A stretch of DNA of 64,000 bases. Source: Ascidia mentula. Lineage: Eukaryota; Chordata; Ascidiacea; Phlebobranchia; Ascidiidae. Shown piece by piece: positions 1 through 64,000 of the stretch. The notes below the pieces were generated by a model. It was not told the origin of the DNA and did no database searches. It saw only the letters and a list, made by a program, of their open reading frames with translations. The stretch covers positions 17,546,001 through 17,610,000 of the forward strand of contig OX387203.1 of NCBI GenBank assembly GCA_947561715.1, read 5' to 3'. The position numbers and the translations under genes were made by a program. Positions within the stretch are counted from its first letter, which is position 1. The number at the start of each line of letters is the position of its first letter.

Positions 1-976
1 CTTCCAGCATCATTTCTGTACAAATAATACTGCTTGGTAAGATTATTGGATGAGTCGTTATTGCAAAAAGTGATGACATGTTTTTACCTTACAGGTGGTG
101 CATTGCAAAATTTAACTGGACAAATGAAAGAAAATTGAAAAAAATCAGAGAGTGGCGAGATGAGAAATATGGAGGGGTTTTGTACGACCATATTTATGAA
201 AAATATGATATCACTGAAGAAGGATGCAAGTTGAGTTTACTGCCAAAGGTCTTCAAAATACGGTAGAAAATAAATACTTGAATATATTTAGTAATAGTTA
301 ACTATACCGGCTATGGGTTTTTAAATGGGATTTAACAATTTTCTGTTTTCATTCATTTTGTTTGAGTTTATTTCTGAACTGATATTGTGTATATGGCATT
401 GGCAGCATACATCAGTTGTTACTTATCCTATTCAGTTTCTCACATGTTTAAGTTTCGTATTTATTTGTTTGCATGGGGTTAGTTATATGTTTTTGTTTGT
501 TCAAAATATTATTTCAAAATATTTATTCAAAATATTAAAATAGGAAATATGTAAATTCTTTGCCATGGTTGGTTTGCACATGGCAAACTATGTTTATTTC
601 GTAACATTGATTATTGTTCCACCCTTTTCTTAACACTAGACTGTCGCCAACTTGTTACCATTTCCAGCTGGCTAATCGTTAAACTTTTTGACTTTTGTAT
701 TAAGATTAAAAGGTCTGAATAAAGATTTAAGCAAAAATTAGAAATATTTTTCAGTGACTTTTTGTATTTCCTGCAAATTTAGCAAACCTCAGCCAAGTGA
801 TGTTGCATTTGTTTTGATTGAAAGCTCAAAAGTGATCAAATGTGTTTCAATCAAATGTGATGATTTGTACAAACAGTCAAATAACACAAAGGAGATTATT
901 GAGAGCAAACTTGGTTCAACTGAGTACGATGAAAAGTGCAAGATTTCCATCATTTACAATGGAGAAAAACTTTATG
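1..976 (+). CDS. Module 1 (partial): end of ZU5 and UPA, cleavage motif lost
   Basis: Exons 1-36, 95-262 and 783-976. The ZU5 end reads ..TNNTAWW.. where the other modules read ..THFSW.. or ..NHFSW.., so His, Phe and the nucleophile Ser of the FIIND cleavage motif are Asn, Thr and Ala. The UPA part follows, with a GVLYDHIYEKYD strand region and a CDDLYKQ strand region, and ends at KLYG. The frame is open throughout. It is spliced across 977-1755 to module 2. By family knowledge this module should fold as ZU5-UPA but not self-cleave. The intron holds nothing recognised. Confidence 0.75.
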
Positions 977-3900
977 GTAACTGGAAGATATTAAAAACTT
1001 ACAAGCATTCTGTGTGGAATTTGTGTCAAACTTTTAGTAAATCAAGTTTCATTTTTACCTAATTCCTGTGAACATAACCGTATGCACATGACTACCAACC
1101 AACGTGAACTTTACATACATAATTTGAATTATGATAGCATAGAATTGGATAACAATGAACTTGTTTTCCTTTCTGAAACATAGTATTTTTGTTACTATTT
1201 GTTGTTGTATACGCAAGTAGCTATAGTGGTGTTCTTTGTAAGAGCTGCCATTTGTCTTTCCAGCTTTCATTAAATTGTTAACACAAAAGCACCATCCTTG
1301 TTTAAACCACATCTTGATGTTTGTAGGTAGATTGCTTGAAAAAAATTAATAAAAACAAAACTTACTGTAAACATTTTAACAATTACCTGAAATAACAACT
1401 CTTTACAATAATATTTGTACTAGAAAACAATTTCCTTAGTGGATGCATTTATTCAGTTGGTTTTTCAATGTTTTATTAGCATTACAACCTACCTTTAACT
1501 TATAACACTTCACAATAAGATTTAAAAACAGAAAAGTTACTTCTGAAATTAACACATAAAATCTGTAGCAAACTTTACCACATTACTGTCAAACACAAGA
1601 AGTTTTTTTTTAATATTTTAAATGTTTCAAGATGTAAATTAACAATAGGTTTTAGTTTTTATTCTCTGTTGTCGTAATTTGGGTGATTTGTGTTTTAAGA
1701 TAGTTTACTAGATTTAATCTCTAATTTCTGGTAACATTATCATTACTCATCACAGAACCCACTGACAATGATGAATATGAACATGAAGAAATACTTCCAA
1801 TCGAATTATATTTTTCCAACATCGGAATTGAACTTGTTGATGCTCAAACCATTGGACAGCGTCTGAATGTATTTAACCATTATGTTACATTACTTGATAT
1901 AAGTAACTGTAACTTGAAACTGGAAACACTGAAATTCTTTTGTGAGGGAATTAAACAAATGAAGCATGAGGTAAAGATACGTACCTTGTGATGACCATCA
2001 TCTACTTACTGTTTTGTACTTTTTGTATCCTTGAAAACCAAGTTTTTGAAATACACTAATATCAATATCAAATCCTGAAAATTAGGTTTTGAAGGTTATC
2101 AGCATTTATTGTCCTATGCAGTGGCAATGGGTATTTTTTGGAGGTAGATAGGTATTAATAACCTTAATTTGTATTTTCAAGGAAGAATGTATACTTCTAA
2201 AATTTCATTTTTAGCTGCGTCACCTTGAATATTTTGATGCCTTTTCATCTAACAACACCCTGCACCAAATGACTAGCTGCCGGAAAGTTAAATAAACTGC
2301 ACTAAAACTGCACAAAACACTAAAAAAATCCATGGCATTGGCACATGCGTCCCTGCTAATCCAAAACTTTATATGACCGTGATGCATGACTGGTTATACT
2401 ATTAAAACTTTCTTTGTGACAAAGAAGTACAAGAATTGCAGTTTATTTTGACATTCATTCATTGATAACTAAATAATACACCTTGTATTTTTCTATTGTA
2501 CAATAAATTCAGTAACGGTCAATGATTCTCCTATTCTATTTTTTTTTGTCATATTCATGTATTTAGGCTTATTTTTATGAGCATTGATAGGGAAAACGAT
2601 TGCTCCCAGAGTCTGCTATTAAACCTTTATACATATCTATATAACTGAAGATTATTTCAAAGAATGAATTATGATATGGGTTGTTACAGATGCAAACTTT
2701 AAAAGTGAGCAACAATTCACTTGGAGATAAAGGAGTTAAGATTTTGTCAACTTGTTTACATAAAGTACAAAAACTTGATGCAGACGGATGTGGAGTTACA
2801 AGTGTTGGGGCAATCGAGTTGTCTGCAGCAGTCAATAGAAATCCAGACCCGGTATTTTTTCCACTGAATATCATAGTAATGTAAAGTTAGTGACAATTCG
2901 AAAACTTGATTATTTGTGGTAATGGTAGTGGTATTTGTAGAGTAAGTATTAATAGATATATTAGAAAGCTGTAGGAGATGCTCACCTGTTTAAAAATAAA
3001 CCTCCTTCTTGCTATTCTCTGTCAAAAAATTTGTTCAGTAGGTGCATAATAACTTACTTTATATCTCAAAGAAACATAAACATTATCATTTTGCTTATTT
3101 CACTTACCTAAAAGTGTTTTTTAATGCAAACAATCCTACCAATTTCCAGACAAGTTTTCTTCGTCACTTTATAGTGCCTTATCCAGGGCGACACCTTGTG
3201 GCAAAAATACTGCAAACAACATGTGTAAATTTTTTTTTTAGAAATAATAGAAAATTCGCTAACTAATAAACATTTTATATTGATCATCTCAGACAAAATC
3301 ATTAAAACTCAGCAACAATCCCCTTGGAGATGAAGGAGCCAAGATTTTGGCAACTTGTTTGGATAAAGTGCAAAATCTGGATGTGGATGGATGTGCAGTT
3401 ACAAATATTGGAGTAATCGGGTTGTCTGCAGCAGTCAACAAAATGCCATACATGGTAAATGTGCAAACATGTACTTAACATATTGTTAATATTTTGTTGG
3501 TTAATGGAAGTTTAGGTTTTATTTAGCGAATACTTGCTGTTTTTTTCTGTAATTTGTTATTGGACACATATTTTGTGATTCTGATTAAAACTTTTTATCA
3601 TTTTACAGATGCAAGCCATAAACTTGAACAGGAATATGATTGATGACGATGGTGCAGAACACATTGCTCATTGTTTGCACAACATCGTTAACTATCAACA
3701 AACTGCTGAAGATTTGTTGCAAATTTTATCTCCTGAAGGAAGGAAATTTACTGGATCAAAAGTGGATGACTTACAAGATCGTGTAAGAAAATGGTCTTGT
3801 TGAAATCATTAGCTAGTATAAACGTTTTTTGTTTTTAAAGTTTTATTTGACAAATACTTTTAAACAGGACAACTATGAGCTTGTGGATTCGAATTCATCT

Positions 3901-6900
3901 CCTGTTGGGAAAAAAGGAGGTAGATTAGAAGTTGGTGGTTGTATTGTGGAAATCCCTGGAGATGCTTTGGATCAACAAGTACTCATAAAACTGACCTCAT
4001 ATTATGGAAAGCGAAGTGAAACGGTAATTAATTGAAATAACTTGCAAAAAATGCCTTATATAAAACCATTTTGCAGAATCAAATTACCCCAATGCTTAAA
4101 TGTGAACCAAACCATCTAAAGTTCAAAAAGGACATTTCCATTACTTTACCAACTTCCTATATTTCAGAAACTCGACAGTTTATTGTAGTAAGTGGTTTCT
4201 TACATAAGAATATCTTTAATTCTCATTTTCTTGTTTGTTTTGAGGTTTGTGGCTTAAATTTTCATTAACTTAGAAAATAAGCTTCCAGATCTGTACAATA
4301 TTCCTAAATTTGAAACTCTTTGTTTTGAATTTAAATCAATGCTAGTCATTTTTACAATTAATCTATCACCTTTATGAAATCAATAGCGTTTTTTAAGGTA
4401 AAAGAAAGTGTGGATGGATTAAAATGGTGTGAAATTGAAACCAATTTTTTTAATAATGATTTCCAGCATCGGTTCTTTACTACTCACTTTTCATGGTCTG
4501 TATATAAGTTTTTGTAACATGTATGGTTGTTTTTCTTATTTTTGGTGATTTATTGTCTTTTCTAGGAAAGTGGTGGAAAAGTTAAACGATTGGCGATATC
4601 ACCGGAAGAAAAAAAAAATCAAAGGAGAATGGGAAGAAGAATCTCAACAAGGAGTGTTGCATATTTCTATGTATGACCATATTTGTCAAAAATATGATAA
4701 TGCTGAAGAAGGACTGAGGAAGTTAGATTTGGACCCACAAACTTTTAAAATCAGGTAAGAAAGTTAAAAAAAGCTGAGCAATTTTCTTGTTGTTAATTTT
4801 TTTCCTTGGTGTTTTCCTGCAATTTTAGCAAACCATCAGAAAATGACTTTGCTTTCTTGGAGATTAAAAGCTCAACAGTGACTAAATATGTTTTGATCAA
4901 CTGTGATGATTTATACAAAGGTCCTAATATTACAAAGCAGATTGTTGTGAAAATGTTGGTTCAAATAAGTATGATGGAAACTGCATGATTTCTATTGTCT
5001 ACAATGGAAAAACAATTTATGGTAAATGATTTGCATATCTATGTTTCAACATGTTATTGGCTCACTGAAATCCAGGTTTTCATAGAATATTGTTTTCTGA
5101 AGCAGAAGGAATTTAAAGTTGTTTGTTACATTAAATCATGTTTAAGTGTGTTGTCAGTATAAAAATCCCCAAATAGTAATAAATATTATCATCTGCCAAA
5201 GCAACTTTCCTGTTTATATTTTTTCACCATTGCAAGTTTTGCACGATCGCACTCGATAAAATCATCAATCAATGTAGTTCTTCTATGATATCATTACGTT
5301 TCTTCTATAAGTGGTGCAGAACAAGATTATTAAAAATCATTATGGGTTTGATCTGCATAAGGTTGTATAAAAATGTTATCTCTTGATCACATTTTTTTCA
5401 TTGACAGTCTGAACCTCTACACACATGTACACGCACAAACTGGCCTCCATGTCTCAAAAACACAATGGGACCATCTTGTCCCAAAACTTTTGCTGGTCCA
5501 TTCCATAATCTAGAGCCATCCCTTTTATAAAAGACAAGTTCATTTATGTTATAGCGGGTTCTTGTGTTTCTTCTCTGTTTGCGAAGGACTCGTCTTATTT
5601 TCTCAGAGTTCGCACCTGCAGTGAAAGCCCTTCTAGCTGCATGCAACGCACTCAAATGCATTCCCACGTCATGACGTTCAGTTGCTTACATGGATTTTTG
5701 TCTTGAATAATTGATGGCAAGGATATATTTTGACCAAGAACAAGCTGTGATGGGCTAAATCCGTTATTGTTAATATGTGCATTCTTTGCACTCACAGTCC
5801 AGGCTACTGTAGTAAGCCAGTCACATTTTGTATCAAATTAATTCAAGATTAGTTTGTGTCTTACATGACATACCTTTTTCTTTTACACATTATAACTTTT
5901 GGCAACATTGTTAATTATGTTACTTTGACATGAGGACTTGTGGTTGCGTACCACTTGGAGGTAACACCATTTCGATGCATACCACCTAGTTGAGTGTTAC
6001 AAAGTAACCTAAGGAATGAAGTAACAAACATTTTGAGATCACTTACAATTTCTAAAATTCAAACTATATCTGCAAATAACGGAAATGTGATCGCGTACCA
6101 CCCTGGAAAGGTATGCACACCACCGGTTGGGAAACACTGTTTTAAACCATACTGCTTTTTTGGCATTTACCGCTTATTTACAGACTGTGTCCACCACTGC
6201 GTGTCCATAAACTTCATTAATCAGATATTGTTTTTACCACCATTTGACTGAAAACAATTTCCAACCTTTGTTGGTTAGTTATCCAAGTCAATCAAGTAAA
6301 AAAATCATTGATGCAAAATCATTTTTGTGTAAGGAAAGGGGCAACACTTGTACTGAATAGATTAAAAAACTTTTGGTTAAACAGCTTTTTTCAGGCGTAT
6401 CACTAAGTCAGTTAACTTTAGTGTCTGCTTTTAGTCAGCTATCGTATTGCTTTGATTTAATACCATTAATACTGCTTTCCCTTCAGACACATTGTTTCAT
6501 ATTTATATAACAACCTTTTGCAGAACCATCTGAGAATATTGGGTATCAATTTGAAGAAAATCCTTCAATGGAATTGCATTGTTGCAATAGTAAAATTGGA
6601 CTTGCTCAAGCTCAAGCCTTTGATGATCATCTAGATATATTTAATCTTGATGTTACATTACTTGACATAAGTAAATGTAGCTTGAAACTGGAAACACTGA
6701 AATTCTTTTGTGAGGGGATTAAAGATATGAAGCATGAGGTAAAATTACAGACCAAGTGTTTGTGAAGTCATATTATTTTTTTTTAATTGCTTTTACCATG
6801 TAGGACAATTAAAACAAAACACAAAAATATTTACCTAACATATTGTATTGTAATCATGGCTTGCAGTTAAAGTTTTGTTTTCTTGTGTCTAGACAAAAAT

Positions 6901-9900
6901 ATACTGTGTCAAGCAACATAGCTGATACAAAAGTGTCTCATATAGCACACTGTTTCAACGAAATAGCTTAAAACAATGACTAATGACCACCACGTCTTCC
7001 AAGCAGCTTAGGAAAATTCTTTCCTATTTCGTCATTAGTCAATATCTATTGCACTGATGAGATGCATTATTCAGCCAATTCTCATTCAAAATCATAAAAG
7101 TTACAACCTATTATAAACATCTAGTTAGCATTTGCAATAATTCAGAAAATCATCAATTTATACCTTTATGTTTTGTATCATTATGCCGAATTGTTCATAT
7201 GATTAAATACAATTAAGTTGTAAATATTAAAATATACTTTTAACCCAAGTATTGGTCATGTTAAAATCATGACAGATGAAATCATTAAAAGTCAGCAACA
7301 ATCCACTCAGAGATGATGGAGCCAAGATTTTGGCAACTTGTTTGGATAAAGTTGAAAACCTTGATGTTGAAGGATGTGGAGTTACAAGTGTTGGAGTAAT
7401 CGAGTTGTCTGCAGCAGTCAACAAAATGCCTTACATGGTAATTATTGTATGAAATATTACAGGTTAATGTGTAGAGAGTCACTCAATGAATTGTTTATGC
7501 TACAGGCTATTATATGTTATTAGTTGAATCATTGTATTTCATAATTCTAAATAATTTTTTTTTTTCAATTGGCAGATGCAATCCATAAACTTGAATAGGA
7601 ATAGAATTGATGACGTTGGTGCAGAACACATTGCTAATTGTTTACACAACATTGTTAACTATCAACAAACTGCTGAAGATTTGTCACAAACTTTATCTCC
7701 TGAAGGAAGGAAGTTGATTGGATTAAAAGTTGCGGAGTTACAAGATCGTGTAAGAAAATAATGTTACTTAAAAGCTAAAGCTAAATAAAAGGTTTTTATT
7801 ATTTTAATTTGGATTTCTATTCAACACAAACATATAAATAGGACAACTATGAGCTTGTTGATTCCACTTCATCACTTGTTGGGAAAGAAGGAGGTAGATT
7901 AGAACTTGGTGGTTGTATTGTGGAAATCCCTGAAGATGCTTTGGATCAACAAGTGGACATAAAACTGACCTCATATTATGGAAAGCGAAGTGAAACGGTA
8001 ATTACATGAAATGATGTAAAAAATATAGAAATGAAAATACTTTATTTAAAACCATTTTGCAGAATCAAATTACTCCAATGCTTAAATGTGAACCAAACAA
8101 TATGAAGTTTGAAAAGGACATTTCCATCACTTTACCAACTTCATTTATTTCTGAAAGTCAACAGTTTATTGTAGTAAGTTGTTTTTTGTAATTTTCATGT
8201 TACATGCAATTTTTTTTTTTTACTAAGTCTGACTAATACATTTTAACTTAATTGAAACAAACTTTAAGGCTGTTCTGCTGTTCAGTAAATCAATTCAAAT
8301 CAACAATTTTATATATTCAAGAATTTATGTTAATATTTATCTTTGTTAATAACAAATTAATAATATTATAGGTCGCAGAAAGCATGGATGGATTAAAATG
8401 GAATGACAATGAACCTTGTTTTTATCAGAATAATTGCAGACATCATTTCCATACAAATCATTTTTCATGGTAGGAAAATCGAATTAATAACATTTAATTT
8501 TGTGTTTATCATTTAATTTTGTGGATCGAATTGTCGATGTCTTAATGTTCTTCTCAGGTGGTTGATAAAAAAAATCTGTGATTCTTTTTGGCCAAATGAA
8601 AAGAAAACAAAAAAGATCAAAGGTGAATGGGAAGAAGGATCACAACAAGGAGTTTTGCATATTTCTATGTATGACCATATTTGTCAAAAATATGATAATG
8701 CTGAAGAAGGACTGAGGAAGTTAGTTTTGTTTCCACAAACTTTTAAAATCTGGTAAGAAAGTTAGAAAAAGCAGAGCAATTTTGTTGTTGTTAAGTGTTT
8801 TCCTGCAATTTTAGCAAACCATTGGAAAGTGACTTTGCTTTCTTGGAGATTAAAAGCTCAACAGTGACTAAATATGTTTTGATCAACTGTGATGATTTAT
8901 ACAAACGTCCTAATATTAGAAAGCAGATTGTTGTGAACAAAGTTGGTTCAACTGAGTATGATGGAAACTGCAAGATTTCTGTTTTCTTTAATGATGAAAA
9001 ACTTTACGGTAACTAAGATTTAACCAGTTCTTTTTCTGCAACATTTTCTCACATATAAAATGTTGCCTAGCAGCTTTTTGCCGAACAAACTCTTTATTTA
9101 ATGGGTTGATTTTTTTGGTTTGTTGTATGCCATCTTCCCATTTCATTTGGCAAATGATCACTCCACATTTTTGCAATATTAAAACCAAATAAAATAAAAT
9201 TATCACAAATTGGACCATTGCTGCAGGTTGGATTAATTTTTTTTTTGAACACCGATTTGTTTTGAATTCTAGTTGTTAAAAACCCTAATTTTATTGGCAC
9301 TTTCCTGTTTGCAGAATCTCCCAACTATGTTGAATGTGGAGAAAATCCTCCAATGGAATTGCATTGTTCCAACATTGAAATTGGACTTGCACAAGCTCAT
9401 GCTTTTTGTCATCATGTGGATATATTTAATCATGATGTTGCATTACTTGACATAAGTAGCAGTAATTTGAAACTGAAAACACTTGAATTTTTTTGTGAGG
9501 GGATTAAAAAAATGAAGCATCAGGTAAAGATAAGATGAAATACATTTTTTGTGTAATTGTTTCTTGCTTACTGTTTACTTTTGAAAATAATTATTTTGGT
9601 TTTTGTAAAATATGATAAAAAAGCACAATTTAGTTGAAACAATATGTTGTTTATTCATACTTTGAATTACTGTTTGCAATTCAAATGTTATGTAGGCCCC
9701 TTGAACCAACAACCGAAAAAAAATTATTCCTCTTTTCAATTAAATTAGCAGTGTTCAAAAACCCGACATAACAGCTAATTTTTTAAGAATATGCTCAGTA
9801 GTTTTATTATTGTTTTGATTCACATAGTTTGAATAAAAAACATGAAACAAAACTGTTGTAAACGAACATATATTTGTAAGCAGCTATAATTAATTAGCAA

Positions 9901-12900
9901 ACTGGTATTTTGCACCCTAAATTTAATGAAAATGAAAATAAGATCAGAGGAAAGTTAAAAACATACAAAAAGCGAGTGAAACAAAAACTTTCTTATTTGC
10001 TTCTTGGAAATCCCCCTATTTGCTAGTTTTTGTTATGATTGTAACCAAAAACTTTTGCATTAACAATATCCGTAGAAACATGACATTTGTTGTCACAGAT
10101 GAAAACTTTCAAAGTCAGCAACAATCCACTTGGAGATGAAGGAGCCAAGATTTTGGCAACTTGTTTACATAAAGTCCAAACCGTTGATGTGGATGGATGT
10201 GGAGTTACAAAAGATGGCATCAAACAAATATCCTCAATTATCAACGGAATGCCAAACCCGGTAATTTAGGACATTGGAATTAACCAGACATGCGATTGCT
10301 GAATGGAAAACTCTAATAATAACGACTCATTTTCACCAAAAAAATTTTTCTCTGAATTGACACTGTTGCTACCCGTACATGATGTCAAAGTCAATTGCCT
10401 CGTTTATCATCTAATGCTTTTTGGTATTATGTTGGTAATACCGCATGTGACCATTGACCAAAATCAGCGGCGTATATTTACTTAACTTCATTGCAAATAA
10501 AATTTTCTAAGTGGTCCCATTTGCAATCCCTCTGCTCTTTGACCTGCCTGTCTACATGGCTTACTGCATAAACAATTTTCTGTGATTTTAAGCTGAGTAA
10601 CTTAGAATTTGAATTATGTTTCTACAACCAAAAAATATAAACCACGTCTTTTGACCTTCAAAGACCAATGTGCACATTATGATGCCATTAATAATTTGAA
10701 AGGTTCAAGATACCCTTATTTGAATTAATAATTTTTTATTATTACTCAATATGTATAGATTAAATAACAATTTTATTTCAAAAAAATATTTATTAAGGAT
10801 AATTTTAATATTGATCACAGATGCAATTTTTAAAAGTCAGCAACAATCCGCTTGGAGATGAAGGAGTCAAGATTTTGGCAACTTGTTTGGATAAAGTTCT
10901 AAACCTTGATGTGGATGGATGTGGAGTTACTGGTATTGGAGCAATGAAATTGTCTGAAGCAATCAACAAACTGCCATACATGGTATTTATTGTGGCCTTG
11001 TAATGTATCTGTCTTTGGGTTACCATACGTTTTGCCGTGCCTTACATATCGATGTGCGCCATGCGCCAGGTTTCTGCAAGTCCTTTTAATGCAATGGTTA
11101 CACTTTGGGTATTGATGATGGTTTCTGTGGGTTCTGTACTGGCTATAATTCCTATGCATTTTGTCTAACTTAAATGTTCCAACAGGAATAAAAAGGAATA
11201 CTGCTTAGTATGGGAATAAAATTACAATAGAAAATGGCTCTGTGTCAAGTTTTTGTTTAAATTTAACCTTTTAGTTTTTTGCACTTAACAAAAAATCATT
11301 TTTTTATTTTTATAGATGCAAGCTCTTAACTTGAAAGAGAATACAGTTGGTAAAGTTGGTGCAAAACACATTGCAAATTGCTTGCACAACATTGTTAACT
11401 ATCAACAAACTGCTGAGGATTTGTTACATTCATTATCTACTGATGAAGGGGAACCGGTTGAATCAAAACTCAAGAAGTTAAAGGATCGTGTAAGAAAAAA
11501 TTTTCCAATTTTTTTATAACATTTTGATAACAAGATAAAAACTACCTATTAATTTTGAAACATCCCACACATAATGGCTAGTTTTTTATCTGTACATTAG
11601 GTTTTACATTTTTATGTAAATAGGACAACTATGAACTTGTGTTGTGAGTGATTGTTTTTCTATAATTTAACCCAAACATGAAAATTTAAGGCTAAGCTAA
11701 AGTAAAATGTAATGGTTTGATTTCTATTCAACACATACATATGAATAGGACAACTATGAGCTCATGGATTCAACTTCATCACTTGTTGGGAAAGAAGGAG
11801 GTAGATTAGAAGTTGGTGGTTGTATTGTGGAAATACCTGAAGATGCTTTGGATCAACCAGTACTTATAAAGCTGACCTCATATCATGGAAAGAAAACTCA
11901 AACTGTACTTACGAAACACATGAAATATGCAAAGATTAGTTTTTTTTTATTGGAAATACTTTTTGCAGCATCGAATTACTCCAATGCTTAAATGTGAACC
12001 GAACAATCAAAAATTTCAAAAAGAAATTACCATCACTTTACCAAATTCCACCCATTTGTCTGAAAAGGTGTGGATTGTGGTAAGTTTCAAATTTGTAAAC
12101 CTTTTTTACTTTATTTGTTATTTTTGACATAAAACCTTGTTTGCAATACTAATAATTTTCATAAATATGAACCACTTTTATTTAATTTTATCGACAAAAA
12201 CCAATCAATATCAAAGATGAAAAAAAGTGTGGATGGAATGAATTGGAGTGAATTTGATACTAGATTTTATCAAAATGAATGTCATCAGTTCCATGCGACT
12301 CATTTCTCATGGTAGGTGATTGGTAAAAACTACTGTAGTTGTTGTCGATACCATATTGTCTACTGTAGGTGGGTAGTTAAACAACAACCTACTGGGACAA
12401 TAAAAGATAAAATAAAGAAAATCAGAGGGGAGTGGGTTGGAGGAAATTCCCAAGGTGTTTTGCATATTGCAATATATGACCACTCCGAAAACCCTGCTGT
12501 TGTTGAAGAAGGAAAAGTAGTTTTGCCACCAGAAGATTTTTTAATAAGGTAAAAGTCAGAATACAATGTTGTTGTGTGCAAATAAAGTGCAGTAATTTCT
12601 TTTTTGATTTTAGACCATTTCCTCGTATCAAAACAAATCCTTTCTTGGAAATTGAAACCCCAGATGGAATTAAATGTCTTCCCAGCAGATGTGAATTGCA
12701 TGGTTTTTATGATTCAGGCATAACGAGAAGACAGATCACATTAACTTTAAGCAATACAAGTATATCAGATTTTGATGAAAAGTGCAAAATTTCTGTAACC
12801 CTTGGTGGTAGAAAGTTTTATGGTGATGGACATCAAGGAAAAATCTGTGCGGATCTGTTTCTTGCAACGGTAGGAAAAAATAGTTGATATTTATGTTTAA

Positions 12901-13398
12901 TTTAATATCAATCATGTTTTTTCAGTAGAAAAGTTCCACTTGCAATTCCATAGAATAAACACAAAAAAAGTAAGAAATGTTGTGATATTTTTGCAAATGT
13001 AATTATTTTTGTCTGTAAAATTTTTTTCAAATCTTTGCAGTGTTTGCAGACAGGTGTTCACACTGTTTCTAGCTGTGAGGTCTCACCAGTGCAGCTGGTG
13101 ACTGTGGCACAGACCTCGCAGTTCGAAACAGTGTGTACACCTGTCTGCAGCTCTTAATGATTATTATGTCTTTTTTGCGTGTATAATTAATACTACTGTT
13201 AAATTTGCAAATATTTTCTTCTAAGGTTCATCACACTCCACATCAGCTGACTCATCTCAGATATCTTATAGTGTGGTTGGTGCTGAAAATGTAACTTTCA
13301 CTAAACACTACCACTATTCAGTTAAGTTAAATGACAATTTTCCTGTGGAAAGTGACAATATTTATTTCTTCTCTAAAAGTTTAGCAAAGGAGATGTAA
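1..13398 (+). CDS. Polymeric LRR-FIIND (ZU5-UPA) protein, 3' part of the gene
   Basis: The 5' end lies upstream of the window. Exons seen: 1-36, 95-262, 783-976, 1756-1970, 2690-2851, 3293-3454, 3609-3782, 3868-4023, 4077-4187, 4398-4495, 4566-4754, 4829-5021, 6524-6738, 7276-7437, 7576-7749, 7842-7997, 8063-8173, 8372-8469, 8558-8752, 8815-9008, 9315-9523, 10099-10260, 10821-10982, 11316-11489, 11749-11904, 11969-12079, 12217-12311, 12369-12548, 12614-12822, 13226-13398. Homologous exons have the same or near-same length and phase in every module: 162 nt LRR, 174 nt LRR plus linker, 156 and 111 nt ZU5, 193-209 nt UPA end. Each UPA end exon stops in phase 1 and joins the next module's first exon in frame, so the modules form one chain rather than separate genes. 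The order per module is NLR-type LRRs, ZU5, HFS motif, UPA. Known FIIND domains cleave themselves between Phe and Ser and stay associated. No CARD, death domain or NACHT is visible here; an N-terminal signalling domain could lie upstream. An innate-immune or cell-death role is inferred from the family only. Confidence 0.8.
1756..5021 (+). CDS. Module 2: LRRs, ZU5, HFS motif, UPA with a frame break
   Basis: Exons 1756-1970 (LRR cap, TLLDISNCNLKLETLKFFC), 2690-2851 and 3293-3454 (54 residues each, two 28-residue RI-type LRRs per exon), 3609-3782 (LRR plus linker), 3868-4023 and 4077-4187 (ZU5 core with GGRLEVGGCIVEIPGDAL), 4398-4495 (ends at THFS), 4566-4754 and 4829-5021 (UPA). The donor after the HFS exon is GTCTGT, weaker than GTAGG in modules 3 and 4. 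The last exon is 193 nt while modules 1 and 3 have 194 nt; one base is missing near 4950, after IVVK, which throws the frame and meets a stop at 4986-4988. Either the gene is broken here or this is an assembly error. Skipping the exon would not restore frame. Confidence 0.72.
2215..2430 (+). repeat. Dispersed repeat, copy 1 (intron of LRR-FIIND gene)
   Basis: This segment resembles 38580-38815 in the same orientation. Both have the phrases ACACC/CAGCACCAAATGA, CTAGCTG/CCAGCTG, AAAACACTAAAAA/CAAACACGCTGAAAA, a TGCATCA/TGCATGAC block and a final TTTCT(T/C)TGTGACA. No coding frame is visible. It looks like a short non-autonomous element of unknown class. Confidence 0.5.
5395..5835 (-). mobile_element. 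Retroelement integrase-end fossil
   Basis: On the minus strand the segment encodes the end of an integrase core (LVLGQNISLPSI) followed by a C-terminal RNA/DNA-binding strand region (NGPAKVLGQDGPIVFLRHGG), as in pol genes of LTR retrotransposons. It sits in the long intron between modules 2 and 3 of the LRR-FIIND gene. It is a short, broken relic with no terminal repeats visible; the family within LTR elements cannot be set. The rest of 5040-6520 holds no gene. Confidence 0.6.
6524..9008 (+). CDS. Module 3: LRRs, ZU5, HFS motif, UPA, intact
   Basis: Exons 6524-6738 (LRR cap, 215 nt as in module 2), 7276-7437 (one two-LRR exon; module 2 and 4 have two such exons), 7576-7749, 7842-7997, 8063-8173, 8372-8469 (ends NHFS), 8558-8752 and 8815-9008. 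All joins are in frame with canonical GT-AG ends. The ZU5 shows GGRLELGGCIVEIPEDAL and the UPA shows GVLHISMYDHICQKYD, nearly identical to module 2, so modules 2 and 3 arose by recent duplication. The cleavage motif HF|SWW is complete. Confidence 0.78.
9315..12822 (+). CDS. Module 4: LRRs, ZU5, HFS motif, UPA, C-terminal module
   Basis: Exons 9315-9523 (209 nt cap, two codons shorter than the others), 10099-10260 and 10821-10982 (two-LRR exons), 11316-11489, 11749-11904, 11969-12079, 12217-12311 (one codon shorter, ends THFS), 12369-12548 and 12614-12822. The UPA is the most diverged copy; it carries GVLHIAIYDHSENP and an insertion around ITRRQITLTLSN. The final exon could be read through to 12869, but homologous exons end at KLYG or KFYG and the 12822 donor keeps the downstream tail open, so 12822 is preferred. 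Intact in frame. Confidence 0.76.
11620..11650 (+). other. Relic duplicate of the ZU5 exon acceptor
   Basis: A second AATAG|GACAACTATGA with ..ELV.. coding start lies about 125 bp before the true ZU5 exon of module 4 (11749), then runs into a stop. It is a partial duplicate of the intron end and first seven codons. Use of this acceptor would truncate the product. Confidence 0.5.
13045..13150. repeat. Foldback element made of two hammerhead-like halves
   Basis: A near-perfect 25-bp inverted repeat: TTGCAGACAGGTGTTCACAC at the left pairs with GTGTGTACACCTGTCTGCAG at the right, with inner AGGTCT/AGACCT arms and a CACCAG..CTGGTG centre. Read on the minus strand, the left half follows the hammerhead order CAGCTGCA, CTGGTGA, GACCT, GAAACAG, CTGTC, TGCA seen intact at 62864-62916, with core changes. 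It lies in the last intron of the LRR-FIIND gene. Confidence 0.6.
13226..13398 (+). CDS. C-terminal tail exon of the LRR-FIIND gene
   Basis: It joins exon 12614-12822 as G|GT and gives a Ser-rich start (GSSHSTSADSSQISYSVV) and about 57 residues before TAA at 13396-13398. There is no death-fold domain, unlike NLRP1, CARD8 (CARD) or PIDD (DD). The two other frames close quickly. The acceptor is CTAAG. Confidence 0.6.
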
Positions 13399-14822
13399 GT
13401 AATGTGCAAGGTTTGTAATTCGTGTTGTGGAGCAACATAATGACTTGTTTGTTAAACTTTCTGCACATTAGCGAATGTAATTCTGAGTTTTATACAAGAT
13501 GATTCTATGCATGCATTGCACTTTATTGGAAACCTTTTTCCATTTTATCGCTTTAAGTTTTTGTGAAATTATTGCATTCCTTTTACATCTCTATGCATTG
13601 TTTGTGGTTGTGTTGGCTTGGTTTCCCAAGCAATAAATGACCGAAATCTTAGTTTTGAGTCTAATTCTGAGGTTCTCAACGTTTCTGAATGTAGAAAATA
13701 AATTGGAAACCTCCAATATGCAAGGAGTCGCATAGAATTGAGGGCGGTCGTAGCACACGTGTTGGAATGCTGTGGGATATTTGTTGTATATGAACCGTTT
13801 ATTAATTCACATCCATGGAATAAATTCCCAAGGTTACAAACCAGTTGACTGGTATCGCCACAAGGCGTTTATCAGGTCGCCAGCAAATAATTAACGGCAT
13901 CAAGTAGAACGTCGAAATTTGTTGGATAACTAAGCAATGTTGTATACTGAGGTTTAAACAAATATATCGTGTGACATACGTGGCAGGACTGCACTGAGTA
14001 AAATAATACTGACATGTGTTTCGATACCGTGGGATAAAAGTCCGTTGACATCACAAGCGATTTCCTATTCACACATACAATGCTACATTACTCTGATCAA
14101 CTATTGAAAGAAAACAACACCAAATGCAACTACATTCGTGTGGTAAAATGGTATTAGGCACTTGGACCATGCAGAAAAGTTTAACGATGTTGTGTAAGCC
14201 GCCTTTTCAAGTAAGTCACGGAGTGATCGGAACTCAATTAACTCTGTATGCGTTTTGTATATAAGCCACATACTTGTGCACAAAATCAGAAAAATCACAG
14301 TAATTACAGAAAATCACAGTAATCACATCATAGTCGCCATCACAGACATCTGAATATGTTTTTTCCTAAATTGTTCCAAATGCCATGCACACCTGCGTAA
14401 AATCGATCAACAGAAAATCCACCCGCATTTCAACTCACCAATTATTTATCAGGACGATTAAAGTTTTCATGTCATGTTTTCAAATAAAAATTATTTTGTT
14501 TAAATTGTTACGTTCCTACGCTCTAGAACATTTACATAGAATCAGTTGGTATCTCGTTTCAACATGGGAGCAATATAATTTCGTTTATCCTTTGTGTGCT
14601 TGTTTGCAATTGACCGTTTCGAAAATGATTTATTTTCCTGAAACTGCTGCCTTAAAACTACAAAACAAATAATATAATATAATGGTAAACGTACTGTCCA
14701 GATATGATGGGGTAAGAAGGTTCTGTGTTCGGGTCCGAGGTCTGCGTCGCCCAACTCGTTTCAAGCTTAAATCAAAGAAGGCATTACACAGCACGTATTG
14801 GGTGGAGTTGGTTCAAGATTAC
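13399..14822. other. No gene recognised
   Basis: Short frames only. Around 13800-13890 the minus strand has CTGATAA..GGCGATACC, which resembles the decayed hammerhead-like tail common in Penelope/GIY-YIG retroelements; too degraded to call. A TTCTCAACGTTTCTGAA phrase near 13675 resembles a hAT-type terminal motif. Confidence 0.3.
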
Positions 14823-14997
14823 CTCAACAATAAATTTCCCGTCAGTAACTTGATCAAGAGCAACCTTTCCATACAAGAAGTCGGGAACGGTGATGGAAGC
14901 GTCTGCTGCCAGAGCAGAAGAGAAGGCTTCGTTGTCGTAAAGTTGGAGGGACATTTCGAATTCTCCGGAAGCTGAATCCAGTGCAGCCATAACTTCA
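14823..14997 (-). pseudogene. Isolated ZP-domain exon
   Basis: The minus-strand exon has acceptor CTCAG and donor GAG|GTAATC and is open for 58 codons. The translation EFEMSLQLYDNEAF..ITVPDFLYGKVAL..KFIVEV follows the ZP-C subdomain pattern (membrane-ligand 'Y..FS...V.D.LYV.V'). No neighbouring exon with the expected conserved-Cys segment was found within 2 kb on either side, so this is probably a stranded exon or gene fragment. ZP modules build extracellular filaments and egg coats. An intact gene with distant exons is not excluded. Confidence 0.5.
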
Positions 14998-15329
14998 CTG
15001 AGGTAAAGGAAATATGGTTGCAAGAGGGTCGTTTGTTCGTTTTGTTTTATTTATTTTTAAATTTAAATTTATTTTCACCTTAAAAACTGTTGCGTGAAAT
15101 CTGGAAGGTCGTCTCCATACAACGACGTCGGGTGCCTCTGCATCCCTTTGCGGGAATTTTTTTTTATTTTTTTGCTTAATTCCGACTTCGTTTTACCGAG
15201 AAAGTGGGCCCTCACTCACTCACTGTTCTCCAATCTTCATTGGGAAATTAAAATAATTTTTCCTACACCGGAAAAATAACAAAAAAAGCCGCTCAATATT
15301 TTCTTTTATCATCTGTGAATCCTCTTATA

Positions 15330-15762
15330 CCACTCCCCCTCCAAGTTGCCCGATGTTTTGAATCTCTTCGTCAGGTTATGGTCTTTGGTAGCAAACCGAT
15401 GTTAAGAAATAAGAATATTGTCGTGTTTGGAGTAACTTTCACCACACAGTGTACATGTGGCAACTTAGGCACTTGAAAAGTTGGTGGTCTACGTTTAATG
15501 TGGTCAAGTTCGAGGTTTCCTTCATAATACATTTAATGCCGTCTCTATTGGCGCATAGACAGCAACGCCCGCACGGCAGTGATCGTCCAGTCATAAAAGC
15601 ATTATAACAGTCATGAGCAATCTCCCGGTAATTGTGGTGTAAGCTTCCCAACGTTGCTGTTATTTTGTATGCAATCATCGCCCTTGGTTTAAGTTCCTTT
15701 CGTCGTGAGATGCACAAAAATCCGCAACTGCTGGATTTCCGCAACTGGATAAAATCCATCAA
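15330..15762 (-). mobile_element. Penelope/GIY-YIG-type retroelement fragment, tentative
   Basis: A 107-codon minus-strand frame (15439-15762) has a Cys-rich stretch (LPCGRCCLCANRDGIKC) like the linker that precedes GIY-YIG in Penelope-like polymerases. About 60 bp downstream on the same strand lies CCTGACGAAGAG..CAAAACATCG, which resembles the decayed hammerhead-like motif seen at the end of such elements. Both links are weak on their own. Confidence 0.3.
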
Positions 15763-16204
15763 ACAGTGTTTGCAGATTTTAGCGGGACTAACGTTTTTTT
15801 TATAATCATCACGCTTTTAAAATCAGCCTTAGTCACCGTCTGTGTATTCCACAAACGCATGCAAACACACACTGGAGTCAATCAACGGAAAACAGGCGAA
15901 AATACTTTTCCACCAATGCAATAAAAACATCAGGTAGTGGATTATAACAATTTTCCACGACCAACTGTTTTGTTTTCATTTCTTAACGTAAACATCACAG
16001 CACAACCGGACGGATAACTTACCACCGCAATACTTTTTGAGATTACTCACACAAATCTGCAGTACGTTTATATAAAGAAGTAAAATTCGCTTTTAAAATG
16101 TTGACAATTTGTTTTGATTTAAAACTTACTTTAAGTGGTGGTTAGTCATGCGTAAAATAATAGAATGCTACTGACTCTGCCAGGCATATTGTGCGCTGAG
16201 AACG

Positions 16205-16470
16205 ACGTTGAAAGAACACCAACGGAAAGTGAACAACCATGAGGATAAAACGGCTCTTTCTCAACATGCGGCCGAATCAGGACATGCGGTGGACTTCACA
16301 CGAACGATCATTCTGGAAGGCGAGTCCGACAGGTAAATCATAATTTAAAACATAATAATATAAGATGCAAACTCATTGTATTGCTATCAGGTATGGGGTG
16401 AAGGTGGTTGTTGCTGGAATCCTGCTTTCCTTCATCACACAAATTTCAGCAGAATATTCTATCTGGGATA
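16205..16470 (+). mobile_element. GIY-YIG endonuclease fragment with possible short intron
   Basis: The plus strand reads TLKEHQRKVNNHEDKTALSQ followed by HAAESGHAVDF and ILEGESDR, matching the C-terminal helix of GIY-YIG domains in Penelope-like retroelements. A GT..AG pair (16337-16391) would join it in frame to YGVKVVVAGILLSFITQIS, a hydrophobic stretch that looks more like a signal peptide than endonuclease. That second part may belong to something else. 16471-17019 holds nothing recognised. Confidence 0.4.
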
Positions 16471-17019
16471 GTAAGTATTCTATAATGGACACAATGATTA
16501 ACTAGAGCAGTTGTAAATTTAAAGTAGTTTCTGAGTTCCAATCTTTAAATCTCAAATCATAATTAAATCGATTTTATTTTGCACGCGAAAATCACTACGC
16601 AAATCAACAGTAAATAAGCAAAATAAAATAGCATAAATACCGATAAAACCATGAAGGTTATCGAGTCAGGCGCCCATGTTTAAAGTGATTTCCTCACGGA
16701 GAATCACAGTCTGTCGTAGGATCGCAGCCAGTTGCACTGGGAGGTGATGGGTTGCGACAAGCTGCATGTGACGAGGGTGGCCATCCGGCAAAAACAACAA
16801 CAACAAAGCACGCGAAAGCAACAAGAAAACGAAAAATACGGACCTACCACGGAGAATAATAGGGTAAAAGGTGTTAGCACTGTGCGCACTGTGACAAGAG
16901 ATTTAGGCGGAATTGTCTTAATTGAGGGGTCGAGGCAAACCTCATGAAAGGATTCCTCCCATATTTCAGGACTTCTGTAAGTTTATTTTTTGCACTCGGT
17001 TTTACTTTGTGTTTCCAGT

Positions 17020-17325
17020 ATTGGATCTAAGAAATTGGCGCATGTAAACTGTTTATTGTCAAAAGATTCTAACAGCTTCTCGTAAATGGCGAGTGACGTG
17101 GAATATTTACTTCTAAATCCGTATTGATGCTGTGAAACTAAATATTTTTTTCAAAAATTTTTGCAAAAGGGGACAATATTAATATTGGCCTGTAATTAGT
17201 GCACTCACTCACAGAACCATTTTTGTGTATGGAAATTACTTCTGCGTACTTGAGTACCACGGGATATTCTCCATAACGAATGCACCAGTTATACAGGAAG
17301 GGTGAAATTATGTATTTAACAACTT
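17020..17325 (-). mobile_element. LINE reverse transcriptase fragment
   Basis: The minus strand encodes YGEYPVVLKYAEVISIHKNG, then SECTNYRPILILSPFAKIFE, then after a stop HQYGFRSKYSTSLAIYEKLL. These are RT motifs 1-2 of Jockey/CR1-type non-LTR retrotransposons: 'G.P..LK.A.V.PI.K.G', 'NYRPIS.LS...KI.EK' and 'Q.GFR...ST'. In-frame stops show it is dead. Only about 300 bp remains. Confidence 0.75.
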
Positions 17326-17778
17326 AATGAATTTAATGTGGATGTCATGCGGTGTAGTGCGGATTGCGTTGCGTCAAGGGTGGATATATATACATATCTC
17401 GATACTGATCACTATCTCACACTCAAGAGTAGTGATCACACATAAACCTTTTATGTATACCACCTACATATTTACAGCAGAAATGATCCAAATCAACTGG
17501 TTATACAATGTATGAGCAAGTGATGATGAGGTTTGGGATCTTCGTGACTTGGCAAAGCGAATCACTCGACTCGCTCTTGCCTGTTAAAAATATTTATCCC
17601 TTAGTTCTACAATTTAAACATGAAACACTTCACACATAATTAAGTCTGAGAATATAACCGCACAGTTCACCGACAACTGCACTTCGTTTCAAACCTCTGT
17701 CTCACAAGAAATTATTTACTCACAAACCGACACCGATCAATCATTATTTAATGTATTACATTCTTACTTTGAATGCAG

Positions 17779-20700
17779 TTGCGACAACAAGTATGACCTA
17801 CAACGGTCAAAGAAAGAATGTGCTCTAAGACGGGATGAGTTTTGCAAAGGAATAATCCAATGTGTTGGCAAAACGTTCGACTGTTTGTGATGGCGATACT
17901 TGCAATGACTGCCCAGCTTTCCAACACTGGAATAATGGACATGGATTCAAATGTGTTCGGAATGGCAGGAATTGCAATCTTCCGCAGTTGTTTCTATGGG
18001 ACGGCATTGCAGATTGCGATGATAAATCTGATTTGTGTTACACCTCGGATAATGGAGACGTCAAGTATTATTGCAACCCAAAATTTTGATGAAAAAGCTT
18101 TGGTGAACTGCTTAAAATTTTCTCCAAACAGAATGGCATTAGTAGTTCGTTGCAAATATTTAAACCAAACCATAATCCAATGTTTGACAACGTTGATGAT
18201 TCTTACAGAAACATTTCTACTTCTTCATCCTTAAACGAGACATTGTGCTTCCGATGCACAAATGACCCCATGATCATTTCAAGGACAAGTGTATGCGATG
18301 ACGTCATAGATTGCCCTGATATGAGTGATGAGTGCAGTTGTAATGGGAAAGCCTCTCAGCAATGTTATAATTACCAAAAAACGTATATCGGGGAACTTTT
18401 TAATTCTGTTTTTTTGAGCAAATTACTTATTAATTGTGTTTAGTTCAAAGCAACGTTGTAATTGTTTCGACAATAATGGAGTCAATAAATGGAGAACTCA
18501 AAAAATGAAATCTGCGACAAGCTTGCTCATTGTCTGGGGAATTCCCCATGTGACTACCTGTGCCCCTCCCACTTCCAGTGTCCGAATTCAGCTTGTTGGA
18601 AACGTTCGACTGTTTGTGATGGCGATCCTTGCAATGACTGCCCAGCTTTCCAACACTGGAATAATGGACATGGGTTCAAATGTGTTCGAAATGGCAGGAA
18701 TTGCAATCTTCCGCAAATGTTTCTATGGGACGGCATTGCCGATTGTGATGATAAATCTGATTTGTGTTACACCCCGGAGAATGGAGATGTCAGGTAATGT
18801 CAGCAACAAAAATGTTTTTCCGATTTGTTGATCGGATAAAACAGCACATCATAAATTTTGAGAAAACTACATCGTTTTCTGCTTTTTTTTGTTACAGAGA
18901 AGTGCAAAATTCTCACACATTTAATAATCGGTTATGCTTCCAATGTATAAATGACCCCATGATCATCTCAAGATCAAGTGTGTGTGATGACATCATTGAC
19001 TGCCCTGATAAAAGTGACGAATGTTTTTGTCAATCTAAGCAAACCGAAGATTGCGGCAAGTTTTATCCGTAAGTGATAACGGAGTGTTTTAATAACAACA
19101 AAACCATTTCATTGGCAGCAACAATGTTGCGCAATCTCAAACCAATGTCCCGGTGAAAGTTTGTGATGTACTTGTCGTATTTCAACGGATCCTAATCCTG
19201 ATTTAACATAAATTATGCTGGCCAGACGACATTGGCCATTTCGTCCTTCTTGTTTCAAGAAGTCGACGCCGCGTGACAGTTTGCAAATCAATCATGTCAA
19301 AATTAAAATGAATTTGCGTGACAACCCGTCCTAATGACTTATATAGGTCCACTGCTCATCCTGTTTTAGTCACCAAGCTCGGCATCACAACCGTCTAAGT
19401 ATGCGAATGCATGGATTTTGTTGGAAAATTTAGGCACTTTTGACACTTAGGTCCCCTTAAATCACCTCAAACAAGGCATGTTTACTTATTCCTTTTCTTT
19501 AAACAATAAGTTTTCGGCGCACCAAAAAATAAACATAGCTATTACTCGAGATATTTAATTCAAAAAAACTTTTGACAAAATCTGGTTGTTTAGTTTTTCA
19601 GCTTAGTTTCAGCAGAATCTAGCCTTCGATTGGGCATTGTCTTGTTCCAGCGACACCAATATATTGAAATATGAATTAAATTGCAGTCAAGCTTGATCGG
19701 CCTCATACTGGGGTTAGGATCCACGTAAAAAAGCGACTCCCAGCATCTTTGGCTTGTTAGCCATAATATATTTCGTTTTTCTTGCAACAATAAGCGACCA
19801 AAAATAATGTGGATTCCACTCGATTGAAAACACGTCTAGTCAATGCTCACAATCAGAATGCGGTTTATTTAGATTTGTTTCTAAAAATATAATTTTGCTT
19901 CGTAAAGACACCCACCAATGTGGCTTCTCTAGTAACACATCCAGGAACAATGATAACGTGTGCGACTTGCGGAAGACACTTCGCTATTAGTGACTTATCG
20001 TGAATTGTGTCATTTGCCTAGATTAGAGTGTTTGGTTGGAGTCGGGCTTGCTTGCTTGCAAATAAAAAATGTGCAAATTCCCTGGAAAAATCAAAACCCG
20101 AAATTTATTGGAAAAACATCGCAAAACAGGCACTTATTGGAACAATGATGACATAAGATTCATTTCAAAGATAATTTAACAAATGACACCTGCCACAGAA
20201 ACTTTATCCCCGCCTCTAAACAGTTTCCTTGACAACTAAACTAAATTGCATTTATTTTGTCACAAAATTATTTATTTTGTCAAAAATAAAATCATGCAAT
20301 TGGACAAAAACACTCTTTCACGTAATGTCACAAAGAAGTAACAGATCATGTTTACAAACCACATTCATTCGCATAAGACTTCAAATATTTTTAGTGTTGA
20401 CGAGAATGTAAAAAACAAATGCTCAAAAACAACAACAACAATAACCTACTACATACAGGGGGCCTGGGAGTGTTACGTAAGTAAACATGTTTATATTATT
20501 ACTTTATCAAAAGCCAACTTACCACAAATAAGAGCACCTTATTAGTAAACTTTCCCCATTGTACTCACTTGCTTGCTCAATAACAAATGTTTTGACAGCT
20601 AAAATCGCACACATCGAATTAGCGTATATAATAGTATAAAATGATTGTGATTCTGATTCAATCCTCTGATTAAATACAAGGAACTGAGTGTTCGGTTACT

Positions 20701-22619
20701 GTAAATACGACACGGTTTCACTTGACAAGAATAAAATATTTTTCCAACATAAGCAAACAAACTACGTGATGTTTTTTTACCCAGGGTTGGCTGGGAGGGT
20801 GGTTGTGGTCGTGGTTGACGTTCGACAACAAACAATTGTGCGATGGGAAACATGATTGCGAAAATAAGTTCCGCAATTTTGCCACACGTCAAGAATTTGC
20901 CCATGATGAATCTCGTGAACTTTGCCAACATCGGAAACACTGCCACACAAAAGATGGACTTCTTGTCAACATCCCCCTATCAAAAGTTTGTGACGGTATC
21001 ATCGATTGCAAGGATGAAAGTGACGAATATCCAGAACAATTGTGCACAAAGGAAGGAAGATTCTACTGTCCAACGTTAAATGGAAAAGTAAAAAAAATTG
21101 GCAGTTTACTTTTTAAGAACTGTTTTAGCAACAAACGCTATTAAACCATATTTTTTGTGTGTTTTTGGCAAATACGTGCAAAAAAATAATTTGAAATGAT
21201 GAAAAATGTTTCATTATTATCAGATTTCGATCAAGAAATCGGATGTTTGTGACCTCACAATCAACTGCAATTATCAAAGTGACGAAATAAACTGCACAGG
21301 TTTTATTGCGAAAACAAACATCCATTGTTCGTTAAGGAGGAAAAGGTAAACTCAGATAATATGTAGTTTTGTGACCTGTGGCAAACAAGTTTACAACCTG
21401 GTTACAACATATTTTGAACTTACTGGCCCAACCCAAGCTAAAATATCTAACAATTTCTTGCAAACTTGTTAAATTAAAGCACTAAGTACATTTACTCTAC
21501 ATAGAAATTCAACGGAATTGGCGACTGCTCTGATTGGTCAGACGAGTGCCCTACAAAAACAAAACCGTCCGACGAAAACATATTTTCATCACGATACGAG
21601 TTGATTGCAAACCCATTTCTACGAATCATTGTGTGGATAATGGGTACACTTGCCATACTCGGGAATTTGGTTAAATTAAATCAGTTCAAGGTATTTCAAC
21701 ATTACGGAATATTCTAAAGACCTTTATTTTCAGGTTGTCATGGTGATTGAAGGCAAAACGTTGGTGACGACAGAATCAAAATCTGCTGCATTTCGTACAA
21801 ACCATCTGCTCGTTTTGAATCTATCCGTTTCCGATCTACTCATGGGAGTTTATCTGATCATGCTGGGCGCCGCTGGTGTCAGATACTCCGGAAATTATTG
21901 TGCCAATGACCTTATTTGGAGATCAAGCGGAAGTTGCACCACAATGGGTGTTCTGGTTTTGCTTTCAAGCGAAACATCGGTGTTTACAATGGTTCTATTG
22001 ACCATATTCCGACTGTATGCTGTGAAAAACGTAAGTGAATTTGTATTGTGTGTGTAAAGAGAAAATATCCATTATATCCGATCAAACACGTGACTGAACT
22101 TTCCCTGGCCAACAAATGTACAAACTTATTGCATTTGTGGATAGAAATGTTAATGTGTTCTATGTTTCAGCCTTTTGATGCATCTTTGAAACCGAAATTA
22201 ACAACAGTCACCCTATCCATTATCCTCTCCTGGGCATTCTCGTTTACAATTGCTTTTATTCCACTCACAACTCAACTTCAACATTTGTTCGAAACCAAAG
22301 CTTGGATGAATGAGAATCCGTTTTTTGACAATGTTGCAGTCGACTTCTCTAGTAAGATTTTGTAATGGTGATTGTTTTGGCAGAAATGCAAAAGAAAATC
22401 CTCCGACTGATAATTACCGATTTTCTCTGCTGGGTTCCAATTTCCATCATGGCATTTGTGAACTTCGGTGGATTCCCTATGCCTCCAGTGATGTACGCTG
22501 TGTCAGCAATCATCCTACTCCCCATCAACAGCTCTCTAAATCCCCTCATCTACTTCAACGCACCGAAACTGCTTTATGATAGAGTCCAGGATGGCCTACG
22601 TGCCGTTTTCAGACGTTAA
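17779..22619 (+). pseudogene. GPCR copy A: LDLa-repeat relaxin-receptor-like GPCR, broken
   Basis: Exons (approximate): 17779-18072, 18211-18390, 18444-18793, 18898-19068 (LDLa repeats; the first pair is a tandem duplicate of the second), 20395-20476 (linker with NKCSKTTTTITYYIQ), 20785-21087 and 21224-21350 (LDLa: CDGIIDCKDESDEYP), 21505-21669 (LDLa end plus TM1), 21734-22030 (TM2-TM3, NHLLVLNLSVSDLLMGVYL), 22171-22351 (TM4), 22384-22619 (TM6-TM7, SSLNPLIY). Damage relative to copies B and C: about 10 bp missing after DEINCT, TM1 donor GTAAAT changed to GTTAAA, the exons for extracellular loop 2 and TM5 deleted so that TM4 abuts TM6 across 32 bp, an early TAA in the C-tail, and frame breaks in the LDLa exons. 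Receptors of this class (RXFP, GRL101-like) sense peptides through LDLa and 7TM. Not functional as read. Confidence 0.75.
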
Positions 22620-23560
22620 CCACAGGAAGAGCAACAGGAAAATGTGGTTGTGGTCGCCAACCAAAAAAATTACGCGTAGATGAAGCAGAAACCGTTCTGT
22701 AAAGAAACATTACATTTATTTTATACATTGGGATCACCGCTATCTTTGAAGCGCCAAAACGGGAAACATAAACTCTAATCTTTATAAAGAAAAATTGTCT
22801 GTTCATTTACATTTAGGCAACTTTTAGTTGCCTGACTGAGGCGTGGGCAACCTTTACCACAGCATGCCAAATACACACAACTTGCATAGACCACGAGCAA
22901 TTTTCCAACTTTTCATAACATATGGTAAAAATATGTTTCCATTGGTATGTGAACTTTACTCTGAGTAATTTCAACTGTGAAATGTAGATTTGAAATCAGT
23001 GGTTTCCACTGCGAGGACAATGAAAATAATGGTCATTATTACGCAGGAATGGACTAACTTGCTACATGTGAATCTATTTAAATTGAATCCATGTTTTTTC
23101 TCCGCTGGAATTCGCCGCCCTATAGAAAAAAATATAAAAATCTTCACTTTTTCTTCCCACAGATTTTTTCAATTACACGACGCCTCAGGTACCTCTGGTT
23201 GCACACCCTGACTTTATAACCCAATATTACTTCTATGCTGCAATAGCGCCATCTCACTCCAATTTTAAATTCGCATGATATTTTAGCTGTTCGTGATAAT
23301 GCTGAGTTTTTACGCTGATATCCTTCCATTCATCTTCCCACATTATTTTGGTTTCTGTTGAACTTTGTTACGGAGCAAACATTTTGAGATGCATCTTCAA
23401 ATGAACCAGGCATCGTATGAGATAAAATATGATGAAGTTGGAACATAATGCTGATCAGTTTAGCGCATTTTAATGACGAAAATAAACTTATCGTATCGCT
23501 GGATGATCGTTTACTTGTAAATACGATGTTATGATGTTGGAAACATTCCATGTAACCAAC
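22620..23560. repeat. 3' flank of GPCR copy A, shared with copies B and C
   Basis: 23390-23550 (+) matches minus-strand sequence below copies B (46325-46480) and C (50955-51110), including TATGATGAAGTTGGAACATA and an ending TTACTTGTAAATA. A short open phrase (LIVSLDDRLLVNTML then stop; LIVLLGDRLLVNMML in C) recurs in all three. Upstream frames are interrupted in all copies, so a real gene cannot be claimed. Confidence 0.5.
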
Positions 23561-24889
23561 TCATGGAATACAAACTATTGAAAGAGGAAAATATTATCCT
23601 GTCTCTTATGCACCCCAAAAAAATTTAAAAACACCCCCTCAAAACCCCCTCTCACACGCCTTGTACATAACAGTCACCCTGCGTTTTTGTGCTTTATCGT
23701 ACACACGTGTTACAAACGCCTTTCAATGTCACAACTCTGCTGTTTAATGATTAATATGTTTTGATAATACCCCTGTTGTTAATACTTCCACAAGTGTTGG
23801 TTGCTGGAAAATTTAGTTTTGTTTCAACCAGTATTGCATGTTATATTATAAATAAGAAATTACAAATGTATTGTAATGACAACTTGTGTTTGGTTATAAA
23901 TCTGTCTGTATTGTCATGTTTTCAGTGAAATGGCGAACAACTTGACCTTTTCATGCTTTCTTTACATAAAACAATAACAGTTAAACTTTAATTCACTGAT
24001 GAAATAGATAAGATGTTTATTTCTGAGTGTAACCTACGTTGCTAATTATCACAGTTTAACGTAAACACAGATATATATTTTGTCCCTGCAGAAAATGTAA
24101 AACAAATTGTAAACTTACATTGCGAACTCCTATCAATTGGTTGGTTTTGTTCCAATTTTTGTGGTTGTCAACAAACATTGTGTTGAGAGGGTAAAAGTGT
24201 GATTGAATTCTTATACGAGGTAGAATTAGCAAGCATAGCCTACATGCGGAGGTTATTGATAAACTTAAAATCATACATGGTGGGGTAGGTTAACGTAAAT
24301 GTTTCGAATATTCATCCGCGCAAGTGCTTTCCTTCAGGACAACATATTTTGTGAGGTGATATTAATATTGTTAAACTGCAGCTCTGTGTATTAACTGGTC
24401 AACCTTTCTATGTATTTTATTTGAACAAGGGAGTAAGCAAGACGATCACAACATTGCATTTGTCTTGGAAATGTTGGTTGTTGAACCACGATAGCTGCGG
24501 GCTGGAAAAGTCCTGGTTTTTAATCGAAAGCGTGAACCTCTTGAATACTGTTATGTTGTGACGTCACAAGTTTCTTTGTTTCGTATGTATATGAATATTT
24601 ACAGAATAACCGCTACAATCGCTACACTAAGTGTACTGCATCGACAACATCGAGACTTTCAGCAAACGGGACTCCAGACAGGAAAGGACGGAAATTGAGT
24701 CAAGGTACCGAGACTTTTATCGGGACTTTTGAAAGTCCCAGTGCAAGGCAGGTCTCAAAACAAAAGTCCCGGGAGCCAACTAGATGAAGGTTTCGAATAA
24801 CAGCTGCCCCTTAAAAAAAAACGCATTTTTTGCATAAAAATGCAAAACAAATATGGTCGGATACCTTAAGGTTCACAGGCTTCGCAGCC

Positions 24890-25019
24890 AAGCTGGATCA
24901 GCCGCTTTTCCCGAGAAGTCGGAGAACCTTATGACCAGAATATTAGAGCTGTGATCGCCAAATATAAAGGGCCTGCGCAGTGGGGCGATCCTGTCTTGCT
25001 ATGCGAAAGCATGATATAA
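24890..25019 (+). other. Conserved island, copy near GPCR A
   Basis: 24938-25013 matches 45657-45733 (minus strand) with one mismatch in 76 bp. It is open on the plus strand for RFSREVGEPYDQN then RAVIAKYKGPAQWGDP and stops at CESMI. The same block can also fold, with GTGATCGCC facing GGGGCGATC. Two 12-bp direct repeats TGGTCGGATACC at about 24854 and 25029 flank it here. Exon fragment, structured RNA or retrocopy are all possible. Confidence 0.4.
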
Positions 25020-26872
25020 CTTCTGCGTGGTCGGATACCATTTATGTTGCCGAAAGTTGTTACTTGCAAGTTTTTGCGTTAAAAAATCGCCAGGCAAAAT
25101 ATTCAAGTTGGTATAGTTGCATTTTCTTGCAATGACGCAGAGGATTCCAGTAAGTTGTTCGAAAACATTCGTTCCTATTACGTCACAATTGAACCATGAA
25201 CATAGGCTTTGTATTAGCAGAGCAACAAAACAAGTTTCGCGATGATTGTAACTTCGTCATCGCCCCCCCCCCCCCCCTTGTCGCCCCCGCCAAGGTTTTC
25301 GTCTCCAAATGTTTCTCTTTCGCCCTCAAGGAGGCGATATTGTTCACTTTGAGAACCACTGAGTTACATTAAGTTGCGAAATTCCATTTCCATCATTGCC
25401 AGCAAATGCCATAAAGCAAGTTGTTCAAATATCAAAACTTTCTTTTTTTTACTTGTAAACATGCAGGCGAAACGACTTCGATCCTTTCAGCTTGTTAGGA
25501 ATTCAAACATTTTGACCGCGGGAGGTGATGGTTGTGGAAGACAGGTCATTACTGCATGTGTTTCAAACTTCCATGTTGCCATTGTGATTTGGGGGTCCAC
25601 GATAAGAAACTGACCAGGTTTGGGCGCTTTAAGATTGTGGCGATTCCAGCGTTGGTTTTCGGGGCTCACATTCCATGTAAGCTTGAATGGTTAAGTGTCC
25701 AAACACTCCCTACCCTTGTTGCTAAAATTGTATTTTTTTCATCCTCTTTGCAATCTATCCTGTTAAAGCATGTACTGCATGTGTTGTATGGCGAGCTAAC
25801 AGGTGTCGGTTATATGTTTTGAAAAAGAATGACAAATCCTCTGTGATATCGTTTGACGGGAGTTAAAATTAACAAAAGATAACAAAGCCACGCAGAGACA
25901 GCCTCTCTCTTTCCGTTCATTTCAAGTTCACGCCTCCAGCCTGGCAGTGTACTGTCTTGACATGCTCAAGCGAACATTGCTCCTCGTTTTTTTCATAGAA
26001 TTTTTTAAATTCCATCTTTTTTTTTAACACCCACTGCTGATTTTACATCATTGTTACAATTGAAAAACCTGTGGGAAAAATTTCATTGTGACGTAATGAT
26101 GAGGATTTCTGTCGCAATAAGAGTGGAGATTCATGCGTCATAAGACACGCATTGTGGTGAAAATCGTTTGTTTTACCACTGTTGTAACAAATTTCCGGGG
26201 TATTCAAACCCACCTTAAACCGCCCCGAAATTTCTCGGTGGCTGTTCTAATAATTATGACGTTAATTTTTTTTTAGGTTGCACAACAACACGAAGTTGTG
26301 CTTGATACACTTTATCGGTAGTATTTTATGACTACATGCGAGAATGTCAAAATGATTTCGGTCAGAAAAAAACATCAATCCGACGATTTCGTGTAGTAAT
26401 AATTTACGATTCAACAATTTGCTATGGATTGCAAGCCTGATGATGACGCCACACCAATCAAAGTGCGCCGAAACGAACGTTTATTTCGGGGACAATATAA
26501 AACAACAAACCACTATAAACGACACGATTGTCGACGTAACAATTGGACGACGCTTTATGGATTGTCTGACGCGTTCTTTGTTCTTATTGTGTAAAGTGAT
26601 CGAACAGAACAGGTGTTGCCTTTCGCACTTTTCCGGTCAACGAAACAACCTGGTGCAGAGTACGTTGATCTACGTCACATGTTAGACCGTCATTTTCCGG
26701 TGTGCTTGAAAACATTCAGTAAATCAATAAACTGTTATGGTTTGGTAACAAATATTTTATAGTATTAGTCTGGTAAAAAGTTTGTACGTTGGTGCACAAT
26801 TTCATTGTCGAGATATAGTAATTTGGTAGTCTGCATATATTTGGTGTTGTAAACGAATAATTCCGGAATTTG

Positions 26873-27142
26873 TGGAAAATACTACTACACCGAGTCACAA
26901 AGTTTTCGCTAAACTTGATCCAAACATAAGTCTGTGCATAATGGAAATCTGGGCGAATTTTAATGATTAGGTGTGAACAGGGCAACCGCCTGGTATATTA
27001 TAATTATATTTTTTATACATTTGAGTTGAATTACTACACGAAATCTTATCGTCAATATTCGTACTTATTTCTATGTTACATGGGCTTAAACATGGATCAA
27101 GTTTGGTGAAAACTTTGTGACCCGGTGTAAAAGTATCTTCCG
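26873..27142. repeat. Inverted repeat (MITE-like)
   Basis: The left arm GGAAAATACT..TACACCG..GTCACAAAGTTTTCGC..AAACTTGATCCA (26873-26932) faces its reverse complement at 27091-27142 across a 160-bp spacer. The arms are about 85 percent alike by eye. No transposase and no clear target-site duplication. Confidence 0.5.
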
Positions 27143-30100
27143 GAATTTGTGGTGTTACGTGTACGTCATAACGCAAAGCAAACCTTAAAATTCGCACAGT
27201 TATTTACACACTTGTCCAATGCGAGTTGCGCAAGGTTTATGAGTATGACGTAGACCTACGTTCCTCAAGACCGATATCACAGTGGTACGGATTAGTTGCG
27301 TAATGTTTAATTGATGATGTAATGATTTCATAATTGTAGCGCGATGTAAAAGGTGTTTACTTTTCGTGTGTTTGTCAGTAGCATGTGGGTCTGTAAGTTG
27401 TTTGAGTCCAAACGTTGCTTAGTGAAAGACAGTGAATGTTGCAATATGTTGAGCACATGTACTTAATGAACACCGTATGTTTGTTGGCTCTTAGTGTGTT
27501 TGTTCTTGTAAAATCAGAAGTTTGCGGCAGAATTCTGCCAGAATGGTTCGTCTCAAAGTTGTCAGAAATGTTTTCAAAAAACTCTTAAAAGTATTTCAAG
27601 GAACTGTTGTGGTGTTTTTTCTCTCTCGTTTACTGAATTCAGTTAATCTGCATTGATTATTTATGGACTAATTAATATACAGTATCCCATTTGCACGTTC
27701 AACAATCAAGGGTATAGTTATGCATTTACCAAGTTCTTAGTCGATCAAAATTAGACTCAAAAGTTTATATTGTAAACAAATAAGTGGGAGCAAAATAAAT
27801 TTCAGATTTAATAAACCACTAGAAACATGAATAAATATTTGTAACAATGTTCAAGAAATGTCTAAAGATTTTTACAGTGTTGCTAATACCAATTAAATAT
27901 GTTAGTGGTGACAGAGTCTGTTTCCATTTAGATGCTAAAAGTGCCCGTGTTGTTGCTTCCATGCAGTGGAATTGCTGCTAAGTGTTTGCAAAGAATAGAA
28001 ATTGGCGATTCCGCGAAATTATTCTCTGAGTGAAGTTTGTGAAACCTCCCTCATTGCTGCATGGGAGAACAAAGATTTGAGTGTGGCTGAGCTTTAACAT
28101 GAATGTAAACACTGAAAAACCACACGCGTTGCCACATTCAGCTGTGTACTAAGTCAACATTATACAATGGCTCCTTATGTGCAGCCCTCGCAAACTGGTT
28201 AATATGTCCCACAGATTCTTGTGTGTTGAGCTATATATGGCTCTTCGGTGCAGTTGTGATTGACGGGTGTTTAATAATTCCACTTAAAGTTGCTTTAAGT
28301 ATATTTGAAATTGATACAAGTGTTTGCTTGCCCTGGAAATTTTTGTAAAACCTTGCGGCGGTTGCCTTCCATCAGTCTGGTATTGTCAGGCAATAAGTAT
28401 TCAGTTGTTTATTTTGGATCATATTATTCCATATTAAATCATGTAATTAACCTACCCTGTTTGGGCTAGGTTAATTTACTTTTGTTTGTTTCTATAAGTA
28501 ACAAATCAATTTACCCTTTTCATCTAACTTAAAAATATTTGGGCAATGAAATTAAGTCTTGTGTACATTATGGTGAAACTGTGGATATTATAAAACCACA
28601 GTTAGCATTCATACATTCTGTAATTTGAGGCAATTTTGTGCATTTGAGTTAAATGTTGGTTGGTTATCTGTGAAGTAAATTGCTTGAAGTTTTCATAATT
28701 GGCTGAATAGAGATTGGTTGTGTCAGGTTATATTGACTTTCTCAAGATGACTGGTTGGTGTTAATCTGTGTAAACAAAGTCATGAATGGAACACAGACCG
28801 TTATCACTTCAGGGTTGTGAGACTACACATCTCTGTGGGGAAGAAAAAGGCATGTCACCAGTTTTGTTTGTTTTGACTGTCTGCTTATCGGCTCCACTCC
28901 AATATCTGTCAACTCGTGGATTGCCGAACTGACATTTGCAGCAAACTTCATTGCTGGGTTTTTTCTACCATGCATCTTTTTAATTGATTTTATTTTGCTG
29001 TGTGCAGAGGTAGGCAAAATACATGTGACAAGCCCTGAGGCTTGCTTCGTTGAGGATTTAATTAAAGGTTTGGAGCAGTGCGTGGGCAGTCACCTCTTTC
29101 AAGTCCTGCAATTCAACAAACTTCCTATTGTCGTGAGGTAGGTAAATTTCACTCCTTGTTTTTAACTCTATGAAATAGGAAGTTTATTCAAGGGTGGTAA
29201 ATGAATTACAATTAAAATCCTTTTTTCTATTTTATTGAGAGAATTCTAAAACAGTGCTTTCAATTGTCATTGAAAGTATATATCTTTTCTTAAAAATATT
29301 TTACAATAAAACTTTTTGACCCAAATTATTTTGTGTCATAATAAGCACGCAACCATGAATGTGTTTTTGCAAAAAATTTAGGTTCAAATATATATAATCC
29401 ATCCATGCACTACTGCCAGTTGAAAAGCACCGGCTTTATCAGATACCGTCACGTTTTGAAACCAAAGCGTCCATAATTACGCTTGTCGTTGCCGGCTGAC
29501 TATTAAACGCAGCCACTTTGTCGTGTAGGTCAAGTGAAACACAACCGCTGCTAGAATCACTTCCCAGAAAATGGAACCTTGCCTTGTTGTTCGAAAAGAC
29601 GACATCAATGGTTTAGGCACAAAAGGTTTGGAAACTTCTTGTCTCCATTGACGTAAAACACTTGCCACGACAGCACTCGAGTTACTCAACACTGTGTATG
29701 CTAAACAAAAGTCACACTTATTCTCACAACTATTCACTCCCAACTCTGTTCGTTGCTGCACCAATCTGTGTGATTGTGCGTGGAACAGGATTAGGGTTTT
29801 TGCAGTGGTCGTTCAAGCATCACTTCTTACGTAAACAATCACTTACCATGAAAGCCATCCGTGTCTGAAGTTGTGTGCGTGGTTTTTGACCTTTCACCTA
29901 ATAACTGGTCTGCTGCCTTTTAGCTAACAAAGTGAACACGTTTTACAACTTCATGTGTAATCGTTCCAACCTTGTTAACAACCAATATATCTAGATTCGT
30001 GTTTACTTTTTGTTAATGTCAAAGAATTTGGACATGTCTCTTTTTTACAGAGACTTTTAAATGTAAAACGCCATGAAACTTTAATTTTTTTTCAATATAA

Positions 30101-30297
30101 TTTGTAACAGTTGTGCAAATTACTGTAAACAATGAAATCAACTGGTCATGTATACTCCTAATTTTTTGACCACTCTATTATTCTTTGGGATTTTAATTAA
30201 ATCTAAGACTGTATTATATTTATAAAATTATATATTTCATATCACAGAAAATCTTTACTGCATCTCAATTTTTATGTGTTTATTTTTATTCACAGCA

Positions 30298-33200
30298 GAT
30301 GATGATGTTGATTTGGAGTCGTTAATACAACAAATAGACAGTGGAAATGACGAGTCTTCGACAACAGACGTTAGCAGCTCATCTGGGGGAGGAGGTTGGT
30401 GACCAGTGTTATTTGCCAGAATGCCAGGGGTTCTAATTCCATTTAAATTCTATTTATTTGCTCCTCACAACTCTTCATTCTGACTTTTTTTGGTTAGGTC
30501 AGTGGTTCTTTTTTGGTCACTTCCCTCTGACATTATTCAGTATGCCAAGATTACTTTTGTTAACATAATGACCATTATTTGTTCACAATTGCCATTGTAG
30601 CTAAATTTAATAAATGCTCTCATAGTCGCATTGAACCAATATATGACAAAGATTTTTTTACACACAAATACTGAACTTGGATAGGTCACTGATTCGTCGC
30701 TAGACGTGTAAATCTGAAGTCTTTTGCACCCTTTTGCCAAGTTTAAAAACTCTTCTGCTAGTTTTTCAGGTTTGGTTGCGTTTGATAAAATGACATTCTA
30801 CCTTAAAACACCAGACAATTAGTCTTTATTGCCCATAAAATTATTGGTGATTCTGACACTTTATCAAAGTGTTGCATCAACTTTGATGAACCTTTTAAAC
30901 CTGTGTATAAAATTAACATAAGAACATCAAAAAACATTTGAAATGTTGAAACATAACCGCACAAGTAGTTGGTGAATACCACACAGGTAGTAAGGAAGTA
31001 TCAAAATACTTCCTAATCTTTAATGTTGTGATTGACGCTGCTGAGATTTTCTCCTTTCTGACTCATCACTGAATCATTCACTTAATTGACAAAAACTCAG
31101 GTCTGCTTGTTTGCTGGTGGTTTAATGGTTTGTGTTGTGTGCGTGCTTTTGTCCATGTGCGAGTTTAAGACTTTCATGGTGGTTTTAAAGCACTTCTCAG
31201 TAATCCTTAATCAACGGTGTTATTAAATTTTTTATATTACGCTTAAATTGGGCGTTGGGTAATGAAATTATTAAATGAGGAGCTTGGTTTTATTAAATGA
31301 AAGCCATATATTTGTATCTTTGTTTGTTCGTTAAACTTACCCGATCTCTCTTTGCTTGAGTAATTATTTGTCTGTAAATATTATGATGTCTCCTGATTTA
31401 ACAATGAATTAATTTTTTTTGCAAAGCTTCCTTTGTTTTTTATTATTTGAATTTAAATGTGGAATAAATGTGAACTTTGGAAGTTGTTAATTGTTGTGTT
31501 ACTTTAAAGCACAAGTTGTGTAAGTTTAATTTGTTACAATCTACTAACACTTGTTTGCAGTAAAAAGGAGTGTTTTGTCTTAACTTTGCTACAAAACAAC
31601 GTATGCACGGTTATAATTATTACAATTCAGTTGTATTTTGTTGTTATATGATCAGCAACAAATGTAGCAGAGGTTTGTTTGTTCAGAAACCAACATTTTC
31701 CACACGAGTAACGAATCCATCACCAGCGAAGAGGAGACCCACACGTCGAGTAAAGCAAATTTCTTTGAGAAACATTTTCTGAAATCCCTCCCAGTTGCGA
31801 TCCTCACAAAGCGGTGAGTGTTGACAGATTTATTAGATTCAACAAAACCTTTTTTGTGAATTGTTGCTGTGACATGTTATTAAAACGTACCCTGACACTC
31901 CACATTTCTTATGGTTTGGTTCTTGTGTGTTGTAAAAATATGTCTGGCCATGTTGGATCTTATCTGGAAAGTTTTTTATTAAACTCCCATTTTGTGTTTA
32001 TGGAGTGTGGTATTAGCAGAGAGAGTGGTTTCAAATAACCTTTGATAGTATAATATATAAGTTGTGTGTTTGTGTAAAGGGTGCATAATAATTATATTAC
32101 ATGCAGCTTTGTTGAGAAACAACAGATATAAAGACCATTGTTATTTTATTGCTCAAATTTGTGTGTGCAAATACCCACAGGTGTCCAGGTTAAGAATCAA
32201 GCCAAACAATTTATATTTTGACAATTAACAACTTCACGAATGAACAAAAAGTAAAATGGCATGGGCACTGATAAAACCAAAATGATCATCGAGTGATGAT
32301 AATAGTTGATTATTATTTGCAGAAAACTTTTTGGTTCCCACTCTGATCTTGCGTCATCCGCCCCCCAAGCCTCATCACCGTTATCTATGCCTTCCACCGC
32401 CCATCCAAACGACCCTGCCTTATCCAAGAGAAAGGTAGTACTTATTGTTAGTGTAGATTTTTATTTAAAACTTTGTATACTTTGTTGCATTTGCCCGGGC
32501 TTGCATAGAATAGAATGTAAGCTTTGCAGTTTTTGCAGTAAAATATAAAATAATTTGTTGTACTAATTGCAAAATTACAAAGATTTCCATAGCAATTGTT
32601 CAGTATAGTTATTGGTTATTTCGGGGTTAAATTTGTGTTGAATTCAAGCTAAAATCCCACCATTTTATATGTGTTACAGAATGAGCGAACTTTGTCGTGC
32701 AAAATGCAACGAAATGGAACCAAACTGGTAGGAAGAATATGTGATTTGTTTTAATTCGGTCAGAATGATGTTCTTGTCTGGTTGTAAAATGTTAGTAAGG
32801 AGTGGGAAATATTTCTAGCAGAGAGGAGTAAGTTTGTGGCGGTTAAAAACTGTTGAGCGAAAAACGTTTCAGATTCTCAGAATCAGAGTTAAGTAACAGT
32901 GTAGCTACACAATGACCATCTGTAACCGAAAAATTTTACTCTGGCAGAAAAAAGTACTCAGCAACAAGAACACAAAGAGGTTATGAAGATATTTTATTCG
33001 TTTTGAGATTATTTGAAAGATCATAAGGAGTTCAGAATATCTTTAGACTTAGAAACCGTTAATATTGTTGGATAATAACTGAAATGTTGCCCAGAATCAC
33101 CGTTATGAAGTTCCCAAGTTAATACAAAATCACAAGATGGAGGTGGAGTGAGCCCTCATCATGTTCTTATTAAATATTTCTGTCAATGTTTTTGGCCGTG

Positions 33201-36200
33201 GAGCTTAAACTTTCATTTGTTTTAATTAAAGTTTGGTACAAAATGTCCTTGCTTGTCCTTATAAAACATTTATTTAACTTGAGCTTTAAAAGTTTTTAAA
33301 AAAAAGGTTTATGAAAATCAGTCCAAGCTGTAGAAAGAATATGAGTAAAGTATGGAGAAAGTGACTCATCCTGACATAAATTTGATTGAATAATTTGTGA
33401 TGTAACAATGACCTGACAATCGGACACTGTGACCTGAACAAGAATTCAACAACTTCCTTTCATCATCGTTAGGTGTTCTGGAATATCTGGATCACCGACT
33501 TGGGAATTTGGAAGGAATTAGAGCTTCCTCATTCGTCTACGTGTGCCCTGTTGTTGTTCAGCATTTTGCGCAAACTGGAAAGATCACCTGACACAACGAC
33601 GTGGTCGGTCATCGAACAAAACACAGACGCAATGCTCGGTAACCTCAGACTTTTCCCTGTTTTATTTCACAATTACACATTTCTTGACGAACATTTTGTC
33701 AAATTTGGTTAAATTAAGAAAGCATAGTTTTATTTTCTGGACGTACTAACATGTTAATTGCCAGGGTGGTTTCTAACTTTTTAAGGAGTGTCTTTCTGTG
33801 CCCTGACTAGATTTGGAGAACTCTTGTAAAGGTTAAAATCCAATTGTAATTCTCCTCCAAACTTGTAAACCACCATTCCCCAGTGTATGATCTGTGTATA
33901 TATATGGATAATACTAACATTTGTAAATTGGTGGATTGTAAATATCAGTGTTATTGGTTGTGGGTTTGGTGCGAGCCTTCATTAATCACATCCATGATCT
34001 ACCAACCTTACGTCTAATCCCATATACCAACTTGCTTGCTTTACATTTGATGTAATTTCGCTTTGGTTTAGAACGATTTATCGAGGATTATGAAATAATG
34101 GACGATATATCGATCAACCAGGAGGAAGATACAATATGTCGATTGTGTCTGAACAAAACCCCATCAAAATATAGCATTCTTCAAAACCCCGAGGTTGGTT
34201 TCAATTTCCTTATCAGCAAGTTACATCGGATGTTGTGGATAATCAAGTTCTGCTTATAAATAACTTTGTAATCGCCTACGTATTTATTGGGGATGGGGTT
34301 GTGTTCCTTCCTTTCACAACTTACACTGAATGATGATGTTTGTATTACAGCTGTGCTTACCCGCTGATATGTTAACATTTCCCGCCAATTCTTGCCCTGC
34401 CCATGAGACTGCAGACAGTGTTCGGAGACTACAGATGCAGGTACTGATGACGTCATATCAACAGTAAAGTTAAATGTTTTTTAAACAAAACAGCTCCTTA
34501 CTGCACCACAAACACTAGCAACTAACCACAAGGTCAATTGTGTGTTATTTCTTCAAGGGGAGGGGTCGCCACTTGGACATAATTGTTCAACGTAAACGTC
34601 ATTATTTTTTTGTAATTAGTTTGGTTTCGTAATATGTCGGTCACTGATGACGTCACTTCAACGTCGTTGTTTTTTGTAACTTGTTAAATGTTCGTCATTG
34701 ATAACGTCATCGCAACGTCATTATTTTTTGTAACTTGTTTAGTTACGCAATATATCGGCCTGATCAGCTTCCGATATATTCTTAAATTCGGTTTCCGCTT
34801 TTAAGAAAATGTTTAAGTCAAACCCCAGACAGTTTGCGTGAATTGAAAGTTTTTCCGCAGCATATTCTGACGAAGACAGCCCCGGAAATGTGTGGTTGGC
34901 TTCACGTTCGAGATGTTGGTAAAAGCAAATGGAAGAAGGTGTATTGCGTTCTACGTAACTCAGGACTTTACCACAGCAACAAAGACACAAATAAGGTGAC
35001 GATAGAAGCACGCTTTCAACTGCGTTTGTTTTATTGAAAGATTCATCCCATGAGGGAAACGCAATTTGTTTGGATTAATTTCCAAAGTTTTTTTCTTCAA
35101 CTTTGGTTTGTTCACCAGGAACCGCACAACCTGGTTTGTCTCGCGGAAGTACATTCGGCTCATGTTTGGTTTCCGATCGGCAACAAGAAAATGTGCAGCA
35201 ACTCCCCGACCAACTTCGCATTCTGCCTCAAAGTAAACCAACAACGTCATAAACTTTTTAAATGAACCGTATATACGCTCATCTACCAAATGGCTACAAA
35301 ATATATCTACATACTGCTTAGGGGAGGTTGGCAGCAAACAAAAAATATCAAAAAAACGCTCATGTTCCCACTTTTAGTTTTCAAGATAAAATAACCCGAC
35401 GATATTTTCAGCTTTTTTATATTCCTACAGCCACGGTCGTTGACGAGCGGTGCGCTCATCCGATGGTTCTGCGCCGACACGAGCCACTTGAGGGCAGCAT
35501 GGATCGCCGGTTTACGCCTCACCATGGTAACCGCTTGCTATCAAGTATATCAGAAATGTATGGAGCAGGATTTTTGTTGAATCCAAGTTTTGCCGCAAGG
35601 TTCAAATCCACAACATCCCGATATATAAGAACGTGGTTAAGTTCATTCAACCTTAGGTGTTCTTTTGAGGGTTTTAAATCCACTTTTTGCTTTTGTGTAA
35701 AATTGTCGTTCATCTCATTGGATATAATGTTGTAACCAACAGAAGATCAGGGCAACCGCGTATCAATTTGTGGCACGTCACTTCCTTCAACCTAAACATG
35801 ACGATGTGGTTTAACTACGTCATTAAAACATCAAGTCCACCCAAACTTTCTACTCACGCCATGAGGCGAGCGGGGTTGCACGAGGTGGCGAAACTCATTA
35901 GTTCACAAACTTCTACCTTTCCATTGCATTCACAAATGTTTGCGAGTTGTAACAAAATCTGTATCCAAGCAAAAACACACCTCGTGATCGTAAAGCAAGC
36001 AATTAAACACCTTCGTATTATTTAGAATGGGAGTCGATTCTACGAGTCTTACGTAAGCGCGAGACGCCAGATTCCATCCAACCTCGTGAGGTCTTCAAGT
36101 GATCGCACAATCAGTGTAAGATATAATTCCATAACTCCAACTTATCAACTTATTAGTGGAGACTTTTTCTTGCATATTTTCGAAAGTTATTGTTGTTCGT

Positions 36201-37957
36201 TGCCGAGTTGCATGTGATGATGCATTTTTGTCATTTAAAAAAAATATCGTTTTCACGGTTGAGTAAAACGTTTTTTTTTCCAAATTTCACGAAACAATCA
36301 CTGGGCATTCTTCCCACAAAACGAATAAAGCGTTTCCCTGGAATTTACCGATACTTGACTACACTTTTCCTATTTGAAAGAAGTTGGCAATCTAAAAAAT
36401 CTTTCCTCAAACGGCCTGAAAACGATTTAACAATTGAACAAACAATTGAACTAAGTCTGCTTTGAGTTTATGTGTCTGCGTTGACGTTCCACAGAGACAG
36501 GACGGGGGTTATCTCGTTCCCATGGATTTCCGCGGTGCGACCGGACGCGTTATAAAAGATCCGCGGGAGGTCGCTATGGTCGAGTTGGAACAACAAACTT
36601 CGTGGAGGAGGAAACTGATTAACCGCACTTTAGCGTGCTCCGGTTGGTTACGTTTAATTCCTTTCTTAGTATTGACACGTCTTTGATTTGAGAACTTGTT
36701 TGTGAGATGTGACGTAATACGAAATATTGCGGCGAATGTTCGTGGAAGAAATAACTTCCTTCCAAGTCGCGCAATAAAGTGTTTACTAACATTTGGTTTA
36801 TCCTAACATTCTTAACCAGTTGAAATTTATAAATCGTAAACAGAATTTAACGTAACCGTTTGTTTGACAGGAATGGACCGTACCGGTTACGTTGGGAATT
36901 CTGCCCCTCCCCGGGAAGCGGCTTGGTTTACTAGAGGTCAGTAGAGAGCATATCTGGGATAATGTGATCTTTTATTGTTGAGCAGCAAAGTTAACAAATT
37001 TTCAGTTTATTTCGTTACAAATCTTATGTTAATGCCGGCACAATTTCCGGTGTTAATAATCTCAAAAAACATTTTGTGCATAAATTCCACCAGTACTGGA
37101 TTTTTCGAAAAAAGGGATACGGTTTGATGCACACGTTGTCATGTTTGTCCCATAACGTAAATTTTGACCGGGGTCATGTGAATATAATGGATATTTGTGC
37201 AGCAATCCATCAAACCCAACCCTGGTATTATGGCAAGATATCACGGGAAGAAGCGAACGAAGAAATCCAACGGAACGGAAACATTGACGGGTTCGTACTG
37301 TGACGTCACTTGAAATAATTCCATGCTTGTTATTGCATGACGTCATGTTATTGTGAAGTTGTGACGTCAGTCACAATTCATCTGTCCACTTTTTCATGTG
37401 AAAATGGGATTGTTTCCAAACATTTAAAACGTATGGGAAACGCAGATCATTCAAGCGTTTCAAGAATGTAGTTTTTATTTTGTTCGTGCAGAACTTTCCT
37501 GATCCGCGAAAGTCACTCGATACCAGGAGGAACGGTGGTTACCCTATGTCACAACCAGAAGCCACGTCATATCCCCATCACTAGGGTGAGAAAATACATG
37601 AAATCAAACGGTGCAGAATTGATAAAAGATTATTAAGTTGACCCAACCAGAGAAGTTTGAATAACTGTGACCCAGAGTCTTCGATTTAACAAGTTTGTGA
37701 TGGTTGGAGTGAAAACAATGGTTTTCTTGATTCAAACTTCACGTTTTTAAGATTTATGTTGTTGTTCGTTAAACTTCTGGGTTGAAACAATAAACCTACT
37801 ACTGTCCCAGGTTGAAAAGAACGGAAGTTGTTTCTACACAATCGACAACGGCGACACCCGCTTCATAGATCTCATCCAGTTTGTTGATTTCTATCGATTG
37901 AATCGCGGCTCGCTCCCCTGTCAACTCATCCACGATTGCTCAAGGAGTTATTCGTAA
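30298..37957 (+). CDS. GRB7/GRB10/GRB14-family adaptor (RA, PH, BPS, SH2)
   Basis: Exons: 30298-30394 (DVDLESLIQQID, acidic N-terminus as in vertebrate GRBs), 31687-31813, 32323-32434, 32680-32727, 33473-33638 and 34072-34193 (RA-like: TTTWSVIEQNTDAM, RFIEDYEIMDD), 34351-34440, 34861-34995 (PH: CGWLHVRDVGKSKWKKVYC), 35119-35232, 35431-35526, 36026-36115, 36495-36642 (BPS: LVPMDFRGATGRVIKDPREV), 36871-36936, 37203-37290, 37492-37585 and 37811-37957 (SH2: IHQTQPWYYGKISREEA, FLIRES with the phosphotyrosine Arg, FVDFYRLNRGSLPC). All joins keep frame; the stop is TAA. The family binds activated receptor tyrosine kinases such as the insulin receptor at the membrane and damps signalling: SH2 and BPS dock, RA-PH reads Ras and lipid. 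One ancestral gene is expected outside vertebrates, so no single vertebrate symbol is given. The first coding exon upstream was not found. Confidence 0.88.
34590..34770. repeat. Degenerate minisatellite with CRE-like sites in GRB intron
   Basis: Two to three units of about 60-65 bp with AACGTCATTATTTTTTGTAA and a TGATGACGTCAC block repeat imperfectly between exons 34351-34440 and 34861-34995. Confidence 0.45.
37303..37372. promoter_or_regulatory. Cluster of three TGACGTCA palindromes
   Basis: GTGACGTCACTT, CATGACGTCATG and GTGACGTCAGTC occur within 70 bp of the intron between the two SH2 exons; the first two contain the full TGACGTCA octamer and the third TGACGTCA followed by G. This is the CREB/ATF consensus. 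Whether it acts as an enhancer is inference. Confidence 0.35.
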
Positions 37958-38209
37958 CCTGACCGTCCGCTCATCCGACCCGCGAGCGATATTTATTTCC
38001 CAACCTTTTTTCCGGCCCACTGTAGTGCCCTCCCCCCAAATCAAAGGTGCCCATCTTTCGTCTTGTAACGTTCACTGTCTCTTGCCGGCAAAGTGAAAAA
38101 GAGGCTCTTTGTGTTTTTATATTTGAGGTCGCAGTGTAAAAATGTAGACGATCCCCATCCATTGTTTTATTTCTCTTCGCGGCCGTGGCAGGCAAACAGC
38201 AATTGCCCA

Positions 38210-38215
38210 AATAAA
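38210..38215 (+). terminator. Poly(A) signal for the GRB gene
   Basis: AATAAA about 250 bp after the GRB stop codon, in an AT-rich context; the next gene downstream runs on the other strand. Confidence 0.5.
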
Positions 38216-38579
38216 CGTTTTCACAAAACAATTTCTGTGTCTTGTCCAAGAGCTGGCTCAACACTTTAGGACCCATTTTAGTATTCAATCTACAAAATCA
38301 AGTTTGCATTAACACCTATACTAAATCAACAATTTCTGTGGTCGGTGACCCATGAAGATCTACTGGGGGCCAACATTAAATCGCAAATTGGATTTTTTGT
38401 GATTCAGGTTTCCACAAAACCAACTTAAAATTTTGCAGCCTATTCAGCAAAAATATTGTCCGACCAGGCCTGGGGGGAGCTTTAAGCAACTATCCTGCAA
38501 CTAATGACCTGAATGCGAAGACAAGAGGGGGGCCTAACATAAAATCACAAATTTAGGTATACTTTTGTGATTCAATTTT

Positions 38580-38815
38580 GAGCTATCAACACTTGAACAT
38601 TTTGATGCTTTTTCAACTAAATTTTTCCCAGCACCAAATGACCAGCTGAATAAGAAGGGCAAAATGCAACAAAAATGCACCAAACACGCTGAAAATCGCT
38701 CTGGCAACAGCATGTGACTCCCTGCTCTTTCAACCATAAATTTAACCCCAATGCATCACCGGTTGCCCTGCGAAGTAACTCAGTTTCTCTGTGACAGAGG
38801 AACAAGATGGGCGAA
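38580..38815 (+). repeat. Dispersed repeat, copy 2
   Basis: This is the partner of 2215-2430. It lies in the 1.3-kb gap between the GRB gene and RNF181. The rest of 37958-39224 holds no gene. Confidence 0.5.
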
Positions 38816-39224
38816 ACTTATTTAATAAGAATACTGATATGCCGTCTTAAACTTTAGTTCAAGCTGTTTATCGTTAAACTGCCTTTGATCTAAAGCAGCT
38901 CCTTAGGCCAAAATTGACACAGAAACCAAAACCTCATGTGGTTTGATAAAACCTACATGTGATTGTGGGACAATAAGGTGTGCAGAAAGCAAACCAGCCC
39001 AACATTTACCAGGAAGGAAAATTCAAGCCAAGACTTGCACAAGGGTATTTATGCTGTTTAGCAATTATTGAATAAAGTAAAAGTCGCAGAGGAATGCATT
39101 TTTCATTTTGGGTTTAAAATACAGATAATGTGATTGTAAGAAACAGGAAAAAGGTTATGGAACAATAATATTCTCAAATAATATAATTTAAAATTCTTCC
39201 ACTTCGTAAAATAATCAAAAAAAA

Positions 39225-39677
39225 TCATCCAAACATTGAATCATGGAGTTGATCAACACGATATTGTCGTTCCTTTTCTTCTTCTTGTTGTTTTTTGTAT
39301 TCTTCGTACTCCGGGTCGTCTGTCAAAAGTTCATGGCGACATAATGGACATGAGTTAGTTTTCTCCAACCATGGAAGTAAGCAGTCTTTGTGGAAACAAT
39401 GGGAGCATGGCATTTCAATTATGACATCATCATATGGTAGAAGACAGACAGGGCATTTGTTTTGTTCTGTATTTTCTAATTCATCTGCTTTTTTTCTTGG
39501 CAAATCATGAACAACTTGTTTGGAAGCTGGAGGGGCGAGTTTTTCGCTCATGGGAATAAAATCATTGAAAGGATTGTTGCTAAGCAGGTTCCTTAGCAAC
39601 TCCATTAAATCTTGTCCTTGAGTAGAAGGTGTGGATTCTGTCGGCAAGCAATCATGTTCGTCAAAGTAGGAACTCAT
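39225..39677 (-). CDS. RNF181: E3 ubiquitin-protein ligase RNF181
   Basis: A single 150-codon exon. The N-terminus MSSYFDEHDCLPTE closely matches the RNF181 start, and a RING-H2 domain follows: C75, C78, C91, H93, H96, C99, C110, C113 (CPVCLLPYDD, MPCSHCFHKDCLLPWL, TNSCPLCRHEL). The tail is a Glu/Lys/Gln-rich helix ending DQLHDSMFG, like the human tail. Length is close to human RNF181 (153). The family works with E2 enzymes to ubiquitinate substrates in the cytosol. The absence of introns in a region of intron-rich genes suggests an old retrocopy or intron loss. The start codon is set by the conserved N-terminus. Confidence 0.92.
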   Translation of the reverse strand: MSSYFDEHDCLPTESTPSTQGQDLMELLRNLLSNNPFNDFIPMSEKLAPPASKQVVHDLPRKKADELENTEQNKCPVCLLPYDDVIIEMPCSHCFHKDCLLPWLEKTNSCPLCRHELLTDDPEYEEYKKQQEEEKERQYRVDQLHDSMFG

Positions 39678-40735
39678 TATCTAGGTAGGATATTATAGAC
39701 CTGACACAAAAACGCACAGTTTGTCCAAAATTATCCAGTAAACTTGTAAATAATGTAGATACAAATATACATTACAAAAACCCTGATGTAAATCAAAATC
39801 ATTTTGTTGATTGCACAGATATGTGGTGCTTTCCAGTTAAGTTTTTGCATGAATTGAATTATCGCATAAAGTCATTATTCTGAATTCTGATCTTATGTGG
39901 AACACAACTAAAACGTAATAATAACAAACAAAGCCGGGTGCAGTGGAATTGATAGAAAATATAAAACACTTCACAGTGTTGGTAAGGCTTCTTTTCTGAT
40001 GTTAGTATTTTGTTCAAATTTTAGTTGTTTAGTTTATTTTGAGCAGATTTTTAGTCAGAGTAGCCTGGTTTTCTGCTTTATATTATTCAAATAATGATGA
40101 TGTCAATCACTTTGCTTTGCAACGAAGTCTGCAATATTTTTTACGCATGAAAGCTGTAAATGTTTTCAAGTTGTTTCAATGGTCATTACACCTGTCCTGC
40201 TGTTGTGCACGCAGCCAATTTAATCACTTAGTTACACTGTTACAACACTAATGTTGGCCACAGCCGCGTTCGAAACGTCTGCTAGATAATGTACAACACA
40301 CTAGCTTTGGCTTTTCCATTCAAAGATTCTGGTGTATTTTTCCAGATATTTCGTCGCTTTAACTTCCAACAAAACATGATTTGACAAAATCTGTTGCGGG
40401 AAAGCACCTGATTTTACGCCTCAGTAACTTTTAAACATTCAGTCTCTGGTTTAATGAAAGAATGCTAAACTTTTAGTATTCTATGGTTTCATATTCTCTT
40501 TCTACAAAATACGAATCTGAGACATACAACGCCTTTAATAAAATCTTCTACAGGGTTATGTCGGCGCCTTAAATTTGATTTGTGAAAGTAACTGCAAAAA
40601 TTTGCTCTTAATGCTAACAACTTAAACCAATCGCATTCCTTTGTTTGTTTATTGGACCCAATGCGAAAACACGTCGAAATACGCTAAAAGCTACATTCAT
40701 GTGAGTATAAACTGTACGATTTAGGGTTGCTGGAG
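39678..40735. other. No gene recognised
   Basis: AT-rich intergenic sequence; it contains the likely promoter of the minus-strand RNF181 gene and the 3' region of the minus-strand S100-like gene. No motif stands out. Confidence 0.3.
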
Positions 40736-41168
40736 TTAAATTCCGCCGCTCTTAGCTGCTTGCCTCACGCTGCTCTGACACTTCTGACTCACCGCCGCAA
40801 GGTGGCGCATGAATTCCACGAACGTCACGGAGCCGTCATTGTCACGGTCGAATTCACCAAAGTTCAAAGCGCCGGAGTCCTGAAGTAACACAAAGAATAT
40901 TCTGAGGTCTAATATACCTATTTATATAGGTGGCTGTTATGATTTAAACTCACTTTACTGAAGTTTTTCAGTTCTTCGTTGAGGAGTTCTTGCAACTCCA
41001 TCATATCAAGCTCGTCATTTTTGCCTCCTGGACTCTTGGCAGCGTACCTACGTCACAATGCAAAATGATTACATCACAATTATTTTTTGTCATGATACGA
41101 GATATTTACATGAAGAAAGTTTCGGCGAGAAGAACAAGAGCTTGCTCAGTCTTGGTAAGCTGCGACAT
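40736..41168 (-). CDS. S100-like two-EF-hand calcium-binding protein
   Basis: Three exons: 41110-41168, 40954-41047 and 40736-40879, joined in frame to give 98 residues ending SGGI. Helix 1 (MSQLTKTEQALVLLAETFF) leads into a 14-residue-type pseudo-EF-hand region (MYAAKSPGGKNDELDMMELQ), then ELLNEELKNFSK, a hinge shortened relative to vertebrate S100s, and one canonical EF loop D62-R-D64-N-D66-G67-S68 to E73 (DRDNDGSVTFVE), followed by FMRHLAAVSQKCQ. This order, spacing and length are those of S100 proteins, which dimerise and expose a target site on calcium binding. S100s are usually described as restricted to vertebrates. A divergent calbindin- or calmodulin-like pair is the alternative, but the N-terminal loop favours S100. 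AT-rich sequence follows 41169-42189 with no gene. Confidence 0.72.
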
Positions 41169-42189
41169 CTTGCTGTTGAAGAACAAACTTACAAAAAGCT
41201 AAATTTGGGTTAAAAAATTGCTAATGGAACAAAAAATTGTAACTTTGAATTCAATTTAACAAAGTGACACACGCATATAAACGTCTTCTCTCCCTAATGC
41301 CCGAACTTTTCATGCATTATTAATGAGAGCGGACAAGCGCGACCTGTGGGCCTCGGGTTTAAACAAATCGAAATCTGAAACCCGCAAATGGATGTGTGAA
41401 ATACCTCAATATCTGCATGAACAAATCTGACCTTTGTACAGCAATCCTGTTAGACTTTTCATTAATCGTGTTTGGTTTAAAACACGGAGAAACAAATTAC
41501 TGCTCATATTAACCCCGATACGATGTTTTGGTCTCGTTGAAAGAAGAAGAATTTTCTTATTTTCGTTTCAAACAATTAAAATAAATAAACGAATATTCTT
41601 GAAGAAATACGATTACATCAATTGTCAAAAGACCAGGAATTATATTAGCATTTAAATTTGTATTTACTTTGGCAAAATACAAACAATTAACTACGATTTG
41701 ACAGCAAAAAGCTAAACTGCGCATGCGCGCAAACCTCCAACCTCATGCTGCAGTACCACAAAACAAATGCACCAAAACCACATTCTGAATCGATCTGAAA
41801 CCCACTTTCTATCCCAACTTTTATTTAATCTTTTCTTTTTTCATTCCACGCAAGTTCCAATTTTAATCATTTAATTTCGAAAAAAGGTATTGATTTTTGC
41901 CAGCACAATATGGCGGATGACGTAACGCAAAGTGGGTCAACCCCTAAATTGCAATTAGTTTAATTTGTCCTTTCGTTGTTTTCTCGAACTAACTTGTAAT
42001 TAGTTAAGTTGATTTCAATCAATACTTGCTCAGTTTTAGTCGATAGATAACAGCAATTGTTTCCCTAATTAAACTCCCTGTTAATTGTTGGTTGCGATCT
42101 ATTGAACAGCGGTTCCATTGCAAGATTGAACAGCATTGGAAACAACATATTGAACACACGTTGAAACCCTAAACTTTTTTCGATAATGG

Positions 42190-42660
42190 TTGTTGCATTA
42201 CGTATATATTCCCACTTCACACTATGCAATGCTTACTCATGTTCCAGTTTTATTATCAAACAATGGAAAACAAAAAGAATCCTTCTTTAACCACAATCCA
42301 CATTGTTACAATAACACATCGATGTTGAAACGACGTAAAAGTAATGCCGACTTAAAAGTCACCTGTATTAGTAAGTTGTACATGTCTGGCCTGTACCCTA
42401 CACAAAAGCAATTACCCAATGCCGGTCCTAATGCCGAAGGAGCCACGGCGCCCGCTTTACTTTTCTCATGTTATGAAAGAAGTCGTTACCATGTTGTTAC
42501 GAAATACCGCAGATTTAAGCTCACAATAGAGCCACCTGGTCTCCTGCCAATGGACAAAAAGATAATTAAATTAATAATTCATGGTTTCGTGCGGCAGGAT
42601 GTGTGTACCATAACAACTCGCCGACCGAGACGACAGTGGTTATTCACAACATCGCATTAG
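42190..42660 (+). CDS. Hypothetical 156-codon ORF
   Basis: The longest uninterrupted frame in this gap. It is basic, with MLKRRKSNADLKVTC in the middle and FVRQDVCTITTRRPRRQW near the end. I recognise no domain, and no splice signals in the right phase were noted. It could be a chance frame or an exon of an unrecognised gene. The flanks to 44450 hold nothing identifiable. Confidence 0.2.
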   Translation: MLHYVYIPTSHYAMLTHVPVLLSNNGKQKESFFNHNPHCYNNTSMLKRRKSNADLKVTCISKLYMSGLYPTQKQLPNAGPNAEGATAPALLFSCYERSRYHVVTKYRRFKLTIEPPGLLPMDKKIIKLIIHGFVRQDVCTITTRRPRRQWLFTTSH

Positions 42661-44456
42661 GAATTAATTCCCTGGAAAACCTCCCAGGGCAACTTGGGGT
42701 TTGTATAAAGAATGGCCACGTTGTCAATGTTGACTACGTCACTGTTACCCTACTGTACAGTTTAACATTGGAAATTGTTTTCGCAATGGTCGAATCCTAA
42801 GTGGCGTTGCAGTTTTACCTGTGGTGTATTCGATCCGCTTATAATTTATTATGATGTATATTTACCTGCTTTACCAGCAGATAAAAGCCTTTTTCGTTCG
42901 TGTGACGTTTAATACACACAAATTTGTTACTGCAAGATAAATTCGGGAAGGAATGACCAAATCACGAGGTTTGTGACGTCACAGTGGGAGTTTGTTGCAA
43001 ATTTAAACACAAACATGGGTGAAAAGATTTGTGTAAAGGAAAAATTCACCACTGGCTACATTGACCTTGCTTTCATTGTGTAGAAATGTCTCCCACACTT
43101 GTCAAACTCAATTTTAATCAATTCTTTGTTGAAACAAAACTCTACGCAGGGAATCTCAATTATTTCCTATATTCGTACAATAGTGGGGGGTTGTACACTG
43201 CATTCAAGTCCACAGCAACTATATAGAGAAAAAAGAGCCCAAAAAGCTCATTGAGATATGGAGATAAAATCTTGTTGTTTCTGGTAAAAAACTTGGGTGT
43301 CAATTATAAATATGTTTAAGTGCATGTGACATTGAAAGTCAAAATCAAGTCTAAAAGATGATCAAAGGTTTTGACAACTTTGGCGAAAAAAATAGCTTAC
43401 GGCCACAGGTTTCTGAGATACAGCTGATCAAAGTAGCGTTTAAACCGTTCCGAACGAAATCGTGCGATAGCGAGATTATTGTTGCGTGACGTCACGCTTG
43501 AATCGTTCGAGAGCTGCCAGCGAGGCTTATATACGTAGAAATGGAAAACATTGTAAAACTGCTGGTTTAGTAGTTTTTCATTAAACAAGAGCACAACAAG
43601 TGAACAATGGGTTAGGGAGACAAACCGTCAGTGGTTTATTTATCGCGGAGGTTAATTCTTATTGAAGCAGTGCCGTACAACTATACCTTTTGGTTTGACG
43701 ATAATCAGAGACAAATAAGCCTTTGGTTTGTGAAGTCACTGTGGCATATTTTTGTATGATGTCACAGCCTACCTTGATGACGTTTGAGGTAGCGTAATTT
43801 GTGGGATCTATTCGAGATTGACAATATAAGACGCTTTTCCTATGCAAACAAGGCATTTTTTTGACGCGAACGCCTTGTATGACGTTAAATTCGCAGCAAC
43901 GAAAAATGTTAAAGATTATTGGTCACCGCTACTGTTTTTGTGTAGTTTTCTACATTTTTAGTGGACTTTGAATCTGACGACGCAATCTGAAAAAAAGTGT
44001 TTTATTTTGTGTAAGCTTTTATCAACAAGTAAGGTGCTCTCGCACTGCCTGGAAGAACTTCATGTACCACAGTTTAGCTGGGAAGAATGCCTTGGTTCTA
44101 CCAGTACAGAAATTATTAGCCTTGCTAAAGTTCAATAATGGATTATTGACAACAGACACAATGGGCCGACGTTTCATTTGGGGCAATTTAAAAATCCAAT
44201 CATTTCTATTGTCCTGTAGGGAGACGGAGTCTCTAATTAGACAGAAGTTAATCAGTTGTCTAATAATCATAGTTTTGTTACGTATTTAAATTTCCGATTG
44301 AATACAATCCGTTGGTTCAAAAACATATAAAACGAACAAACATTCGTGCAGTTTGAACAATGATTCTAATCTAAACTGAACTTTGCCTATTAGAGTTGGA
44401 TGCAGTAAAAAGTTTCTTTATAAAAACATAAAAGTAGTGAAATACGTGCCATACTG

Positions 44457-44690
44457 GACCCATGTCGGTGACACGTATATGCGCCATAATTGGTTCCATG
44501 CCGGTGACACGTATATGTGCCATAACGGCCAAAAACCATACTGGAGACACGTAGGAATGCCTCACACCATGTCTGTCATTCTGGTGCCACGCGGCCTTAA
44601 ATTCGGTGACAATTGTGCTACGCTGGTGCCATGTGGCCCAAAATCTCTTCTATGTTTGCCATCCTGGTGCTACGTGGCCCATGTCACTTT
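44457..44690 (+). repeat. Degenerate short tandem repeat
   Basis: About 38-bp units with CCATG.CGGTGACACGTATATG occur twice (44459 and 44497), then shorter drifting echoes (CTGGTGCCACG, TGGTGCCATGTGGCCC, CTGGTGCTACGTGGCCC). A GTT/GCT-rich low-complexity stretch follows to about 44890. Confidence 0.5.
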
Positions 44691-44962
44691 TTCTTGTTCA
44701 TGATTGCAGAATTTGGTTTTGATTCATTTGTAGCAGAAGTTTGGAGATCAATTGCTGCGGTTGTAGCTGGATTTAGTTTGTAGGAGGTCGCGTGGGTTGT
44801 GGCGTGGCTCGTTGCTATTGTCCTCGTTGTTGCTGTTGTTGCTGTCATTGTTTTGTTGTAGCTGTCATTGTTGTTATGCTTGGTGTTACTAGTAAACATG
44901 TGTACGTCTATCATTTAAACAACCTAACAGTGTTTGTAGAATATTAGTCTAATCGAGGTCTC

Positions 44963-45230
44963 TTGACAGGCTGTCGATCGCGCACCGTATCTCGATATGT
45001 ATTTCTATGTAAATTCCAACACAGTGGTCATACACACAGCTCCGTTTTTTGATGCTCACAAAAACATATTTCGCCTAAAGACATCATTAGCTTCCTATTC
45101 AAATACAACCCTTTTTTGAATAACATTTATCACAATAAGAAACTGATGGTGCCTTTAGGTGAAATATAACTGAGCTGTCTGCATGAACTGTGTTAAATTT
45201 ACAGAGAAATACATAGCAACCTGTCAGTTA
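44963..45230. repeat. Foldback element (MITE-like)
   Basis: Left TGACAGGCTG..ATGTATTTCT.TGTAAATT..AACACAGT..ACAGCTC..ATATTTC.CCTAAAG faces its reverse complement on the right (CTTTAGGTGAAATAT..GAGCTGT..ACTGTGTT..AAATACAT..CAACCTGTCA). It is a 268-bp imperfect palindrome whose ends begin TGACAGG. No coding capacity. Confidence 0.6.
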
Positions 45231-45312
45231 ATTATTTTGAAACAATGGGTTTTCATGACAACAATATTTGAAAAAAGATGCCCACTTATAGTTGCTTGTT
45301 GCTGCATCCCGT

Positions 45313-45690
45313 TTAACGACCTCTCTTCAGTAAAATTGTCACCATAATGTGGAAGTCTTCGCCTGGTTTTACGGGCAAGTTATTCTTCAGGCAGCAAGCT
45401 GAACGGATGAGAATTAAATTCCTCGCAACAGTGCCGTAACCGCAGCTCACTCCAATCATAATTGGTCCAAGACAAGCATGGGAACGTATATTTGATTTAA
45501 ATCCATTCAAATAGTGACTGTGCTTTTCAAAGCGCAATATATTTGCCTTTATTAGAAAGCTGACTGAATTAACATGTTGCAAAACGTTTCGTGCTTCTGT
45601 TATGATGAGACAAAAGAGTTTATATTTATCATCTTGCTGTAATACAGAAGTAATACCATGCTTTCGCATAGCAAGGCAGGATCGCCCCAC
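45313..45690 (-). CDS. Hypothetical 125-codon ORF
   Basis: This open frame on the minus strand starts inside the conserved island and contains DDKYKLFCLIITEARNVLQ and RNLILIRSACCLKNNLPVKP. No domain was recognised and no acceptor was confirmed. The island itself is open in a different frame (RAVIAKYKGPAQWGDP), so at most one of the two readings is meaningful. Confidence 0.2.
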   Translation of the reverse strand: MGRSCLAMRKHGITSVLQQDDKYKLFCLIITEARNVLQHVNSVSFLIKANILRFEKHSHYLNGFKSNIRSHACLGPIMIGVSCGYGTVARNLILIRSACCLKNNLPVKPGEDFHIMVTILLKRGR

Positions 45691-45733
45691 TGCGCAGGCC
45701 CTTTATATTTGGCGATCACAGCTCTAATATTCT
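45657..45733 (-). other. Conserved island, copy near GPCR B
   Basis: The inverted partner of 24938-25013 with one mismatch in 76 bp. Both copies lie downstream of their GPCR copy (about 2.4 kb and 1.3 kb), consistent with one inverted duplication. Identity here is far above that of the sequence between. Confidence 0.5.
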
Positions 45734-46139
45734 TGGCGATCACAATTCTTGCTGCAATATTTACGTTTTGTTGTTACATTTGTTACTATTCCACATAAAT
45801 ATTACGCCAAGAGATGTTAACATTAATTGCTCAAAAATATTTTCAATGTTCGTCATAAAAATGCTTGACCACAAAGAATGGACGCAGCCAGAAACATTGG
45901 CTACCTTAACCACACATAGTTTCATTAAACTAGGATTCCGCAGGTTAAACATTAGGTCTTAAACTCGCTGTTTTTGTTTTTTATAAGAGAAAAAAAAAGT
46001 CGGTCCATAAAGTAACGTTTTTATTGTGTCAGAAGAACAGACATTAAATTTGACAAAACGATTGTAACATGTCTGTGAAATTTTAAATATTTTTTAACGA
46101 AAACATTTTGAAGAGATAAAACTAACCGCTAGTTTGTAC

Positions 46140-46915
46140 CAAACGATAGTAGACGTCCTGCCAAGAATTTTACAACATCGTGTGCATTAAATCATACTTA
46201 TCCATGTTATCCATGATACACAGGTTGATGTACAAGCCATGTGAGAGGGGGATTTTAGGGGGTGTTTTTAACTTTTTTCAAAGAAGTTTTGTAGTTGGCA
46301 GAATATATTTCCCTCTCCCGATAGTTTGTATTGGTTTCATGGAACATTTCCAACATCATAACATCATATTTACAAGTAAACGATCACCCAGCAACACGAT
46401 AAGTTCATATCCGTTGTTAAACACACTGATTTCATCCCCATTATGTTCCAACTTCATCATATTTCACCTCATACGATGGTTGGTATTTTACACGCCACAA
46501 ATAAATGTTTCTCCAATTCGATAGAAAACAAAATATAGTGGGGAAGTCACTGGAAGCAAGAAGAATCCCCGCATCATTTTGTCCAAAATGATTCTACCCA
46601 AGTTGATGTCAAACGTTCCAACACTCACACATAATAAGAGTGTTTATGTGTTGGATGACGAGTCGGACCAACTCATCACGTGAGTCATACCATGCTACAT
46701 AAAATGATTACTCACAAAATACAACTGAAAAGCATGACCGGGCATTAATAGAGACAAGGAAACAAAAAATGTCACTGGAAATATCAATTTTGTGTTCGAA
46801 TTACTCTGCCATCACAAATAGAATTCTACACATGGAATGTATGGAGTCGGTTCGGTCAATTCGATGTCAGAAAAAACTACTTCATATTTTGCACAAAACC
46901 AAACCCAAGGTTTAT
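46140..46915 (-). repeat. 3' flank of GPCR copy B (duplicated unit)
   Basis: Closely matches 50770-51549 below copy C, starting at CGTCCTGCCAAGAATTTTAC in each. It contains a frame open in C (LLPVTSPLYFVFYRIGETF) but interrupted here, and on the other strand an open phrase ending DESDQLIT before GTGAG. Neither strand gives consistent coding evidence. Confidence 0.45.
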
Positions 46916-49900
46916 TTACAGAGCAGTTTCTGCTTCAACCACATGTAAGTTTTGTCGGTTAGCAACCACAACCACAATTTCCTGTCGCTCTTCCTGTGGT
47001 TGAGGTCTGAAAACGGCACGTAGGCCATCACGGACTCTATCATAAAGCAGTTTCGGTGCGTTGGAGTAGATGAGGGGATTTAGAGAGCTGTTGATTGGGA
47101 GTAGGATGATTGCTGACACAGCGTACATCACTGGAGGCATAGGGACTCCACCGAAGTTTACAAATGCCATGATGGAAATTGGAACCCAGCAGAGAAAATC
47201 GGTAATTATCAGTCGGAGGATTTTCTTTTGCACTTCTGCCGAAACAAACAGCATAAATGGAATAATATGTTTGCAAATACAAATGCGGTTACCTTTGTTT
47301 TGTCTTGCCGCCCTGCCATCTCTTGGTCTCTCGTTCACTTGCCTGGCACTGGCAGTTGTTTTCTTGTATATCCAAAAATATGTAATTGCCACAAACAAGA
47401 CAGCCAGAAAGTTAAGAGTAATAATAGCGATTGAATATCCCCATGCCTTGTTGTTGGTCTTTACATAAAGTTTGCTGATGCAAACGCTGCTGCTGCTGTA
47501 ATATCTACACAAAAACAATTTCGAGGAGATAAAATTGAAGATTTTGCTCGTATAAAAACGAACCCCAAATATCCAGAAATATCAAATAGCTCAGTGTAAT
47601 TGTAATCCTCAAGAATATCCAGAAAATCCATCCAGGAATTAGCATCATTCACTCGCATGAGGGCAGTGTTGAGTACTTGGGAATCGTTGCTTGTGAAGTT
47701 GTGTTGGAAAGTTACAAATCGATCCAAGAAGTTATTCATGCCTGTATACGCAGCGCCAGTGTCATTCGAAACTGGTTTCACCACCAACATTAACGACAAT
47801 TTCTTTCTAGAGAAGTCGACTGCAACATTGTCAAAAAACGGATTCTCATTCATCCAAGCTTTGGTTTCGAACAAATGTTGAAGTTGAGTTGTGAGTGGAA
47901 TAAAAGCAATTGCAAACGAGAATACCCACGAGAGCATAATGGAAAGGATGACAGTTTTCAATTCCGGTTTCAAGGATGCATCGAGTGGCTGAAACAAAAG
48001 AGAACATTCACGTGTTTTCATTAAAAACATTAAGTTTGCAAGCTCGTTGGTTCTTTCAAATCGAGGGATGGGGAACATAGTTGTCCGTTCGAATCCCATC
48101 GGAATGGAAATTGCTCCTTCTTTCTCTGCCCTTTAGTTCCCAAATTGGACAAAACTGTGTCATTTTAACAATATTCGTTTTAGTTTCGTTTCTCACGTCA
48201 GTCTTAGATTCTAGCGATATCTGTGAGTGTGAAAATAAATAGGTTTCTGGAGATAAAAGATTTCCAGAGAGAAAGTTGTCGTAAAATTTTGGAAAGGGTC
48301 GTCACCGGTTCAACGAAGTTGGCAATAGCTGACTTAACCAAATACAATTGTTTCACTTACGTTTTTCACAGCATACAATCGGAATATGGTCAACAGAACC
48401 ATTGTAAACACCGATGTTTCGCTTGAAAGCAAAACCAATACCCCCATTGTAGTGCAACTTCCGCTTGATCTTCAAATAAGGTCTTTGGCACTATAATTTC
48501 CAGAGTATTTGACACCAGCGGCTCCCAGCATGATCAGATAAACTCCCATGAGTAGATCGGAAACGGATAGATTCAAAACGAGCAGATGGTTTGCACGAAA
48601 TGCAGCAGATTGTGATTCTGTCGTCGTCAACGTTTTACCTTCCATCACCATGACAACCTTAAAACAAATTGAAGGAATATAACACGTGTTCTTATTGTGC
48701 AACCAAGACTAAACAAACTTAGTATAAGAATTCAATGAAACTAGCAGAAGTTTCATTGAATTCTTAATACTAAATAGGAGATTGGTGTCGCTGATTAGTA
48801 AACAATGCCAACCAGAGGGCTAGATTCGGAAAAAACTAAGGGAACAGTATTAACTTAGTATAATTTACCAAATTTCCGGCAATGGCGAGCATCCCCATTA
48901 TCCACACAATGATTCGTAGAAATGGGTTTGCAATCAACTCGTATCGTGATGAAAATATGTTTTCGTTGATCACTTTTGTGTTTGTTGGGTCTGACCAATC
49001 AGAGCAGTCGCCCACTCCATTGAATTTCTATGTGAAGTAAATTAAAGAAAACTTTGTAGTTAAGTTGGTCATATTGGCGTCTGTAAACAGCACAATGCGA
49101 ATTTACTGTTTTGTGTGTAATTGGTGAACAACGGAACTATGGAAATTGGACAAAAAATGTGTACTGCAATATACATGTGTAGTTTTGTGTACATCGAAGG
49201 CGTGTGACGCGCTAATTGGATAGAAAACTGGCGCCAAAAATCAAAAATAATTGGTAAACTGGCAGTTCTCATCTGGTGGCAAACGTTGAGGTGTGCTTGT
49301 GTGGTTAAGTGTAAAGAACATGATTTTTGCATTGAGTCGCATTTTATTCTTTGGTATTCGTCCTTTTAACATTGGGTGTTTCAAAAATTGAATTCATATT
49401 GACGTCACTTTATTTAATTATGAAAGTATCCACCTCTGTACTCTGCTCCCAACTTTTGTTTTGACGGAGAGCCGTTAGTGCAGGGTGAACTGAGCGTTTA
49501 CCATTGTTGAGGTTTGGAAATTAAGCGCCAAAAAACGGATAAAGGGTCTTTCTAAATCGGTCCTAAAACTTCCATACCCGCCCTCCCAATAACTATAGTC
49601 CGAATTCGGGATCGATGAATTAATTTCGGTCAAAATAGTAACATGCACGGAATTAAAACATCTTTCCTACCGGAAACAAAATTTAAATATTGTTAACATG
49701 TGTTTACCTTCTCCTTCTTAACGAACAATGGATCTTTGTTTTCGCAAAAAAACCTTTGTGCAATTTATTTCGTCATTTTGATCATCGCAGTTAATTGTGA
49801 GGTCACAAACATCCGATTCGTTGACAGAAATCTGTCACAAAAATCTGGGAAATACTTAAACTGTCTTTGTGATTAACTGTGTGCGAAAGATTCAACAAAG

Positions 49901-50337
49901 GACATTATGACAAACAATACTGAACAACAGACACCGATACCTATTTGCATTTTATAGTTAAAATACAGCTTTGAAGTGATTTTACTCTAACTCTTGCAAT
50001 TGAGGTGTCTTTAATTTTTTGTGGATTTGTTGACAAGAAATGACTTTACTTTGGCTCCGTTTAACGTTGGACAGTAGAATCGTCCTTCCTTTGTGCACAA
50101 TTCTTCTGGATATTCGTCACTTTCATCCTTGCAATCGATGATACCGTCGCACTATTTGGACATAGGAATATTGAGAAGTCCGTCTTTTGTGTCGCAGTGT
50201 TTCCGATGTTTGCAAAGTTGAGGATCTTCATCGTGGTCGAAGTATCGATCTGTCTCATCATTATAGATATTATCACCACAATCCTGCCTCCCATCGCACA
50301 GTTGTTTGTTGTCGAACCTCACCCAATTCCACCCATT
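46916..50337 (-). pseudogene. GPCR copy B: LDLa-repeat relaxin-receptor-like GPCR, broken
   Basis: Exons on the minus strand: 50050-50337 and 49708-49831 (LDLa), 48869-49027 (LDLa end, TM1), 48361-48657 (TM2-3), 47564-47988 (TM4 and loop 2), 47293-47504 (TM5), 46916-47235 (TM6-7, C-tail ending EAETAL). Breaks relative to copy C: TAG in the first LDLa after IPMSK, an 8-bp deletion in the second LDLa exon (124 versus 132 nt), a 6-bp deletion removing an LDLa Cys before TM1, and TGG to TGA after AKDLI in the first extracellular loop. TM4 to TM7 remain open. The 66-nt intron used by copy C in loop 2 has lost its donor and is read through as coding. Confidence 0.78.
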
Positions 50338-50769
50338 CTATGTAAAACACATCACGTGGTTCCTGGTATGTTTTTATGCGAACAATTTGTTGCTCATACT
50401 GGAAGGAATATTTTGGTTATTATTCTAAATGAATCTTTTATTAGTTATTGCAAGGCTTGTCAGGATTTCGTGGCTGTTGCATAAGGTTTTCGTTCGCGAA
50501 TAAAAAACTAAAAGACATAGGCCAATTTGGTTTTCACTGCTCGTTTTGTAGTGGCATCTAGTATTTGTGTGCAAAAATTTCAAGTCGCTTAATATAAAAA
50601 TGTTCAAATCACAGGCGGACAACTCTCAAAATTACTTAATTCCAGCCAACCTTAGCCACCATAGTGCCAAACAGTAGTTGATGGCAAGAAGAATTAACTT
50701 CAAACAAAAAATCTTGTTGCTGCACGTTTGATGCTACGTTACGATAAACGCAATTTTTATTGATATTTA

Positions 50770-51549
50770 CACTGACAGTTCGTCCTGCCAAGAATTTTAC
50801 AACAACTTGTTTGCATTAAACCGTACTTATCCATGTTATCCATGATACACAGGTATATGTACAAGGCATGTGAAAGTTGGTTTTCAACATTTTTCGGTGA
50901 AGTTTTGTCGTTGACAGAATATATTTCCCTCTCCCCATAGTTTGTATTGGTTTCATGGAACATTTCCAGCATCATAACATCATATTTACAAGTAAACGAT
51001 CACCCAGCAACACAATAAGTTCATATCCGTCGTTAAACACACTGATTTCATCCCCATTATGTCCCAGCTTTATCATGTTTCATCTCATACGTTGTATGGT
51101 TGGTACTTTGCACGTCACAAATGCACTCAAATGTTTCTCCAATTCGATAGAAAACAAAATAAAGTGGGGAAGTCACTGGAAGCAAGGGGAATCCCCGCAT
51201 CATTGTAATATCTAAAATGAATCTACCCAAGTTGATGTCAAGCGTTCCAACACTCACACATGATAACAGTGTCCATGTGTTGGATGCCGACTCCGACCAA
51301 CTCATCACGTGACTCATACCATGCTACATAAAATGATTACTCACATAATACAACTAAAAAGCATGACCGGGCATTAATAGAGACAAGGAAACCAAAGATG
51401 TAATTTGAAATATCAATTTTGTGTTGGAATTATTCTGCCATCACAAATAGGTTTCCACACATGAAAGGTAAGCGTATGGAGTCGGTTCTGTCAATTCGAT
51501 GTCAGAAAAAGCACCTCATATTTTGCACAAAACCGAACCCAAGGTTTAT
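50770..51549 (-). repeat. 3' flank of GPCR copy C (duplicated unit)
   Basis: A duplicate of 46140-46915. The duplication unit (flank plus receptor) is about 4.4 kb, repeated head to tail as B then C. 50338-50769 holds the B-C junction and no gene. A TTTATT at 51545-51550 gives AATAAA on the minus strand, overlapping the stop of copy C. Confidence 0.5.
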
Positions 51550-54500
51550 TTACAGAGCAGTTTCTGCTTCAACCACATGTAAGTTTTGTCCTTTGGCAAC
51601 CACAACCACATTTTCCTGTTGCTCTTCCTGTGGTTGAGGCCTGAAAACGGCACGTAGGCCATCCTGGACTTTATCATAAAGCAGTTTTGGTGCGTTGGAG
51701 TAGATGAGGGGATTTAGAGAGCTGTTGATGGGGAGTAGGATGATTGCTGACACAGCGTACATCACTGGAGGCATAGGGAATCCTCCGAAGTTCACAAATG
51801 CCATGATTGAAATTGGAACCCAGCAGAGAAAATCGGTAATTATCAGTCGGAGGATTTTCTTTTGCATTTCTGCCCAAAAAACAGCATTAATGGAATAATA
51901 TGTTTGCAAATACGAATGCAGTTACCTTTGTTTTGTCTTGCCACCCTGCCATCTCTTGGTCTCTCGTTCACTTGCCTGGCACTGGCAGTTGTCTTCTTGT
52001 AAATCCACAAATACGTAATTGCCACGAACATGAAGGCCAGGTAGTTAAGAGTAATAATGGCAATGGAATATCCCCATGCCTTGTCGTTGGTCGTTACATA
52101 AAGTTTGCTGATGCAAACGCTGCTGCTGCTGTAATATCTACACATAGATCATTTTGGGGCGATAAAATTGAAGATTTTGCGATTATAAAAACGAACCCCA
52201 AATATCCAGAAATATCAAATAACTCAGTGTAATTGTAATCCTCAAGAATATCCATAAAATCCATCCAGGAATTAGCATCATTTACTCGCATGAGGGCAGT
52301 ATTGAGTGCTTGGGAATCGTTGCTTGTGAAGTTGTGTTGGAAAGTTACAAATCGATCCAAGAATTTATTCATGCCTGTATACGCAGCGCCAGTGTCATTC
52401 GAAACTGGTTTCACCACCAACATCTACGACAAAATCTTACCAGAGAAGTCGACTGCAACATTGTCAAAAAACGGATTCTCATTCATCCAAGCTTTGGTTT
52501 CAAACAAATGTTGAAGTTGAGTTGTGAGTGGAATAAAAGCAATTGCAAACGAGAATGCCCAGGAGAGGATAATGGAAAAGATGACAGTTTTCAATTTCGG
52601 TTTCAAGGATGCATCGAGCGGCTGAAACAAAAGAGAATGTTAACGTATTTTTCATTAAAAGCAATAAGTTTGCAAGCTTGGTGGTTATTTCAAATCGAGG
52701 GATGGGGAACATAGTTGTCAGTTCGAATCCCATCGAACAGGAAACATAGTTCCCAAATTGTGAAAAACTGCGCCATTTAACAATATTCGTTTTAGTTTCG
52801 TTTTTCATGTCAGGTTTAGATTCTAGCGATATCTGTGAGAGTGATAATAAATAGGTTCCGAAGATAAAAGATTTCCAGAGAATAGATTGTCATAAAATTT
52901 TGGAAAGGCCGTCACCGGTTCAACAAAGTTGGCAATAGCTGATTTAATCAAATATAATTATTTCACTTACGTTTTTCACAGCATACAGTCGGAATATGGT
53001 CAACAGAACCATTGTGAACACCGATGTTTCGCTTGAAAGCAAAACCAATACCCCCATTGTGGTGCAACTTCCGCTTGATCTCCAAATAAGGTCATCGGCA
53101 CAATAATTTCCGGAGTATCTGACACCAGCGGCTCCCAGCATGATCAGATAAACTCCCATGAGTAGATCGGAAACGGATAGATTCAAAACGAGTAGATGGT
53201 TTGTGCGAAATGCAGCAGATTGTGATTCTGTCGTCGCCAACGTTTTACCTTCCATCACCATGACAACCTTAAAACAAATTAAAGGAATATAACACGTGTT
53301 CTTATTGTGCAACCAAGACTAAACAAACTTAATTTTATTTACCAAATTTCCGGCAATGGCGAGCATCCCCATTATCCACACAATGGCTCGGAGAAATGGG
53401 TTTGCAATCAACTCGTATCGTGATGAAAATATGTTTTCGTTGATCACTTTTGTATTTGTTGGGCACTCGTCTGACCAATCAGAGCAGTCGCCGACTCCAT
53501 TGAATTTCTATGTGGAGTAAATTAAAGAAAACTTTGTAGTTAATTTGATCACATTGGCGTCTGTAAACAGCACAATGCGAAATTACTGTTTTGTATGTAA
53601 TTGGTGAACAACGGAACTATAGAAATTGGACAAAAAATGTGTACTGCAATATACATGTGTAGTTTTGTGTACGTGGAAGTCGTGTGACGCGCTAATTGGC
53701 CAGAAATCTGGCGACAAATGTAAGTAATAATTGGTAAACTGGCAGTTCTCATCTGGTGGCAAACGTTGAGGTGTGCTTGTTTCGTTAGGTCTAAAGAACA
53801 TGATTTATGCGGTGGGTCGCACTTTATTCTTTAGTGTTCGTCCTTTTAACATTGGACGCTTTTAAAGTTTCTTTCATATTGACGTCATTTTGTTTAATTA
53901 TGAAAGTAGCCGCCTCTGTAGTTCGGCTCCTAACTTTTGTTTTGTCGGTGAATCGTTAGTGCAGAGTGAACAGAGCGTTTACCATAGTTGGGGTTGGGAA
54001 ATTAAGCGCTAAAAAACGTAGAAAATGTCTTTCTAAATCGGTCCTAAATCTTCTATACCCGCCCTCCCAATAAGTTTAGTGCGAATTCGGGTTCGCTGAA
54101 TTAATTTCGGTCAAAATAGTAACATGCACGGAATCAAAACATCTTTGCAACAGGACAAAAATATTGTCAACATGTGTTTACCTTCTCTTTCTTAACGAAC
54201 AATGGATCTTTGTTTTCGCAATAAAACCTTCCGTCCTTTGTGCAGTTTATTTCGTCACTTTGATCATCGCAGTTAATTGTGAGGTCACAAACATCCAATG
54301 CGTTGACAGAAATCTGTCACAAGAATGTGTAGAATACTTAAACAGTCTTTGTGCCTAACTGTGTGCGAAACATTCAACAAAGGGCTTTATGACAAACAAT
54401 ACTGAACAACAGACACCGATACCTATTTGTCTTTTATAGTTAATATACAGCTTGAAGTGATTTTACTCTAACTCTTCCAATTAGGGTGTCATTAATTTTT

Positions 54501-57500
54501 TGTGGTTTTGTTGACAAGAAATAACTTTACTTTGGCTCCATTTAACGTTGGACAGTAGAATCTTCCTTCCTTTGTGCAGTTTTGTTCCGGATATTCGTCA
54601 CTTTCATCCTTGCAATCGATAAAACCGTCGCATACTTTGGACATAGGAATATTGAGTCCGACTTTTGTGTCGCAGTATTTCCGATGTTTGCAAAGTTGAG
54701 GATCTTCATCGTGGTCAAAGTATTGACGTGTGTCATAATTGCGGATGTGACCATCGCAATCCTGCCTCCCATCGCACAGTTGTTTGTTGTCGAGCCTCCT
54801 CCCCCACCCATCCTGTGCAAAACACATCACGTGGTTTCTGGTATGTTTTTGTGCGAACAATTTGTTGCTCATACTGGAAGGAATATTTGTTAGTTAATAT
54901 TTTAAATAAATCATTTATTAGTTATTGTAAGGCTTGTCAGGATTTCGAGGCTTTTCAATGAGGTTTTGTCATTGGTAAGTTTTGAAACAGAATTCTCTGC
55001 CACAAAATCCGTGAATCCGGTGGCGACAATCCAGCAGTCACCTAAAACTTTTTGCTTGTGTGGCGTAAAAGACACATGACACACAGCACTAATTCTTGTC
55101 TTAATGCTTTTTTTGTTCACCCGCGTTGTTTATTTAAATCACTGTTCATTACATATATGCTCACATCACATCGTACTTTTGTTTATGTTTCCATCTTTTC
55201 TGACACTTTATTTTTGCACTTTATTCGTTTTTCTATGTTTGCCACGTCGTCCCGTAACGCCCCATTAATTTCATGAAAAACCGTTGATTGGTTAATTTAC
55301 AATTTGGTTTTTACTGAGTATATGCACGTTTTACCGTCATTTTAGCCTGTTCATTAAAGGAAAGCCTATTTAGCGAGAGAGACTTTAGCTTCCAAATTTA
55401 GCCATTAATTTCATGAAAAACCGTTGATTGGTTAATTTACAATTTGGTTTTTACTGAGTATATGCACGTTTTACCGTCATTTTAGCCTGTTCATTAAAGG
55501 AAAGCCTATTTAGCGAGAGAGACTTTAGCTTCCAAATTGAGCCATTAATTTCATGAAAAACCGTTGATTGGTTAATTTACCGGTGCGAGGAGGTGCTTTG
55601 GGTACGATCGAGTTAGTTTCGAAATGGGCGTGGTGCTGTACTGAGAGTGAGTGTGGGAAAACGAAAAGAGTATCGATGGTATTGGTTTTTACTGAGTATA
55701 TGCACGTTTTACCGTCATTTTAGCCTGTTCATTAAAGGAAAGCCTATTTAGCGAGAGAGACTTTAGCTTCCAAATTGAGCCATTAATTTCATGAAAAACC
55801 GTTGATTGGTTAATTTAACGGTGCGAGGAGGTGCTTTGGGTACGATCGAGTTAGTTTCGAGATGGGCGTGGTGCTGTACTGAGAGTGAGTGTGGAAAAAC
55901 GAAAAGAGTATCGATGGTATTGGTTTTTACTGAGTATATGCACGTTTTACCGTCATTTTAGCCTGTTCATTAAAGGAAAGCCTATTTAGCGAGAGAGACT
56001 TTAGCTTCCAAATTGAGCCATTAATTTCATGAAAAACCGTTGATTGGTTAATTTAACGGTGCGAGGAGGTGCTTTGGGTACGATCGAGTTAGTTTCGAAA
56101 TGGGCGTGGTGCTGTACTGAGAGTGAGTGTGGAAAAACGAAAAGAGTATCGATGGTATTGGTTTTTACTGAGTATATGCACGTTTTACCGTCATTTTAGC
56201 CTGTTCATTAAAGGAAAGCCTATTTAGCGAGAGAGACTTTAGCTTCCAAATTGAGCCATTAATTTCATGAAAAACCGTTGATTGGTTAATTTAACGGTGC
56301 GAGGAGGTGCTTTGGGTACGATCGAGTTAGTTTCGAAATGGGCGTGGTGCTGTACTGAGAGTGAGTGTGGGAAAACGGATGGAGTATCGATGGTATTGGT
56401 TTTTACTGAGTATATGCACGTTTTACCGTCATTTTAGCCTGTTCATTAAAGGAAAGCCTATTTAGCGAGAGAGACTTTAGCTTCCAAATTGAGCCATTAA
56501 TTTCATGAAAAACCGTTGATTGGTTAATTTAACGGTGCGAGGAGGTGCTTCTGGTACGATCGAGTTAGTTTCGAAATGGGCGTGGTGCTGTACTGAGAGT
56601 GAGTGTGGGAAAACGAAAAGAGTATCGATGGTATTGGTTTTTACTGAGTATATGCACGTTTTACCGTCATTTTAGCCTGTTCATTAAAGGAAAGCCTATT
56701 TAGCGAGAGAGACTTTAGCTTCCAAATTGAGCCATTAATTTCATGAAAAACCGTTGATTGGTTAATTTAACGGTGCGAGGAGGTGCTTTGGGTACGATCG
56801 AGTTAGTTTCGAGATGGGTGTCGTGCTGTACTGAGAGTGAGTGTGGAAAAACGAAAAGAGTATCGATGGTATTGGTTTTTACTGAGTATATGCACGTTTT
56901 ACCGTCATTTTAGCCTGTTCATTAAAGGAAAGCCTATTTAGCGAGAGAGACTTTAGCTTCCAAATTGAGCCATTAATTTCATGAAAAACCGTTGATTGGT
57001 TAATTTAACGGTGCGAGGAGGTGCTTTGGGTACGATCGAGTTAGTTTCGAAATGGGCGTGGTGCTGTACTGAGAGTGAGTGTGGGAAAACGGATGGAGTA
57101 TCGATGGTATTGGTTTTTACTGAGTATATGCACGTTTTACCGTCATTTTAGCCTGTTCATTAAAGGAAAGCCTATTTAGCGAGAGAGACTTTAGCTTCCA
57201 AATTGAGCCATTAATTTCATGAAAAACCGTTGATTGGTTAATTTAACGGTGCGAGGAGGTGCTTTGAGTACGATCGAGTTAGTTTCGAAATGGGCGTGGT
57301 GCTGTACTGAGAGTGAGTGTGGGAAAACGGATGGAGTATCGATGGTATTGGTTTTTACTGAGTATATGCACGTTTTACCGTCATTTTAGCCTGTTCATTA
57401 AAGGAAAGCCTATTTAGCGAGAGAGACTTTAGCTTCCAAATTGAGCCATTAATTTCATGAAAAACCGTTGATTGGTTAATTTAACGGTGCGAGGAGGTGC

Positions 57501-60500
57501 TTTGGGTACGATCGAGTTAGTTTCGAAATGGGCGTGGTGCTGTACTGAGAGTGAGTGTGGGAAAACGGATGGAGTATCGATGGTATTGGTTTTTACTGAG
57601 TATATGCACGTTTTACCGTCATTTTAGCCTGTTCATTAAAGGAAAGCCTATTTAGCGAGAGAGACTTTAGCTTCCAAATTGAGCCATTAATTTCATGAAA
57701 AACCGTTGATTGGTTAATTTAACGGTGCGAGGAGGTGCTTTGGGTACGATCGAGTTAGTTTCGAAATGGGCGTGGTGCTGTACTGAGAGTGAGTGTGGGA
57801 AAACGGATGGAGTATCGATGGTATTGGTTTTTACTGAGTATATGCACGTTTTACCGTCATTTTAGCCTGTTCATTAAAGGAAAGCCTATTTAGCGAGAGA
57901 GACTTTAGCTTCCAAATTGAGCCATTAATTTCATGAAAAACCGTTGATTGGTTAATTTAACGGTGCGAGGAGGTGCTTTGAGTACGATCGAGTTAGTTTC
58001 GAAATGGGCGTGGTGCTGTACTGAGAGTGAGTGTGGGAAAACGGATGGAGTATCGATGGTATTGGTTTTTACTGAGTATATGCACGTTTTACCGTCATTT
58101 TAGCCTGTTCATTAAAGGAAAGCCTATTTAGCGAGAGAGACTTTAGCTTCCAAATTGAGCCATTAATTTCATGAAAAACCGTTGATTGGTTAATTTAACG
58201 GTGCGAGGAGGTGCTTTGGGTACGATCGAGTTAGTTTCGAAATGGGCGTGGTGCTGTACTGAGAGTGAGTGTGGGAAAACGGATGGAGTATCGATGGTAT
58301 TGGTTTTTACTGAGTATATGCACGTTTTACCGTCATTTTAGCCTGTTCATTAAAGGAAAGCCTATTTAGCGAGAGAGACTTTAGCTTCCAAATTGAGCCA
58401 TTAATTTCATGAAAAACAGTTGATTGGTTAATTTAACGGTGCGAGGAGGTGCTTTGAGTACGATCGAGTTAGTTTCGAAATGGGCGTGGTGCTGTACTGA
58501 GAGTGAGTGTGGGAAAACGGATGGAGTATCGATGGTATTGGTTTTTACTGAGTATATGCACGTTTTACCGTCATTTTAGCCTGTTCATTAAAGGAAAGCC
58601 TATTTAGCGAGAGAGACTTTAGCTTCCAAATTGAGCCATTAATTTCATGAAAAACCGTTGATTGGTTAATTTAACGGTGCGAGGAGGTGCTTTGGGTACG
58701 ATCGAGTTAGTTTCGAAATGGGCGTGGTGCTGTACTGAGAGTGAGTGTGGAAAAACGAAAAGAGTATCGATGGTATTGGTTTTTACTGAGTATATGCACG
58801 TTTTACCGTCATTTTAGCCTGTTCATTAAAGGAAAGCCTATTTAGCGAGAGAGACTTTAGCTTCCAAATTGAGCCATTAATTTCATGAAAAACCGTTGAT
58901 TGGTTAATTTAACGGTGCGAGGAGGTGCTTTGGGTACGATCGAGTTAGTTTCGAAATGGGCGTGGTGCTGTACTGAGAGTGAGTGTGGAAAAACGAAAAG
59001 AGTATCGATGGTATTGGTTTTTACTGAGTATATGCACGTTTTACCGTCATTTTAGCCTGTTCATTAAAGGAAAGCCTATTTAGCGAGAGAGACTTTAGCT
59101 TCCATATTTAGCCATTAATTTCATGAAAAACCGTTGATTGGTTAATTTACCGGTGCGAGGAGGTGCTTTGGGTACGATCGAGTTAGTTTCGAAATGGGCG
59201 TGGTGCTGTACTGAGAGTGAGTGTGGAAAAACGAAAAGAGTATCGATGGTATTGGTTTTTACTGAGTATATGCACGTTTTACCGTCATTTTAGCCTGTTC
59301 ATTAAAGGAAAGCCTATTTAGCGAGAGAGACTTTAGCTTCCAAATTGAGCCATTAATTTCATGAAAAACCGTTGATTGGTTAATTTAACGGTGCGAGGAG
59401 GTGCTTTGGGTACGATCGAGTTAGTTTCGAAATGGGCGTGGTGCTGTACTGAGAGTGAGTGTGGGAAAACGAAAAGAGTATCGATGGTATTGGTTTTTAC
59501 TGAGTATATGCACGTTTTACTGTCGTTTTAGCCTGTTCATTAAAGGAAAGCCTATTTAGCGAGAGAGACTTTAGCTTTCAAATTGAGCCATTAATTTCAT
59601 GAAAAACCGTTGATTGGTTAATTTAACGGTGCGAGGAGGTGCTTTGGGTACGATCGAGTTAGTATCGAAATGGGCGTGGTGCTGTACTGAGAGTGAGTGT
59701 GGGAAAACGGATGGAGTATCGATGGTATTGGTTTTTACTGAGTATATGCACGTTTTACCGTCATTTTAGCCTGTTCATTAAAGGAAAGCCTATTTAGCGA
59801 GAGAGACTTTAGCTTCCAAATTGAGCCATTAATTTCATGAAAAACCGTTGATTGGTTAATTTAACGGTGCGAGGAGGTGCTTTGGGTACGATCGAGTTAG
59901 TATCGAAATGGGCGTGGTGCTGTACTGAGAGTGAGTGTGGGAAAACGGATGGAGTATCGATGGTATTGGTTTTTACTGAGTATATGCACGTTTTACCGTC
60001 ATTTTAGCCTGTTCATTAAAGGAAAGCCTATTTAGCGAGAGAGACTTTAGCTTCCAAATTGAGCCATTAATTTCATGAAAAACCGTTGATTGGTTAATTT
60101 AACGGTGCGAGGAGGTGCTTTGAGTACGATCGAGTTAGTTTCGAAATGGGCGTGGTGCTGTACTGAGAGTGAGTGTGGAAAAACGAAAAGAGTATCGATG
60201 GTATTGGTTTTTACTGAGTATATGCACGTTTTATCGTCGTTTTAGCCTGTTCATTAAAGGAAAGCCTATTTAGCGAGAGAGACTTTAGCTTCCAAATTGA
60301 GCCATTAATTTCATGAAAAACCGTTGATTGGTTAATTTAACGGTGCGGGGAGGTGCTTTGAGTACGATCGAGTTAGTTTCGAAATGGGCGTGGTGCTGTA
60401 CTGAGAGTGAGTGTGGAAAAACGAAAAGAGTATCGATGGTATTGGTTTTTACTGAGTATATGCACGTTTTACCGTCATTTTAGCCTGTTCATTAAAGGAA

Positions 60501-63346
60501 AGCCTATTTAGCGAGAGAGACTTTAGCTTCCAAATTGAGCCATTAATTTCATGAAAAACCGTTGATTGGTTAATTTACAATTTGGTTTTTACTGAGTATA
60601 TGCACGTTTTACCGTCATTTTAGCCTGTTCATTAAAGGAAAGCCTATTTAGCGAGAGAGACTTTAGCTTCCAAATTGAGCCATTAATTTCATGAAAAACC
60701 GTTGATTGGTTAATTTAACGGTGCGAGGAGGTGCTTTGGGTACGATCGAGTTAGTTTCGAAATGGGCGTGGTGCTGTACTAAGAGGGTGTGTGGAAAAAC
60801 GAAAGGATTATCGATGGTATTGGTTTTTACTGAGTATATGCACGTTTTACCGTCGTTTTAGCCTGTTCATTAAAGAGAAGCCCATTTAGCGAACCAGCGT
60901 GAGAGACTTTGACTTTAGTGGTGATCCGTTACTGCAGGGTCCGGGCCGAGGTAGGAAATAAATCCGTGAAACTTGCAAACTCAATTTGTCAGGTAACAGT
61001 GCCCATGTAGGACACCTAGAAACGTCCACCAAAACACTAACAGCAACAAACGTCATGATAGCAAACTTGTTCCGGATTTTTATACCTGGGAATGTGATCA
61101 CTATGTGATTGTCATGCATTACAAGATGTTTATTTCTCAAAAGTTTTGTTAAAGTTTTTACATCAACCAGGTAAAAAACAAAGAAAATAGCAAAATAAGC
61201 TTGACGAACAAATACAATTTGTGACAAAAGCGAGAATTAAATTTCAAACGTGTGGAATGTGACAACGAAATTGACTTTTCACGCGACTCCTCTTTCATAC
61301 TCTCGCCGTGGTCGCAGTACTTTAAGTACCCACAAAAGTCTGCCTCTTATTTTTGTGGCAATTGTTAAACATGTAGGTATCACAAATCTGTACTACATGC
61401 CGTGGTTTAGTGCAACACAAATACCACATAAATTCCACGCATGTCAACTTTGTGCATAAAACGTCTGGAGAACTCGGTACAAGGACGAGTTCCAACTGTT
61501 AACGACCTTGAAGGTTTTTGTTTAGTAAAGTAATAGGATTTTGTAAATAATTATTATCACGTATAATTAAAGTCTTGTTCGAATTTTTGCAAAATAAACT
61601 TTGGAATTATTTTTTTAATGTTTCTAAATGAGCAATCTTACATGCGAAGCCAGTTTTACTAGCCACTATATCCCGTAGTTGGTTTTAAACAATAGGATGG
61701 AATTCCAAACTCCTAGCTTTTGAGATTAAGGTAGATTACAAACAACAAATATACAATGTGTCAAAGAGAGCGAACAATCTTCCATGATGATAAGGAATCT
61801 GATTGAAAATATCTATGAGGTAATAACTCGCGATAAAAGTATTCATACAAATCCGTAACGATATTACGAGGATCTTTGACGGCTACGACAGTGAAGTTCG
61901 GTATTACGAAGTGACTCAACCTCATGAGACACCGGGTTCGTACATAGTCCGTGAAAATAATGGCAAAGTGAGATGCGACGGAAGTCATATCCACCCTAGA
62001 GCAGCCGAACACAACGCGCTTCGACGGAATTAATTGAACCGTGGGTTTTGTAGCAACGAAATAGGTGTAGTGTGGTTATTGTGATGATGTCAGTGAATGT
62101 TGCCCACCGGTATATAACAACGTCTGTACAACGTAATCTTTCTACATGCAACAGTGTTTGAAGTGATCGCGATGGCGCCACATACTAGAACATTTTGAAG
62201 TGGAATAAATGGATGATCTCAGTGCTGTGACATTGTCGTATCTAACACAAACATCTTCGAGACACAGGTATCCATGTAATTGCGCAGTGTGACGTTCTTT
62301 GATCATATAAGAATAAAGAATCGTATTAAAAAATCATTTCATTGTGCTTCGTGTATTAGTTCGCTTTGAAACAAGTGAAATTGCAAAACCACAACATTGG
62401 TTGTAACTCGCTTCATGTCTCTGAGTGTTGGTTTGTTCCACAGTAGTTTAGAAAACTACAGAAACCAAACCATGAAGGTAACAATTATTCATGTTATTAA
62501 CGAAATAAGTCAGAAATCTTTGTGAGTTCGTGTAATAATTACGTTCGACTGCGTAAACTTTGGTGCAAACGTTTGTTTAAACTGGAGTTTGTCCAGCAAG
62601 TGAGTAAGTACATTGTGTTGGTAAGAACCTACAAATGTACGTAAACATCTAAACCATTTTCATTGCTTATCATATGATTATTGTGACACGGGGCCTGACG
62701 GCACTATTGGTTGAGCTTGCTTGGCCGTAGTGTTTCCACCTTGTTTGCTACGTAAGGTTGCACCTAGTTTGGTGCCCAACGGATGACGGTGACTGTATAG
62801 TCACCACAAAGTGGAAGTCTTTGCTTGGCCGTTTGGTCAGCAAAGTCGTCTGACAGTCACACCAGCTGCACTGATGAGACCTTTTAGGTCGAAACAGTGG
62901 CCATCTGTCTGCAGCTTATACACAAATTCATATTATTGGCTCCACATTGGTTATCATATGATTATTGTGACACGGGGCCTGACGGCACTATTGGTTGAGC
63001 TTGCTTGGCCGTAGTGTTTCCACCTTGTTTGCTCCGTAAGGTTGCACCTAGTTTGGTGCCCAACGGATGACGGTGACTGTATAGTCACCACAAAGTGGAA
63101 GTCTTTGCTTGGCCGTTTTGTCAGCAAAGTCGTCTGACAGTCACACCAGCTGCACTGATGAGACCTTTTAAGTCGAAACAGTGGCCATCTGTCTGCAGCT
63201 TATACACATTTTCATTATTGTCTGGTAAACTTATTTCCGACTAAACAAAAAGTTGTGTATTCTCACTTACCCAACACGACCACTCCCCCTGTATGTAGTT
63301 GGTTGTTGTTGTTGTTGAGCAGTCGTTCTTCACTTCCTCATCAGCA
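51550..63346 (-). CDS. GPCR copy C: LDLa-repeat relaxin-receptor-like GPCR, 3' part, intact as read
   Basis: Exons on the minus strand: 63271-63346 (linker, DCSTTTTTNYIQGEWSC), 54531-54812 (LDLa: CDGRQDC, CDGFIDCKDESDEYP), 54182-54313 (LDLa: CDLTINCDDQSDEINC), 53343-53507 (DCSDWSDECP then TM1 FLRAIVWIMGMLAIAGNL), 52971-53267 (TM2-3), 52441-52621 (TM4), 52197-52374 (large loop 2 with NFT, NDS and NYT glycosylation sites), 51926-52137 (TM5), 51550-51869 (FLCWVPISIMAF in TM6, SSLNPLIY in TM7). All phases agree. The 66-nt intron 52375-52440 removes an in-frame TAG. The linker exon is tied to this gene by its match to 20395-20476 in copy A, where it sits 308 bp before the LDLa exon; here the gap is 8.5 kb and holds a satellite array. 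Upstream exons and the signal peptide lie beyond the window or were lost. It likely binds a secreted peptide at the cell surface. Confidence 0.68.
55264..60895. repeat. Satellite array, 238-bp and 140-bp units
   Basis: GGTTTTTACTGAGTATATGC recurs at 55306, 55446, 55684 and then every 238 bp to 60444, then at 60584 and 60822. That is 22 long units and two short ones, one at each edge. Short units lack a 98-bp block (CGGTGCGAGGAGGTGCTTTG to GAGTATCGATGG). Units are about 98 percent alike; diagnostic variants (ACGGATGGAG versus ACGAAAAGAG, GGGTACGATC versus GAGTACGATC) cluster in runs, showing local duplication. No coding frame and no known RNA gene motif was found. Confidence 0.95.
60896..61764. 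other. No gene recognised
   Basis: It contains a 113-codon minus-strand frame (60886-61227) with a hydrophobic start and no recognised domain; it runs into the edge of the satellite and is probably chance. Confidence 0.25.
61765..62012 (-). pseudogene. Possible galactose-3-O-sulfotransferase fragment
   Basis: The frame reads SHFAIIFTDYVRTRCLM, then LSHFVIPNFTVVAVKDPRNI, then LYEYFYREL. The order 'H..R......+P....V..+RDP...F.S.+.YF' is that of the 3'-phosphosulfate-binding region of Gal3ST-type Golgi sulfotransferases. No partner exons were found and no catalytic N-terminal P-loop is present, so it is a fragment if real. The match is by eye only. Confidence 0.35.
62864..62916 (+). ncRNA. Hammerhead ribozyme, type I, copy 1
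   Basis: Stem I AGCTGCA (62864-62870) pairs with TGCAGCT (62910-62916). Core CTGATGA 62871-62877. Stem II GACC/GGTC (62878-62881 and 62887-62890) with loop TTTTA. Core GAA 62891-62893. Stem III ACAG/CTGT (62894-62897 and 62905-62908). Cleavage is predicted after C62909 of the GTC triplet. Every invariant core base is present. Confidence 0.85.
63148..63200 (+). ncRNA. Hammerhead ribozyme, type I, copy 2
   Basis: Same layout as copy 1: stem I 63148-63154 with 63194-63200, CTGATGA 63155-63161, GAA from 63175, cleavage after C63193. Stem II is GACC/AGTC, so its top pair is a C-A mismatch and three pairs remain. The core is intact. Confidence 0.8.
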
Positions 63347-64000
63347 CTGAAAATATTTGACTGTTTTGTGTTTATTTTATAAATAAAATCTCAAATTGAG
63401 TGCAGATGATATTTACTTGCGACTCATGTAGTAATTAAACAAACATTTTTGAAACCCATTTATGGGAATTCAGCTCAGAACTGACCAAAAATTACGAAAG
63501 GAAGTTTAACCTCAAAATACCTGCTGCACTCCACTGAAGCAACAATGCCTCACACTGGATTTGTTCTCTTGTGATAACATCAATAGTATGTCAAGAAATA
63601 CAAACAATACCAAACATTCGCTTTAACCTAATTGATTTCAAAACACGGTAGCTGAGGAACACAAAGATATTGAAACCACTTTAACCCAACAAATAAAACT
63701 GTCAACTTGGTACAAAGCAAATTTCCAATGCTTGGTCGCCCATTATTGAAACACTGTTACGTCACAAAGGTTGGTGGCTTGTTGTGCCTAGATATGCGAT
63801 GACTTGCATTCAAAGTCTTTTTCGACTACAAATACTTTGTAATCAAGGCCCAAAACGTCTTTATGATGTCATAACAGTAAAGGCCCGTTTACACTACAGA
63901 CAATTCCGTGTTTGTTTTATTATGCGCGCGTGCTGGGATGGGATGTGCCGGTCTGTGCTAGGATGTGCTCGCTTTTGCTCGACGAGCATAAATTCGGGCA
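63347..64000. other. No gene recognised; possible upstream exons of GPCR copy C
   Basis: The minus strand should carry earlier LDLa exons of copy C. A candidate at about 63521-63565 (AAATCCAGTGTGAGGCATTG..GCAGCAG|GTATTT) is Cys-containing but not convincingly LDLa, so it is not called. Confidence 0.25.

What the first reader, a model, noticed from the sequence alone, without database searches (positions are those of the whole stretch)
1..13398. A single gene built of repeated self-cleaving LRR-FIIND modules
Four ZU5-UPA units, three preceded by NLR-type LRRs, are spliced in one frame. Known FIIND proteins (NLRP1, CARD8, PIDD) carry one FIIND, or in PIDD a pair of ZU5 units, near the C-terminus ahead of a CARD or death domain. 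Here the HF|S motif recurs at 4489-4494, 8463-8468 and 12305-12310 region boundaries of the ZU5 exons, so self-processing would turn one chain into UPA-LRR-ZU5 beads held non-covalently, a possible multi-break sensor. No death-fold follows the last UPA. The architecture is seen in the sequence; cleavage and function are inferred.
Basis: partly seen in the sequence, partly recalled or inferred. Interest (0 to 1): 0.87.

Follow-up and report, generated by a model that had tools for sequence, protein, structure and literature searches.

The report
Sea-squirt NLR with repeated self-cleaving modules
A sea-squirt immune-receptor gene of the NLR type appears to carry four copies in a row of a leucine-rich-repeat plus self-cleaving unit, the first with its cutting site lost and the other three with it intact, although this copy also carries a damaging one-base deletion.

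Summary
The array is real and is the 3' part of a larger gene. About 11 kb upstream of the window lies a NACHT plus NOD2-type winged-helix exon, then LRR-like exons and the front of a fourth LRR-ZU5-'UPA' module. In one hand-built model all 42 exons have GT-AG borders; the repeated module is phase 1-1, so copies can be added or skipped in frame. A locus 1.6 Mb away has modules M0-M3 in the same order, and a tree pairs them by position. All four modules show dN/dS below 1 between loci. HF|S is intact in M1-M3; the first module has NTA, and the first modules of three sister loci have HTA, HTA and RTA. Against the reading: M1 has a 1-nt deletion, so the plain splice form stops there and only an unproven alternative donor or skipping of M1 keeps the frame open; the 13398 end is doubtful; 'UPA' found no profile support. 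New variant of the NLR-FIIND kind; cleavage and function are inferred.

The parts
1..36 (+). End of module 0 ZU5c exon; the HFS position reads Asn-Thr-Ala (codons 26-34), so the cleavage site is lost
   Evidence: first ZU5/LRR exons of module 0 are upstream, in L036 (C71:17543367-17545999)
95..262 (+). Module 0, first post-cleavage exon ('UPA1')
783..976 (+). Module 0, second post-cleavage exon ('UPA2'), ends in phase 1 at G|GTAACT
1756..5021 (+). Module 1: LRRa 1756-1970, LRRb 2690-2851, LRRc 3293-3454, LRRd 3609-3782, ZU5a 3868-4023, ZU5b 4077-4187, ZU5c 4398-4495, UPA1 4566-4754, UPA2 4829-5021
   Evidence: GT-AG borders, open frames; LRR_6 above cut-off; ZU5 14.7 bits, below the 21-bit cut-off
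4485..4493 (+). HF|S codons of module 1
4950..4969 (+). 1-nt deletion region of module 1 UPA2 (frameshift) and, at 4968|4969, an in-phase GTATGA that could serve as an alternative donor (unproven)
6524..9008 (+). Module 2: LRRa 6524-6738, LRRc 7276-7437, LRRd 7576-7749, ZU5a 7842-7997, ZU5b 8063-8173, ZU5c 8372-8469, UPA1 8558-8752, UPA2 8815-9008
   Evidence: (ZU5 21.1 bits, cut-off 21)
8459..8467 (+). HF|S codons of module 2
9009..9314 (+). 306-nt intron between modules 2 and 3; too short to hold a gene end plus a new promoter and a start exon comfortably
9315..12869 (+). Module 3: LRRa 9315-9523, LRRb 10099-10260, LRRc 10821-10982, LRRd 11316-11489, ZU5a 11749-11904, ZU5b 11969-12079, ZU5c 12217-12311, UPA1 12369-12548, UPA2 12614-12869 (extended form ending GDGHQGKICADLFLAT)
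   Evidence: (ZU5 22.5 bits)
12301..12309 (+). HF|S codons of module 3
12929..12969 (+). Linker exon after module 3 with an in-frame TAA; likely C-terminus of this copy (...LFLATKSSTCNSIE)
   Evidence: the paralogous locus L044 has a sense codon there
13226..13398 (+). Tail exon GSSHSTSADSSQISYSVVGAENVTFTK..., conserved in other loci but after the TAA in this copy

Best explanation
The window holds the 3' part of one ascidian NLR gene: NACHT-winged helix, a short LRR region, then four tandem modules of NLR-type LRRs followed by a ZU5 domain with an HF|S-type site and a post-site beta-type segment in the place of UPA. The module is a phase 1-1 exon block, duplicated inside the gene. Shown by sequence: the exons, phases, three HFS sites, the loss in the first module, the sister loci. 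Inferred: modules 1-3 cut themselves at HF|S on folding, as PIDD and NLRP1 do, and the pieces stay together non-covalently; the uncut first module keeps NACHT, LRR and the first FIIND-like unit in one covalent head; loss or unfolding of upstream pieces (by a pathogen protease or the proteasome) frees downstream ones, the last being a module-3 C-terminal fragment of about 156 residues. Without a CARD or death domain, the output would go through that fragment or through the head. This copy may not make the full chain because of the module 1 frameshift.
For: NACHT 62 bits (cut-off 26.7) and NOD2_WH 31.2 bits (cut-off 23.1) in the upstream exon. 42 exons, all with GT-AG borders; with the alternative M1 donor or with M1 skipped the frame stays open for 2,501 or 2,032 residues. 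LRRa of M1 has no in-frame Met in the window or the 19.15 Mb paralog, so M1 must be joined to something upstream. M2-M3 interval 306 nt. AATAAA is not enriched in 1-13400: 19 against a shuffle mean of 19.8. Beyond the internal UPA2 ends, M0 and M2 copies differ by indels not divisible by three, as an intron would. Paralog at C71:19.141-19.161 Mb is colinear at 84-89% and has its own NACHT at 54% identity. Tree: M0 clade 100/98, M1 pair 95/83, M2 pair 99/98, M3 pair 100/100. dN/dS between loci: M0 0.58 (p 0.02) and 0.56 (p 0.012), M1 0.35 (p 8.5e-6), M2 0.47 (p 7e-4), M3 0.65 (p 0.036), not corrected for multiple tests. Of 19 modules with the site in view, 10 HFS, 3 HFT, 1 RFC, 1 HFA, 4 x-T-A. 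ZU5 up to and including HFS aligns by profile with two single-exon proteins of the same genome, probability 95%, E 3e-8. PIDD cuts after each ZU5 at HF/S, and S-to-A or F-to-H at the site abolishes cutting in CARD8 (PMC3210808, passages).
Against: With the plain M1 donor the frame stops in M1 (residue 1562). The 19.15 Mb paralog has a TAA in its M2 ZU5c and the 19.07 Mb locus a TGA in its M0 ZU5a. The linker exon after M3 has a stop. The post-HFS part finds no UPA or FIIND match: Pfam, PDB profile, comparison with the two single-exon relatives, and with real NLRP1 UPA sequence, where 61 of 200 column shuffles scored as high. No transcript was seen. Ascidians trans-splice, and M0, M2 and M3 have an in-frame Met in LRRa, so cistrons are not excluded for those. 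In the 19.15 Mb paralog M0 lacks its own LRR block. Pairwise M0 19.11 versus 19.07 gives dN/dS 0.72, p 0.39.
Confidence: 0.55

Rival explanations
1. Tandem separate genes, or cistrons of a trans-spliced operon: each module is its own LRR-ZU5-UPA protein that starts at the Met in LRRa and stops just after UPA2.
For: The genome carries 2,157 copies of the 16-base ascidian spliced leader, with unit arrays of about 720 bp; LRRa of M0, M2 and M3 has an in-frame Met; M1 and M2 of the window have stops soon after the UPA2 end.
Against: M1 has no such Met at either of two loci; all LRRa acceptors are in phase 1 after a coding base; the post-UPA2 stop is not conserved in the paralogous M2 and M0 reads on 27 codons in the window with indels between loci; M2-M3 gap is 306 nt.
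Confidence: 0.15
2. A decaying array: the four-module gene was functional in the past but this copy, and most multi-module copies, are pseudogenes in the assembled haplotype.
For: Disruptions in 3 of 4 multi-module loci read: window M1 deletion and tail stop, 19.15 Mb M2 nonsense, 19.07 Mb M0 nonsense; the window's assembly is reported at QV 64.9, so a base error is unlikely (PMC11109543, one passage).
Against: dN/dS below 1 for every window module against its partner; the exons otherwise stay open with intact GT-AG borders; an in-phase alternative donor or skipping of M1 keeps the frame. Past constraint alone could also explain the dN/dS.
Confidence: 0.3
3. The LRR-ZU5 modules are structural scaffold repeats (ankyrin-like ZU5 use) and the HFS is not a cutting site.
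For: The nearest PDB profile hit, not significant, is ankyrin-2 (E 0.37); no UPA or effector found.
Against: HF followed by S, T or C is kept in 14 of 19 modules while the rest of the exon varies, and the exceptions are mostly the first module.
Confidence: 0.1

Closest known systems
NLRP1 (NACHT-LRR-FIIND-CARD)
   Same: NACHT with winged helix, NLR-type LRRs, then a ZU5 with an F|S site, in that order
   Different: Four LRR-FIIND-like modules instead of one; no CARD found; first site lost; UPA not demonstrated
PIDD1 (LRR-ZU5-ZU5-UPA-death domain)
   Same: LRR before ZU5 and an HF|S motif, more than one cut per chain (PIDD features from PMC3210808 passages)
   Different: NACHT present; whole LRR-ZU5-post-site block repeated, not ZU5 alone; no death domain match in the window
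NACHT-ZU5 proteins of sponges and cnidarians
   Same: NACHT and ZU5 in one protein, named in passages of PMC12909245 and PMC8260672
   Different: Those passages mention no tandem LRR-ZU5 modules
Ascidian NLRs as surveyed in PMC11508797 (passages)
   Same: NACHT-LRR
   Different: That survey reports only NACHT-LRRs or NACHT for ascidians, with FIIND-CARD in vertebrate NLRP1

Membership tests
NLR (NACHT-LRR receptors) | NACHT domain with winged helix | tested here: met
   NACHT 62 bits, NOD2_WH 31.2 bits, both above cut-off
NLR (NACHT-LRR receptors) | C-terminal LRRs of the NLR type in the same gene | tested here: met
   LRR_6 above cut-off in 3 of 3 modules; one-gene link rests on phases and open frame, not on a transcript
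FIIND (ZU5-UPA autoproteolytic unit) | ZU5 domain | tested here: met
   above cut-off in 2 of 3 window modules; 11 of 11 aligned modules match at E<=10
FIIND (ZU5-UPA autoproteolytic unit) | (H/S)F|S site at the end of ZU5 | tested here: met
   HFS in M1, M2, M3; not in M0 (NTA), so 3 of 4 modules
FIIND (ZU5-UPA autoproteolytic unit) | UPA domain after the site | tested here: inconclusive
   no support by sequence; structure prediction could not be run on a spliced module
FIIND (ZU5-UPA autoproteolytic unit) | Actual self-cleavage | not testable with these tools
   needs protein
NLRP1 | Single FIIND followed by a C-terminal CARD | tested here: not met
   four modules; CARD search of the genome gives 3 matches, none on this contig
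NLRP1 | N-terminal PYD or other effector domain | tested here: inconclusive
   exons before NACHT not found; retroelement DNA lies upstream
PIDD | C-terminal death domain, no NACHT | tested here: not met
   NACHT present; 17 Death matches in the genome, none in the window

The most novel reading that the evidence does not exclude
A serial 'break-away' receptor: a single NLR chain that self-cuts into a covalent head (NACHT-LRR plus a deliberately uncuttable first FIIND) and two or three LRR-carrying beads, each bead with its own ligand-binding LRR and its own release step, so that damage to any bead frees those after it. The repeated loss of the cut in the first module (T-A in four loci of one clade, and separately F-A in the NACHT gene at 12.44 Mb) would be the design feature that anchors the string to the ATPase.
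Probability: 0.2. Interest if true: 0.85.

Novelty: new variant of a known kind. Interest (0 to 1): 0.6.

Why it matters
FIIND-type self-cleavage is known best from vertebrate NLRP1, CARD8 and PIDD. An NLR family with ZU5-HF|S units in a tunicate, the sister group of vertebrates, would bear on when the NLRP1 layout arose, and a tandem LRR-FIIND layout would be a new way to build a receptor that senses breakage. The natural set of cuttable and uncuttable modules within one gene is directly testable.

Tried and rejected
UPA by sequence: Pfam single modules and 11 aligned modules, PDB profile search (best ankyrin-2, E 0.37, ZU5 part), profile comparison with the post-HFS parts of L050/L051 (probability 0.1) and with human and rat NLRP1 UPA letters shown by the PDB search (61 of 200 column shuffles scored as high): all negative.

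RHIM-like reading of the tail (VVGAENVTF): noticed by eye; Pfam gave no RHIM match for 6 tail peptides at E<=10, and in this copy the tail lies behind a stop. Dropped.

An earlier idea that terminal modules lack a GT at the internal donor position was wrong: the Gly codon GGT gives a GT everywhere; 7 of 7 internal copies read GTA and 1 of 5 terminal copies (L011) does too. What does differ is that 5 of 5 terminal copies read on through a conserved GxGxxG(K/E)IxxDLF stretch.

dN/dS was first run with looser gaps and once with M0 LRRa out of frame; one search replaces both. M1 LRRa, LRRb and the part of UPA2 behind the deletion, M3 LRRb, and codons with gaps or stops were left out.

Structure prediction: 11 attempts, all for the single-exon relatives L050/L051, all answered 'busy'. 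No fold search was run.

Failed steps: script errors (repeated correctly); one search was an error of mine (wrong frame) and was repeated without that item.

Full report
What organism. COX1 of the same assembly reads without stops only under mitochondrial codes, and AGA/AGG fall on glycines under the ascidian code (the glycine positions were judged by eye). The 16-base ascidian spliced leader occurs 2,157 times, 0 for the reversed control, including arrays of about 720-bp units. So the window is most likely chromosome 7, 17.546-17.610 Mb. The paper gives QV 64.9.

What is in the window. Hand-placed exons give three full modules and the end of a fourth (corrected). Each has LRR exons of about 54 residues, ZU5 in three exons, the HFSW motif at the border of the third ZU5 exon, and two further exons. 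LRR_6 and ZU5 are supported by Pfam. The M1 ZU5 alone falls below the cut-off.

What lies upstream. L036 and L039 hold the rest: the M0 LRR and ZU5 exons, two LRR-like exons, short linkers, and a NACHT plus NOD2_WH exon at C71:17533430-17534761. Its own acceptor is in phase 1, so at least one more coding exon is expected; it was not found, and retroelement frames lie before and within the gene.

One gene or several. The model of 42 exons has GT-AG at every border and phases that fit. The module is a 1-1 phase block. M1 lacks an in-frame Met at both loci read. Modules 2 and 3 are 306 nt apart. Against this, M0, M2 and M3 have a Met in LRRa, and ascidians trans-splice, so an operon is not excluded. 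One unit of caution: the phase fit is one ancestral event copied by duplication, not several independent ones.

Integrity. With the plain donor, a 1-nt deletion in M1 gives a stop at residue 1562 of the partial chain; an in-phase GTATGA at 4969 or skipping M1 restores an open frame of 2,501 or 2,032 residues. Neither is shown to be used. The linker exon after M3 has a TAA where the paralog has a sense codon, so the tail exon ending at 13398 is probably not translated here. The paralog has a TAA in M2, and the 19.07 Mb locus a TGA in M0.

Relatives. Searches find at least 164 matching exons in the genome for the ZU5-to-end query, and one search lists 95 NACHT matches from 317 candidates; both are lower bounds. 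I read about 20 modules in detail, chosen by score and place, not a census. Four loci have two or more modules: the window, 19.15 Mb (four), 19.11 and 19.07 Mb (at least two; the stretch between their modules was not fetched). NACHT was seen upstream at the window, at 19.15 Mb, in part at 19.11 Mb (residues 388-440 of the query), and at 12.44 Mb; it was not looked for at 19.07 Mb.

The tree of 20 modules pairs window and 19.15 Mb modules by position and puts all four first modules in one clade, sister to M1 and M2. The site is HFS in 10, HFT in 3, RFC in 1, HFA in 1 and x-T-A in 4 of the 19 modules where it is in view. The four x-T-A are the four first modules. The HFA is the ZU5 after NACHT at 12.44 Mb, outside that clade (88/90), so a separate loss. 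By the mutants in PMC3210808 (S297A and F296H dead) both changes should stop cutting; Thr and Cys are named there as possible nucleophiles.

Selection. Between loci dN/dS is 0.35 for M1, 0.47 for M2, 0.65 for M3, and 0.56-0.58 for M0, all p<0.05 uncorrected; the closest M0 pair gives 0.72, p 0.39, and the M0 post-site part alone gives 1.57, not significant. Exon and intron mismatch rates are close (8.4 against 9.8%, 7.1 against 10.2%, 10.4 against 9.9%), so constraint is modest, and none in M3 by that measure.

Is the second half a UPA? Position and beta-like pattern say so, sequence does not. ZU5 up to HFS does align, with probability 95%, to two single-exon proteins of this genome that also carry HFS. 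So 'FIIND-like' is used here for layout, not as shown homology of the whole unit.

Mechanism. Shown: layout, sites, losses. From established work on NLRP1, CARD8 and PIDD (passages of PMC3210808): cutting at F|S and continued association of the pieces. Inferred: that M1-M3 cut; that M0 does not; that release runs along the string. Predicted pieces if all three cut: 1,444, 415, 486 and 156 residues, the first without its unseen N-terminus. No CARD or Death match lies in the window, though split exons could hide one.

Literature. Searches listed no paper that names tandem FIIND modules in their titles or abstract starts; I read passages only, in seven papers. PMC11508797 reports ascidian NLRs as NACHT-LRR or NACHT only; PMC12909245 and PMC8260672 mention NACHT with ZU5 in early animals. 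The library holds open-licence papers only, so absence there is weak.

Verdict. A real, unusual gene layout; a new variant of NLR-FIIND; the specific copy may be damaged. Interest 0.6.

Noticed in passing
L039:3591-3606 and genome-wide: The 16-base spliced leader occurs behind a BEL/Pao-like retroelement (named by eye) near this gene and 2,157 times in the genome, partly in about 720-bp arrays at C1:15.24-15.30 Mb; many dispersed copies are unexplained.
   Followed up: partly
L050:1178-2251 (-), L051:569-1801 (-): Two single-exon proteins with a hydrophobic stretch (by eye), a ZU5 just under the Pfam cut-off and an HFS motif; possible membrane-anchored self-cleaving relatives.
   Followed up: partly
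C70:2.09-2.64 Mb: A tandem cluster of diverged LRR-ZU5 units about 12-36 kb apart; the one read (L053) has HFT at the site, and no NACHT in this cluster is in the list.
   Followed up: partly
L054 (C71:12435001-12442000): A NACHT 75% identical to this gene's, followed by LRR, ZU5 with HFA, and then LRR-like exons again; a second layout that mixes LRR and ZU5.
   Followed up: partly
13226-13398; L044, L045, L046, L047: Tail exons with a shared SADSxxISxSxVGxxNVT-like stretch; no Pfam match; function unknown.
   Followed up: partly
55262-60717: Satellite array of 238-bp units (21.6 copies, 98% alike), which explains the G+C skew peak at 56-60 kb.
   Followed up: no
62661-63215: Two tandem copies of a 284-bp unit.
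   Followed up: no
17871-19030: Two tandem copies that look by eye like LDL-receptor class A repeats; not scanned.
   Followed up: no
39225-39680 (-) and 46916-47581 (-): A RING-finger ORF (zf-RING_2, 51 bits) and a 7tm_1-like ORF (28.5 bits, just under cut-off).
   Followed up: no
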